Source of the DNA: Asterias amurensis
Taxonomy: Eukaryota; Echinodermata; Asteroidea; Forcipulatida; Asteriidae
Reading direction: 5' to 3'
Assembly: GCF_032118995.1 (NCBI RefSeq)
Contig: NC_092656.1
Location: forward strand, 13,568,261-13,632,260
DNA length: 64,000 nt
A program made the position numbers and the translations under genes. The notes beneath the pieces are model-generated. The model did no database searches. It saw nothing but the letters and a program-made list of their open reading frames with translations, and had not been told where the DNA came from. Numbering within the stretch: the first letter of the stretch is position 1; each line of letters begins with the position of its first letter. This document shows, one piece after another, positions 1 to 64,000 of the stretch.

Positions 1-308
1 TTGTGAGAAACAGCTCCCTCTGAAGTGAAGTAGTTTTCGAGAAAGAAGTAATTTTCCACGTATTTGATTTCGAGACCTCAGATTTAGAATTTGAGGTCTC
101 GAAATCAAGCATCTGAGAAAGCACACAACTTCGTGTGACCATGGTGCGACAAGGGTTTATTTTTCTTTCATTAATATCTCGCAACTTCTATAACCAACTT
201 ATTGTGCTCAAATTTTCACAGGTTTGTTATTTTATGCGTATGTTGAGATACACCAAGTGAGAAGACTGGTCTTTGAAAATTACCAATAGTGTCCACTGTC
301 CACTGCCT
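1..308 (+). mobile_element. MITE family A, cut by window edge
   Basis: Family A is a non-autonomous foldback element of about 340-420 bp. Its ends are TTAA-AGGCAGTGGACACTATTGG and its inverse, and it has an internal palindrome around GAGACCTCA/TGAGGTCTC. This copy lacks its left end and finishes at a TTAA at 309-312. Plus is defined here as the strand reading GGCTCCCTCTGAAG. Confidence 0.85.
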
Positions 309-699
309 TTAAGTAACAGTTAAATAAGTGATAAAAAAGTACTTTGAATTTGAAGGAGTACATGTATATCCGTTAAATATAGAAAACCCTGTTATGACCA
401 GCAACAAACTGTGCCCATTGTTGAAACACATACGATAGTGACGCTTGAACACATGAAAACATGGTACATTTCATGACAAAACATCGCTCTCTGGGTGTTT
501 AAACAGTACCTAATTATTCCTTAGGAGTTTATGCCTCATAGGCCTATACCATAGATTTGAAATACTCACTTGAAAAATCAAAATGATGAAAGTGGTGTTG
601 AAATTGGACGGAATCTGGGATTTGTTTGTCAATTTTCCTCCACGCAATCGTAATTTTGTATCTCTGCTTCTGTAGTACTTGTTGACATGGAGCAAACGT

Positions 700-774
700 A
701 GACCCAGTGACTGGGTCATGACCGATAATGTCCAAATTTCGAAAAAAGGAATCTAGCGCCCCAGTCACTTGGTC
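700..774. repeat. Short derivative of the GACCCAGT TIR element
   Basis: The ends GACCCAGTGACTGGGTC and AGCGCCCCAGTCACTTGGTC match the termini of the element at 1832-2216, with only about 40 bp between them. It is probably an internally deleted relative. The rest of 313-1210 shows nothing recognisable. Confidence 0.45.
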
Positions 775-1214
775 TAAAGCAAACGCTACCCTACCAAAAT
801 ACAAAAACAAAACCTTAGGGAGAAAAAGGCATTGCAGAGAGTTTTTGTATTGCTACTCTGGCGACTACCGATTACTTTGGATCCTTTTAAAACATGAGTA
901 GTGATCGACTTGCAACGTTGGCCAAGCGCTGGATTTTGCCCCTCAAAAACGGCACGAGAGGTGCATCTTGTGACCTTCTAGAAACATTAATAAGGCTCCT
1001 CCCCGGGGGATCAGTAAAGCTGGGAAAGGGGACGGACGTTCATTCATGATTTTCTCGGGGCTATGGTATCTGCGCTACTACAGTGATTTGAGATTTCAAT
1101 CAAGCTTTCCGTTCATCTAAAAAAATTGTGCAATTGATTTAATGAATTTTAACTAACTCAAACGTACCGCGATCCAACGACGCGACTCGACTCGGTTGTA
1201 AAAACCGAGACAAA

Positions 1215-2500
1215 ACAATTCAATTGAATTCACTTTACTTTATTTCCAATTCCAAACAAATAAACAAAACAATTAGCAGTGAAAAAAGAACTATGTTTTA
1301 CAAGCAAATAAAATAATGATAATACATGAAGTAATACTATAATACTACATTTACAAGCAAAGGCAAAATATAAATTACGGAAAACAAGCAAAAAAACTTA
1401 CAGAGCACAAGGTGATGGAGTTGGAGGGGGCCCATAAAAACCAAAGCTTGTCGAGTATGGACCCCCTAACGAAAGCAATTAAGCATAACAATCAGTTTAC
1501 AAAAGGAAACAAACACAACACAGCACGTAGGCGCTAAATAAATACTAAGCAATAATTAAGAGATAAACATGAAACAGATAAACAAAACAAAAACCCCCAA
1601 AACACAAAAACAAGGACAAATTTTGCATCAATAATTTAACAGGATGACAAGTAAGGTGCGAAATTAGATTCATTTAAATTAAATTAATACTCATTAGAGA
1701 ACAAAAACAAAAAAAATGGAAAACCAGAATTAGGCAACAAGACTATAAAAATAATGTGAATAGGTGAATACAGGACATAATAGAACTAGGCACAATTATT
1801 AAGGAGGAACTGCTTAAGCTTACTTTTAAACTAGACCCAGTAACTGGGGCGCTGTACTCCTTTTCAACAATTTTTGATTTTATCTGTCGTACTGTTTCGT
1901 TATCATATACATCCGAAAATCGCAGACTTGTCAATCGCTCCACGATGCGGAGTTAAAAATCATCGATTTGGAGTTTAAAAAATGATCGTGAGTACAATTA
2001 AATGCCTGATGTTACATCCTAGACGTATCGAGAATAGAGTAGGCGATTTTAGAGCTAGTTTGTTTGGTCTTTTTGTCATTTTGAGGCATTTTTTGTGGCT
2101 GGGTGTCGCGAAAAACAGGGTATTTGTTAAAATTCTGTGCCGTTCCCTGGGGCGCTAGTACGACAGATAAAGTCAAAAATTGTTGAAAAGGAGTACAGCG
2201 CCCCAGTTACTGGGTCTACTTTTAAACATACTCAAATAAGTGGCATTAGTGAGAGGAGTGTTCAAAGAGTTCCAGAGTTTAGGACCTTGGTATTTAATAC
2301 TATTGTGAGAAAGAAGGGTCCTGGTAAAGGGAATGTGATAGTGGGAAGCTTGACGGGTACAATGAGTATGGATGGACTGATTATGGGTGAAAATGGAAGC
2401 AAGGCAGGAGGGTAAATTGTTGTGAGCAGCAACACACTGCCCTAAACTCAATGTAAAATTAATATTCAGAATCTTAAGAACTATCGGCAACTCCGAACTA
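1215..2500 (-). mobile_element. Non-LTR retrotransposon 3' fragment (reverse-transcriptase tail)
   Basis: On the minus strand the region near 2230-2480 encodes the C-terminal tail typical of LINE reverse transcriptases, with TRTLLSHNSIKYQGPKLWNS followed by a FKSKLKQFLL segment and a stop near 1793. The reading frame is split by a 385-bp insertion at 1832-2216. Removing the insertion and one copy of the flanking direct repeat restores the frame. The remaining stretch down to about 1215 is T-rich on the minus strand and ends near an AATAAA-type signal, as expected for a LINE 3' UTR. The catalytic RT domain and endonuclease are absent, so this is a 5'-truncated dead copy. Confidence 0.7.
1832..2216. 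mobile_element. TIR element inserted in the LINE, 11-bp TSD
   Basis: The terminal inverted repeats run GACCCAGTAACTGGGGCGCT inward and extend about 55 bp. The element is flanked by direct repeats TACTTTTAAAC at 1821-1831 and 2217-2227. A target duplication near 9-11 bp suggests a Mutator-like origin, which is inference. There is no transposase ORF. Confidence 0.75.
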
Positions 2501-2881
2501 TCATTCAACCTACCTCTGACAGGATTATCCAACAATGCAGTATTTTAATCGTTTAAAAGAAGTTCAGACGTGTGTAGGTTTTAGACACGAGAGTTATCGT
2601 GGGCGCTGCCATTTTGTTTAACGCAAAGGATTGTGGTACGTACTGTCTGTTGTTGTTGTTGTCACTAAAGTGGGCGGGGCGGGGCTAATAAGGGACGCCG
2701 GGTATGCTGGGTCTGAATGGGGCACAACATTCTTTGCTTCAAATGACATCCAATGTTGCTGTTTGGAATTGCTTACTACAAATTGTTCATGCCGTTCAAC
2801 ATAATACAGTTTATTATTTTTTTATAAGTGATCATAGCATCCGATCGAAATATCACACAAACTTTTCTCAAAGAAAATTAA

Positions 2882-3259
2882 AGGCAGTGGACACTATTGG
2901 TAATTGTCAAAGACTAGCCTTCACAGTTGGTGTATCTCAACATATGCATAAAATAACTAACCTGTGAAAATTTGAGCTCAATCAGTCATCGAAATTGCGA
3001 GATAATAATGAAAGAAAAAAACACCCTTGTCACACAAAGTTGTGTGCGTTTAGGTGGTTGATTTCGAGACCTCAAGTTCTAAACCTGAGGTCTTGAAATC
3101 AAATTCGTGGAAAATTACTTCTTTCTCGAAAACTATTGCACTTCAAAGGGAGCCGTATCTCACAATGTTTTATACCATCAACCTCTCCCCATTACTCGTC
3201 ACAAAGAAAGGTTTTATGCTATAATTATTTTTAGTAATTACCAATAGTGTCCACTGCCT
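2882..3259 (-). mobile_element. MITE family A, full length
   Basis: Both termini are present, flanked by TTAA at 2878-2881 and 3260-3263. Confidence 0.9.
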
Positions 3260-3263
3260 TTAA

Positions 3264-4374
3264 GCAATTTCAGTTTGAGACTTTGGAGGAACAAACAGGG
3301 GAAACCCCACACAAGTATGTAGGTACTGAAAACCAGCATGCCACGCTCCAGTCCAACCAGGGTCCACAGAGAGGGTGAAAGGCAAAAGAAAACACCAATG
3401 AGTAAACCTAATGAAGGCACACTAACCACACACTTTCAAATTTTCTAAGCTCAAATGAAATTTAGTTTAACTTCCTCAGAATAATTCCAAATTAACTCAA
3501 AATAATTCACCTTTTACTTTTTAAATTATAGTTCAAACTAGTACCGGTACAAAATAAAACCGAATTTCAAATAATAACAAATACTTTCAAGTTTCAAATT
3601 TATTTTGAAAAGCTACAATTATTTTCTGAAATTAAAAGCATTTTCTCCAATGCCAAATGATGCTAATTGGAATGTTATCATTGTGAACGTGAGATGTTTT
3701 TAAACAGAAACACCTGTGACTAATTAATGTACTAATTTTAAAAGCAAGTATGCCCAAAAAGGGCTTTTAAACTTAATGTCAAATTATTACTAAAGAACCT
3801 GTAGCACATTTTTTTTAAAGTAGTTTTTAGAAAACATACTCAAATAAAAAATAAACTACATACAAAAAAATCGCACACATCAAAGCCTCCCTATTAAGCC
3901 AAATAATCCCTCTACCTTAAAATTTGCTTTATGATTACAAAATAAACTACTCGGTCAACAGATTGAATGTGAGAGTTAATTGCTCTATTTTTTAGAAATG
4001 ATATTTGTGGGGTAGGATTTAATATGAAATAATGTTCCACCGACCTGCGCTTATCGCAGAGCTACAATTTTTACACCGGACTGCAGGCCTGTGAGGCGGG
4101 TAGTTTTAGTGTTGGGCCACAAGTTGAACACACATTTATTTATGGATTACTTTTTGCCTTGGAATGCTTTGTAGTTTAGAACAGAACACAGTACCATTCA
4201 TAACAATATCATAAAATACAGAACAACAATTGGAAAGACTAGAATAACTCTCATATAATAGAACAATTTGAAATAAATTGGAACATAATTTCCAGTTGGC
4301 ACTTTCATTGTTTAGTGTAGCAATTATTGTTTTCACAGGTTGTTTTTATTGTATCTATCAAAATTTATATAGGA
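3264..4374. other. AT-rich stretch, no gene seen
   Basis: Only short spurious ORFs are present. No splice-compatible coding similarity or recognisable repeat was seen by eye. Confidence 0.5.
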
Positions 4375-4678
4375 TTTAAACAATCAAGCTGTTCCAAAAA
4401 TGATGATGATAGTAGAAAACACCCCTTGAAATATTTCTGTCTGAATTAAATAATCTATATTTGCTTTGATGTTTATCGCTCAGTGAGCATTTAATTCATT
4501 TTTTTGTTTTGCATCGATGTCATGCAAAATGTGAAATTAGTTTTTCTCTATTTTCTTGTGACACAGATGGCCGATGGATCTCAAACTTCTACAGCTTTGT
4601 CAGTTCATGTATAAAGTGAACAACATAAAGTGCTTACAACTGTTTTGCTAACAAAACCAATTCTGTAATGTTCCTTTA
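4375..4678 (+). mobile_element. MITE family E
   Basis: Family E shares an internal ATGATGATAGTAGAAAAC block, a TCTCAAACTTCTACAG block and the end TGTAATGTTCCTTTAA. Other copies lie near 20995, 50205 and 61165. The left terminus is not clear here. Confidence 0.65.
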
Positions 4679-5449
4679 ACGTAGTTGTCATCCACTGTAA
4701 TTAAAAGACCATTGATTAGTGTAATGCATACAAATCAAGGTTAAAGAAAGTGTCAATCCATCACTAATTACAAACTTTGATACAAGTCTGAAATCTGATT
4801 TCAGTTCATACTTTGTTTCTAAGGTTGACAAAACAATATAATAGAGAATAGAAGGCACTTCTTTCCAAAAATTATACAACAAGCAAAACGAGCTTTGCTA
4901 AAAAATATTGCAACAAGTTCCAACTTTTTTCCTGTCAACTTCAGTTTCTATTTAAAATATTACGCTGACTGTGTATAACTCATTATTCAAATTAAGTGTG
5001 AGTGTATTAAACTAAGTGGGGAAGTAAAACAATCTTACAGCGAATGAAATGTATTTGTAAATCTTGGTTATTATTGTGTTATTATTGTGTATTTCCCGGA
5101 ATATCTTAGTTGTAAATTACTACCTCATTTTAAGAAATTGAAAATACAGCACATGTTCAAAAGATGAAATTCCAAATTTTGTTTGGGTTACAACTTGTTA
5201 TTTTTATTTTAGGGTAATTCAGTTGGTTCTGCAAATCCACAGTCCTAGACAGTGCAGTATTAAGTTCACTTTAAATCACATAGGGCAAAAGATGACCAGT
5301 AAATAAAGATGGGCAAGTATTGCATATAACTTTCAACATAAAAATGGTCAAAAGATTAATTTCAGGGGAGGCTAAAATTGATGGCTCAGGACTGTAAGGT
5401 CATCTGTGAGTTTGTGAGAGTACTTCATAGAATTGGGTATTGCAGATTG

Positions 5450-5575
5450 TGGAGCCCCTGTGGTTGACTTAGGACTAGTTCTGGGAGATATTAAAAACTC
5501 AAAGCTAGTCCTAAGTTAGGAACTCGTCCTAACTCAAGATAATACTAGTCTTAACTCTTTGTCAAATCAAATTGA
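5450..5575. repeat. Family H repeat (GGACTAGTCC), degenerate
   Basis: It carries repeated AGGACTAGT/CTAGTCCTAA motifs and an end resembling CTAACTCTTTGTGAAATC. Better copies lie at 30280 and 37661. Nothing else is recognised between 5576 and the hexosaminidase stop codon. Confidence 0.6.
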
Positions 5576-6225
5576 GTTTGGAGGTCTTGATGAGAGTTTG
5601 GCATAAAGAACATTTTGTTTTCAAAAAAAGAAAAATTCTGTGTGGACTTTGTTTTTATTTTTTCAAATTTTTATTTATGCCACTTAAGTTATGGGTATGA
5701 AATAACACTGAGCTGGAGCTTTAACTAGTGCAAGAAAAAGAACATGAATATCACATTTGAACTTAGTTCAATATCAAAAATATCTGATAAAATTGTTTAG
5801 AAAAGAGACCGAGATAAATTTTGTAGAAGAACATGTCAATTTTGGAAATTGTACCAAACTACTACAAGTTTAATGATAATGATCATTAAATAAAACAAGA
5901 AATAAGCAATATCAAATATGGCGACTTTATCGCCTTTTAGAACATCTTGCTGTATTATAAATTTGCATCTTTTTGAGGTGGGAGTAACTGAGTAAGTACT
6001 AGTAAGACTTATGGTTGTACCACGTAAGTACCACTGTTAGAGATGTGACTGTTTTTTAAATACAGAGATTTTACTCTAAACAATTTTTTACATATAAAAG
6101 CACCACCACATACCTAGTTGATTTTACCTCTGCATAAATTTTTGTTCTATTGTTTATTTGTTCCCCCAAAAATCTATTTGTCATCTTGTAGCATCCGGTC
6201 CTTATTGTCCTAATCACCACAGCAA

Positions 6226-6289
6226 TCATGGGCCCAGAGGAACATCACAGAAACCTGGACCAGTCACTGGTTCAGCCTGCAAACCACGC
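6226..6289 (-). CDS. Hexosaminidase exon 12 (C-terminus)
   Basis: It encodes [20 protein letters not shown] and a TGA stop. The last Cys corresponds to the conserved C-terminal disulfide Cys of the family (GFC). The acceptor is CCACTAG. The first base completes the Lys codon begun in exon 11. Confidence 0.9.
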
Positions 6290-9200
6290 CTAGTGGATGA
6301 GGAGAAAAAACATTTAAAAATTTACAGAGTTTTGTTTTCATTCTATGCTTTAAATTAAAACCACCTAAGTGCAACTGTCAGGAAACATTAGTGAACACAG
6401 AGTTGTGACTTTTCTGGTTTAATTTCAAAATCCTACTTTTAAATTTGTTTTCCTCCAAAGTCTGACCCTTTCTGATTTGTATCTTAAAATAAGCTAGTTT
6501 TGGTTTAATCACTTAACCAACCAATTCCGGATTAACATACCAGTGCTCTACCAACTGAGCTATCCAGCCCAATGGTGGTTTATTACTTGATATCTAAAAT
6601 AAGATGTGTACAACTCTGAAAAATTCTTAAATTTTTAAACAAAAAGCTGTGTCTAAAATTATAACCCTGTCTAAATGGATTTTTTTTTAATGGATGTGTG
6701 CGCATTGTTAGCCTCTTCAACCAGTCGTCAATACATACATTCTGTGGTAAATGCACTGAGTATTTTCCAGATTTGGTTAATGTAGTTTGCGGCTGGAAAT
6801 AAGTTAAGGCATATACCTTCGACCAGTGTGAAACTTTAAAAAGACTGCGTGTCCAACTCATGTGTGTGGAGAATCCAAAATGTTTGCAATCACCATCAAG
6901 TCTCAGATTATTTTTTATAAAAATGCTATGGTTGGTCTTGAAGATAAAAAAGAAAATTGTTAAGTAGGATTTGAAACTTTGCAAGAGACAAATAAAGTCT
7001 TACTTTAGCATCCTGCAGCGTTGCTCGGCTATTCTAGGAGCTGCTTTGCCAACATCATGAACAGTCTCTGCACTCCACAGTCTTTCTGCTACTGCACAAC
7101 CTCTTGGCCTACATGTATATACACATCACAAAAATAACATTATAGGCTGGTTGGAAGGAGGTCCACCTGATATAGTGTTTGACTAGTCACCATTTACCAA
7201 ATGCAGCCAACAAATCCTTCCAATTCATCGACACTTTTTGCTCTAAGGGATGCGTTGCCTTGAATTTTGCGATTTGGGCTTTAAAAAATGGGTCTTATTC
7301 AAAATAAAGTGAAATCGTATGACCGAAAAAGTGCTTTAAAAGTTGAATATAATAATTCACACAAGTATGCCTCGAAATTGAGTGGTTTTCCTCTTTTACT
7401 TTGTGAACAGCTCTCCATTGCTTGTTACCCAAGTTTTTATGCTAACAATTAATTTGAGTAATTATGAATAGTATCCAGTGCCTTTAAAGGATTCGGGTAC
7501 TTTTTCAAAATGTCCATAGATTTATATTAAACTTACAGGGTTTGAAGATATTGATAGTGGAAAGCTTCCCCTCAAATATTACTTACTGAGGTGCTGTAGT
7601 TTTGAGAAATGTGTAAAACAATGTCATGAAAATACCTTTGTAAATGCTTAAAATAATTTTCGTTTCATGAGACAAAAATTATTTTCATGACATTTACTCA
7701 TTACCCAAAAACTACAGCACCTCAGCACGTAGTATTTTTAGGGAAGCTTTCTACTACCATTATCTTCAAACTGTGTAAGTTTAGTGTAAATCTGTGGACA
7801 TTGTGTTTTTTGTCCCATAAAAAGTACATAGACCATTTAAAGCCATTATACACTTTCGGTAAACAGTATTGTTCAAGTCCCACACTTCGTGTATCACAAC
7901 TTATATATAAAATAACAATCCTGTGGAAATTTAGGCTCAATCGGACATCGGAGTCGGGAGAAAATAACGGGAAAACCCACTCCTGTTTTCGCGCGTTTCG
8001 CCGTGTCATGACATGTGTTTATAACAAATCCGTAATTCTCGTTAACGAGAATTTATATTGTTTTACCGTTTTCTCAAAAAGTAAAGCATTTCATGGACTA
8101 ATATTTCAAGAGAAGTCTTTCACCATTACCTTCTGTAAACCCTGTAAATTATTTGTAAATCTGTGAACTTTTTTTTTTTTCTCTGTACCGAAAGGGTCCA
8201 ATGGCTTTAACCCGAACCTGTAATTGCTTACCAGCTTCGCTGCATCAGATTGGTAGCATCAACATACTCTCCCCACATGCATGCTTCTCCACCAAACACC
8301 AAATCCTTCTGAGCTTGCGTACCTGTCAAATAAAACAATGACTTTATGTCAAGAAACATTTCTCTGATATATTGTCCAACAAAATTGTTTGGTAGTTTTG
8401 TGCAGTGATGCATGATAATTTCGTCCTCTTCTTTGATGAAATTGCAAACTTCTCAAAGTGCAATGCTAACTTTAACATTAGCAAAGTGAAAAAGGTTGCT
8501 ACAAACAACTTTTATCAGATAAAATACAGGCATTTTAAAGACACAGGACACTTTTGGTACTTGTCAAAGACAGTCTTCTCACTTGGTGTATGAACAAATA
8601 ACAAACCTGTGAAATCATGTACTCAATTGGTCGTCGAAGTTGCGAAACAATGGAAGAAAAAACACCCTTGTCACACGAAGTTGTGTGTTTTCAGATGCTT
8701 GATTTCGGTACCTCAAAATCTTACTCTGAGGTCTCAAAAATCAAATTCAAATATTTTGGTCGAAAATTACTTCTTTCTCGAAAACAACGTTGAGGGAACC
8801 GACTCTCAAATTGTTTATACTATCAACAGCTCTCCGTTGCTTGTTACCATGTAAGTTGGTATTACCAAAAGTGTCCACTGCCTTTAAACATGACTTTAAT
8901 GTGATAAAAAAGCCTGCACTTTACCGAGTTGCATGTGGTAAGCTTGAGTGTAATACAGGTTGCGAGCTTAGAAAGCTGAAGGTGTTGGGTTATAAGGCTG
9001 ATTAGATTAACAAGCAACTAGATAGTCAGAGTAGGATGAGGAAAATATTCTAGTTTCCAGACAACGGACAGAGTATCCTGACTGAAAAGTTGAGTCCATC
9101 AGCTCTTCTCAGAACCACCAATCACTCAAAAGAGATCTAACTATACTACTTGGTGTCACCGCAAATTTCTGATGTTATTGTCTTCCACCATGCAAACATT

Positions 9201-12200
9201 CAAGACTGATATTCTTATTTAGTAATGCACAACCTTGTCACAACAGTAAACTATAGCTTAATTTCACATACAACTTGTATCATTTGCTTTACTTTTCCAG
9301 CCCCCTGAAAATTATATGTTTAGTATTCCCACAAAAGCCCTTTTCACACTGTATTACTTATCAAAGTGGAATACAGCCCTGGGGAGGCCCCAGAAGTTGT
9401 TTTAACACAAGATTACCCTGGCACACTTTCACACTGTCCCGCCTCAGCCCTACTCCACAGGGTTCTGGCTGCACGTTTCAAGAGTACCCCAGGGTTTTAC
9501 CGCTCACCCTCTACTCCAGAGCAGGGGTGTATACTCCCTGGGGTATGCACATTTTGCCAGGATAGATCTGGGGTAAAGCGCTGCAAGTGTGAAGCGGCCA
9601 GCCAGAGTAGTGTGAAAAGAGCTACAGTGATGTGATGGCAATTCCCTCCATTCCTTTACAACTATCAGGTCAGTACACCAAAGCTACTGCCTTCAAATCC
9701 AGCAAAGGAATCCTTATTACATTAACTCAGGTTTCCTCAATACTCAACAACACACCAGTTTTTTTTGTTTTTTTTTTTAATCCCCAATGTGCTGTTTGCT
9801 TGTTAGAGTTAGAGTTTTATGTTACCTGGCCGAAATTGGGGTTTTCTACTTGCCACAAAAGCTATATGTTTTTTGTATTGACCAACCAATTTACAAAATT
9901 CTGTAAAATCAACGTGGAAAACTGAAACCCCCAAGACTTAATCTTTGAAAAGAGGGGTTGCTATTGAAACGTGTTTTTTTTAAGTGTGATATTATAGTGC
10001 AATTTTGTAATGTAAGTTCACCCCAAACAAGGATCAATGTCACTCTTGGTAAGGGGCTACAAGAAGAATACATTGGAAAACAAACAAACAAACAATATCA
10101 CATTTTTTGAGAGAGAAAAAACTAAGAAATATGGAAATGTGGATATATGTTGCAAAACACAGCAGTTATCAAATTATCAAATCTGATGATACTAAGGTGT
10201 ACAGACATCCAAATCAATTTTTTTTTCAACTTTGTAAAATGGTAAAGTTCAGGGATTAATAGGGTATTTTTGTTGCTTAGAAGAAATTTATCAGAGATGT
10301 TAAGTTTGCATCGGGGATAAAGAATATTAATTTTGTTTTTTACCCATACACCGATGTGTGTTAGCATTGTATACTCAGTACTTTCCCGAGTCCTGTGAAA
10401 AAAATATCACAGGTATGTTACTCGGGTGGGATTTGAACCCACGACCCTTGCAATTCTAGAGCAGTGTCTTACCAACTAGATTACCGAAGTTGCCCGGTAG
10501 CTAGAGGCAGTTCGAATCCTATGTTTTGGCAGCGGGTACTGCAACGGTATTAGAGATGTTAAATTTGCATCGGGGATAAAGAAGACACGCTTACAGGGGT
10601 AAGACACTGCTCTAGAATTGCAAGGGTTGTGGGTACTAATCCCACCCAAGTAACATGTCTGTACGTGGTATTTTTTCACAGGACTCAGGAAAGTACTGAG
10701 TTTACAGTGCTAACACACATCAGTGTGTGGGTGAAAACCAAAATGAATAGCAGGAAGTTGTTAAATAACATTTTCTACTTAAGCAGCTCTATCAGATAGG
10801 TTCTAGGTGTTAAGCATTATTCCTATCCTACTCTGAGCTTGCTAATGATAGTTTGCACACAAACAAACAGAAAAGTAAACATTTTCAACCAGTGGCCACT
10901 TCATGTGCTGTGGATACGGTTTATGAACCAGACAATTTGCATTTGAATTTCAGTTTTGGAAGTCAAATGTACTGAAGTGGGGTGTAACCCCTCCCCCCCT
11001 AAAAAAAAACCTCCAAACATAAACACTGACATGACTAATGGTAAAAATCACTCTGACTCAAATTTGAAAACCTATAGAACAATATCATATTGACACTCGT
11101 GCAGACCAACATATAACAAGGTTTGAGCAGAATAAATAAACAAGGATTAATTGGCTGGTAGTTAACTTCTTGATGTGTACAGCAGAAAAACACCAAAAGA
11201 ACAAAGCTTGAAAGCTAGAGAGATGTTAATCAAGACTGTTGATTTTAACCAGTAAGTGCCTCAACATTCAAAGGAGAGAGTTACAGGAGTCAGACAAGAA
11301 TGCATATTTTACACACAATATTTAAAGGCAGTGGACACTATTGGTAATTACTCAAAAAAATTATTAGCATACAACCTTACTTGGTAACAAGTATGTAATG
11401 GGGAGAGGTTGACAGTATAAAACATTGCGAGAAATGGCTCCCTCTGAAGTAACGTAGTTTTCGAGAAAAAAGTAATTTTCCACGAATTTGATTTCGAGAC
11501 CTCAAGTTTAGAATTTGAGGTCTCGAAATCAAGCATCTGAAAGCACACAACTTCGTGTGACAAGGGTGTTTTTCTTCTTTCATAGTTATCTCGCAACTCC
11601 GACGACCAATCAAGCTCAAATTTTCACAGGTTTGTTACTTTATGCATATGTTGAGCAAGTGAGAAGACTGGTCTTTGACAATTGCCAGTAGTGTCCACTG
11701 TCTTTGAGCAATTAAAATAAGCCAATTAACTGGGTAAAAAAAAAGCTCATGCATGGAATGAAGCTTTGAAGATGAGTGTTGAGTGTTGAGAGTCAAAACT
11801 TAGAGAGTCAAACTATCTAAATATCATTAACACGATCATCACAGCTTCAAAATAATTCATGTGTTACTCTTCTCTTTTCCTGTTACTGATTTGCCAGTTA
11901 CAGGGATTTTTTATTAAACAGTGGCTAAGGTTTTACGGCAGAGGAATGCCTACGAAATCAGTAAAGTTAAAAAACAAATAAGCAAAGGCCTGTGTGTTAC
12001 TTCAGACCGTAACAATCAACCTATCTGACGATTTCAACTTAGTCATGTCAAAGAACTACTTCTATACATTATGACAAAAATGGCACTGATGGTGGAGTCC
12101 GTCGAGTGATGCCATGAGCAAAATGAAACTCGTCCTCCACAGTTCAACAATGACGAAATGGTTCTATCAAAAAGCTGCATGGAACGCCTTCAACAATCAA

Positions 12201-15200
12201 AGCTATGAAAAAAAGTGAGGACCTCATGAACTAAAAAATAAAATCAAAATAAATTTTGGCAACAAATTACCGGAAAATTTGTTTAACTAAAGATGAATTT
12301 CAAAAGGGTTTGATGAGTGGAGGCAAAAGCAGCCTGTGGACTTTAATCTTTTCTTTGTGTCTCTTTTACCGACAAAGTTCAAAGGTTGGGCTAAATAGAA
12401 ACTCTTCCAGTCCTGTCCATAGGGACTACCAGCGTAGTTCAGGTACCATGGAGTAGACAGCAAGGTTTTGTAGCCGAGTTTGGTGATTTTAGTCAGTTCT
12501 TGCTCCCAGGCCCCTTTCCAAACATTCACCACCGCTTCAGCTACGACCTTTGGAAATGTTAGTGCTGAAAGTTTAGGCAACTTATGGCAAAGTTATTCTG
12601 ATAGAGCCTTAGGTGAATGGATGCTTAATTTACCACTACCACATGTAGTAAGTAACACAAGACAAATCGTAATCATTTTTTTGGTCAGCCTTGTTTGAGA
12701 AGTAAAATTAATCATCCCATAATGAAGGCTAGGGCTCACAGTGAGGTAAATTACCGTGGTAGCTAGATTCCAAAATAATAAATAATAATAATAATAAGAC
12801 TTGTAATGCGCACATATCCACCCTGTTGCTTGGGTGTTCATAAGGCGAGGTAAAAAAAAAGAAAAAAGAAAAGAAAAAAACAGACACAACAAAATTAGTC
12901 CTTGAAAACCTGTGACATAAGATAACTTTTGAGAAGAGATTTGAATGTCGTGGTACAAAGACAAGATCTAAGATTAAGTGGTAGAGAGTTTCAGATTCGT
13001 GGTACAGCTGAAGAAAAAGACCTGTCACCCCATGAGTGTCGAGACTTACATGTAGGTTGCATGAGAAGAAGCATAACACATTTAGAATTTAGAAAAACAG
13101 CAACACCACAGCATGTCAGTTTGCTACATCAATAGTAGTGTTAGCTGGTACCTGCAGAATCACAACAAAAACAGCCACAGCTCAATTGGATTACCATTGA
13201 ATTTTAGTGGCTCTACGGAGTAAATGCTCCGCCAGTCTTGACCGAACCCACCAGCATCGGGCCTACTCAGGTACCAAGGAGTTGATATCAATGATTTATA
13301 ACCCTTCTGGGTGACTTTGAAAAGCTCCTTCTGCCATGGCGTCTTCCAAACATGGACCACTGTTTCAATACCGACCTTTGTGAAAAGCATGGGACATTAG
13401 TATTTTGATTCAAACTCAGCAATTTTAAGATCCGTCGCAAATTCTGTAAGCACAATAAAGCAGACAGTCAGAGGATGCCGCACATTCTGTTAAGCGGGAT
13501 TGGCAGAAACAAAAGCAGTTCAAGCGACAAAAAAAAGGAAACTGCTAGCAACGGAAAAATTACCTCCTAGAAAATCAGCAACATTTTCAAGAATGCTCTG
13601 ATGAGAAAATGGTCGTGTGACTTGGAATGTGTCATGTGTCATGTGTAAAACTTTGTTGGGCAATAAGTATGCTTGTTCGATATCACTATAGAGCTAAAAG
13701 CTATCGACAAAGCAGACCGTTAAGTTAGGGCTCATACACTGAGGAGAATTATTGTAGAATAAATTCTCTGATCCACAAATGATGAACAAGTACCCTGAAA
13801 ACAAAAAAACACATGCAATGGTGACAAACCCTAAAGTGCATTGGATTAAAAATAACACAGCAACACCACATAATGCTAGTTATTAGCTACATCAATAGTA
13901 GTGTTAGCAGGTACATGCAGTCACAACAAAAACAGCCAAAGCTCACTAGGATTACCATTGAATTTTAGCGGCTCTACAGAGTAAATGCTCCGCCAGTCTT
14001 GACGGTACGGACTAACACCTGCCGCATTCAGGTACCAAGGAGCTGATATCAAAGACTTATAACCCTTCTTGGTTACATTGAAGAGTTCTGACTGCCATGG
14101 CGTCTTCCAAACATGGACCACTGTTTCAATATCGACCTTGGTAAAAATCATGGGACATTAGTTTTCTGTTTAAAACTCAGAAATATTTTTATCTTGGCAA
14201 ATTCTGTAAGAGGAGTAAAGCAGCATAAGTTTAAAGGAACACAATGCCTTGGATCGGTCGAGTTAGTCTATAAAAAGCATTTGTAACCGTTTGTTATAAA
14301 ATGCATTTGCTTGAAAAGATGTTTTAGAAGTAGAATACCATGATCCAAACAAACTTGCCTCGAAATAACGTGGTTTTCCTTTTACGTCGCGAACTAACAC
14401 GGTCGGCCATTTATGGGAGTAAAATATTTGACTCCCATAAATGGCCGACCGTGTTAGTAGACGAAGTAAAAGGAAAACCGTTCAATTTGGAGGCATGTTT
14501 GTGTGGATCATTGTATTCTACTTTAACAACATCTTTCTACCCATATGCATTTTATAACAAACAGTTACAAACGCTTTTCTAAGACCAACTCGACCAATCC
14601 AAGGCAATGTGTTCCTTTAAGGATGCCACAAATTCTATAAGCGGAATAAAGCAGCAATAGTTCGAGGATGCCAAAAGCATTTTGAGCGACGACATTCACA
14701 AAACACTCTGTCAAAAGACACTGCTAGGAAAACTTTTCAATAATGCTCTCATAAAATTTTGTCAGGTAACTTGGAATGTGCCATGTGTAAAACTCGAGCA
14801 AGTACCTTGAAAACAAAAAAACACATGCAATGGTGACAAAACCGTACATGCAAGAATTAAGAAACACAGCGACAACACCGAATGCGTGTAAAGCCCGGTT
14901 AATACTTCCTGCGAATGCGAATGCGCTACGAATGTTGACATCACAAATTCGCAACAAATTATTCGCGGCAGTTCAACTTTGCTCAACTCACTTGCAAATA
15001 TCGCTGCGAAAGGAGGGTTGTGACGTCAAATTCTCGTCAAATTCTCTTCGCATTCGCATTCGCACGAAGTATGAACCGGGCTTACGCTACATCAAGAGTA
15101 ACGTTAGCTGGTGCCCACCACCCATGCACATGCAGAATCACAACAAAAACAGTCACAGCTCAATTGGATTACCATTGAATTTTAGTGGCTCTACGGAGTA

Positions 15201-18200
15201 AATGCTCCGCCAGTCTTGATTGTACGGACTAGCACCGGCCAAATTCAGGTACCAAGGAGTTGATATCAATGATTTATAACCCTTCTTGGTGACATTGAAG
15301 AGTTCTGACTGCCATGGCGTCTTCCAAACATGGACAACTGTTCCACTATCAACCTTTGTAAAAATCATGGGACATTAGCTTTCCTATCTAAAAGCAGAAT
15401 AAGGCAGCATGAATTTATGGATACCACAAATTCTGTAAGCGGAATGAAGCAGAAACAGTTTAAGGATGCCAAAACAATGCCAAAAGTAGGTCAAGCGACG
15501 ACACAACACTTTGAAACATGAAACTGCTGGCTAGTGAAAATTCACTTCCTAGAATATCAGAAAAAAAAATAATGAATACTCTCATGAAAAATAAGTCATT
15601 TGATTTGGAATGTGTCATGTGTAAACGTTCGTCGGGCAAAAGAATGCTTCATCCATATCACAGAAACCATTGACAAAAAACACAAGCAAATGGTCAAATT
15701 TCAAGTCTATTTGAAAACATAAACCCCAACCCATGATGAGTGGCCACTTGTTGTTTCCTCTTAAACACCAACGATAACCACCTTCAAAGTTATGCGGGTC
15801 CACAAGGTACTGGAGTTGCCACAGCTCCAAATAAGGATTTCTTGGGTAATTAAGGTACCATGGGGTAGACAGGAGAGCCTTGTACCCTAGCTCGGTCACC
15901 CTAGACAGGGTGTCGGTAAAACCTGGAGATTTCCAAACTTGAACTATCGTTCCTTCCTTCAACTGCCAAATAAAAGTTGAGGTTGTTATAATGATGATAG
16001 ACGGCACGTACATGCCATGCCACCCCACCCCCCCCCCCCCCCCCCCCCCCGCCCTCCCAACTTAAGGCGAATCTGGACTTGCGGAGTTAGTTTCAGAAGG
16101 TTAGCACAGGCTCAAGTCAACAAACAACTTTGGATTAAACAATTTAAACCACAATTGATATTTTGTGATATCTAAGGCTACATGTTTACTTGAATGTACA
16201 TACATGTATTTTAATTCTTCACAAAAGGTTGTACGTTAACCTTCTATAATACAAAACATCTTTAAGTATGAAGAACAAACTGAAAATTCATCTTTTTCCA
16301 TTGCAGGGCATTCTGTGCATTTTTTTTTTGAGGGGGGGGGTATTTTGTTGTGCGAGTGCCTTCTTGGGGTTCTAACATGTCTAAGGAAACAATGCGACAG
16401 CTCAGTGCTAACATTTTGACATTCTGGACAAAAAGTTCTTTTGTTTGGCCGAAGCCCACTGAATTGAACAATGTCTTTGGAATGTTTTCTACTTGGTGTT
16501 TATCTTGGTTTTAAAAGCCCTCCTGTGCAATCTGGAATGGTTTTCTCTGATATATTTTTTATGACATTATTCTCTAACCCAACTGCCTTTTAAGAAACAC
16601 TGAGTTTGTTGTTCCTACCTTTACTCCATTGTCTACGACCTCCTGCCAAACAAGAGGCTGCACCTTCAGCCCTTCCACAATATCCAGAAACCTCTGCTCA
16701 TAATAACCCTCCAGTTGCGAGTAATTCTGACCATAACCCATCTGAGTCATGAATGCTTGGATATCTTTGTTGCTCTTCCTAAACCAAACAAAACAAGACA
16801 AGGGTGTGAACAAAAATGTTTTCAGATGTATAAGTACAATTTCTTTACTTGGATAATAAACCAGACCTTGTTATAAAGGCAGCGGACACTATTGGTTATC
16901 ACTCAAAATAATTATTAGCATAAAACCTTACGAGGTAGCGAGTAATGGGGAGAGGTTGATAGTATAAAATGTTGTGAGAAACGGCTCCCTCTGAAGTGAC
17001 GTAGATTTCGAGAAAGAAGTAATTTTCCACGAATTTGATTTTGAGACCTCAGATTTAGAATTTGAGGTCTCGAAGTCAAGCATCTGAAAGCACACAACTT
17101 CCTGTGACAAGTGTTTTTTTCTTGTATTATTATCTTGCAACTTCGACAACAGAGCGAGCTCAAATTTTCACAGGTTTGTTATTTTATGCATACGTTGAGA
17201 TACACCAGGTGAGAAGACTGGTCTGACACAATTACCAATAGTGTCCAGTGTCTTTAACAGATGTTAACGCAAGGTCGTGGTTCAAATCCCACCCGAGTGA
17301 TACATGTATGCCTGTAGATATTTTTTACAGAACTTGGAAACACAGAGTATACAATTCTTAATAAACATCGGCTAAAAGCAAAGGTTACATGTACCTTTGG
17401 TATTTGAAACTGTTCCATTGTTTTAATCCTATATAAATGAAGATGTACATGTATACAAAGAACTAACATGTGACATTTCATTTCAAAAGGTGTCATTTTG
17501 AGATATCTCCCAAAATCCAAACGCAAATAATCACTAATACTAATACACAATCGGAGAAGCGTGAATGAAAAGTAACACCTCTCAGATTCACATTTGAGGG
17601 CACAAAAATTGATACCTTTTAACATAAACACATTACTTTGAACTGAAACACTTCTCAAAATGCTTTATACTATCGAAAGCTGCTGCAGAGCGATGTTTTC
17701 ACGAGAGTGGCGTAAATCTGTTGTTCACGATAAAATAATTTTTTGTGAAACTATTTTACTCATTTCTCAAAAATTTCATCACCTCAGCAAGAGATATTTT
17801 AAGGGAAATTCAGGCCTGTATGCTTCGTTTTTGAAAGGGCAAGGGCACTAAGGCGTTTTCTCTTTGGCAAAAGGCACCCTATGAGGAAGTTGTAAATTTC
17901 TACTGGAGCATTTCAAGGGCACCAAGGCAATGGCAAGGGGCAACGGATGCAATCTCCTCCGTTGCCTCCGTGAAGTATCGGGCTGGAAGTGAACATTTGT
18001 GTTGTGTGTCTTACAAAAAGTACCCAAACATGGCAAACCCTTTAAAGCCATTGGACCCTTTCGGTTCAGAAAAAAAATAAAAGTTCACAGATTTACAAAT
18101 AACTTACAGGGTTTAGAGAAGGCAATGGTGAAAGACTTGTCTTGAAATATTACTCCATGAAATGCTTTACTTTTGAGAAAACAGCAAAACAATAGAAATT

Positions 18201-21200
18201 CTCGTCACCAGAGAACTACAGATTTATTTTAAACACATGTCATGACACGGCGAAGCGCGCGGAAACAAGGGTGGGTTTTTTCATTGTTTTCTCCCGACTC
18301 CGATGACCGATTGAACCTAAATTTTCACAGGTTTGTTATTTGATATAGAAGTTGTGGTACACAAAGTGTGGGCCTTGGACAACACTGTTTACCGAAAGGG
18401 TCCAATGGCTTTAAACACACCACTCACCAGCAGGCAAAGTTAACTTCATCTCCTCCAAGATGAATATACTGATCGGGGAACACCGATGCAATCTCCTTAA
18501 AAAACTTGGCCAAGAAATCATAGGTTGAATTCAGCATGGGGTTAACAGGGCCGTAGGAACCGGTGGGTTTCCCTGTCTTATCTGCACAGGGGGTCAAGAG
18601 GTTAGGCACGGAGCCCCAAGACTGAGTGTGACCTGGTGTGTCAAACTCCGGGATGACTCGTATTCCACGATCTCGTGCATAGTTGATGACATTTAAGACG
18701 TCTTGCTGACTGTAGACATAAGATGACATGAATGCTCCCTGAAACACATATAAATATATTTACTCAATACTGCACAACAAACAAGATTAAAGATAGGATT
18801 TGAGGCGTTGCATGGTGAGGTATCAATATTTGGTTTGCGGTAACACCATGTGTGTATCTACTTGCAAGGTAGATTTTGTTCTTAGAGAACTGTCTTTCTT
18901 TATTCTACTACCGCGGAGTAGATTTATCAGATGTTCGGGAGACTTCTCAGTTCTGAAAAAAACTGTCCTGCTTTAGATTAAAGATCCTGACAAGAATTAG
19001 CATTTTGAATAATTGAGTAGAAAGACTCGTTTGTACTCATTTTATCAAAGTTCCAGCTAGACTGATTATTGTATTGTGCAGTGCAAGATTAAGTTGATTT
19101 TAATAATAATAACAGAACCTAAAGGATTTGGGTACCTTTTCAAAATGTCCACACATTTACATTAAACTTACAGGGTTTGAAGATAATGATAGTGGAAAGC
19201 TTCCTTTCAAATATTACTTACTGAGGTGCTGTAGTTTTAAAACAATGTCATGAAAATATGTTTGAAAATGCTTAAAATAATTTTCGTCTCATGAGACGAA
19301 AATTATTTGCATGACATTTCCCAAAAACTACAGCACCTCAGCACCTCAGCACCTCAATATTTTCAGGGAAGCTTTCTACTATCATTATCTTCAAACTGTG
19401 TAGTTTAGTGTAAATCTGTGGACATTGTGTTTTTTGTCCTACAAATGACAAAAGTTACATTCACCCTTTAACCAAAGATTTGTTTCTGTATTTTCTTGGA
19501 AAACTGTTCATTTTTCCATTTTGATTAAATGAGAGCAGAGAATAATTTTGACAGTGTGAATGTAGTTGATTTTCTACAAGTTACAACTCCACTGCTATTT
19601 TACACCCAACAGAAACTCGAAGAGCTCCCTCTTGTGGTCGATAATAAACTTTAAAGTACAGGTCCCAGTGACAGATGTTACATACAACATGGTATTTTAG
19701 CTGGTAATTCCTTATTCTGATAAGTATAACTTTTCTGCTAGCAACTATTTTGTGCTGCAAACCCTTTCAGTGTCCGCATTTCATTGCGTTCTGAGCCTAA
19801 TGAGCTTAGCTTTTTTAGGGGTTTTCAAAATTCTGCATCACAAAACTGTTTTGAAAGGTTTTTCACATCCAACAAAATGCAACTTGCTGATTCATGTTTC
19901 TTAGCATTCCAAAAGTCAATCATTTTTCCATTGCTAGAGTGATAATGTCCTCTCGTTATAACATAATATTATGGTTCGTACATGTGCTATTGATGACACT
20001 TTTTGAGTACATAAAATAAATCATACATTTTCGATAATGGCGCATTTTGAGTACACAAAAATGTATGATACTTGTAGGAACTTGGCACTGAAAGAGTTAA
20101 GCAGCTCTATTAAAACATTCCTCAATGATTAAAGGCAGTGGACACTATTGGTAATTGCTCAAAATAATTGTTTGCATAAAAACTTACTTGGTACCCAGTA
20201 ATGGTGAGATGATGATAGTATAAAACATGGTGAGAAACGGCTCCCTCTCAAGCACAAAGTTTTAAAGAAGAAGTAGTTTCTCACTTAAAGATTTGATTTG
20301 AATTGCAGACCTCAGCTGAGGTCTTGAATTCAAGCATCTGAAAGCACACAACTTGTGCGACAAGAGTCTTTTTTCTTCCATTTTGTCTGGCAACTTAAAA
20401 TTGAGTTCAAACTTTTACAGATTTGTTATTTTATGTATATGTTAAGATACACCAAGTGAGAAGACAGGTCTTTGACAATTACCAGAGGTGCCCAGCGCCT
20501 TTAAACTAGGCCCTGGCTCTTTAACAAAAATAACGTTACCTTTTCACTCATGTAGGGGAATGTAGTGCTTTCATACGGGAAAGACTGATCATCGACGATA
20601 TGCCAGTGAAATACATTCATCTTGTTGTACGCCATCGCATCCTTTAAATTTAAAGAAGACACAAAGATACACGTAAGTAACAACTCTGGATAATGCCAAA
20701 GCAAGACATATAGTTAAACTTCCAATTTAAACAACTATAAAAAAATGTATCAACCTTTTGCTATGGACAGAAATTGCAGAAAATGTGTCACTTTAATACC
20801 AAGCTAGCTAAGGGATAACAAAATATAGTTACAGGCTGGACAGTCAAAATAGCTTCCTTGGGCATTAAAAGAATTTAACTTGTAGTTCCCAAGGAGAACC
20901 AAATACATCTGGGCTATAACAGTTGAAGGGAGCTATCCATTTCAGGAGATTCCGAGTTTGGCTACAGAATTGGTGGAAACACAAATCGTGAAGACCACAG
21001 ATTAACATTTAAAACTTACACGGTCTACAGATGATGATAGTTGAAAACATCCTGAAATGTCATATTTGATGAGAAATAAATAATCTAACTTCGCATTTGG
21101 AATTCATCCCTCAGTGAGCACTTGACTCATTTTTATTTTGGCATTAAGCAAAGCAAAATTTGTTAACTGTTTTTCACTATTCTCTCGTGACCCAGATGGC

Positions 21201-24200
21201 CGATCAATCTCAAACTTCTACAGGTTTGTCAGGTTTACATAATATGGTGAATTGCAGTAAGTGCTTACACTGCCAGCAACTGTTTAGTTAGCCAATTCTG
21301 TAATGTTCCTTTAAGTGAGTCTGTTATATTCCCATTAGCAGTTAATCTGTCTGGACAACATTGGCTTGTTCATGATCTATTTAAAAGATTAAAGTCCACT
21401 ATTTGAAAAAGGAATTACATGGAGATAATAAAGGGTACTAAAGTTGGTTTAACTCATGGTTCAACTCCATCGAGTTCAACTCTGTGTGTCTGGACGGATC
21501 TAAAGTTAGTCCGAATTCAGTTCAATCCACAAAAGATAAACCGTCCAGGGAGGGGGTTTATCTTTAGACCGCTTCGGGTTTATCTTTTAACACTGTGTGT
21601 GGACAGAATAAAAAAGACCACATCCGGTTTAACTCACAACAGACGACCCATTGACCTCCGTAATCATTACGTAAACACACGGTGACCAATGAACAGGCCA
21701 ATAAACAGGATGTTAGAGTAACAGGGTCGCGTTTTTTCTTGACCTCTTAAAACCAAAGATAAACCGGATCGGGTTTAACTCAGTGCTGTCTGAACGCAAA
21801 GGGGTTTTATTTTTACGATCACCCCCTGCTGCTCGTAAAAGTTAAACCGGTTCGGGTCTAACTTAGTACGCTTTCTGAACATACCCAGAGTGTGATAATT
21901 TGTTAGCATGAAAAAGCATGTATTCTTATGGTCTGTTATCTAATGGAGCTCTTCTGTACATTCATGGTACAACAGTATTACAGTCTAGTCTAGTACACTG
22001 GGCATAATTACAGATGTGAACTTAAGCGGCCCTCAGGTCGACCTACAATTTTCTTACGCACGCAACAAACCGTCGGAAACGCGCAGACAAAATATGCTCA
22101 GGTCACAACAACTGAGAAATCATGAACCCACAATTGGTTACTGACAGTCGGGATCACGTTGTACAGGTTGAAATTGTTCTACTCTTGCGACTGCTAAGTT
22201 TTTCAAGCGATGACTTTTTAAGATTGTCTTAAAACGGAAACCATCGCAGTTACACTCAGGTTGTAAATAATCGGCGACTGAAAAGTTCCCGAATGGTCTT
22301 AGCTCAGGCGCAGTGTAATTTTGAAAAGTAAGTCGCCGTCTGTTTCTTGTCGACGCAAGGTCGACCTGAGGCCGGCTTTAGTAAACAGCCAAAATAGGCA
22401 GTTGCCTGTGATGGTAAATGGATTGGTGAGAATTCAGTGCTCAGTCATAAAATCATATTATTTCCTTCAACAACATTGATTGGATCAATTTTCTAAAGCA
22501 TTATGAATGCAGGGGCGCTTTCACATAGAGCTAAGATTGATAGCCTAGTAGCTGTGGGTTCGAATCCCACCCGAGTGATATGCCTGTGATATTTTTTCAC
22601 AGGACTCAGGAAAGTACTGAGTATACAGTGCTAACACACATCGGTGTATGGGTAAAAACCAAAATAAATATAGCTGTAAATCAATCGTAGATGCTTGGTA
22701 AAATGTGATGTAACAATGCAAATCACTATACATGTAGTAATACTGACAAATTTTCTTACGATGGATGTTATTGCTTTGTGAAATCAACCCCAGGTGCATT
22801 TACTTCCTTGAAACCTTGTATTCAATTGAATAAGATGATAAAATCTCATACCAAGAACTGGAGAAGTTTTCCGACTGGTAGAAAATGCCTCGATGAATCC
22901 ACCAGATATCCACGATGAGCAAAGCGTGGAAAGTCCACAATGCTGGTCTTGTTCACAACCAACTAATGACAAACAAAAAACATTGTTTTTGTATGTGGGA
23001 TTTGAGGCATAGACCTTTATCCTGGTGCAGCCATCTTGAATTGTGTTCATTGATATCGATGAAACCAAACCGAGGCTGGAAGAACAAAATAGTCTGGTTC
23101 CAATTTGAAAAATGATTATTTGCATTCATTGTCATTATTCGAAACAAGGAACATGACCAAGATGGAGGCAGCATGATAAAGGTCTTTTGCATGGTGAGAT
23201 ATCAATCTACAGTTGGTTTGCAGTATCACCATGTGTGTTTCTACTTGCTAGGTAGATTAATGTTCTTTTGAGAATTTGTCTTGCTTCATATTCTACTACC
23301 GCAGAGTAGATTTTTGGAATTCAAGAGACTTCTCAGCTCTGAAAGGAACTGCCTTTTAACTACTAAATGGGCTGAAGGTCGAATGTAGGCAGGGACTACC
23401 CTCGAAGGAAAATAGTTTGGATAATTTTTCACCCAAATCATTTCAACCTGAGAAAGGATTTTAAATGCATTGATTTCTGAGGGTTGGTGTCCCTTTGGCA
23501 ATGCTGCGGCCATCAACTTAACTGGGATCCACTGTCACCTCGCTAAATGTGGAATTATTTTACGTTTGTGAAGATGACTTAGGCAGTGGACACTATTGGT
23601 AATTACTCAAAATAATTATTAGGATAAAACCTTACTTGAAAACGAGTAACGGGAGAAGTGGATAGTATAAAACATTGTGAGAAACGACTCCCTCTGAAGT
23701 GATGTAGTTTTCGAGAAAGAAGTAATTCTCCAGGAATTTGATTTTGAGACCTCAGAATAAGCACTAAACTTCGTCTGACAAGGGTATTCTTTCATTATTA
23801 TCTCGCAACTTCGCAACCAATTTAGCTCAAATTTTCACAGATTTGTTATTTTATGCAAATGTTGGGATACATCAAATGAAAATACTGGTCTTTGACAATT
23901 AACAATGGTGTCCGGTGCCTTTTAACGTCATAATGATTGCTCTGCAAAAAGCAAACTCTTACCGATCCTGCTGATTGGTACACAATCTGGCTGAACGTTT
24001 CCAAGCCTGTTAAAGAAACACACCATGAACATGGGAGCAATTAATACAAAGTTTGTTGGTTGTAAGCTCATAATCTCAAACTCTGAGGAAATGTCTTAAA
24101 GGGAACTCAAAGGTTTGGTAATCACTCTGAAAATTAATGGCAATAAATACTTAATTGATTAGTACGGCAGGTTTTGATAGTATAAAGTATTTTTGAGATT

Positions 24201-27200
24201 TATTTCTGTTTTTTGTGATTATGAAAAAATATTAAAGTTTTTATTACAAAAATTTTAATCTGAGAAGCTATACTGACAATAAGGTTTCTCAGACTAAGTA
24301 ATCAATGACGGATTATTCTTCCGGCTTGAAAATAACCGCTCCGGCTTTTCAGCTATATCAAAAATGCAACCAAAAATGCAAAAACTTTTTACATGAAACC
24401 TTCACGAGTTAGTTTTATTTTATGAAGCTGTATTATTGTCAGAATTTAATCTCATGGACACATCAGAATTTAGAATCTCCCTCTTCAGTAGTTGTGAGTT
24501 TATCAAAAGTTTACTGTACCTCTTGAATATTTATCAGTATACAATTGTTGCACGCTGTGACGGGATCTATGGAGTTTTGTACACTTCGCCTCGGGTACAG
24601 TTTGCCACCGAGGGTGTACAAAACCCATGGACCCCAGTCACAACGTGCAACAATTGTTTTGTAAAATTGGTATTCCTCTTTTCAAAGTTATGTTGTCATC
24701 TTCAAATATTATTACGACAGAATATAGTTTAATAAGCAGACAAACAGTTCAAATAAGAAAAAAATATTCACTGTTCCCTCCAAATCGAACCCGAGGTGTT
24801 TCTACACAGCGATGGAAATCAACCAACGGTGGGAACGATCAAAGTGATGTACACCATGTACATCACTTTTCATGTTACTCGACCCTGAAAGCCATGTACA
24901 TGTAACACGCGTTTTTGTATCACATCACGTGATTGGTTCTTGACCAATAGAACTTCACAATTTGTTACCGAGGTTTAACAATATTTAGTATTTGTAAAAA
25001 AGACCAAACTTGGTGAAGGTTAGAGAGAAGTGTTTATGTTAAACTAGTAACTTTTTTCTATATGTATTTCTGGTGTAATTTGTCTGTAATTATTTGATTT
25101 TGTGTAGAAGTCTTTCAGTCATGAGTGCCTTGCGGGGTAAGCTGTGACATAAAGTAGGACTTAAAAATCAAAGTGTTCCAAAAACATCAATTTAAAGACA
25201 CTGGACACTATTGCTAACTGTCAAAGACAACTCTTTTCACTTGGTGTATCTCAACATGCATAAAATAACAAACTTGTAAAAATTTGAGCTCAATCGGTCA
25301 TCGAAGTTGCGAGACAATAATGAAAGAGAAAAACACCCTTGTCAAACAAGTAGTGTGCTTGATTTCAAAACCTAAAATTCTAAATCTGAGGTCTCGAAAT
25401 CAAATTCGTGGAAAATTACTTCTTTCTCAAAAACTATGTTACTTCAGAGGGAGCCGTTTCTCACAATGTTTTATACCATCAACCTCTCCCCATTACTTGT
25501 CACCAAGAAAGGTTTTATGCCAATAATTATTTTGAGTAATTACCAATAGTGTCCAATGCCTTTTAGAACCAATGGTTTTGTACACCATTTGTTTTACAAT
25601 ACCTCTTAATGCTCCCCATGCTGAGTGTGCTGTCAGCACAGCATCATTTCCACCAACTTCCAATGTGTCTGTGGATTAAGTAAAAAACATAAACTGTAAT
25701 GTCCATCTTCCTCTCACAAAAAGCTGTCAACATTAAACTTTAGGGTGCATTGGTGGGTCAAAACAGTGTTGAAATGAATAAATAAAAACACTTTTAAACA
25801 CTCTGATTATCCTGAATGGTCGCTTAAAAATAATGTTCTTCTGACAGAGACCCAAGCAGAAGCATGACAAATAGGCACCTCAGAAAGGGGGGGTTTCAAT
25901 CCTAGCTCAACTGAGACCTCAAAACCTTGAGAGTACGGATGAGGGACTTCCAGTGGTATAAAAAAAAGTGTCTCTTCATAAACTGATCAGGCCATTTAAA
26001 ATGTGTGCTTTTTGCACGATTTAGTGAAAGTCTAATAGATGTTAGTTTTGCATCAGCGATAAAGAATACAATTTGGTTTTACCCTTTAGCACAACATGTA
26101 TCAAGCAGTGTATACTTTGTACTTTCCTAGGGTCTTTGAAAAAAGCACAGGCAAATCACTTGGGCGGGATTGAACCCTCGATCTTTGCTTTGCTAGAGCA
26201 GGGCCCAATTTCATGGCTCTGCTTACCGCCGAATTCTGCGCTTACAATCACGATTCCCCACTTACGTGCAAGCGCCAAATTTCTGCGCTAGCCTTGTAAG
26301 CGTAGAATGCCTAGTAACGTTGAGTACGCACGAGCAGAAGCCCAAATTCGCCCCTAACCCGTGAAATACGCTTGCCGTAAGCACAGAATTCCCTGCTTCC
26401 GTAAGCGCCGATTCTGTGCTTACGGTAAGCAGAGCCATGAAATTGGGCCCTGATGTCTTACCACTGGACCACCAAGCTAGCCCAGTAGCTAGAGGCAGCT
26501 TGAATCCTATGTATAAGCAGCCAGTACCGCTGAAAGTCCCAAACCATTTGCATTTTGCATTTCCATTTGCATTGGTCTTAAAATTCCAAAACTCTTTTAG
26601 ACCTCTTTTTATTTTATTCTTTATACTCACAGTTTTCTAAGGACTCGAGTGAAGGGTAGAGCTCACTGCAGTCAGTGATGCTGACTGCAAGACCTGTCAG
26701 AGGAAGAGGGGCCTCATCAGTAACTTCTTGTTTCTTCTCACTCTGCTTGGCCAATGGCTTAGGCAGTTGAGAAAAGACGATTTCTTTATAGCGAACTAAT
26801 GCTTGAGCCAAGACTGGGCAAGATACAGCTGTTTTCTGGTAGAATCTGCAGAAGAATTAAAGGTCAAACTTAGAGTTAGATAAAGCCGGTTAAAAAAGAT
26901 TTGTTAAATTTTCATCACTCAAGATTGGGGGGAGTGGTTGGGAGGGGACAGTACATTTTTTGTATTTTTTAATTTTTACTTAAATGAAAATTGTCGGTCG
27001 CAGATCAGCAGTTCGTTGATCCAGTAAGCTGGTACCCACGTGTATAGCGCTTGGTGACCCAAAAATTACGCACTGAACATATTGAGAAGTCAAAAAACGT
27101 GCAGTGTGACAAAAAGCAACAGTTAGTACCAGGTAATTTTTTTTATTTATTTAACTCAACAAAAAGGCAAAGCAAGCACTATGGATGAATATTGTGTGTG

Positions 27201-27823
27201 GGGGAACGTTTGATTGTGGAGTATATAAAGGAAACTGAAGTTATTGATGGCAAACAGATTGTAAAATATGATTGTAAAATATTCACCTATCAACGAAGAT
27301 TTTGAAAATGTATAGCGTTAACATGGTTAAGGACGCCCAAAATGTTAGACCCCTATTTTGCTCATGGGCGGGGAGAGCTTTATAGTTTCTAGAAGTAAAT
27401 AATGGTCAGACCATGAAGGTAAAAGGAAGGAGGGAAAACATCTAATCTAATTGGGTAATCGTGCCACGCACTTTTTCACAAATTTTTACAAAAATTGAAC
27501 GTCTCATTGAGTCATTTGAGTAAAAGTGATGGCAGGATACGCAAACTTTTTCGAATATATTAAAATTAGTAGTACACTACTGGCTCCCAACATCTCTAAA
27601 CAAACCTAAAAGATTTCTGATCTTCCAATGTGTAAATATCTGGTGTTGTGATGAGCGTTTGTGGCATTGGCCAAGGTGAGCCGACCGATTGCTGTTGATG
27701 TTGCAGGCGGTTCGTGTCGATCGGTTGCTGACCACTGCAAGTTACTTCTTCTGTCATCTGGCGATTTCCATGAACATTCATCATAAACATCCCTAAAGTA
27801 GCTACAATAAGGGCAACCGACAT
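6226..27823 (-). CDS. HEXA/HEXB-like: Beta-hexosaminidase (GH20), whole gene, 12 exon positions
   Basis: This enzyme hydrolyses terminal beta-linked N-acetylhexosamine from glycolipids, glycoproteins and glycosaminoglycan fragments, normally in the lysosome. Using one exon-9 variant, the CDS is 1668 nt (555 residues), close to human HEXA/HEXB. Residues 1-19 look like a signal peptide. Residues about 45-170 form the GH20 N-terminal domain, and 190-535 form the catalytic barrel. Visible signatures are [16 protein letters not shown], the HWHIVDD strand, [12 protein letters not shown], the catalytic Asp349-Glu350 in HLGGDEV, VWQEV, PWYL and [12 protein letters not shown]. All junctions are GT-AG and frame-consistent. 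Exon positions match the human family pattern. Position 9 is present five times in tandem, and a second first exon lies upstream at 34249-34454. The orthology is with the HEXA/HEXB group; which of the two cannot be decided here. Confidence 0.95.
6515..6576 (-). repeat. tRNA-like fragment (SINE head or tRNA pseudogene)
   Basis: The minus strand reads GGGCTGGATAGCTCAGTTGG followed by TAGAGCACTGG, a good tRNA D-arm and A box. The anticodon and T arms do not follow, and no GGTTCGAATCC B box is present. It is therefore not a functional tRNA gene. Confidence 0.55.
7004..7108 (-). CDS. Hexosaminidase exon 11
   Basis: It encodes the [12 protein letters not shown] segment (the family consensus is [12 protein letters not shown]) and continues to QRCRMLK. 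The acceptor is CATGTAG and the donor GTAAGA. The exon enters and leaves in phase 2. Confidence 0.93.
7355..7483 (-). mobile_element. Chimeric MITE remnant (B fragment joined to A end)
   Basis: It begins with a family B motif (ATGCCTCGAAATTG-like) and continues as a family A right end. Its TTAA at 7484-7487 is shared with the next element. Confidence 0.6.
7488..7836. mobile_element. MITE family C, full length
   Basis: Family C starts TTAA-AGGATTCGGGTAC, has inverted arms GGTGCTGTAGTTTT / AAAACTACAGCACC around a TCATGAGAC core, and ends near a TTAA. Here it shares TTAA with a neighbour on each side (7484-7487 and 7837-7840). Confidence 0.88.
7841..8206 (+). mobile_element. MITE family D, full length
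   Basis: Family D ends are TTAA-AGCCATTGGACACTTTCGG and its inverse, with a core palindrome AATTCTCGTTAACGAGAATT. The right TTAA (8207-8210) lies 21 nt inside the intron after the exon 10 donor. Confidence 0.88.
8232..8322 (-). CDS. Hexosaminidase exon 10
   Basis: It encodes [16 protein letters not shown] and then ATNLMQRSW. In human HEXA the matching Trp and Glu (W460, E462) line the sugar-binding pocket. The acceptor is TTTGACAG and the donor GTAAGC. It must be joined to an exon ending in phase 1, as all five exon-9 variants do. Confidence 0.95.
8539..8883 (-). mobile_element. MITE family A, full length
   Basis: It is flanked by TTAA at 8535-8538 and 8884-8887. The left terminus is diverged (ACACAGGACACTTTTGG). 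Confidence 0.85.
9334..9625. repeat. Foldback repeat with AGCCCTTTTCACACT ends
   Basis: The left end AAAAGCCCTTTTCACACTG is mirrored at the right end as AGTGTGAAAAGAGCT. The interior is GC-rich (CCCTGGGG motifs). It resembles a MITE. The flanks 8890-9330 and 9630-10250 hold nothing recognised. Confidence 0.65.
10255..10505 (-). mobile_element. tRNA-derived SINE
   Basis: On the minus strand a tRNA-like head has AGTTGGTAAGACACTGC as A box and GGGTTCAAATCCCACCC as B box. It is followed by a shared body (CACAGGACTCGGGAAAGTAC-type) and a tail containing GCATCGGGGATAAAGAAT. Confidence 0.8.
10545..10745 (+). mobile_element. tRNA-derived SINE, inverted partner
   Basis: It is the same SINE family as the copy just before it but in the opposite orientation. 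Its B box is degraded to GGGTACTAATCCC. The two form an inverted pair separated by about 40 bp. Confidence 0.75.
11326..11705 (+). mobile_element. MITE family A
   Basis: The left TTAA is at 11322-11325. The right end is degraded (GTCTTTGAGC). The internal GAGACCTCA palindrome is intact. Confidence 0.87.
12370..12547 (-). CDS. Hexosaminidase alternative exon 9e (most 3')
   Basis: It is the fifth version of exon 9 and lies nearest exon 10. At 178 nt it is one codon shorter than the others. It encodes [13 protein letters not shown], then [18 protein letters not shown] and QPLNFVG. The acceptor is CCAAAG and the donor GTAAAAG. It enters in phase 0 and leaves in phase 1, like the other four. The loop after PWYL reads NYAGSPYG. 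It is the most diverged of the four downstream copies, so it is an older duplicate. Confidence 0.9.
12779..13135 (-). mobile_element. SINE/LINE tail with (TTA)n 3' end
   Basis: The minus strand ends in GTGCGCATTACAAGTC followed by a TTATTATTA microsatellite, a common 3' tail in metazoan non-LTR elements and SINEs. The body at 12940-13080 reads as an interspersed repeat. It lies in the intron between exons 9d and 9e. Confidence 0.5.
13195..13375 (-). CDS. Hexosaminidase alternative exon 9d
   Basis: The exon is 181 nt and encodes [36 protein letters not shown] and EPLKFNG. It matches 9b and 9c except in the loop after PWYL, where the usual Asn is Ser and is followed by Arg (SRPDAGGFG). The acceptor is CAAAG and the donor GGTAATCC. 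Its flanking intron sequence is shared with 9b and 9c, so the duplicated unit includes intron. Confidence 0.92.
13956..14136 (-). CDS. Hexosaminidase alternative exon 9c
   Basis: The exon is 181 nt and encodes [37 protein letters not shown] and EPLKFNG. The acceptor is CCAAG and the donor GGTAATCC. The loop is NAAGVSPYR. Confidence 0.93.
14235..14616. mobile_element. MITE family B, full length
   Basis: Family B ends are TTAA-AGGAACAC..TTGGATCGG and its inverse. It has a long near-perfect hairpin centred on CTCCCATAAATGGCCGACCG. TTAA lies at 14231-14234 and 14617-14620. It sits in the intron between exons 9b and 9c. Confidence 0.9.
14890..15085. repeat. Foldback repeat with AAGCCCGGTT ends
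   Basis: The left arm AAGCCCGGTTAATACTTCC plus GCGAATGCGAATGCG is mirrored at the right by CGCATTCGCATTCGCACG and ATGAACCGGGCTTA. It lies in the 9b-9c intron. Confidence 0.75.
15173..15353 (-). CDS. Hexosaminidase alternative exon 9b
   Basis: The exon is 181 nt and encodes [37 protein letters not shown] and EPLKFNG. The acceptor is TTACAAAG and the donor GGTAATCC. The loop NLAGASPYN differs from 9c at four positions, while the flanking helix and strand are nearly identical. Confidence 0.93.
15782..15962 (-). CDS. Hexosaminidase alternative exon 9a (most 5')
   Basis: The exon is 181 nt and encodes [37 protein letters not shown] and VDPHNFEG. Its start (TIVQVW) is closest to the human exon (TIIQVW). 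It is the most divergent from 9b-9d in the helix. The acceptor is ATTTGGCAG and the donor GTGGTT. A run of about 25 C lies roughly 65 nt upstream in the intron. Confidence 0.93.
16029..16051. repeat. Poly-C tract
   Basis: A homopolymer run in the intron upstream of exon 9a. Its exact length is probably unreliable in any assembly. Confidence 0.8.
16619..16778 (-). CDS. Hexosaminidase exon 8
   Basis: It encodes [18 protein letters not shown] and then [18 protein letters not shown] is a conserved GH20 strand whose Trp contacts the sugar. It enters in phase 2 (completing Trp356), leaves in phase 0, and is the common upstream partner for all exon-9 variants. The donor is GTAGGA. Confidence 0.95.
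16877..17253 (+). mobile_element. MITE family A, full length
   Basis: The left flank is ATAA instead of TTAA. The right TTAA is at 17254-17257. Confidence 0.88.
17268..17375 (+). mobile_element. tRNA-derived SINE, partial
   Basis: The B box reads GGTTCAAATCCCACCCGAGT, followed by the family body. The tRNA 5' half is missing. Confidence 0.6.
17638..17800. repeat. Family G repeat fragment
   Basis: The ATGCTTTATACTATC..AAAGCTGCTG block also occurs at the start of both sulfotransferase duplication units (41690 and 53225). Confidence 0.5.
18045..18410 (-). mobile_element. MITE family D, preceded by a family C end
   Basis: A family C right-end fragment (about 17985-18040) shares the TTAA at 18041-18044 with this element. 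The other TTAA (18411-18414) is only 13 nt past the exon 7 donor. Confidence 0.87.
18428..18738 (-). CDS. Hexosaminidase exon 7 (catalytic Asp-Glu)
   Basis: It encodes residues 253-356. [12 protein letters not shown] carries the conserved His, [16 protein letters not shown] follows, and [12 protein letters not shown] holds catalytic Asp349 and Glu350 (human HEXA D322/E323). The acceptor is GTTTCAG and the donor a consensus GTGAGT. The exon is 311 nt and leaves in phase 2. Confidence 0.97.
19120..19471. mobile_element. MITE family C
   Basis: Both arms are present. The right arm contains a triplicated CAGCACCTC motif. Nothing else is recognised in the 18740-20130 intron. Confidence 0.82.
20133..20500 (+). 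mobile_element. MITE family A, full length
   Basis: TTAA lies at 20129-20132 and 20501-20504, the latter 35 nt past the exon 6 donor. Confidence 0.88.
20540..20641 (-). CDS. Hexosaminidase exon 6
   Basis: It encodes 34 codons from [20 protein letters not shown] to FPYMSEK. HWHIVDD is a hallmark GH20 strand. It is phase 0 at both ends. The acceptor is TTTAAAG and the donor GTAACG. Confidence 0.96.
20995..21312 (+). mobile_element. MITE family E
   Basis: It contains GATGATGATAGTTGAAAAC and TCTCAAACTTCTACAGG, and ends TGTAATGTTCCTTTAA. Confidence 0.65.
21428..21895. repeat. Repeat with scattered AAACCGG / CCGGTTTAA motifs
   Basis: GGTTTAACTCA, TTTATCTTTTAAC and AAACCGG motifs recur in both orientations, as in a decayed foldback element. 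Boundaries are uncertain. Confidence 0.4.
22023..22380. repeat. Foldback repeat with CCTCAGGTCGACCT ends
   Basis: The left end TAAGCGGCCCTCAGGTCGAC is mirrored by the right end GGTCGACCTGAGGCCGGCTT. It is MITE-like and has no ORF. Confidence 0.75.
22540..22690 (+). mobile_element. tRNA-derived SINE, partial
   Basis: The B box is GGGTTCGAATCCCACCCGAG, followed by the body with GGACTCAGGAAAGTACTGAG. The A-box half is lost. Confidence 0.7.
22852..22962 (-). CDS. Hexosaminidase exon 5
   Basis: It encodes [20 protein letters not shown] and then [17 protein letters not shown]. The Arg of HRG and the start of the barrel are family-conserved. It is phase 0 at both ends. The acceptor is GTCATTAG and the donor GTATGA. 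Confidence 0.95.
23581..23921 (+). mobile_element. MITE family A, diverged
   Basis: The right TTAA (23922-23925) is 37 nt past the exon 4 donor. Part of the central palindrome is deleted. Confidence 0.83.
23963..24006 (-). CDS. Hexosaminidase exon 4
   Basis: A 44-nt microexon encoding [15 protein letters not shown] (the family consensus is GLETFSQL). The acceptor is TTTAACAG and the donor GTAAGA. Confidence 0.95.
24540..24662. repeat. Hairpin repeat
   Basis: AACAATTGTTGCACGCTGTG pairs with CACAACGTGCAACAATTGTT, and inner arms GGAGTTTTGTACAC / GTGTACAAAACCC extend the stem. The surrounding intron at 24060-25190 holds no other recognised feature. Confidence 0.7.
25196..25563 (-). mobile_element. 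MITE family A
   Basis: The left TTAA is at 25192-25195. The right end lies about 39 nt past the exon 3 donor. Confidence 0.87.
25603..25668 (-). CDS. Hexosaminidase exon 3
   Basis: It encodes [20 protein letters not shown] then RG, the end of the N-terminal domain (human TVWGALRG). The acceptor is AATCCACAG and the donor GTATTG. Confidence 0.93.
26040..26510 (-). mobile_element. tRNA-derived SINE interrupted by a hairpin element
   Basis: The body (GCATCAGCGATAAAGAATAC) and B box (GGGATTGAACCCTCG on plus) lie left of the insertion. The A-box part (GTCTTACCACTGGACC on plus) lies right of it. Confidence 0.72.
26201..26450. mobile_element. Foldback element nested in the SINE
   Basis: The left end GGGCCCAATTTCATGGCTCT is mirrored by AGAGCCATGAAATTGGGCCC. 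The interior carries GCGCTTAC/GTAAGCGC motifs in both orientations. A partial relative lies near 37390. Confidence 0.82.
26631..26845 (-). CDS. Hexosaminidase exon 2
   Basis: It encodes [20 protein letters not shown] through to the YPSLESLEN segment of the GH20 N-terminal domain. The linker ([18 protein letters not shown]) matches the variable stretch where the human subunits differ most. The acceptor is TTCTGCAG and the donor a consensus GTGAGT. Confidence 0.93.
27606..27823 (-). CDS. Hexosaminidase exon 1 (signal peptide)
   Basis: It starts at [19 protein letters not shown], a good signal peptide, and continues to [11 protein letters not shown] and DQKSFRF. PWPMPQ matches the mature N-terminus of the family (LWPWPQ). 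The donor is AG|GTTTGT, phase 2. No in-frame upstream ATG extends it. Confidence 0.9.
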
Positions 27824-28201
27824 GTTGTACGTTGAATGTTGTTAATAAACATGCAGTAAACTGTACACCAGGCTGCAGACAAAAACACTTGACAGAAACT
27901 GCCACCACAGTCTAGTCGCGCCGCCAAGGTTGTACGGTATCACGTGTTGTGATATTCGAAGATCACATGATGGCTGTCACGCGCCACTTTAATTTAGCAC
28001 TCGAACACCTGTTTATTCACCCCCGGCTGGCGCCAAGTGTCTATGACCAAAACAGTGACCACTACCACCTGACAGTCATTTATTGGAGAATTTGAATAAA
28101 ATCAATATCAAATGCATATGCGAGTGCGAGTGTGATGACACGGTACTCTGCAAATCGCGGTCCCAGAATTGCTCCCTTAAATGTTAAATTTTCTCAAACT
28201 A

Positions 28202-29351
28202 AACTGCGCCAATAAAGTATCTAAACACTTACAAATGGTCAGATATATCGGAACCTGAAATAGTATGCCAAAAAATAATTATTCATTTCTATTCACCGTT
28301 AATTTCTGCACATTTTGACACATCTTATGTTGCGCTACGATGTTGTTTGGTGGATTTATGGGCACTTGAGTGGCTTAAGGTCGAATTTCAAAAGTTGCAA
28401 AAGCCCCTATTCGAGCTAAATCGTTGTATTGTGACGAGTAAGATCAGCGTTTCTTTTGCCCGCCTTTTATAAATGATTTGTTTGTCGCGTTTTGGATAAA
28501 TCGGTTGCGATGAACATCAGCAATAATTGTCAGTAACCAAGCAAAGGGGTCAAAGATGGGAGGCATACAACAAAATGGGTTAAGAGCCAGAATCCCTGAT
28601 TATGGTACGACAGGGAAAGGTGTTTCAAGATAACAGGAAAGATGGCTCAACTGACCAAACAGGAAAGAGGACGGATCGTTGGTTTGATAGAAGCCGGTAT
28701 GTCGATTCGAGCTGCAGCTCATCAAGTTGGAACGTCACCAGCGACGGTCGGTAAAATGGTGGAATGGCTACCAAGCTCAGGGAAATGTGGACAACCTGCC
28801 AAGGAGTGGCCGCCCGAGTGTGACTTCTGCAGCAGAAGAAAGTGAACAAGTCCATCAAGCCTGACACCACTCTCGAGGGATTGCGACGCACCCTGATCAG
28901 GAAATGGCAGGGGATTGACTAGGGACAGATCAGATGTCTCGTTTGGAGTATGAGAAGACGACTCCTTGCCGTTAACAGTGATGGAGGACACACCAAGTAT
29001 TGAGGACAGGATATCAGCAGTTTTAGAGTTAAAGATACGGCCATAAATTTCCTGGTCAAGTAAACGAAATGAGTTTGTGTCTTTTGTCTTGATTTTGTCT
29101 GTGTGTGAGGCTTGTGTGAGTTCCCTTCTGGAATTAGGGTGAATAGGGGCTTTTGCAACTTTTGAAATTCGACCTTAAGCCACTCAAGTGCCCATAAATC
29201 CACCAAACAACATCGTAGCGCAACACAAGATGTGTCAAAATGTGCAGAAATTAACGGTAAATAGAAATGAATAATTATTCTTTGGCATACTAATTCAGGT
29301 TCCGATAAATCTGACTATTTGTAAATGTTTAGATACTTTATTGGCGCAGTT
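28202..29351 (+). mobile_element. Tc1/mariner-like transposon, internally deleted
   Basis: Terminal inverted repeats of roughly 220 bp begin AACTGCGCCAATAAAGT and are flanked by TA at 28200-28201 and 29352-29353, the Tc1/mariner target. The interior keeps only the N-terminal helix-turn-helix region and a short C-terminal piece, so the catalytic DDE/D core is missing. Confidence 0.82.
28642..28920 (+). pseudogene. Tc1-type transposase remnant
   Basis: It starts MAQLTKQERGRIVGLIEAGM with a helix-turn-helix (AAHQVGTSPATV). A one-base frameshift follows near 28752, after which another frame carries DNLPRSGRPSVTSAAEE, the Tc1 linker. A later frame has TLEGLRRTLIRKW near the usual C-terminus. Confidence 0.75.
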
Positions 29352-29562
29352 TATTATCTATCAAGTAATAAATATTATTGTTTTAATGCAAATTAACAAT
29401 TTTAAGGGAATAAAATAGGCCCTACCTGCCTACTAATTTGCAGGAACGAAATCATTTTTTCCCGTCATCCGTTTTTTCTGTATCTGTTATAACTTTATGT
29501 GCTGCGTGTTTCTTTGGCGCTAGATTCTGAGCAATGCAGTTTCTCATGGATTAAATACATTT

Positions 29563-29725
29563 TAACAAAATGCCCACAGATTTACAATAAACTTACACAG
29601 TTTGAAGATTATGATAGTAGAAAGCTTCCCTTGAAATTTTACTTACTGTGGTGCTGCAGCTTTTAACCAAGTAAGGTTTTATGCTAATAATTACTTTGAG
29701 TAATTACCAATAGTGTCCACTACCT
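29563..29725 (-). mobile_element. Half of MITE C fused to half of MITE A
   Basis: The C left half (29563-29661) is joined to an A right end (29662-29725), with TTAA at 29726-29729. Confidence 0.7.
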
Positions 29726-29947
29726 TTAAGATGACTTTGGGCAATCAGGGGCTATTGTGACTAAAAAACTAATAACTTAATGTAAGTAATGCATAATAGT
29801 CTCCCTGGTCCAATAGTTTCCTGTTGAGGCTCTGCATTCAATTAAGGTACAAAATCGTTTAACTCCATCAACTCATTGCAATATTGCATAGCATTAATTC
29901 TTATTCAAATTCAGGGACAGTGGAGGCATTCCAATTTGGGGAGTGTA

Positions 29948-30048
29948 GAATGTATACATGTACGTACATGTATACATGTACGTACATGTATACATGTACA
30001 TGTACATATACATGTATGTACATGTATACATGTACATGTACGAACACA
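29948..30048. repeat. TACATGTA microsatellite
   Basis: Alternating TACATGTA / CGTACATG units, self-complementary throughout. Confidence 0.9.
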
Positions 30049-30279
30049 TTACAAGGTCTATGCACTGAACCATGCATTTTCCAAATCAGATGCAGTCAGG
30101 CAGTCTAGGTTTATGAACAAAACCCAAACAGATTCTAGTTTCTCTTCAAACTTGAAATTACATGTAGAGCAGACTTTTGTGCAGAGGACCCCCAAAATTG
30201 TTACTCTTTTACAAAGTTTGTATATAATAGTTACATGCCTGGATAAGAGTAGTAGGAGGCCTAGTATGTCCTGCTTTCG

Positions 30280-30435
30280 GTGGTGGGATCAATTTCACAG
30301 AGTCAGGACTAGTCCTAACTTAGGACTAGTCCTAGAAGATATACAAATTGCATGGATAGTCCTAAGTCAGGATGAGTAACTGGTCCTAACTCGAGATAAG
30401 ACGAGTCCTAACTCTTTGTGAAATCCACCCCTGGT
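30280..30435. repeat. Family H repeat
   Basis: The ends ATCAATTTCACAGAGTCAGG and CTAACTCTTTGTGAAATCC are inverted. The interior is built of AGGACTAGTCCTA motifs. Confidence 0.78.
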
Positions 30436-30696
30436 CAGCAGAGAGTCTTTACTTCATGATCAAGCAACCAGAAGAAAACTTTAAACCACCCCACCACCCC
30501 AAGGAAAAACTAACAAGTTGGGGTAGAACAATTTCTAGACCTGGCTGGCTCCAGTCTAGTCTTGAAGTCAAGACGGTAATTGTTAAGCGCGGTGTGTAGT
30601 TACAGCGCGGTGTAGCTGCGGGGACGATACACACACCCTCGATCCCAGTATGTGTGTGTGAGTCAGTCGCAATTACCTGTGCCTGTACTTCATGTA

Positions 30697-30740
30697 ATCA
30701 GGGGAATCCCCATGAAATCAGGGGAATCCCCATGAAATCA
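30697..30740. repeat. Tandem duplication, about 20 bp unit
   Basis: Two copies of AATCAGGGGAATCCCCATGA. Each contains the palindrome GGGGAATCCCC. Confidence 0.85.
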
Positions 30741-30759
30741 GCCATTAACTGACTGGTTA

Positions 30760-30879
30760 TTTGCCTCCACTATGGACTTAATGGGCCAGCGCGTGCCATT
30801 AAGTGACCAGAGCGGGGGCGAAGCCCCCGCCCTGGTCACTTGGCACCCGCTGGCCCATTCAGTCCATAGTGGAGGCAAA
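30760..30879. repeat. Near-perfect 120-bp hairpin
   Basis: TTTGCCTCCACTATGGACT pairs with AGTCCATAGTGGAGGCAAA. The stem continues inward to GCGGGGGC-GAA-GCCCCCGC with few mismatches. A C-run and an A-run follow at 30898-30926. Confidence 0.88.
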
Positions 30880-31126
30880 AAAAAAAACCCAGGCGAACCC
30901 CCCCCCCCCCCCAAAAAAAAAAAAAAATTAGTTAGAGCTGCCTCGCGCTACCTACGACTGTTGCATGTGTAACATCGCACTGTGACTGTTGCATGAAAGG
31001 CAGACAAATAGGCAGCGCCTAACGACTTGTCATCAAGTCTAGCTCCAGTCCCACTCTACCTAGTCAACTGTCCTTTGTCCGACCCCAAACTGTTTATTAT
31101 TAAAAACCAAGTATGGGATTGAATGT

Positions 31127-31545
31127 TTTGTGCTTTTCTGCTACACCACTCGAGAAAAGCAAATTATTTTACTTTCAATTTCCTCTTTTTCCGTTGGTGG
31201 ACGAAAAATGGCCACCTGCATTTTCGCTATCAGAATAAAATAAAAGTACATTGAACGATTTGACTTTACTTTCTCCGTTTCTGCCACATAAAAATACATT
31301 GTTACTCTGGTGCCCAAAAAATCTGCCACCTGTGGCAGAAAATCAGAGGCTATGTCAATTAATGGGAATTTTTCTACTTTATTATGCTTTTTCGATACCG
31401 GAAAAGCAAATTTTACTCAGATACGGTTTTGCCCGTATATTATGTAATTAATTAGTACGACTTTGCAGTTAGCTATTCTGATAATACTAAAGCAGATGGC
31501 CACTTTTCGTCCTTCGAAGCTATCTTTATAGAATAGTCAGAATAA
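31127..31545. repeat. Repeat with GAAAAGCAAA/TTTCTGC motifs
   Basis: It contains GGCCACTTTTCGTCC and TTTCTGCTA motifs in both orientations and shares them with 35590-35935. It is probably one family. Boundaries are uncertain. Confidence 0.45.
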
Positions 31546-31641
31546 AACGTGTCATTTGCGCATGAAGGATCATAGGCCAACTCAGGGGTCAGGCTGCTAA
31601 TTTATTATACCTGGTAGTGGCTTCGTACAGTAACTGTTACA

Positions 31642-32535
31642 TATGGTGGCCCCGAAGGGACATCGCATAACGCAAACGTGTGCGCACACGTATGCAATGT
31701 CGTGAAACAAATCGCGAATATATGCGCACTTGTATACAATATCGTGAAACAATTCGCGAATATGTGCGCACACGTATGCAATGTCGTGAAACAATTCGCG
31801 AATATGTGCGCACACGTATGCAATGTCGTGAAACAAATCGCGAATATGTGCGCACACGTATGCAATCTCGTGAACCAAATCGTGAATATGTGCACACACG
31901 TATGCAATTTCGTGAACCAAATCGTGAATATGTGCGCACACGAGTGCGATTTGTTTTGCAATGTCGTGAATTTTATTGCATACCATGTTGCATACCATTA
32001 GGATGATGTCATAGTTGTGGATAATTTGTTACCGATCTAGGGAGTACTGTGGCGCTACAGCAGGCTCCCTCTGTAAAGCATGTGTATACCCAGGAACTTG
32101 GCACCAGGCCAAGGACGACCACACGCCTCGCTTGCCTCACAACAAAGACTACTGCTGCAATGACTACCGCTTATCTCACTGTTGGAAAGAAACCCCCCAG
32201 ATCATTAGACATTTTATTCAAAGGTATGCAACATGGTATGCAATAAAATTCACGACATCGCAAATAATATTCGCAGACGTGTGCGCACATATTCGCGAAT
32301 TGTTTCACGACATTGCATACGTGTGCGCACATATTCGCGAATTGTTTCACGACATTGCATACGTGTGCGCACATATTTGCGAATTGTTTCACGACATTGC
32401 ATACGTGTGCGCACATATTCGCGAATTGTTTCACGACATTGCATTCGTGTGCGCACATATAGCGAATTGTTTCACGACATTGCATACGTATGCGCACACG
32501 TTTGCGATATGCGATGTTCCTTCAAGGCCACCATA
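31642..32535. mobile_element. Foldback element 1, arms of 42-bp tandem repeats
   Basis: The ends TATGGTGGCC / GGCCACCATA are flanked by direct repeats GTTACA. Each arm is an array of 42-bp units (left about six, right about five) containing GTGCGCACAC, GCAATGTCGTGAAACA and TTCGCGAA. The right arm is the inverted complement of the left. The central 300 bp is unique and almost identical in element 2. The architecture resembles Drosophila Foldback-type elements; common origin is not implied. The repeat arms give long open frames on all strands that should not be taken as genes. Confidence 0.88.
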
Positions 32536-32674
32536 GTTACATTCCCAATGGTGAGGAAGTGGCCTTGTACTTTGTAGATTGTAGCATACAGTGCGGGCAA
32601 GTGGTTTGGATGTTATTCAAAGGCCCTATAAATAATAAAAGGGAAATTTCACTCCATGTTATGTTTATCTACAT

Positions 32675-34070
32675 CCCAGCAGGCACACGACGTCTTTCTG
32701 ACGTCATATTATGGTTGATTTTGAGTCGCGACGTCAGATTACCAAAAAGTGACTAAAATACAACGTCAGATTGGCGACAAGAATCAAACGTAAATTAATA
32801 ACGTCGTATGGACGTCGTAAGATGGTCATGACTATAATAACTAAAATGTAACCGAAAATGAACGTTACATTTTAGGTAGATTTATAACTTAATAGTAACG
32901 TCATTGATCAGACGTTGCTTAGACGTAATTTTATTGTCATAGTCTAACCATCGTTTTATTACAACAGTCTGACCATAATAAGACGTCGCATTAATGTTTG
33001 TATTTTAACCAGATAGTAACGTCATTGAGCAGACGTTGCATAGACGTCGTTTGTATGTCCCTTTGTAACCATAATTGTATTACCATAAGCCGACCATAAA
33101 CAAACGTCATATTATTGTTTGTATCATAACCAATTTGTAGCGTCATTATATTTTGGTCAACCTGTGACGTTATTATGACGTCATAATATGTACATCAGTA
33201 TTTCGTCATATTATGGTTAGCTAGTGACGGCAATTTACCGTCACGACATCATTTGCATATTATGCAAATTTTGAGGTCAGACTTAGATGTGGTTACATAC
33301 TGCAACAATTATACAACAAATTAAGCGGTAATTAGATACTACAAACACATGTTTTGTTTTGCATGTGTTAAATATCAATAGATTTTGTAATAACTTAAAT
33401 GTGTGAACTAAATTTGACAGCTTATTTCCAAAATATTAATTAAAACTACAAAGTTTTAATTACAATCTATAACACCCATGAATGCAAAATTCTTGAAACC
33501 GATCGGTATATATACACATGCAGTACCATTGAATAGTATAATAGGTGCGGTGACTAGAGGTCAACGAAGGGAGATCAAGCAGATTGAATGTGAGTATGCA
33601 TTGTATTAATTGATAATGTTAATAATTAAAAATCAATTAACTAATAAATAATGAACGTAGATAATGTAACGTCAGGTTTGGGGTATTCCAATGATGTCTA
33701 AACGATGTCATTAATTGACAATATGCCGACGTCGGTTTGTGGTCGGAAAAATTACGTTGTATCATGGTCGATAATAGACGTCCTACAAACTTTCACATAG
33801 AACCATGAACCGACCATCATCCGACGTCGGGATTTGACGTCATATTTTGGGAAATTTGCCGACGTCTAAATGACGTTTATTTATTGACCGTCTGTCGACG
33901 TCGGTTTGTGGTCGGAAAAATTACGTTGTATCATGGTCGGTAACAGACGTCGGTAATGGTCGGTAACAGACGTCCTACAAACTTTCACATAGAACCATGA
34001 GCCGACCGTCATCCGACGTCGGGATGTGACGTCGGTTTAACGTTACTATGACCAACTTGTGCCTGCTGGG
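32675..34070. mobile_element. GACGTC-rich TIR element
   Basis: The terminal inverted repeats are CCCAGCAGGCACA / TGTGCCTGCTGGG, with AT next to each end. Both halves are dense in ACGTC/GACGT and TGGTCGG motifs. A block of about 168 bp is repeated near 33729 and 33897. The centre (33240-33660) is AT-rich and has no ORF. Its superfamily is not identified. Confidence 0.75.
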
Positions 34071-34248
34071 ATGATAGCATGATCATCCATGCAGAACATG
34101 CTATTTATAGGCATAGGCCTGTCTGGACCCTTTGTTTCAAATGACTCAAACCATGTTGTATCATTAGATAGAGTGACATGTCCTTATGATTGTAAAGTAA
34201 ATATTAGCATCGAAATGGGATTATGGACTTGCTGAAGGCTATACATAC

Positions 34249-34454
34249 CGGAATGAACTCTGATCTGTGAGTTTGCAAGTCACTGGTGTCGTTGTGATAA
34301 CTTGTGGCATTGGCCATGGTGAGCCAACCGACTGCGGCTGTACAGCCTTTCCAAATGATGGGTCAAACGAGTTAAGCTGAATGTTACCATCAACACTAGA
34401 AAGCATCACAATAATGACAAGTCCATAAAGTATTGACGACATTTTGAGTTGCAC
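34249..34454 (-). CDS. Alternative or orphan hexosaminidase first exon
   Basis: It encodes a second signal-peptide exon: MSSILYGLVIIVMLSSVDG (with an earlier ATG four codons before), then [11 protein letters not shown] and DQSSFR. It shares [10 protein letters not shown], the ITTP stretch and the DQxSFR end with exon 1. The donor CG|GTATGT is also phase 2, so it can splice to exon 2 in frame. It lies 6.4 kb upstream of exon 1. It could be an alternative promoter and first exon, or a remnant of a duplicated gene. No other hexosaminidase exon is seen nearby. Confidence 0.82.
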
Positions 34455-34748
34455 TTCTGTAAATAAATGCTAATATACCGGGGGCGTGATCTTGCACTTG
34501 TTACTTTCAGTACACTCTGTCCATGAGATGTTATTGATCAAACGAGGAAGGGAGCGCAAAAATAAAACCAGCGCAAATTTAGAACGCACGCGCCTAATTT
34601 TTATTCCTCCCGCGCAGTTTGCGAATAGTCCGTGCTAGTTTCTAACATGCGCGGGTTTTATTCAACAGATCAAAGTGTGAGACCAAGGCAGTTCGCAATT
34701 TTGTTTTGTAGCACATCAATGCTGCTGCCAGTGAAGGGATCCGGGAAG

Positions 34749-35420
34749 TATGGTGGCCCCGAAGGGACATCGCATAACGCAAACGTGTGCGCACACGTGT
34801 GCAATGTCGTGAAACAAATCGCGAATATGTGCGCACACGTACGCAATCTCGTGAACCAAATCGTGAATATGTGCGCACACGTATGCAATTTCGTGAACCA
34901 AATCGTGAATATGTGCGCACACGAGTGCGATTTGTTTTGCAATGTCGTGAATTTTATTGCATACCATGTTGCATACCATTAGAATGATGTCATAGTTGTG
35001 GATAATTTGTTACCGATCTAGGGAGTACTGTGGCGCTACAGCAGGCTCCCTCTGTAAAGCATGTGTATACCCAGGAACTTGGCACCAGGCCAAGGACGAC
35101 CACACGCCTCGCTTGCCTCACAACAAAGACTACTGCTGCAATGACTACCGCTTATCTCACTGTTGGAAAGAAACCCCCCAGATCATTAGACATTTTATTC
35201 AAAGGTATGCAACATGGTATGCAATAAAATTCACGACATTGCAAAACAAATCGCACATATTCACGATTTGGTTCACGAAATTGCATACGTGTGCGCACAT
35301 ATTCACGATTTAGTTCACGAGATTGCGTACGTGTGCGCACATATTCGCGATTTGTTTCACGACATTGCATACGTATGCGCACACGTTTGCGATATGCGAT
35401 TTCCCTCCAGGGCCACCATA
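34749..35420. mobile_element. Foldback element 2, same family as element 1
   Basis: It has the same ends and centre as the element at 31642, but its arms hold only three to four 42-bp units each. The flanks GGGAAG and GTGAAG look like a 6-bp target duplication with one mismatch. Confidence 0.87.
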
Positions 35421-35589
35421 GTGAAGCGTATTCGGGAAAGCGCGTGTACACGATGGCTTCCGTGTGGTACGCGAAAAAAAAATTGAAGTCAGTTCAGCCG
35501 TGTTAGACGTGCGTACGGGGAGCACCGCGCTGTTTCCGGTTTAGTTCTGAGGTATGGAGGACGAGAAGTGCACGAACAATTCTGTTTTT

Positions 35590-35935
35590 GGTATCAGATG
35601 AAAAGCAGATTTTATGGGGGGTATCAATTTTCTCCTTTTCTACTTTTCTGCTACCTGAAAAGTAGATTGAACATTTTTTTGAGAATGCATTTCTACTTTT
35701 CTACTTAGAAAAGCAGGTTTTACTTTTTCTAATATTCTGGTAGAAGAAAAGCACATGGCCACTTTTCGTCCGCCAGCATGAGATAAAGTAAAAGCTGCTT
35801 TTAGAAAAGTAGAAAAGTAGAAAATGCATTTTTACAAAACGTTCAATCTGCTTACAACTCATATAAACCCTAATAAAATCTGCTTTTCTGCTATTCTGAT
35901 CAGAAAAGCAGATGACCACTTTGCGTCCTTCATTA
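35590..35935. repeat. Repeat with TTCTACTTTTCTGCT motifs
   Basis: TACTTTTCTGCTA and its inverse recur, with AGAAAAGCAGATGACCACTT at the right end. It is related to 31127-31545. Confidence 0.5.
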
Positions 35936-36002
35936 GTTTAGGCCAAGGCTAAATGAAACTTGTTATGCATGTTTTTGTAAACACATACTTCGTATTGTTC
36001 CA

Positions 36003-36165
36003 AGAGTTTGGACACATTTGGTAATGTGAAAGACCAGTATTCACTTGGTGTATGCATAAAATAGCAACTCTGTGAAAATTTGATTACCGACGTTGCTAGA
36101 AAATAATGAAAGAAAAAAATATCATTGTTCCACAATTACTTGTGTGCTTTCATTTGGTTTCGATG
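36003..36165 (-). mobile_element. MITE family A, partial
   Basis: The left third only, with TTCACTTGGTGTATGC and the GTGAAAATTTG block. Confidence 0.7.
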
Positions 36166-36523
36166 GTCCGGAATAACAGACAGTCATCTGCGAAAGAAGA
36201 GTTTGATGGTGGGACTACAACCAAGGCGGTTGGTTTATTGAATTTGATGTTTTTTTTATTTTATTTTTTCATTTGCCAATACTGAAATAAATGTCTAAAC
36301 ACATTACCAAGAGTCAATAAACATTTTGACAGTGACCATAAACTTGGCCGACCGTGTTAGTTCGCAAGGTTCGGATAGCTTGTGCAGCGATTACAAACTT
36401 CTAGTATAATGCCCCTATACACATGGAGGTAGACTACCTCCAAGTCCACGTTAAGCATCACATTTATAGCCCAGGCTAAACCTGTTCGTGAACAGTTTTC
36501 TGACGCAGATTATTGTTGTTTAA

Positions 36524-36900
36524 AGCCAGTGGACACTTGGTAATTTACTCAAAACAATTATTAGCATAAAACCTTTCTTGGTGACGAGTAATGGGGAGAG
36601 GTTGATGGTATAAAACCTTGTAAGAAACAGCTCCCTCTGAAGTGCCATAGTTTTCGAGAAAGAAGTAATTTTCCACGAATTTGATTTCAAGACCTCAAGT
36701 TTAGAACTTGAGGTTTCGAAATCAACCATCTAAACGCACAGAACTTCGTGTGACAAGGGTGTTTTTTCTTTCATTATTATCTCGCAAGTTCGATGACCGA
36801 TTGAGCTCAAATTTTCACAGGATCATTATTTTATGCATATGTTGAGATACACCAACTGTGAAGGCTAGTCTTTGACAATTACCAATTGTGTCCACTGGCT
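36524..36900 (+). mobile_element. MITE family A, full length
   Basis: TTAA lies at 36520-36523 and 36901-36904. The termini read AGCCAGTGGACACTTGG. Nothing recognised follows until 37560. Confidence 0.9.
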
Positions 36901-37559
36901 TTAAGTGACACCACCCGTCGCAAAACAAAGGGTTGACGAGGGTCTGGGTTTGCCGCGCCCGCCCGGCTCATAAAACCACACACCCAAAAACAAAACGCCA
37001 ACGGATCAATGATTATAGTTTCATCAAAGGCTGTTTAGCAAATTTATATGATAAGAACAAATTGATGACTGAAAATTACGGTAAATTTTATCTTTTAGCT
37101 TGTAACCAGTTTCTGCTATAGCAATATTTTTGTCCGGTAGCAAGTTGTGCTTAGTAGGCTTTATGAAATTATGCCCATGGGCGAAAAAGCTGTCGAACAC
37201 TTTCTTGACCAAATGTCTGTAATTACAGCTGGCTGTTTCTGTTAGCAATACTTTTCTGTTGGGGCTCGCTATAGTTCTGCCTATACCGTAAGCATACTGA
37301 ACTTAAGCAACAAATCGGTGGTACGGAAGTTCTATCGCAACGTCACAGCACGAGATTTTGCCAACCGAGGGGGCAGTTCTCCGGAAGTTCCGCCCAATTT
37401 CATGCTTACCGCCGATTTCTGCTCCTCAATCACCGTTATCCGCTCATTGTGCGCCTTGGGTGCATACACTACTCATGTATGTTTGTGCGCTTATAGGTTT
37501 TCTTGGTCAAATTCGACAAATGAGCAGCCAATTTCATTTTCATTTTTATGCAACTTATA

Positions 37560-37659
37560 CGACCAATTGAGCTCAATTTTTCACATGTTTGTTATTTTAT
37601 GCATTATGTTGAGATACACCAAGAGAGAAGACTGGTCTTTGATTACCAAAGGTGTCCAG
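37560..37659 (+). mobile_element. MITE family A, right-end fragment
   Basis: GACCAATTGAGCTCAATTTT to GGTGTCCAGG, directly abutting a family H repeat. Confidence 0.65.
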
Positions 37660-37660
37660 G

Positions 37661-37805
37661 GGTCGATTTCACAAAGAGTTAGGACTAGTCCTAACTAAGG
37701 ACTAGTCCTAGGAGATACAAATTGCATGGATAGTCCTTAGTTAGGACGAGTAACTGGTGCTAACTCGAGATTAGACTAGTCCTAACTCTTTGTGAAATCC
37801 ACCCC
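37661..37805. repeat. Family H repeat, best copy
   Basis: GGTCGATTTCACAAAGAGTT at the left is mirrored by AACTCTTTGTGAAATCCACC at the right, with AGGACTAGTCCTA inside. Confidence 0.82.
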
Positions 37806-37873
37806 AGTGTATTTTACATTGGCTGAAGGAGGGTGATTTAAATGAGGGCGCTAGACAGAAGAAGTTCTTAACA

Positions 37874-38118
37874 GTACATGTAATTGGTCGTCAAAGTTGC
37901 GGGATAAAAATGGAAGAAAAAACACCCTTGTCACCCGAAGTTGTGTGCTGGCTTGATTTCGAGATCTCAAAATATAATTCTGAGGTCTCGAAATCAACGT
38001 GGTAAATTACTTCTTTCTCGATTACTACGTCACTTCAGAAAAAGCTGTTTCTCACGATGTTTTATACTATCATGGATGATAATTTATTCCTCCTTGATAC
38101 TATCAACCTCTCCCCATT
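37874..38118 (-). mobile_element. MITE family A, partial
   Basis: The central part with GAGATCTCA/TGAGGTCTC arms. The right end is interrupted by a short duplication of TACTATCA. Confidence 0.7.
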
Positions 38119-38139
38119 GCGGTTTCCTCTCTCTCCAGT

Positions 38140-40449
38140 TGTTATACTGCGTTTTCAAATTTAGAATCCGGCCATTCAATTTCGTTTTGAGTCGAGTTAA
38201 ATTCCTTTAGCACTCTGTTCAGTTCAGCGTATATCGTCATTCTTTTTCGTGACACACACGCCTCAGGAAGCGTCTGCGAATTTGAATGCTGATTTTATGA
38301 ATTGCTAAATTGAATGATTATTTTGTTAAATCGAACGACGCAACATTACATTTCGTTTTGACTATAAATCATAAAACGAAATCGAATGACCCTTTTTAGT
38401 AGAATAGCTTGGTGGTTAAATTGGCTCAGTTGCCGAAATTGACCGAGAAAACCTATATTATTATTGTTATTAATAATTGTTATCTCTCCGGTTACTGTTC
38501 AAGAGCCGAGTTTCTGCGCTAGATAAGCTAAGACCGCCTAACATTATTAGTAATAATAATATGGAGTAAAACGCCTGCCTGCGCACAAACAAATTCAACG
38601 TATTTTTAAAACATAGTGTAACATTGTTTACAAACTATGGCTATCTGTTTTTGATTTGCAGTTATGGCTTTCCTTATGTGTCCCATCCCAAGACATTGGG
38701 TGCGCCGTTGACAATCGCTCCCCGTAATTAGAGCATTCACCTTGAATTATAGGTGAGGCATTCAAGAGCGTCATTGGTTTACTAAGTATGGAGGTAGAAT
38801 TCTTCCTCCATACCTAGTTGAAGCTTATCTGCACATCCCAGCGGTCGTTATGGGTGCACCCATGTCCCTGAGAGAATGGCTCCACTGCTTGCAATGTGAA
38901 CCTATTTTTGCTTCGTTCCTCTTGAGAAAGGTGGACAATGAGAGTTGTTACGTAAGATAAACTGATCTCACATCAGTTAAGCCAGTCTCTTGTGTGTCTA
39001 AGGCATTTGCATAAAGTACTTATAGGAGGCCAGATCAGTACGTGTATGTTCACGGGGTGTGTGGTGTGTACGACCGTACCTCCATGGCACGACCATGTAC
39101 GACCGTGTGGCAATGATGAAGTTCGAATAATGAACAAGTCTGACAGATGGATCGACTGACTCTACATTGCCATGCTGAAAATTGGTGTCAAAGACCTTAA
39201 TTGCTCCCTGTCATAACTTTTGCGACTAGAAAGTTGCAGGTTGCAGGGAATCAGTTAAAGTGATGGGTAAGTTACACCATACAGAGAGGTTTTTCACCAC
39301 TGGTAACAACTTTTAAACCATGTATGATCCCTAGTTGAAAAGGGTGTCACTCGCCATTATATTTTACTTAAATCGTCGTTGTTGGCTACCGTAAATACAT
39401 ACATTAATTCGTATAACAAAATAGTTTGCTTTTTATAATACCCATATCGAAGTTACAACAATGTACAAGCATGGAGGTAGGTAGGCAAGATTTGAAGTGT
39501 TGTAATTTTGATGTTTTCGATCTCTGCCAATAAGTTCAGCACTCTAATACCGAGGTCAAAATGCCATGTTCTTCTGCATTTATTCATCACCTTTTCTATT
39601 TATCAATGTCCATGATCTGAAACGAATGCGTGATAATGTGGATCCATAAACTGTTTATCTAAAATATGGGCACAGTTATGTCAAAGTCGTCAAGCATTTT
39701 CTTGAATATAAACGCAACCAGCCAAAAGTCGCGTGTTCTGGGTCTTGGTTTCTTGCTTTATAGTTTCGCTTATTAGCAAACAATATAGTTGTTGAGGAAA
39801 TTTGTTGCTGAAACGGCTCCATGAAATTTCGTGCTGTTCGCATAGTGCTAAAAACAATTTCATTTGGAAACCGGCTTGGAACATTAATGTTGTCACTCTT
39901 GACGGATTTGGGAACAGTTCGGTGGTAAATCATTAACTGCATGGGTTTCCCTCATGATCGTTTTCACTGTATCATGATGAGGTATAGGTCATACATACAT
40001 ACACGAGCAACTTTGCAGTTGGCACTCTGATCTTTAAAACATGAAGTTTTAAATTTCCCAATAAAATGTTTCTATTGGTGTATGAGACCATTGAGGTAAA
40101 TGGAACATTTCTACCTCTTGGCGGGACGTTTCTGGACACCTCAGTTCCTAATTTACGGGCCGCACGTGTAATAACGTAGTTTTGGCATGACCGAGGTATC
40201 GGGGCTTCGCTTATAAAGTGTTGCCCAAAACAATTAAAATCATTCATCGAGTCTATTATTGGCCTAATCGAAGAATACAGTTGGGCTTAGTAAAGTTGAT
40301 AATACCAACAAGTCAGCGAATAAGCTCATCAAGCGACTCCATAACTCAAACCTTGTTAGGTTTAAATTACTCTATCGGAATAAATCACATAGGCCTACCT
40401 CTTGCCAATAATTGCATAAAAACACTAATCTTTTTAAAATCATGTTGTG
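38140..40449. other. No gene or clear repeat seen
   Basis: Only short ORFs without recognisable motifs are present. Microsatellite-like TTATTATTGTTATTAATAAT occurs near 38455. No splice-compatible coding block was recognised. Confidence 0.45.
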
Positions 40450-40545
40450 CATGGGATATGTAATTTCTCCCCATTACTCGTAATCAAAAACGGTTTTATG
40501 ATAAAAAAAATATTTTGATTAATTACCAATGTAGTGTCCACCGCT
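40450..40545 (-). mobile_element. MITE family A, right-end fragment
   Basis: It runs from CTCCCCATTACTCGTAA to GTGTCCACCG, with TTAA at 40546-40549. Confidence 0.7.
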
Positions 40546-40801
40546 TTAATGACGAACAATTTTCTAACGTTCTCGTTCACGTTGCTCGGGAACTCAGAAG
40601 CGTGTCACTAAACCTCCATAATATTGCCCGCTAAGAGTGAACAGCACCTGTGGGTGCACCCCGCTAGATAAACCCCCATATAGCATACCGTGCAAAATTC
40701 TAAATAACAAAATTAAATTTAAAAAACACAAAAAATACATAGAAGTCTCACAGCTTTTAAGAATTAAGGGGATAGTATGTAAAGGGGAATGGACGATAAA
40801 G

Positions 40802-40855
40802 TGTAGATTCGTGAATAAAATGTATTGCCGAAGGCGAGTACATTCACGAATCTAC
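40802..40855. repeat. Small hairpin
   Basis: GTAGATTCGTGAATAAAATG pairs with CATTCACGAATCTAC around a CCGAAGG loop. Nothing else is recognised from 40550 to 41230. Confidence 0.7.
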
Positions 40856-41235
40856 TTTTAAGAGTCTATTCTCTGACTTAATCTATTTCCTTCATTGGGT
40901 ACAGTTTCAATGAATTAGGTTTCTCAGTAGTTACAACACTAGTCTATCTAATTTCGTATACGTTAACAAACGACGGTTGGTCTCATTTTATAAATATTTT
41001 ACAACATAAAGAGGCATTCTTTAGTGCTTGCATTGCAACATTATCGAGTATAGTTTGCTCAGCTAACAACAAATTGTGTTACTAAAGTGAATTTTCTAAA
41101 CTGGAAACAGTTTTTGAAAATTGAAAGATAACATAATATTCAGCTTGCCAATGGTTTGTTGCCCTTCATCATATCTTTCAGAAGTTTCAAGTTGAACTTT
41201 TGTTACTTTTGTTACTTTTGTAAAGCGTTACTTAA

Positions 41236-41610
41236 AGGCAGTGGACACTATTGGTAATTACTCAACATAATTTTTAGCATAACACCTTTCTTGGTGACGA
41301 GTAATGGGGAGAGATTGATGGTATAACACATTGTAAGAAACGGCTCCCTCTGAAGTGCCGTAGTTTTCGAGAAAGAAGTAATTTTCCACGAATTTGATTT
41401 CGAGACCTCAGGTTTAGAACTTGAGGTCTAGAAATCAACCATCTAAACGCACTTAAGTTCGTGTGACATGGGTGTTTTTTTTTCTTTCATTATTATCTCG
41501 CAAGTTCGATGACCGATTGAGCTCATATTTTCACATATTTGTTATTTTATGTTGAGATACACCAACTGTGAAGGCTAGTCTTTGACAATTACCAATAGTG
41601 TCCACTGCCT
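41236..41610 (+). mobile_element. MITE family A, full length
   Basis: TTAA lies at 41232-41235 and 41611-41614. Its right end coincides with the left border of duplication unit A. Confidence 0.9.
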
Positions 41611-41948
41611 TTAACGCTTCTCAGATTCAAGTTTTAGGGAAAAGAAAATGGTAACTTTTTACCTTACCACGTCACTTCGAAGTGAGATGTTTTTCGAAAT
41701 GCTTTATATACTATCAAAAGCTGCTTTTAACCAAATGTTTCTATTGCCATTGTTTATCAAACGTACATTCTCATCAGTATATGGCCGAACCCTGAAACAT
41801 TTCAAAATGTCGGGAACACTTTCAAAAAAGGACGGAGAGATTCATTTTTGAGTAAAAATAGGCTTAGTTTTTTTTTTGTTTTTTTTTTTTTAAGTTCACT
41901 GCGAACAGCATCCCTGCCAGTTTTTGATGAGGGACTTCTGTCTCTTAA

Positions 41949-42311
41949 AGATGCTATGTAAGATTTTTGGCCCCAAACAAAAATAGATTAGTGTTTTGAG
42001 TGAATGTTATTTCAAAGAGTATCACCCGCTCTAACGAAAACAGTTTAACTTTTACTTTTAATGGTCAGGAACCATGACAAAAATTTAAAACGTTTCTTAT
42101 AAAACACATAATAATTGGTCACGTGATATATTGTTGGGATCCCGAAAAAAAAAATTGAGCACTTTATTTCACCGCTACTAATAATTGGCAGACTTTTTCG
42201 AGCAATGGCTCAAATGAAAGCTTGTAACTTTCTCGACCCCCATCAAAATACATAATTAATTTTAAATCAAAATTTTGGGGTCAAATCGGACAAAAATCTG
42301 ACATAGCATCT
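41949..42311. mobile_element. MITE family F with proven TTAA target
   Basis: The ends AGATGCTATGT / ACATAGCATCT lie between TTAA at 41945-41948 and 42312-42315. The paralogous unit B has a single TTAA at 53480-53483 in the same sequence context, a clean empty site. Confidence 0.92.
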
Positions 42312-42708
42312 TTAAATAATGCAGGGGTGCTGACGGGACCAATGCTTTTGCTTATCCTAAGAATCTTCAGTTCGTTAAACACATTATCATAATTATTGTC
42401 AAATTTATTCTCTTACATTTCATCCCTATCCTCTGTTTCTCTCCTTATAGTCTTGTTCCTCACTCTTCAAGGATCTGATGACTTCAAGTTGTAACAACGC
42501 CAAAGACGTCACTCCGTCTCAATACTCATCTAAACAACTTTCAGGGTCTGCTGAAAAATAATTTTGAGGGACACGGACAGGGAGACGCCCATCCGATCCA
42601 AAAGATCCACCTTTATAGGACCGGGAAGAACTATACACTGTATCGGCTTACAGGGCCGTATTCCCAATTTAAACCTGTTAAAAGTGAATCCACTGACTAA
42701 TGGTCAAA

Positions 42709-42814
42709 ATGTCATTCTTAGCAACCACTCGATCGATGTTCAGCTTCGTTTTGGTACTCTACCTTTTTGGCTTTGCTATGATGATATCTCGATGGATGGC
42801 AGTGGAACAAACAG
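42709..42814 (+). CDS. Sulfotransferase A exon 1 (membrane anchor)
   Basis: MSFLATTRSMFSFVLVLYLF continues to RWMAVEQT. The donor is ACAG|GTGAAT, phase 1. A possible 5' UTR acceptor (AACTTTCAG) lies near 42545. Confidence 0.88.
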
Positions 42815-45800
42815 GTGAATGGAATGTCAAACCATTATTTAAAGGCAGTAAATTAATCAAAATCATTATTAGAATAAAACCTTACTTGGTAACGAGTATA
42901 GAGAGCTGTTGATAGTGTAAAACAATGTGAGAAACTGCTCCCTTTATAGTAACGTAGTTTTCGAGAAAGAAGTAATTTTCCCAGAATTTGATTTCGAGAC
43001 ATCAGAATTAGATTTTGAGGTCTCGAAATCAAGCATCTGAGAGCACACAACTTCGTGTGATAAGGTGTTTTTTCTTTCATGGTTGTCTCGCAACTTGGAC
43101 GACCAATTGAGCTCAAACTTTCACAGGTTTGTTACGTTATGCTTATGTTAAGATACACCAAGTGATGAGAAGACTGGTCTTTGACAATAACCAACAGTGT
43201 CCAGTGTTTGTGTGTTCATTTCTTTCCCTCTGCCTGTCTTTATTTATTTATTTTTATACCACAGTAGCCCATACCCCTGTCACTGAATCAAGCAATTTTC
43301 AAAATTTATAAAATGCCTGCCTGTGCTTGAAAAAAACTGAAAAAAAACTACTGAAACTGAAAACTACTTTTATCATCAAAAGGCATGATCCTATCACTAT
43401 CTGTCACCCTAGTATAGTCTGAACAATATTCTGCATGACTGTGTTTGTTCGACGGGGAAATCGCCCCTCTTGGTTTAATAATACCACCCCCCCCCCCCCC
43501 CCCATGTTGTTGCCCCAAAAGAAAAACATGTCCACGTTTATGCCACCGGGGTGAATGTATGAAATGCTAACATAGCATCTTGTCTTGCTCCTTTTTTAGT
43601 TTTTGAAGATGAATATGAACCGCTGAGAGAACGACGTGGTGCTGTAGAATCTATATCAGTACCATTACTGAACATCAATGCACAGGTAATACCATGTATA
43701 GGCCCACACAAATAATTTATATAGTGTTCTCGAAATAACAGCTCTAGATAAAATTATGCCTCCTTGACCTATTTGGACTCTGAGATAATTTACTGCAGGA
43801 TGACGACATCACAAACGTAAGATGACGAGGTATTTCGGAGGTAATTCATCTCGGGATGAAGAGTCTTGAGTCTTGAGTCTTAAGTTGACGTACTCTCCTA
43901 AAAGCATTGCTGCTGTCTGGAGAGGGTGGGTTGCAAAATCCATTTGTACTTTGTGCTCAAGACTTCTTTGAGTTAGATATTCTGCGTGTATCTCAGGATG
44001 TGGACATAATGAAAGGGAGATGTCGACATAATGAAAATAGCATGTCTACATAACGAAAGCAGCATGTCGACTTAATACAAGTAGCATTTCGACATAGTGA
44101 AAGTATGATTTCGATATAATGGATGAAGGATGTCGACATAGTTAAAGTAGGATGATGACATGTCGATATAATGAAAGTAGGGTGTCCACATAGTGAAAGT
44201 ATGATGTCGACATTGAAAGTAGGCTGTCGACATATATGATACTGAACAGTTTGTTCTCGTTTCATAACCATCCTGTTATTGGCACTATTGTGCTGTTGGG
44301 TGTGTTATAAATAAAGAAAGAAAACAAATCATGAAAGTAGGGTGTCGACTTCCCTAAATATTGTTCTCCGGTTAGTTACATTCTGAACACACGATGTCGA
44401 CTTGCCGAGGTTCTTTATCTGTAGATTTCCCCCATCCTGATGATGGGATGACGATCTTTTTTTATGATGTCGATACCTTAAAAGTATAGGTTGCGAACGT
44501 CTTCTCGGGATTAAATATTGTGTGATGATTACATCCTGAAAGCGAAGATGTATTCTTTAGCTAATTAGCTCGTGGCTAATACGGGTATTACTTTTATGGA
44601 TACTGCTGTGGAAAACGCCTTCCTACTTTTAGAATGTCGACATCCCGAGATACGTGTTATTGGATAAACTGCCTGTCCTGGTCAAGAGTGAGCATGCGAG
44701 TGCGAAGCCTTGACGGCATGGGTCAGGGCCCGCTTAAGGGCCCGGAAAAAAATTTGCATTCCAGATGCTCTGTGGTGCAATTAGACCCATATAAGAGGCA
44801 TACAGAATGGAACACAACATAAAGCCTTTAAAATGTGAACAGCTAAGTACCTTTTGGGTTAACAGCATCAAGTTCAGGTGCGGATCTATGAAAAACGTTT
44901 TAGGGGGCAAATCTATCAAAGAGTGAGCATAAGAGCGTGAAGCCTTTACGGCCTGGGTCTGGGCCCGCTGAAGGGCTCGAAAAAAATTTGAATTCTACAT
45001 GCTCTGTGGTGCAATCTTAGGCCAATTAGAGACCTAATGGCAAACGAAACAGAACAATAAGCCTTCAAAATTTGAGCAGTAGAATTTGGGCCTTTACGGA
45101 CTTTGACAATACTTGAACTTTCACTATTAACAAAACGAAAAGATGGGTATGTGTAGTGGATTGTTTGCAATGTTTGTACGCAAGGTTTACGGGAATACAA
45201 AAACATATCAGAAACGTTTCAATTGAATATGGTGTATAATGAATCACGTGCGGACTTGCCTGGGTAAAACAAAAAAAAAGTATGGAGATGACACGCACGT
45301 ATGGAGATGACACGCACGTACGTGCCTTTCTAAGACACGCGAGTTAACAAGACTGGGCAACATTGTGCCCCCCCCCCCCCCAGGATTGATGGCAATGACG
45401 GGGCACAGGGTTTGGGGCACAGGGTTTGGTCTTACACAGTGTAAAGCATGAGTTTCATGATTAAGGCGTTTAAAAGACACGGGGAACATTTTGATATTGT
45501 GTGTGTCCCCCCCCCACCCTTTGAAAATTGGGTTGGGTGGGGGTGGGGACACGTCCCTTCCACTCTTTCAAGGGGAGGTGCAAACTGTCAACCATGAAGC
45601 CTGCGTGTGAGAAGCCTTTTATGGCGCGGGGTGCGGGTCCATGGATTTATGCCCATGGTGGGACACAGTGTTTCGTCTTACACAGTGCAAAACCGTTGGC
45701 TTCATGATAAAGGTGGTCAAAAAGATGGGGGGCATGATATTGTGCCCCCCCTGATTGACGCCCATGATTCTAACAATTATTTTGAGTGCCCAGTGCATTT

Positions 45801-47561
45801 AACTCCAATGCCCTTTCTGACCCAATTGCTCAAGCGTTGCAAGATTTCGATTCAGAGTCAATACACGACTACTAACCATATGGAAATGATCTCAAACTTG
45901 ATTTAAAATCAATTAAAACAAATATGTGTTTTGTTCCGCAGGATTTACCAACCGTTGCCCAACAAGACGAAAGCCTGCTTAAGATCGACCATGACATACC
46001 CATCTTGAATAAAGACATTGCTATTGAATCCAAGGAGAGTTCACAGGAGAGCAAAGTAAAAGTACCGCCACCAAAAACAAAGAAAAAATCAGCAGCGCCA
46101 GTACAAAAATCAGGAAAGAAACCACTTAAAAAAAAAACTGTTGTAAAAGCTAAGGCGAAAAATGGTCCTTTGCCTACGCAGAAAGCTGTTGTGGATGATA
46201 GTGCTAAGAAAAGTGTCATTGATGCGAAGAAGCGAACAAAGGAAAAACTTACACCACCAAAAGGACATGTTCGGCAAAAGAAGGTGGGCGATAAAGGTAT
46301 GTTGCTTACGCAGAAAACTGTTATAAATGACAACGCTAAGAAAGGGGCCGTCGTTGCGAAGAAGCAAACAAAAGACAATCTAATTCCACTTAAAGAAAAC
46401 GTTCCGCAAAGGAAACTGGACCAGGCTGAAGCTAAGGTTGCCCCCGAAAGAAAAGAACCTGCTGCTAAAACAAATAATGATAACGCTGCCCCCAACGCTG
46501 CCCCAAACACTGCCCCCAACGCTGCCCCTAACGTTGCCCCTAACGTTGCCCCCAACGTTGCCCCCAATGTTGCCCCTAACGCTGCCCCTAACGCTGCCCC
46601 CAACGCTGCCCCCAACGCTGCCCCTAACTCTGCCCCTGTCAAACCAGTTCCAGGTAAGCCAAAGCTGGCGAAAACCCCAAGACAACTGAAACGAGGAAAG
46701 AAGGATCCGAAGTCGTCATGGCAAAGTGAACAGGCCAAACGACGAGCCACTCTTCGTCAAGCATGTGGTCGTCTCGGTTTGGGAAATCAAACTATCCAGC
46801 AAACCATCAAACAAAGCAAGCGCAGTTTCTGGCCGTTCATCTTCGAAGATCGGTACCGTCTGATCTACACATACATTTCCAAAGTGGGGTCGACCAACTG
46901 GAAGAGGGCCTTCCTCGTTCTTCAAGGGAAGTACAAAAGTGTCGACAATATTCCGGGGAGGTTTGCGCACGCGCAAAGCCTCCGTAAACTTAGCTCGCTC
47001 CCCGAAGATGACATCCAGCAACGTCTCAATAACTATACAAACTTCATCTTTGTCAGACATCCATTCGCACGAGTACTGTCAGCCTACAGGAGCAAGTTCT
47101 TGGAACCTAACCCATCTTTCCAGAAACACACGGGAACTCGCATTATCAAGATGTACCGTAAGAATGCAACAGAAGAGGCACTCCAAACCGGCAGTGACGT
47201 CAGCTTCCACGAGTTCGTACAGTTCATTGGGAATTCCAAAATAATCAATTTCGACGGTCACTGGCAACCTATTTACAAGATGGTTCTACCCTGCACAGTG
47301 CGTTTTGACTTCATTGGTAGGCTGGAAACTGGAGAGGAGGATGCTAAATTCATCCTTGAGGAGACCAAAGTCGACCATCTTGTTCACTTTAAGGCATCAA
47401 CACGTAACGTAAGCCATGACGATGCAACCTTCAACCAATTCTACTCGCAGATACCAAGGAACGATCTTCTAAAACTGTACAAAATATATGAACCGGATTT
47501 CACATTGTTTGGATACGAGGTACCGCAAAGCCTGAAATCGCTTATTAAAGTTTCAGTCTAG
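42709..47561 (+). CDS. CHST: Carbohydrate sulfotransferase, copy A (three exons)
   Basis: A type II Golgi membrane enzyme of the chondroitin 4-O/HNK-1 sulfotransferase family, which transfers sulfate from PAPS to a glycan. The exons are 42709-42814, 43600-43685 and 45942-47561, giving 603 residues. There is a short cytosolic tail, a membrane anchor at about 10-28 (FSFVLVLYLFGFAMMI), a long Lys-rich stalk with two imperfect 42-residue repeats, 13 tandem NxAP tetrapeptides, and the catalytic domain from about 300. The 5'-phosphosulfate site is ISKVGSTNWKRAFLVL (about 376) and the 3'-phosphate site FVRHPFARVLSAYRSKF (about 433). RKNATEEAL, HWQPIYKMVLPC and the terminal FTLFGYEVP are family features. 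A polyadenylation signal AATAAA lies at 47619. An ATG nine bases upstream is absent from copy B, so the later start is preferred. The exact acceptor glycan is unknown. Confidence 0.93.
42843..43207 (+). mobile_element. MITE family A in intron 1 of copy A
   Basis: It is orthologous in position to the copy at 54011 in unit B, so it predates the duplication. The left end is damaged. Confidence 0.85.
43600..43685 (+). CDS. Sulfotransferase A exon 2
   Basis: 86 nt encoding FEDEYEPLRERRGAVESISV and PLLNINAQ. The acceptor is CTTTTTTAG and the donor GTAATA. It leaves in phase 0. A poly-C run lies at about 43487-43503 in the preceding intron. Confidence 0.88.
43995..44245. repeat. 22-bp minisatellite, short array (unit A)
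   Basis: Degenerate units like GATGTCGACATAATGAAAGT in intron 2. The matching array in unit B is over four times longer. Confidence 0.85.
44683..45090. repeat. Tandem duplication of about 235 bp in intron 2
   Basis: Two copies start GAGTGAGCAT and contain GATGCTCTGTGGTGCAAT-type blocks (44683-44860 and 44918-45090). It was not found in unit B. Confidence 0.8.
45942..47561 (+). CDS. Sulfotransferase A exon 3 (stalk and catalytic domain)
   Basis: The acceptor TTGTTCCGCAG precedes DLPTVAQQDESLLKIDHDIP. The exon holds the whole stalk and catalytic domain and stops at TAG. The NxAP array is encoded by a 12-bp minisatellite at 46482-46637. Confidence 0.95.
   Translation, partial: DLPTVAQQDESLLKIDHDIPILNKDIAIESKESSQESKVKVPPPKTKKKSAAPVQKSGKKPLKKKTVVKAKAKNGPLPTQKAVVDDSAKKSVIDAKKRTKEKLTPPKGHVRQKKVGDKGMLLTQKTVINDNAKKGAVVAKKQTKDNLIPLKENVPQRKLDQAEAKVAPERKEPAAKTNNDNAAPNAAPNTAPNAAPNVAPNVAPNVAPNVAPNAAPNAAPNAAPNAAPNSAPVKPVPGKPKLAKTPRQLKRGKKDPKSSWQSEQAKRRATLRQACGRLGLGNQTIQQTIKQSKRSFWPFIFEDRYRLIYTYISKVGSTNWKRAFLVLQGKYKSVDNIPGRFAHAQSLRKLSSLPEDDIQQRLNNYTNFIFVRHPFARVLSAYRSKFLEPNPSFQKHTGTRIIKMYRKNATEEALQTGSDVSFHEFVQFIGNSKIINFDGHWQPIYKMVLPCTVRFDFIGRLETGEEDAKFILEETKVDHLVHFKASTRNVSHDDATFNQFYSQIPRNDLLKLYKIYEPDFTLFGYEVPQSLKSLIKVSV
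46482..46637 (+). repeat. 12-bp coding minisatellite (NxAP x13)
   Basis: Thirteen units of AACGCTGCCCCC type encode NAAP, NVAP, NTAP or NSAP. The paralogue has eight. Confidence 0.95.
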
Positions 47562-47635
47562 AAAATTTAACAGCAGCAATTTTGATACAAGGTTTTTAAT
47601 TATTATCATAAGAGGGGAAATAAAGATAGCCTATG

Positions 47636-47998
47636 AACAGTTTTGGTAACTGTCAAAGACCAGTTTTCTCTCTTGGTGTATCTCAACATATGCACAAAAT
47701 GACAAACCTGTGAAAATTTGAACTCAATTGGTAGTCGAAGTTGCGAGATAATAATGGAAGAAGAACACCCTTGTCACACGAAGTTGTGTGCTTTCAGATG
47801 CTTGATTTGGGGACCTAAAAATCTAATTTTGAGGTCTCAAAATCAAATTTGTGGAAAATTACACTTTCGCGAAAACTACGTTACTTGAAAGGGAGGCGTT
47901 TTTCACAATGTATACTATTAACAGCTATTCTTTGTTATATACCAAGTAACTTTTTATGCTAACTACTATTTTGAGTAATTACAAATAGTGTCCAGTGG
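47636..47998 (-). mobile_element. MITE family A, 3' of copy A
   Basis: The CTTGGTGTATCTCAACATAT block through to GTGTCCAGTGGG. It is absent at the matching place in unit B, so it was inserted after the duplication or lost from B. Confidence 0.82.
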
Positions 47999-48514
47999 GT
48001 CTAGCTTCTACCTTCATAGAGTCGTAGAATATCAACAAAGATGTTATACAAGATGTTGTAAATCTCTGTGACCCCTTCCACCTCACTTTTGTTTGCAATT
48101 GTTGCAATTATGACCAAAAACTAAGTTTGAAAATAATGTATTCTTTTCTCGATGTCTTTCATTTCAGTTTTTCTTTTATTTTGGTTTCATAAAAGAGAGA
48201 TTTTCTTTCCAAATTTCATAGTGAAATACGTCAGGGGGATGAAGCTGTTTGTGGGGATATAATTTCGGCCAAAACGGTAACAATATTGTCTCTATCACAG
48301 TCGCTTCTCTTTAAAAAAACAACAGCTTAGCTGTTACTTTTGGACGTGAGTTAAATAAAAACAAATCGTGCTGGGAAGCGAACAGCATTGATATTATACT
48401 TAAAGAAAGCTCGAAAGGTTTTACAGGGGAAACAAGATGGATCGGTAATTATTTAGAATTGTCATAATTGAGAATTGGTTAGATTTTTATGATTGGTTTA
48501 AGTAACGTACGTAA

Positions 48515-48888
48515 GTAACAACCACAAGAAGGTTGTTCACTTCAAAGACCAGTCTTCTCACGTGATGTATCTCAACATATGCAAAAAATAGCAAACTTGT
48601 GAAAATCTGAGCTCAATCGGTCATCGAAGTTGCGAGGTAATAATGAAAGAAAAAACACCCTTGTCACACGAAGTTTTGTGCGTTTAGATGATTGATTTCG
48701 AGACCTCAAGTTCTAAATCTGAGGTCTCGAAATCAAATTCGTGGAAAATTACTTCTTTCTCGAAAACTATGTTACTTCAGAGGGAGCCGCTTCTCACAGT
48801 GTTTTGTTTTATCGACAGCTCCCCGTTACTCATTACCAAAAAGGGTTTTATGCTAATAATTATTTTGACCGATAGTGTCCACTGCCTA
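48515..48888 (-). mobile_element. MITE family A
   Basis: It has the full central palindrome. The left end is diverged and the right end reads GTGTCCACTGCC. It lies in the segment missing from unit B. Confidence 0.83.
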
Positions 48889-48953
48889 TCTGAGGTCAGC
48901 TTTACGCTTTAATCAGTTTTATCGCGGTGTAGCTAGCTGCTGCTATACCTTAA

Positions 48954-49282
48954 AGGAACACGTTGCCTTGGATCGGTCGAGTTGGTCTTTGAAAAGCGTT
49001 TAATGCATATGACCTAGAGAGATGTTGTAGAATATAATGATCCACAAAAGTTAGTATCACTCGAAATTGCGTGGTTTTCCTTTTACCTCGTCGACTAACA
49101 CGTCGGCTATTCATGGGAGTCAAATTTTTGACTCCGATAAATGGCCGTCCATGTGGAAAAAAAAAACACGCACAATTTCGAGGCAAATTTGTGTGGATCA
49201 TTGTATTCTACTTTTAAAATATCGTTCTAATCATATGCATTTAATAACAACCAACTCGCCCGATCCAAGACAACGTGTTCCT
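48954..49282. mobile_element. MITE family B
   Basis: TTAA lies at 48950-48953 and 49283-49286, the latter shared with the adjoining family A element. Confidence 0.87.
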
Positions 49283-49286
49283 TTAA

Positions 49287-49634
49287 AGGCACTGGACACA
49301 ATAGGTAATTGTCAAAGACCAGTACATTATTTTCACTTGGTACCGTGTATCCATGGAGGTAATAGTATATCCTAACATTAATACATAAAATAAAAACAGT
49401 GTGAACATTTTGGCTGAATTGGTCATCAAAGTTGCAAGGAGATAATGAAAGAAAAAACACGTTGCCCGAATGTGCTTTCAGCATGGCTGAGAAAGGCTTC
49501 AAGCCTAAAATCTGAGGAATTACCCCTTTCCCGAAATTTAGAGGCGGTCGTTTCTCGCAATGCTTTCTACTACCAACAGCTCTCTGTTGCTTGTTACCAA
49601 GTAAGTTTTTATGATAATATATATTTTCAACGGT
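49287..49634 (-). mobile_element. MITE family A joined to MITE B
   Basis: It begins AGGCACTGGACACAATAGG directly after the shared TTAA. The right end is eroded. Confidence 0.8.
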
Positions 49635-50204
49635 GAAAGGTTTACACTTTAAAGGTTATTTTTGTAGCAGGCGAATAAGGTACAAACTTTTAGTTGGATT
49701 GGAGCAATCAAAGAAACACCTGTCAAAGATTAGTTTAATCAAACGTACAAATGACCTTTTATTTAGTTTGATGCCTTTCAAAAATGTTATACCGGTGGTT
49801 TTTTTTTTAGTGTTGTTAAAAAGTTAGAATATTAAGTTCTTTTACATTTAATCTCTACATACCTCTTTCATTTTTATTTTTCACCATTTAAAACTCGATG
49901 ACAAAACTGTTTTGGAACAATACCATGTTTAATAGTTCGTTCAGGAAAAGGTCAACATTTGCACTATTTCAGTTTAAAGTTAATTAAACAAACTTATAGT
50001 TTGTTGTGAACGGAATAAACGTACAAAATTGTAGAAAATGAGAACATAATGAATACAATTATTGTAGAGGGTGACAATTTTATGAAATATTTTCCAATAT
50101 TGCTCATTCCGTGTTTATTTGATTAGTCTACCAGCTTATTTTCACGTTAAAGAGAATGACAGAATTGATAAGAAAACAACTCGCTTCTAAGATCACAGGA
50201 TTTC

Positions 50205-50421
50205 GTAAAACTTACACGATCTGATGATGATAGAAGAAAACATCCCATGTAATATTTCTGCCTAAAATGTCAAATGTGATGAGAAATAAATGAAACTAAT
50301 TTCCAGTTTTATGATTGTTTTGTTGTTAATCAATGTCATGCAATGTTTGTCATTTTACGATTGATTACATAACGTGCTTACACTGTCAGCATCTCTTTTG
50401 TTAGCCAAAACAAATGTTTCT
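50205..50421 (+). mobile_element. MITE family E
   Basis: It is joined at TTAA (50422-50425) to a family D copy. It has the GATGATGATAGAAGAAAAC block. Confidence 0.65.
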
Positions 50422-50425
50422 TTAA

Positions 50426-50772
50426 AGCCATTACACTTTCGGAACAGAAAAAAAACAAAAAAAGTTGACACATTTACAAATAACTTACAGGGTTTACAGA
50501 AGGTAATGGTAAGAGACTTCTCTTGAAATATTATTCCATGAAATGCTTTACTTTTTGAAAAAACATTAAAACAATTATCAATTCTCGACAACGAGAATTA
50601 CGGATTATAGTAAAGACATGTCATGACACGGTGAAACGTGCGGAAACAAGGGTGGGTATTCCCGCTATTTTCTCCCGACTCCGATTTCACAGGTTTGTTA
50701 TTTTATATATAAGTTGTGATACACGAAGTGAGGGCCTTGGACATTACTGTTTACCGAAAGTGTATAATGGCT
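50426..50772 (-). mobile_element. MITE family D, full length
   Basis: TTAA lies at 50422-50425 and 50773-50776. It is not present at the matching point of unit B (61467). Confidence 0.87.
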
Positions 50773-51472
50773 TTAATAGCATGTTACCACATCTGACCTA
50801 AAGGCAGCTAGCCTCCGGCCTGCATTGGGAAATCTTCTATTTGGAAAGACACTTCCAATAGAAAACTCAGAGGAGTCTAGACGACCGAAATCTAGACGGC
50901 ACATGACCGAAAGTGCAGCTGCCGGAAGTCAGCTTATTACCATAATGCCCGCGAAAGACGAGACATGTCTACATCACACACAACCACGCCTGATAGTCAT
51001 GCGTGAATGAACGTCAAAATGAATAATTCATTTGCCTCACATCCTGTGTTGTCTGATAGGTCTGACGAAAGATATACATATTCATGAGCTGCATACTAGC
51101 ATATCCGAGAGCCCCCCCCCCCCCAATGTTTTCAATACAACACATTAAACCCGGAAGTTACAGACCCGACAAGGCTGTCGGCCTGACGGCCTCCTTATGC
51201 GGTTAGTGGTACGAGGGCGGATGGCGTATTTTTTTTCCTAGGACGAACGCGGGCAATAATTAACATAAAATGTTCAAATTTAAGTAACGGCTATTCAAAT
51301 TAGAACAAATTTGACAGTTCTTTAAAAATGCCCAGTATTCGTACGATGTGACAGTGTGTATACGGGTGGGTCATGCGGTGTGATCACACGCACCACGCAC
51401 AGGGTATACGGGTGGGTTTACAGCGGCGTCTTGTCGGAGCGAATAATGCGACTGCCTTGAGCAAGGCTAACC

Positions 51473-51654
51473 CCCATAAATGGCCGACGTATTAGTCGAC
51501 GAGGTAAAAGGAAAACCACGCAATTTCGAGGTATGTTTGTGTGGATCATTGTATTCTACTTTTACAACATCTTTCTACCCATATGCATTTTATAAAAAAC
51601 GGTTACAAACGCTTTTCAAAGACCAACTCGACCGATCCAAGGCAACGTGTTCCT
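51473..51654. mobile_element. MITE family B, half copy
   Basis: One hairpin arm only, from CCATAAATGGCCGACG to CAACGTGTTCC, with TTAA at 51655-51658. Spacer 50931-52863 otherwise holds C-runs (51115, 52023) and a small hairpin TCACAAGTTTTAACTTGTGA at 52576. No gene was seen. Confidence 0.8.
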
Positions 51655-52863
51655 TTAATGATGACAGTTCACTTTTCGAAAAGACCGTATGTAGTGGGGG
51701 CGTGAGTCAATCCATCTCTGCATGGTCCGCAACTCATGGCTGTTGATTTGCCCGATACTCAAACTTATTCTACGATTTCCCGAAAGCGTTTTCTGAACTA
51801 AGTATTGAAACCAGAAACTCGTTGGTAATTCTTTGAGGCATTCAAGACGTTTTGTCTTTCGATATAATCTAGGAAAAGCTTAGTGCATTTAGTTCGGTTC
51901 TGTAGGTTTCTCGTTTTTTACTAACGTGCCTCAATCGGGCCTCGATCTTATTTTGGTTCATTAATTTTGTGTAAATTTGTATTTTTGACCTATTTATTTC
52001 CTATTTTTCTATTTTTTGGTTCCCCCCCCCCGTTTCATCTCGCCTGGTTGGTGTTTCTGCTTACATTAATTTGACAACTGGGCGTCTTTGTTTTAATACG
52101 GTGTTTGTTGTACATTTGAGTGTTTCAAGTTTTGTTTGCCATCTTCGTTTGAATGTTCACTATAATTTTAGATTTTCCGTGCATATATAGGCTAATAGTA
52201 TATAACAAAATCTCTTTTAAATGAGCATATGGGGTCAGGGAGGGCACATAGTTTTACTTTTACCTTAACCTGGACGGTCTCTGCTTGTTATAAAAAGAAA
52301 ATAACAACATATTTTATACTGTAATAATACGAATCAGTTATGAAACCTTTAGAAATTCCGGACGTGCTAAGTTGGTTAATTTATCGGGATTATACAACAA
52401 CACGCCTATATAATGCATTTAAATACATATACCCTTTAGGTGAATCTTTTTCGGTGATGAAGCAAAACCATTCCCGTGTATTCCCACAAGAGATATTTGA
52501 ACACATCAATAAGAAGGGTGTTCGATCAATGTGCCTCTAAACCCCAATTGAAAATTGGAAAAAAAGAAAAAAAATCACAAGTTTTAACTTGTGATTTTTT
52601 GATTAAAATCATCAACCTAAAACATAAACCGACTTTTCATGTGATTTGGAGTGCAAATCGGTCTGCTGTAGTTGAAAACTTCCATTGAATGTCCCGTGTA
52701 CACACCGCTGGTTTTTTTAACCGATCGATTGTTGTAATCCTATACAAAACTAACGTCTGAAGTGTTCATTTTGAAAGTTGATCGCGTGCTTTTGAAATAT
52801 CGCCGAAAATCCGGATCGAGTGAATGTCCACTCAGGAAGAATAATCTCTAATCGGAATACAGA

Positions 52864-53112
52864 GTGCGTTCGTTTAGCTTCCCTGTGTCATCCCCGGTCT
52901 GCCCTGGTGCGTTTTAATAGCTGCTGACGTCATTCCAGGGGCTCACCCAGGTCAGCCCCCAGTGCCCTGCTTGTGGAGTGGGTCACTTGGAGGCTGGCCC
53001 CAGGTGCATGTCGTCACTGCGAGAGCGCCGAGTGATCGTTCGTTTAGCTCTTGTCGGGGGCTCATCCGAGTGAGCACCGCGAGGTAGACCCAGGGAAGCT
53101 AAACGAACGCAC
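52864..53112. repeat. GC-rich foldback repeat
   Basis: GTGCGTTCGTTTAGCTTCCC at the left is mirrored by GGGAAGCTAAACGAACGCAC at the right. It sits just before duplication unit B. Confidence 0.85.
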
Positions 53113-53876
53113 CCACAGAATATGAGAAGCGTTACGCGGTAGCGCTTCTTAGATTCAAGTTTTAGGGAAATGACAATGGTATCTTTTTACCTTAACACGT
53201 TACTTCGAAGTGAGATGTTTTTCGAAATGCTTTATACTACCAAAAGCTGCTGCTAACCAAATGTTTCTATTGTCATTATTTTTAAATTGATTATCAAACC
53301 TTCTCATCATTATATAGTGGCCGAACCCTGAAATATTTCAAAATGTCGGGAACACTTTCAAAAAGGATGGAAACATTCTTTTTGAGTAATAGGCTTAGTG
53401 CTAGATTTTTTTATTTCTTTTTTTTAGTTCACTGCGAACAGCATCCCTGCCAGTTTTTGATGAGGGACTATACAGTCTCTTAAATAAAGCAGGGGTGCTG
53501 ACGGGACCAATGCGTTTGCTGATTCTAAGAATCTTTAGTTCGTTGAACACGTATTATCATATTTTTTTCAAATTTACTCGTAGTACATTTCATCCCCATC
53601 CTCTTTTTTATCTCATTACAGTCTTGTTTCTCACTCTTCAATGATCTGATGACTTGTACCAACGCCAACGACGTCACTCCGTCTTAATACTCATCTATAT
53701 TTTCAGGCTATGCTTAAAAACAAAATTAAGGCGACACCGACAGTTGAGACGCCCATCCAATCTCAAAAGCCGCCATTATAGGAAATATACCGGGAAGAAC
53801 TACACTGTGTCGGCTTACAGGGCTGTATTCTCAATTTATGCAGATTAAAAAGTGAATCCAATGACTGTTGGTCAAA

Positions 53877-53982
53877 ATGTCATTCTTAGCAACCACTCGA
53901 TCGATGTTCAGCTTCGTTTTGGTACTCTACCTTTTTGGCTTTGCTTTGATGATATATCGATGGATGGCAGTTGAACAAATAG
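53877..53982 (+). CDS. Sulfotransferase B exon 1
   Basis: 106 nt, with donor AG|GTAAAT. It differs from copy A at a few residues (ALMIYRW, VEQI). Confidence 0.88.
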
Positions 53983-56900
53983 GTAAATTGGATGTCAAAT
54001 CATTATTTAAAGGCCATGGACACGATTGATAATTACACAAAATAATTATTATCATAAAACCTTTCTTGATTACGAGTAATGGGGAGAGGTTGATTGTATA
54101 AAACATTGTGAGAAACTGCTCCCTTTGAAGTAACTTAGTTTTCGAGAAAGAAGTAATTTTCCCAGAATTTAATTTCGAGACCTCGGAATTAGATTGTGAG
54201 GTCTCGAAATCAAGCATCTGACAGCACACAACTTCGTGTGATAAGGTGTTTTTTCTTTCATGGCTATCTCGCAACTTTGACGACCAATTTAGCTTAAACT
54301 TTCACAGGTTTGTTACGTAATGCTTATGCTGAGATACACTTAGTGAAAGTGAGATTACTGGTCTTTGACAATTACCATCAGTGGCCAGTGTCTGTAAGTG
54401 TGTGTTTGCTATGTTCATTGCTTCCCTTCTGTCTGTCTTTATTTATACCAGAGTAGCCCACAGCTCTCAATCAATTTTAATTTTTTTTTAATCAATCAAT
54501 TTTATAAAAATTTATAAAACGCCTGCCTGTGCTTGAAAAAATGCCAAATATTGTTCATAGGACAAATTAATCAGCGATGGACCTGTAGGCAAATATCTTT
54601 CCCGTTCCCAATGAATGTGCCAAATTTGTACATACTAAATCATCAAAAGGCATGATCCTATCACTATCTGTCACCCTAGTATAGTCTGAACAATTCTACA
54701 TGAATGTACGGGTTCAAAGGGGAAATCGCTCCTCTTGGTTTAGTAATACCCCCCCCCCCCCCCCCGCATTTTGTTGCCCCAACAGCAAAACGTGTCTACG
54801 TTTATGCCACCGGGGTGAATGTATGAAAATATGCTAACATAGCATCTTGTCTTGCTCCTTTTTCAGTTTTTGAAGATGAGTATGAACCGCTGACAGAACG
54901 ACGTGGTGCTGTAGAATCTATATCAGTACCATTACTGAACATCAATGCACAGGTAATACCATGTATAGGCATACACAAATCATTTATAGTGTTCTCTAAA
55001 CGACGGAGCTCTGTAGATTAAACTAGCAAGCGCGTCGACATAATAAAAGTAGGATGTCAACATAATGAAAGTATGATTTCGACCTAATGGATGACGGATG
55101 TTGACATACTTAAAGTAGGATGTTGACATACTTAAAGTAGGATTTCGACTTAATGGATGACGGATGTCGACATAGGCCCCTACTTAAAGTAGGATGTCAA
55201 CATAATGAAAGTATGATTTCGACATAATGGATGACGGATGTTGACATACTTAAAGTAGGATGTTGACATACTTAAAGTAGGATGTTGACATACTTAAAGT
55301 AGGATGTTGACATACTTAGCGTATGATTTCGACTTAATTGATGACGGATGTCGACATAATGAAAGTATGATTTCGACATAATGGATGACGGATGTTGACA
55401 TACTTAAAGTAGGATGTTGACATAGTGAAAGTATAATTTGGACTTAAAAGATGAAGGATGTCGACATACTTAAAGTAGGATGTTGACACAGTGAAAGTAT
55501 GATTTCGACTTAATGGATGACGGATGTTGACATACTTAAAGTAGGATGTTGACATACTTAAAGTAGGATGTTGACATACTTAGCGTATGATTTCGACTTA
55601 ATGGATGACGGATGTCGACATAATGAAAGTATGATTTCGACATAATGGATGACGGATGTTGACATACTTAAAGTAGGATGTTGACATAGTGAAAGTATAA
55701 TTTCGACTTAAAAGATGAAGGATGTCGACATACTTAAAGTAGGATGTTGACACAGTGAAAGTATGATTTCGACTTAATGGATGACGGATGTCGACCTAGG
55801 CCCCTGCTTAAAGTAGGATGTTGACATAGTGAAAGTATGATTTCGACTTAATGTATGAAGGATGTTGACATACTTAAAGTAGGATGTTGACATAGTGAAA
55901 GTATAATTTCGAGTTAATGTATGAAGGATGTTGACATACTTAAAGTAGGATGTTGACATAGTGAAAGTATAATTTCGACCTAATGGATGACGGATGTCGA
56001 CATACTAAAGTAGGATGTTGACATAGTGAAAGTATGATTTCGACATTATGGATGAAGGATGTCGACATAATGAAAGTAGGGTGTCCACATAGTGTATGGT
56101 AGTCTGTCGACATATAATATTTTATGATACTGAACAATTTGTTCTCGTTTCCTATCCATCCTGTTATTGGCACTATTGTGCTGCTGGGAGTGTTATAAAT
56201 ACAGAAAGAAAACAAATCATGAAAGTAGGATGTCAACTTCCCAAAATATTGTTCTACTTGAGTTAACAACATTCTGAACACACGATGTCGACTTGCCGAG
56301 GTTCTTTTTTTATTTTATTTTTTTTATTTCTCCATCCTGATGATGGGATGACGACTTCTCAAGATAATCTTTTTTTATGATGTCAACACCTTTTAAAAGT
56401 ATAGGTTGCGATCGTCTTCTCGGGATTAATTATTGTGTGATGATTACATCCTGAAAGCGAAGATGTTGTATTCTTTCGCTAATTAGCTCGAAGGCCTACG
56501 GGGTGTCACTTTTATGGATACTGCTGGGGAAAACGCCTTCCTACTTTTAAAATGTCGACATCCCGAGATACATGTTATTGGAAAGACGACATCCCGAGAT
56601 AAACTGTCTGTCTTGGTAGGCCGACTTGCTACTTTCGGGATCTCTTACGTGTATTGTATCATCGTTCAGCGATAATTATCTCGGAATCTCAACCCGTCGA
56701 TTTGCACTGCCAGATCTCTGTAAGAAGTAGGTTCATGTTTGTTTAAATGCACTGGCCACGTTTGGTAAATTTGTCAAAGCAAGTATTCTCACTTGGTGTA
56801 TCACAACATATGCATAACAAACATGACGAAATTTCGGCTAAATTTATCATCGAATTTGCAAGAGAATAATGTAAGAAAAAACACCAGATGAATAATAAAA

Positions 56901-59275
56901 GGCTCTAGCTGAAGTCTTTTATTGTTTGAGTGACAATCTACCTGTTTTCTAAACAACTATTTTTCAGAAAGATGTGTTTCTCACAAGGTTTCATCAACAG
57001 CTCTCCATTGCTCGTTACCAAGTAAGATGGTATTCTAACAATTATTTGGAGCCAGTACCTTTAACTCCAAAGCCCCTTTCTGACCCAACTGCTCAAGCGT
57101 TGCACGATTTTGATTCTGGGTCAATACACGACTATTTAAAGCGTATGGAAATGTCTAACACATGAAGCTGTTAAAGGCAGTGGACACTATTGGTAATTAC
57201 TCAAAATATTTATTATCATAAAACCTTACTTGGTAACGAGTAATGTGGAGAGGTTGATAGTATAAAACATTGTGAGAAACAACTCCCTCTGAAGTGTTGT
57301 AGTTTTCGAGAGAGAAGTAATTTTACACGAATGTGATTTCAAGACCTCAAGTTTAGAATATGATCGGTCTCGAAATCAAGCATGAGGTGAAAACACGCAA
57401 CTTCGTGTGACAAGGGCGTTTTTTCTTTCAATATTATCTCGCAACTTCGACGACCGATTGGGCTCAAATTTTTACAGGTTGGTTATTTTATATGTTATTT
57501 TTTTTCTTTGATGATCAACTTAGCCAAAATGTTCACAGATTAGTTAATTACCAAACGTGTCAAGTGCCTTTAAGGTAACGCAGCTACACCGCGATAACAT
57601 TGATTGAAGTGTAAAGCTGAACTCAGATATACTAATTATGTACTTAATTAGTATATCTGAGTTCAGGCAGTGGACACTGTTGGTAATTACTCAAAAAGAT
57701 TAGTAGCATATACACTTAGAATTACAAAGTAATTTTCCACGCTTTTGATTTCGAGACCACAGAATTAGATTTTGAGGTCTCGAAATCGAGCATCCGAAAT
57801 CATACAACTTCGTGTACAAGGGTGTTTTTACTTTCATTATTATCTCGTAACTTCGGCGACCAAAAAATGAGCGAAATTTTTTACAGTTTTGTTATTTTAT
57901 TCATATGTTGAGATACACAAGGGAGCAGACTGGTCTTTGGGAATACCAGTAGTGTCCATAAACATAAATTGAAGTGAACGACCTTCATGTGGTTGTATTA
58001 CGAACCTTAATTCAATGATAAAACTATGACAAGTGAGAAAACTGGTCTTTAACAACTATAGTGTCCACTGTCTTTAAACTAAATTTTAACAATAATGTCT
58101 TTTTGGTTCAACAGGATTTACCAACCTTTGCCCAACAAGACGAAAGCCTGCTTAAGATCGACCATGACATACCCATCTCGAAAAAAGGTTCTTTGCCTGC
58201 GCAGAAAGCTGTTGTGGATGCCCCCGAAAGAAAAGAACCTGCTGCTAAAACAAATAATGATAACGCTGCCCCCAACGCTGCCCCTAACGCTGCCCCCAAC
58301 GCTGCCCCTAACGCTGCCCCTAACGCTGCCCCTAACGCAGCCCATAACGCTGCCCCTAACGTTCCAGGTAAGCCAAAGCCGGCGAAAAACCCAAGACAAC
58401 TGAAACGAGGAAAGAAGGATCCGAGGTCGTTATGGCAAAGTGAACAGGCCAAACGACGAGCCACTCTTCGTCAAGCATGTGGTCGTCTCGGTTTGGGAAA
58501 TCAAACTATCCAGCAAACCATCAAACAAAGCAAGCGCAGTTTCTGGCCGTTCATCTTCGAAGATCGGTACCGTCTGATCTACACAGACATTTCCAAAGTG
58601 GGATCGACCAACTGGAAGAGCGCTTTCCTCGTTCTCCAAGGGAAGTACAAAAGTGTCGACAATGTTCCGGGGAGGTTTGCGCACGCGCAAAGCCTCCGTA
58701 GACTTAGCTCGCTCCCAGAAGATGACATCCAGCAACGTCTCAATAACTATACAAACTTCATCTTTGTCAGACATCCATTCGCACGAGTACTGTCAGCCTA
58801 CAGGAGCAAGTTCTTGAAACCTAATCCATATTACCATAAACACACGGGAACTCGCATTATCAAGATGTACCGTAAGAATGCAACAAAAGAGGCACTCCAA
58901 ACCGGCAGTGACGTCAGCTTCCACGAGTTCGTACAGTTCATTGGGAACTCCAAAACAATCAACTTCGACGGTCACTGGCAACCTATTTACAAGATGGTTC
59001 TACCCTGCACAGTGCGATTTGACTTCATTGGTAGGCTGGAAACTGGAGAGGAGGATGCTAAATTCATCCTTGAGGAGACCAAAGTCGACCATCTTGTTCA
59101 CTTTAGGACATCAGAACCTAACGTAAGCCATGACGATGCAACCTTCAACCAATTCTACTCGCAGATACCAAGTAACGATTTTTTAAAACTGTACAAAATA
59201 TATAAACCGGATTTCACATTGTTTGGATACGAGGTACCGCAAAGCCTGAAATTGCTTATTAACGTTGCAGTCTAG
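53877..59275 (+). CDS. CHST: Carbohydrate sulfotransferase, copy B (three exons)
   Basis: Paralogue of copy A with identical exon phases (53877-53982, 54867-54952, 58115-59275), 450 residues. The anchor is FSFVLVLYLFGFALMI. The catalytic domain is nearly identical to copy A and keeps ISKVGSTNWKSAF and FVRHPFARVLSAYRSKF. The stalk is much shorter: the Lys-rich part and both 42-residue repeats are reduced to SKKGSLPAQKAVVD, then eight NAAP-type units. The frame is open throughout, so it looks functional. The AATAAA of copy A reads AATCAA here (about 59329), so its polyadenylation site probably differs. Start choice follows the only in-frame ATG before the anchor. Confidence 0.93.
54011..54396 (+). 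mobile_element. MITE family A in intron 1 of copy B
   Basis: TTAA at 54007-54010. Positional counterpart of the copy at 42843. Confidence 0.86.
54867..54952 (+). CDS. Sulfotransferase B exon 2
   Basis: 86 nt encoding FEDEYEPLTERRGAVESISV and PLLNINAQ. The acceptor is TTTTTCAG and the donor GTAATA. Confidence 0.88.
55035..56115. repeat. 22-bp minisatellite, expanded array (unit B)
   Basis: About 49 units of types GATGTTGACATACTTAAAGT, GATTTCGACTTAATGGATGA and GATGTCGACATAATGAAAGT. They are arranged in higher-order blocks of several hundred bp that are themselves repeated (for example near 55320 and 55580). Confidence 0.93.
56747..57060 (-). mobile_element. MITE family A, shortened
   Basis: TTAA lies at 56743-56746 and 57061-57064. 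The central palindrome is replaced by unrelated sequence. Confidence 0.78.
57175..57569 (+). mobile_element. MITE family A, full length
   Basis: TTAA lies at 57171-57174 and 57570-57573. The right part carries a secondary TTCTTTGATGATCAACTTAG insertion or recombinant end. Confidence 0.85.
57665..58073 (+). mobile_element. MITE family A ending 37 nt before exon 3 of copy B
   Basis: A copy with a duplicated right end (GTGTCC near 57955 and again near 58060). TTAA lies at 58074-58077. It is not present before exon 3 of copy A. Confidence 0.8.
58115..59275 (+). CDS. Sulfotransferase B exon 3
   Basis: The acceptor TTCAACAG precedes DLPTFAQQDESLLKIDHDIP. 386 codons then TAG. It retains the full catalytic domain. 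Confidence 0.95.
   Translation, partial: DLPTFAQQDESLLKIDHDIPISKKGSLPAQKAVVDAPERKEPAAKTNNDNAAPNAAPNAAPNAAPNAAPNAAPNAAHNAAPNVPGKPKPAKNPRQLKRGKKDPRSLWQSEQAKRRATLRQACGRLGLGNQTIQQTIKQSKRSFWPFIFEDRYRLIYTDISKVGSTNWKSAFLVLQGKYKSVDNVPGRFAHAQSLRRLSSLPEDDIQQRLNNYTNFIFVRHPFARVLSAYRSKFLKPNPYYHKHTGTRIIKMYRKNATKEALQTGSDVSFHEFVQFIGNSKTINFDGHWQPIYKMVLPCTVRFDFIGRLETGEEDAKFILEETKVDHLVHFRTSEPNVSHDDATFNQFYSQIPSNDFLKLYKIYKPDFTLFGYEVPQSLKLLINVAV
58262..58357 (+). repeat. 12-bp coding minisatellite (NAAP x8)
   Basis: Eight units, one reading NAAH. It is homologous to the 13-unit array of copy A. Confidence 0.95.
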
Positions 59276-59454
59276 AAAATTTGGCAGCAGCAATTTTGAT
59301 ACAAGGTTTATATTATTGTAAAAGGGGAAATCAAATTATAGCCTATAGTTTAAAGAGTAAAATAATAACAACAAAGATGTTATACGAGATGTTGTAGAGC
59401 TCTGGATCCCTCCCAACTCACCTCTGTTTGCAATTATAACAAAAAAACTAAATT

Positions 59455-59595
59455 TGCTAGAAATTACCTCTTTCCCAAAAATTTAGAGGGAGTTGTTTAT
59501 CGCAATGTCTAATACTATCAACAGCTCTCTGTTGCTTGTTACCAAGTAAGTTTTTTATGATAATATATATTTTAAGTAATTACCAACGTGGCCAG
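59455..59595 (-). mobile_element. MITE family A, partial
   Basis: It runs from the AAATTACCTCTTTCCC block to AATTACCAACGTGGCCAGTG. Positional relative of the copy at 49287. The following 59596-60110 contains an open stretch of unknown nature. Confidence 0.7.
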
Positions 59596-60118
59596 TGACG
59601 GGCGGCCACTAATAGCCACATACATAGTCTGGGCGTTTTCCAAACCACGGCCCAGGCTCCATCATCAGTTGTTGAGCAGGATGCCTTTTGCACGGTGTTT
59701 CAAACATCAAGCGAAGCCAACAACCGGAGACGACAGCGAAGTCGAAAAGGCCCCAGTCAACCCAGCAAATGGCAAATTACACTAATGGGAGACTATGTTA
59801 TTCTGATTAACATTTTCAAGTTGATATACAAAGCTGACGACTACTGTTTAAAAGCTATTTTTTATTTTTTTATTAGTGCATGTATTATTTCTTTAGTCAA
59901 CGTAACATTTTCATTATGCTATGCTCATTTCTTATACAGGTGTATATTAATGGAAAGAATCAAATTTTATTATGTTTGCTATAAAGGGTGACTTATAACA
60001 ATAAATAGATTTGTGTAAAAGGTACTAAGGGAAAAACTATATGTTTTGATGTAATTCTTTCGGGAAAAGCAACATTTATTACCGGCTTCATGCACAAACA
60101 GCAGTTAAAATCATTTAA

Positions 60119-60535
60119 AGGATTCGGGTACTTTTTCAAAATGTCCACAGATGTACATTAAACTTAGAGGGTTTGAAGATAATGAGAGTGGAAAGCTTCC
60201 CTTGAAATATTACTAACTAAGGTTGTGTAGTTTTTGAGAAATGAGTAAAAAAAGTCACAAATAGTTTTGGTCTCGTGAGACCAAAACAATTTTAGCATGT
60301 AAAATCTCCTTATATGATATTATACCAAAACCATAGCATAACTGGTTAATACGTTTTTACATGCTAAAACTGAGACGAAAATTATTACTTTTACTCATTT
60401 CTCAAAACTACAGCACCTCAGTAAGTAAAATTTCAAGGGAAGCTTTCTACTATCATAATCTTCAAACTGTGCAAGTTTAATGTTTATCTGTGGACATTGT
60501 GTTTTTTGTTAGGAAAAAGTACATATCAATACCCT
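60119..60535. mobile_element. MITE family C with altered core
   Basis: It starts AGGATTCGGGTACTTTTTC and ends near ACCCTTTAA. About 110 bp of non-family sequence replaces the loop. Confidence 0.83.
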
Positions 60536-61164
60536 TTAACGGTGCTTTCTGTACATATAGTTGTTACGATAAACAAAAGTAAAGGTTTTTATATTGTTGT
60601 TTTAGTAACTTTATTTTTGTACTAGTCATATAAGTAGGATAATAAAGGTGCTTCGCAAAAATGTATCTATATTCAAATTTAATGGTGAGAGGTTTACATT
60701 TTAAAGGTTATTTTTGCAGCAGGCGAAGAAGTTACAAACTTTTAGTTGGATTTTTGGAACAATCAAAGAAACATCTGTCAAAGATAAGTTTAGTAAAACG
60801 TACAAATGAACTTTTGTTTAATTTGATGCCTCTGAAAAATGTTAAACCGCTGTTTTTTCAGAGTTGTTAAAAAGTTAGATTATTAAACTTCTACAAAATT
60901 TAATCTCTACATACCTCGTTCTTTTTTATTTTCCATCCTTTAAATGACAAAATACAATCTTTAACAATTCGTTCAGGAAAAGGTCAAAATTTGCATTATT
61001 TCAGCTAAAAATTGTTTAGTTTGTTGTGAACGGAAAAAATGTACAAAATGTAAAGAAAATGCGAAAATAATGAATAAAATTATTGTGGAGGGTAACAATT
61101 TATTTTCTCGTTTGAGAGAATGACAGAATTGATAAGAAAACAACTTGCTTCTAAGATCACAGAA

Positions 61165-61467
61165 TTTCGTTAAAACTTACTCGGTCTAATGATGATAATA
61201 GAAAACATCCTTTGAAATATTTCTGCCTGAAATGTCATACTTGATGAGAAATAAATGAAACTAATTTACAGTTTTATTAATGTTTTGTTTTTAATCAACG
61301 TCATGCAAAATGTGTAACCGTTTTTTTACTATTTTCTCGTGACCCGGAACTTGATTGATTGATCTCAAACTTCTACCGGTTTGTCATTTTATGATTGATT
61401 ACATAACGTGCTAACACTGTCAGCATCTCTTTTGTTAGCCAAAATAAATTCTGTAATGTTTCTTTAC
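61165..61467 (+). mobile_element. MITE family E
   Basis: Counterpart of the copy at 50205. It ends TGTAATGTTTCTTTA without a following family D element. Confidence 0.65.
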
Positions 61468-61671
61468 TAGCATGTTACCACATCGAGACCTAAAGGCAGC
61501 TAGCCTCCGGCCTGCCATTGGGAAATCTTCTATTTGAAAAGACACTTCCGATAGAAAACTTAGAGGAGTCTAGACGACCGAAAATCTAGATGGCACATGA
61601 CCGAAAGTGCAGCTGCCGGAAATCGGACCAATCAAACACATACGTATCTACATGTATATGGAAAGCTTTAA

Positions 61672-62020
61672 TATTGGTAATTGTCAAACACCAGTATTCT
61701 CACTTGGTGTATCTCAACAAAGGCATAACATAACAAACCTGTGAAAATTTTAGCTCAATTGGTCGTCGAAGTTGCGAGATAATAATGAAAGAAAAAACAC
61801 CATTGTCACAGGTAGTGCCTTCAGATGCTTGATTGTGATCCCTCCAAATCTAATTCTGATGTCTCAAAATCAAATTCGCGGAAAATTACTTCTTTCTTGA
61901 AATCTATGTTACTTCAGAGGGAGCAGTTTCTCGCAATGGTTTATACTAACAGCTCTACATTGCTTGTTACCAAGATAAGTTTTTATGCTAACATATATTT
62001 TGAGTAGTTACCAATAGATA
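61672..62020 (-). mobile_element. MITE family A
   Basis: It has the CACTTGGTGTATCTCAAC block and most of the central palindrome. The ends are eroded. Confidence 0.78.
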
Positions 62021-62360
62021 CCTCGGACCAATCAATCACATGGAAAGCTTACTCACATCAGGTTTATCCAACAAAATAATTGTATCCAATGAAACAATTG
62101 CATCCAATGAAATAGTTGTTGGTGAAACTAGTGCAGATAATGAATGATAACAGTCACATGAACATGCCTGGATGCAAGTCATGGTTTTTTACCAAGACAT
62201 AGAGGGCGCACTCACAGTGTCATGCATTGAACTATAAAAAGGGTTGATCAAAGCCACAGAAACACAGTAGTATTTCCACACAGGGCTTCTGCAAACTACT
62301 TTAAATTTACCATAAAACATAACGATCTCAACTGGTTTATAGGAAATAAACCCTCCTTAA

Positions 62361-62719
62361 AGGCAGTGGACACTATTGGCAGTAACAAAAAATAATTATT
62401 ACCATAAAACCTTAATTGGTAACAAGTAATGGGGAGAGAATGATAGTATTAAAACATTGTGAGGAACAGTTTTTGAGAAAGAAGTAATTTTCCACAAAAT
62501 AATTTGGTTTTGAGACCTCAGAATTAGATTTTGAGGTCTCAAAATCAAGCATCTGAAAGCACACAACTTGTGACAAGGGTTGTTTTTCTTTCATTCTTAT
62601 CTTGCAACTTCGACAACCAATTGAGCTCAAATATTCACAGGTTTGTTATTTTATGCATGTTGATATACACCAAGTGAGAAGATTGGTCTTTGACAATTAC
62701 CAATAGTGTCCAGTTGTCT
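62361..62719 (+). mobile_element. MITE family A, full length
   Basis: TTAA lies at 62357-62360. The right end GTGTCCAGTTGTC abuts the next copy, which is inverted. Confidence 0.85.
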
Positions 62720-62722
62720 TTA

Positions 62723-63078
62723 CTGGGAAGGTACACGTTTGGTAATTGTCAAAGACCAGTCTTCTCACTTAGTGTATCCCAACATAAGCATAAAATAACA
62801 AGCCTGTGAAAATTTGAGCTAAATCAGTCATCAAAGTTGTGAGCAAATGATGAGAGAAAAAACACCCTTGTTGGACGAATTTGTGTGCTTTCAGATAGGA
62901 ATAAAGAAGTCTCATAGTATTTTAGTGAGAAATGACCTCTTTCTCAAAATCTATGCTACTTCAAAGAGAGCCATTTCTCACAATGTTTCATACTATCAAC
63001 AGCTCTCCAATGCTCGTTACCAAGTCAGTTTTTAAGTTAATATTTGTTTTGAGTAATTACCAAACATGTACCTTCCCT
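62723..63078 (-). mobile_element. MITE family A variant with new termini
   Basis: The ends CTGGGAAGGTACACGTTTGG and CCAAACATGTACCTTCCC differ from the family, although the body is typical. TTAA lies at 63079-63082, four bases beyond the neugrin stop codon. Confidence 0.82.
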
Positions 63079-63086
63079 TTAAGTGT

Positions 63087-63942
63087 CTACAAGCGGTACA
63101 AAAACTCCCCATTTTCGTCAAAGAACTCATTTCCCCTTTGAATGATCTTAGGTGGACCAGATTCCTCAGTAACATACATATAGGTCTCTGGCTTCTCCAT
63201 ATCAATGTTCAGTTCCTCCTCCACTTCACTTTCTTGCAACTCAACTTCAGTTCTATATTTCAATCCAAATTTGTTGGTTCCATTAAATGACTTCTTCCCT
63301 CTTGCCCGTGTATCAACGAGAGAATACTTGTCACTGATTGTAAGATTCTTTTTCTCTTCCAGAGTCACATTTTGACTGTATGTTTTTGATCTTGGGTTAT
63401 TCTGGAGTGGGGCTTTCCTCGAGTACGCTCTAGAATGTGCCGGCAAGGCACTCTTGTTGACTGTTTTCTCATCAGTTATTCTCTGTTGCGGTGGGTAAGT
63501 ATCTTTTTCGGCTGACTGAACCTTGGCAGTGTTTTGGTTTGGAGCAAACTGGTTTGAAGACGCTGGTAAAGTGATTCTAGTCTTGCCTCCTTGTTGTCCT
63601 TTTGTAAAAGAAGACTCCAGGGCTCTCTGAGTGCCTGTGAATTTAGTCTTCCTGGTGGCCTTTTCCGGGAGATATCCTGCAAGAAGATTCACCTTCTCAT
63701 TCTGTTTCATCCTAGTCTTCTCTGTTGGTGAAAATTTGCTCTTTAACACCTTGATAACCAAATCCCGGGAAATCCCAAAACTTGTGGCTAATTTCTTTGT
63801 GGTCCACTCTTCACCATTCTCCTGTTTCAGGTAGCGAATCTGCTCAATTGTATCCCAACTTAGGGTACGAGGTTCTGTTGGTGGTTTAAACAAACGTGAC
63901 GTCCGTGCTCTGTCCGCTGCCAGAATCCTTCGTCTTTGATCC
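63087..63942 (-). CDS. NGRN: Neugrin, last exon (5' part outside window)
   Basis: Neugrin is a mitochondrial protein in vertebrates, needed for 16S rRNA handling (family knowledge). This exon encodes about 285 residues. A basic start (DQRRRILAADRARTSRLF) precedes the conserved TLSWDTIEQIRYL and DLVIKVLKSKFSPT helical core. A long low-conservation middle follows, then the diagnostic C-terminus IIQRGNEFFDENGEFLYRL before the stop. In human neugrin the end is QRGREFFDSNGNFLYRI. The chosen 5' limit is an acceptor (AAATGACAG) at 63943. An ATG at 63968 is in frame, but a stop codon lies two codons before it, and the basic segment normally continues from an upstream exon. No other gene lies between it and unit B. 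Confidence 0.9.
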
Positions 63943-64000
63943 CTGTCATTTATAGGAAGGGTGAACATTGGTTACAACTTACAAAGTATATTTTCTGAAA

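Follow-up and report, generated by a model that had tools for sequence, protein, structure and literature searches.

The analyzed window, a 64,000-nt stretch of the Asterias amurensis genome (NC_092656.1, positions 13,568,261 to 13,632,260), carries on its minus strand a GH20 beta-hexosaminidase gene of 12 exons, with exon 9 present as five homologous tandem copies. The alternative first coding exon at 34249..34442, located by tblastn and exact match, is used by NCBI isoform X1 (P0001), and the other first coding exon, at 27606..27823, was recognized by its reading frame and donor and is absent from the database proteins of this species that were seen. Exons 2 (26631..26845), 3 (25603..25668), 4 (23963..24006), 5 (22852..22962), 6 (20540..20641), and 8 (16619..16778, ending in phase 0), as well as exons 10 (8232..8322, entered in phase 1), 11 (7004..7108), and 12 (6226..6289, carrying the stop codon), were assigned from the spliced gene model and the match to P0001; exon 7 (18428..18738), which encodes the catalytic Asp-Glu, was assigned from these and from residue conservation. 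In direct sequence comparison, the gene model that combines the first exon at 34249..34442 with exon 9 copy b equals P0001 in every letter, and P0001 contains the GH20 catalytic domain (PF00728, E 4.4e-93) and its N-terminal partner domain (PF14845, E 1.5e-18). The solved structures nearest to a 282-aa piece that includes copy e are those of human HEXB and HEXA (5bro, 1.8e-103; 1nou, 1.6e-102; 2gjx, 3e-101). On sequence grounds, the gene product is a GH20 lysosomal-type beta-hexosaminidase of the HEXA/HEXB type.

Exon 9 copies a (15782..15962), b (15173..15353), c (13956..14136), d (13195..13375), and e (12370..12547) lie exactly where the preliminary description had placed them, each with an open frame 0 between a flanking AG on the 5' side and a flanking GT on the 3' side; their lengths (181 nt for a to d, 178 nt for e), their entry and exit phases (0 and 1), and the junction sites of the neighbouring exons (donor of exon 8 at 16619, acceptor of exon 10 at 8322) are likewise as described there. 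All five were assigned by splice sites, homology, and frame, and copy e also by its position in the tree. Copy b is the version used in P0001 and the only one seen in an annotated Asterias protein; no database protein was seen with copy a, c, or d, and none of this species with copy e. Inspection of the five copies revealed no stop, frameshift, or lost splice site. When each copy served as a tblastn query on the whole window (cut-off E 10), the hits were the five copies, all with E 7e-12 or lower, and no others with E under 0.5; in similar searches exons 7, 8, 10, and 11 each came up a single time, the next best match having E 0.18 or higher.

Any single copy yields a protein of 555 aa (554 aa for copy e) with one terminal stop, and all 10 ordered pairs of copies run into a stop at most 4 codons into the second copy, which bears out the earlier claims that two joined copies shift the frame and that a full-length protein accommodates only one. 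The premature stops of the 10 pairs precede the last exon junction by 363-372 nt, and exon 9 skipping in the spliced gene model leads to a stop at codon 435. Each mature mRNA would take a single exon 9 copy, and transcripts with zero or two copies, being out of frame, would be lost to nonsense-mediated decay. Among relatives on short contigs, 33 of 34 proteins have exactly one exon 9 copy; the 34th (P0006), a transcript-like relative on a 2253-nt contig, has none and terminates one residue past exon 8. An exon length of 1 mod 3 limits each protein to a single copy, but this length may not have arisen to that end: the identical switch borders of mollusc and fish isoforms make it probable that it came down from an ancestral exon with phases 0/1. 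The mutually exclusive splicing proposed at the outset fits the gene structure, the frame logic, the selection pattern, and the same-border isoforms elsewhere, although copy b is the only version seen in an annotated protein of Asterias.

Among all GT and AG dinucleotides of the gene, donors of the copies fall between the 91st and 95th percentiles and acceptors between the 79th and 93rd, both inside what the constitutive sites span (49-99 for donors, 29-98 for acceptors), a small reference set of 11 donors and 10 acceptors. The gaps between successive copies (428, 1036, 580, and 647 nt) make steric exclusion unlikely, given the minimum length of an intron. Control by RNA docking is known for only some mutually exclusive arrays. 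When intron 8 and both 800-nt ends of the intron following copy e were scanned against the 200 nt before or after each of the five exons, one of six comparisons surpassed all 15 of its shuffles, owing to a G run at 16028-16050; this run was not counted as a docking site, because any pyrimidine tract can pair with it and it sits inside copy a's own target.

HEXA is the Tay-Sachs gene and HEXB the Sandhoff gene; the difference in the substrates they accept has been traced to a few pocket residues. According to the alignment, exon 9 contains the residue pair distinguishing human HEXB (D452-L453) from HEXA (N-R, 423-424; anionic substrates). To obtain recognition of anionic substrates, human HEXB was given the change 'DL 452-453 NR' (PMC13198282, in part), and the roles of Arg424 and Asp452 are also treated in PMC8162980 (in part). 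Across 46 sequences, catalytic D341 and E342 are invariant and W411 and Y436 are at least 90% conserved, and all five starfish copies keep the VW and WYL motifs. Each copy retains the pocket Trp and Tyr (W424 and Y450 of HEXB) and brings its own version of the loop that follows barrel strand 7, with the pair on which acceptance of anionic substrates depends in human HEXA/HEXB. This pair reads N-Y in copies a and e, N-L in b, N-A in c, and S-R in d, so that the HEXA-type Asn-Arg is found in none of the five aligned copies, and N-R was rejected as a rule for starfish. Transfer of specificity from human to starfish is uncertain, since Arg occupies the HEXA position in copy d only, preceded by Ser, and the starfish loops exceed the human one by 2-3 residues. 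Because the pocket aromatics stay while the loop and the specificity pair change, exon choice may let one gene make enzymes that differ in substrate range and perhaps in dimer partners. We consider it quite probable that this is one GH20 gene with five interchangeable exon 9 versions, one per mRNA, whose choice gives forms differing in substrate range.

Database isoforms that are 100% identical outside exon 9 and 50-67% identical inside it were found in the clam Mya (four variants) and the scallop Pecten (two), and HEXB isoforms of the same kind in Labeo, Cyprinus, Danio (zebrafish), Triplophysa dalaica, and Lates japonicus; isoforms named X1 and X2 are automated predictions. The switch is confined to residues 410-468 in all nine mapped pairs (two of them starfish models), and in fish HEXB it exchanges N-R and D-x, as in the change engineered in human HEXB for therapy. 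Since the pocket exon has alternative versions in starfish, clam, scallop, and several fish, its splicing probably alters which substrates the enzyme cleaves. Differential splicing of hexb, of whatever event type, is described for a reef fish during a heatwave (PMC8933327, in part). The earlier statement that no such array had been described for HEXA/HEXB stands for the literature, where a limited search found none, but unremarked mollusc and fish isoforms were already present in RefSeq/UniProt.

In the tree, Patiria isoform X1 joins copies b, c, and d (UFBoot 100), and Acanthaster isoform X2 joins copy e (97). The AU test rejects an Asterias-only origin (p 0.021 for b-e, p 0.001 for a-e), whereas none of the constrained trees is rejected by the SH test (p 0.068 and 0.165 for the two Asterias-only trees). 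In view of the grouping with Patiria and Acanthaster exons, the two starfish exon classes appear to predate Asterias. A protein search limited to copy a's exon returned 11 candidate relatives, none at E 0.001. The chances seem even that a hexosaminidase barrel unit (strand 6, helix 6, strand 7, and loop) became a splicing cassette resetting substrate choice repeatedly and at least partly independently, giving both beta-type (D-x) and alpha-type (N-R) subunits from fish HEXB and five pockets in starfish, whose products might pair as heterodimers in a HEXA/HEXB division of labour achieved by splicing.

Copies b, c, and d are young (86-91% nucleotide identity), and copies a and e are older (45-63% amino acid identity to other copies). 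All nine loop codons vary in amino acid among b, c, and d, compared with 7/51 in the rest of the exon (Fisher p 7.7e-7, with loop boundaries chosen post hoc, after data inspection; window scan p 1.5e-4). The nonsynonymous rate in the loop exceeds the synonymous rate of the exon for b-d (p 0.0015) and c-d (p 0.014), with no significant acceleration for b-c (p 0.47), so positive selection in the loop is unsupported as a statement about every pair; tests within the loop alone gave p 0.053 (b-d), 0.15, and 0.56. These copies do not differ after QDW and vary chiefly in the pocket loop, which speaks against the alternative in which mutually exclusive use holds but adjusts how the enzyme dimerizes, how stable it is, or how it is trafficked instead of its substrate range, as does the fish pair, which toggles the specificity residues themselves. 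We regard this alternative as rather unlikely, while noting that exon 9 also encodes the post-loop stretch, that copies a, b-d, and e differ there, and that this stretch coincides with positions changed in the engineered HexM, including alpha P429Q, KD432-433RK, and I436K (PMC11698352, in part), which by count fall inside exon 9 and may lie at the dimer interface.

Less probable still is that one or two starfish copies are used and the remainder are spare or decaying duplicates without a role. Such decay would suit the young age of b, c, and d and the appearance of copy b alone in a database protein, but every copy is intact, dN/dS outside the loop among b, c, and d is 0.10-0.36, the exons are more conserved than their intron flanks (67-79% of aligned sites), and the b/c/d and e classes have annotated counterparts in the Patiria and Acanthaster isoforms. 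It is very improbable that the array mainly throttles the gene via unproductive double or skipped mRNA, with copy identity mattering little: all pairs and the skip do lead to premature stops far upstream of the last junction, but the loop-concentrated amino acid change and the conserved fish N-R and D-x forms would be left unexplained. An assembly artefact, with collapsed alleles or paralogous genes mimicking an exon array, is hardly credible, for although the similarity of b, c, and d could confuse short reads, the chromosome assembly is based on HiFi and Hi-C data (PMC10625585, in part), the divergence between copies is 9-14% and that between their introns is higher, the flanking exons are single in the window, copy e as DNA occurs at a single place in the genome, and the NCBI annotation has the same locus structure.

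Under the preferred reading, the pocket residues appear to be varied by splicing, in five versions in starfish and as a beta-type/alpha-type pair in HEXB of fish, including zebrafish. Zebrafish is a model used for Tay-Sachs and Sandhoff diseases. If the reading is true, an enzyme engineered for therapy has a natural counterpart in fish, residual activity may not be the same in zebrafish as in mouse models, and exon 9 is a natural library for GH20 substrate choice; it would also add an enzyme-pocket case of mutually exclusive exons across several phyla. A similar system is formed by coq-2 exons 6a/6e of helminths, annelids, and molluscs, in which an alternative exon remodels the enzyme core and changes the product (PMC7434440, in part), whereas coq-2 is another enzyme with two exons in place of five, and its function was tested by exon deletion, that of the starfish array being read from sequence. 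Human tandem duplicated exon substitutions belong to the same splice-event class, being ancient and convergent between vertebrates and invertebrates (PMC9741552, in part); the word hexosaminidase is absent from the main text of that paper. Human HEXA and HEXB share the protein family and the residue pair in play (N-R vs D-L), but are two genes, with 14 exons each in vertebrates (PMC2492878, in part), whereas starfish vary the site within one gene. The engineered modHEXB, human HEXB with DL452-453NR meant to recognize anionic substrates (PMC13198282, in part), was designed, whereas fish HEXB isoforms appear to give N-R by splicing. The structure 5bro, listed as HEXB, reads N-R at this pair.

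A single beta-hexosaminidase gene spans the window from 34442 to 6226 on the minus strand and comprises two alternative first coding exons, seven single exons (exons 2–8), five copies of exon 9, and exons 10–12. The exon-9 copies reported in the preliminary description are confirmed by the gene model built here and are located, all on the minus strand, at 15782–15962 (copy a), 15173–15353 (b), 13956–14136 (c), 13195–13375 (d), and 12370–12547 (e). The model with the first coding exon at 34249–34442 and copy b is matched letter for letter by the NCBI Asterias amurensis protein beta-hexosaminidase subunit alpha-like isoform X1 (P0001, the representative of 13 member sequences); models with copies a, c, d, or e differ from it. 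The two first coding exons (34249–34442 and 27606–27823, minus strand) lie about 6.4 kb apart and share 68% identity across the final 31 codons. Arrays of a 42-bp minisatellite, open in several frames and present in both orientations, surround the alternative first exon (31679–31942, 32273–32498, 34786–34923, and 35230–35383). The published Asterias amurensis genome comprises 491.53 Mb and 22 chromosomes (HiFi/Hi-C; PMC10625585).

Exon 8 ends in phase 0, and entry into exon 10 is in phase 1. The protein with a single exon-9 copy has 555 aa (554 aa with copy e). Skipping of exon 9 leads to a stop at codon 435, and all ordered pairs of copies (10/10) lead to a stop at most 4 codons into the second copy, 363–372 nt upstream of the last junction; thus, the earlier claim that only one copy can be used per full-length protein holds. 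Nonsense-mediated decay would be expected for stops so far upstream of the last junction. Most likely, each mRNA takes one exon-9 copy, a choice that the frame, and presumably also decay, would enforce at the protein level. Mutually exclusive splicing, as originally proposed, is supported by this frame logic and by isoforms with the same borders in molluscs and teleosts. Steric exclusion between copies is unlikely, since neighboring copies are separated by 428, 1036, 580, and 647 nt. The splice-site scores of the copies fall within the range of the constitutive sites of the same gene. The scan for an RNA docking element yielded a G homopolymer and nothing beyond it; a 23-nt G run is located on the sense strand at 16028–16050, about 65 nt upstream of the acceptor of copy a.

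P0001 contains Pfam GH20 domains, and its AlphaFold2 model (46-sequence alignment) has a mean pLDDT of 85.9 and a pTM of 0.87. Exon 9 encodes residues 402–461, modeled as a strand (407–410), a helix (415–424), a second strand (428–431), and a loop located in a block of lower confidence (441–450, mean pLDDT 68); by count of barrel strands, the two strands would be strands 6 and 7. Alignment to full-length human HEXB (3lmy) places W424, Y450, D452, L453, and W460 inside exon 9. Y450 and D452 are reported to touch inhibitors in HEXB docking work (PMC6499197), 6-sulfate binding is described as allowed by human alpha Arg424 and hindered by beta Asp452 (PMC8162980), and the DL 452–453 NR change was made in human HEXB for anionic substrate recognition (PMC13198282). 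The corresponding residue pair is N-Y in copies a and e, N-L in b, N-A in c, and S-R in d, and the starfish loops are 2–3 residues longer than the human loop. We infer that the choice of exon 9 may switch the substrate. The stretch right after the loop overlaps alpha positions 429–436, which are altered in HexM (PMC11698352), and might have a role in dimer pairing.

Exon 9 appears to be swapped in other animals as well, as seen among the best 120 of 5241 matched relatives and among 117 fish proteins (27 belonging to those 120 and 90 new, without P0094, P0100, and P0112 of the fish search). Isoforms labeled X1 or X2 in these sets are predictions made automatically. Four Mya arenaria variants (P0029, P0050, P0058, and P0063) are identical over 492 aa outside exon 9 and differ inside it; a fifth form (P0028), 99% identical outside exon 9, may represent another allele or locus. 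Among the matches listed, Pecten maximus has two forms that likewise differ only inside exon 9. Within the fish set, isoform pairs of this type were found in Danio rerio, Labeo rohita, Cyprinus carpio, Triplophysa dalaica, and Lates japonicus, each with the alpha-type N-R in one form and the beta-type D-x in the other. With differences before residue 60 disregarded, the switch falls within residues 410–468 in all mapped pairs (9/9, including two starfish models). The 1-mod-3 exon length is not peculiar to starfish, and mollusc and fish isoforms share the switch borders. A single exon-9 copy is present in 33 of the 34 proteins from short, transcript-like contigs; the 34th (P0006) stops one residue past exon 8 and is excluded from that count. 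The motif occurs twice in 15 of 210 proteins, 33–77 residues apart in 13 (11 fish, Mya P0025, and Holothuria P0012) and 512 and 315 residues apart in P0003 and P0009. We read the 13 close-spaced doubles as annotation merging neighboring exons; all fish doubles (11/11) have D-x followed by N-R. Holothuria leucospilota P0012 merges two different copies, N-Y and S-Q, the second type being present in Apostichopus isoform X1. The D-x/N-R alternative exon pair of fish HEXB (P0109/P0123 and others, zebrafish included) is, apart from starfish, relevant to GM2 disease models.

Inter-copy tblastn E-values range from 7e-12 to 3e-36. Judged by its sequence, the five-copy array is a product of neither chance nor decay. 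Copies b, c, and d are recent duplicates, introns included, with 86–91% identity in exons vs. 67–79% of aligned sites in flanks. Their dN/dS outside the loop is 0.10–0.36. Amino acid differences affect all loop codons between WYL and QDW (9/9) vs. 7/51 elsewhere (Fisher p 7.7e-7, with loop bounds drawn after the data were seen; all-window scan p 1.5e-4). Nonsynonymous change in the loop exceeds synonymous change in the exon for b–d (p 0.0015) and c–d (p 0.014), the excess for b–c not being significant (p 0.47); tests restricted to the loop gave p 0.053 (b–d), 0.15, and 0.56.

In a tree of 40 hand-picked exon peptides (about 60 residues, deep nodes weak), b/c/d group with Patiria isoform X1 (UFBoot 100) and copy e with Acanthaster isoform X2 (UFBoot 97), the X1/X2 isoforms being automated predictions; copy a, on a long branch, is unplaced. 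The AU test rejects an Asterias-only origin of a–e (p 0.001) and b–e (p 0.021), is compatible with an asteroid-wide clade (0.39) and a Mya-only clade (0.72), and is marginal for fish-only (0.082) and holothurian-only (0.053) clades; the SH test rejects none of these constrained trees. By these groupings and AU tests, two starfish exon classes appear to predate the divergence of Asterias, Patiria, and Acanthaster, with later amplification of b/c/d, and the starfish and Mya arrays look independent.

No description of mutually exclusive exons in HEXA/HEXB was found among the best-matching open-licence literature on hexosaminidase/hexb splicing, an absence that is no proof. Neither "isoform" nor "splice" occurs in a zebrafish hexb mutant paper (PMC6772114), a study of GH20 evolution describes vertebrate genes of 14 exons and used the longest isoforms (PMC2492878), and hexb is listed as differentially spliced in one fish RNA-seq heatwave study (PMC8933327). 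The main new content is exon 9 as a splicing cassette also in molluscs and teleosts, together with the proposed substrate switch.

Elsewhere in the window, two long open frames with Sulfotransfer_2 (PF03567) and NAAP repeats neighbor the hexosaminidase gene (45876–47561 and 58037–59275, plus strand). A tRNA match (Rfam, 40.8 bits), perhaps part of a SINE, lies inside the intron after copy e (10419–10490, minus strand), and a Neugrin-like open frame (PF06413, E 2.3e-30) occupies 63090–63971 on the minus strand.
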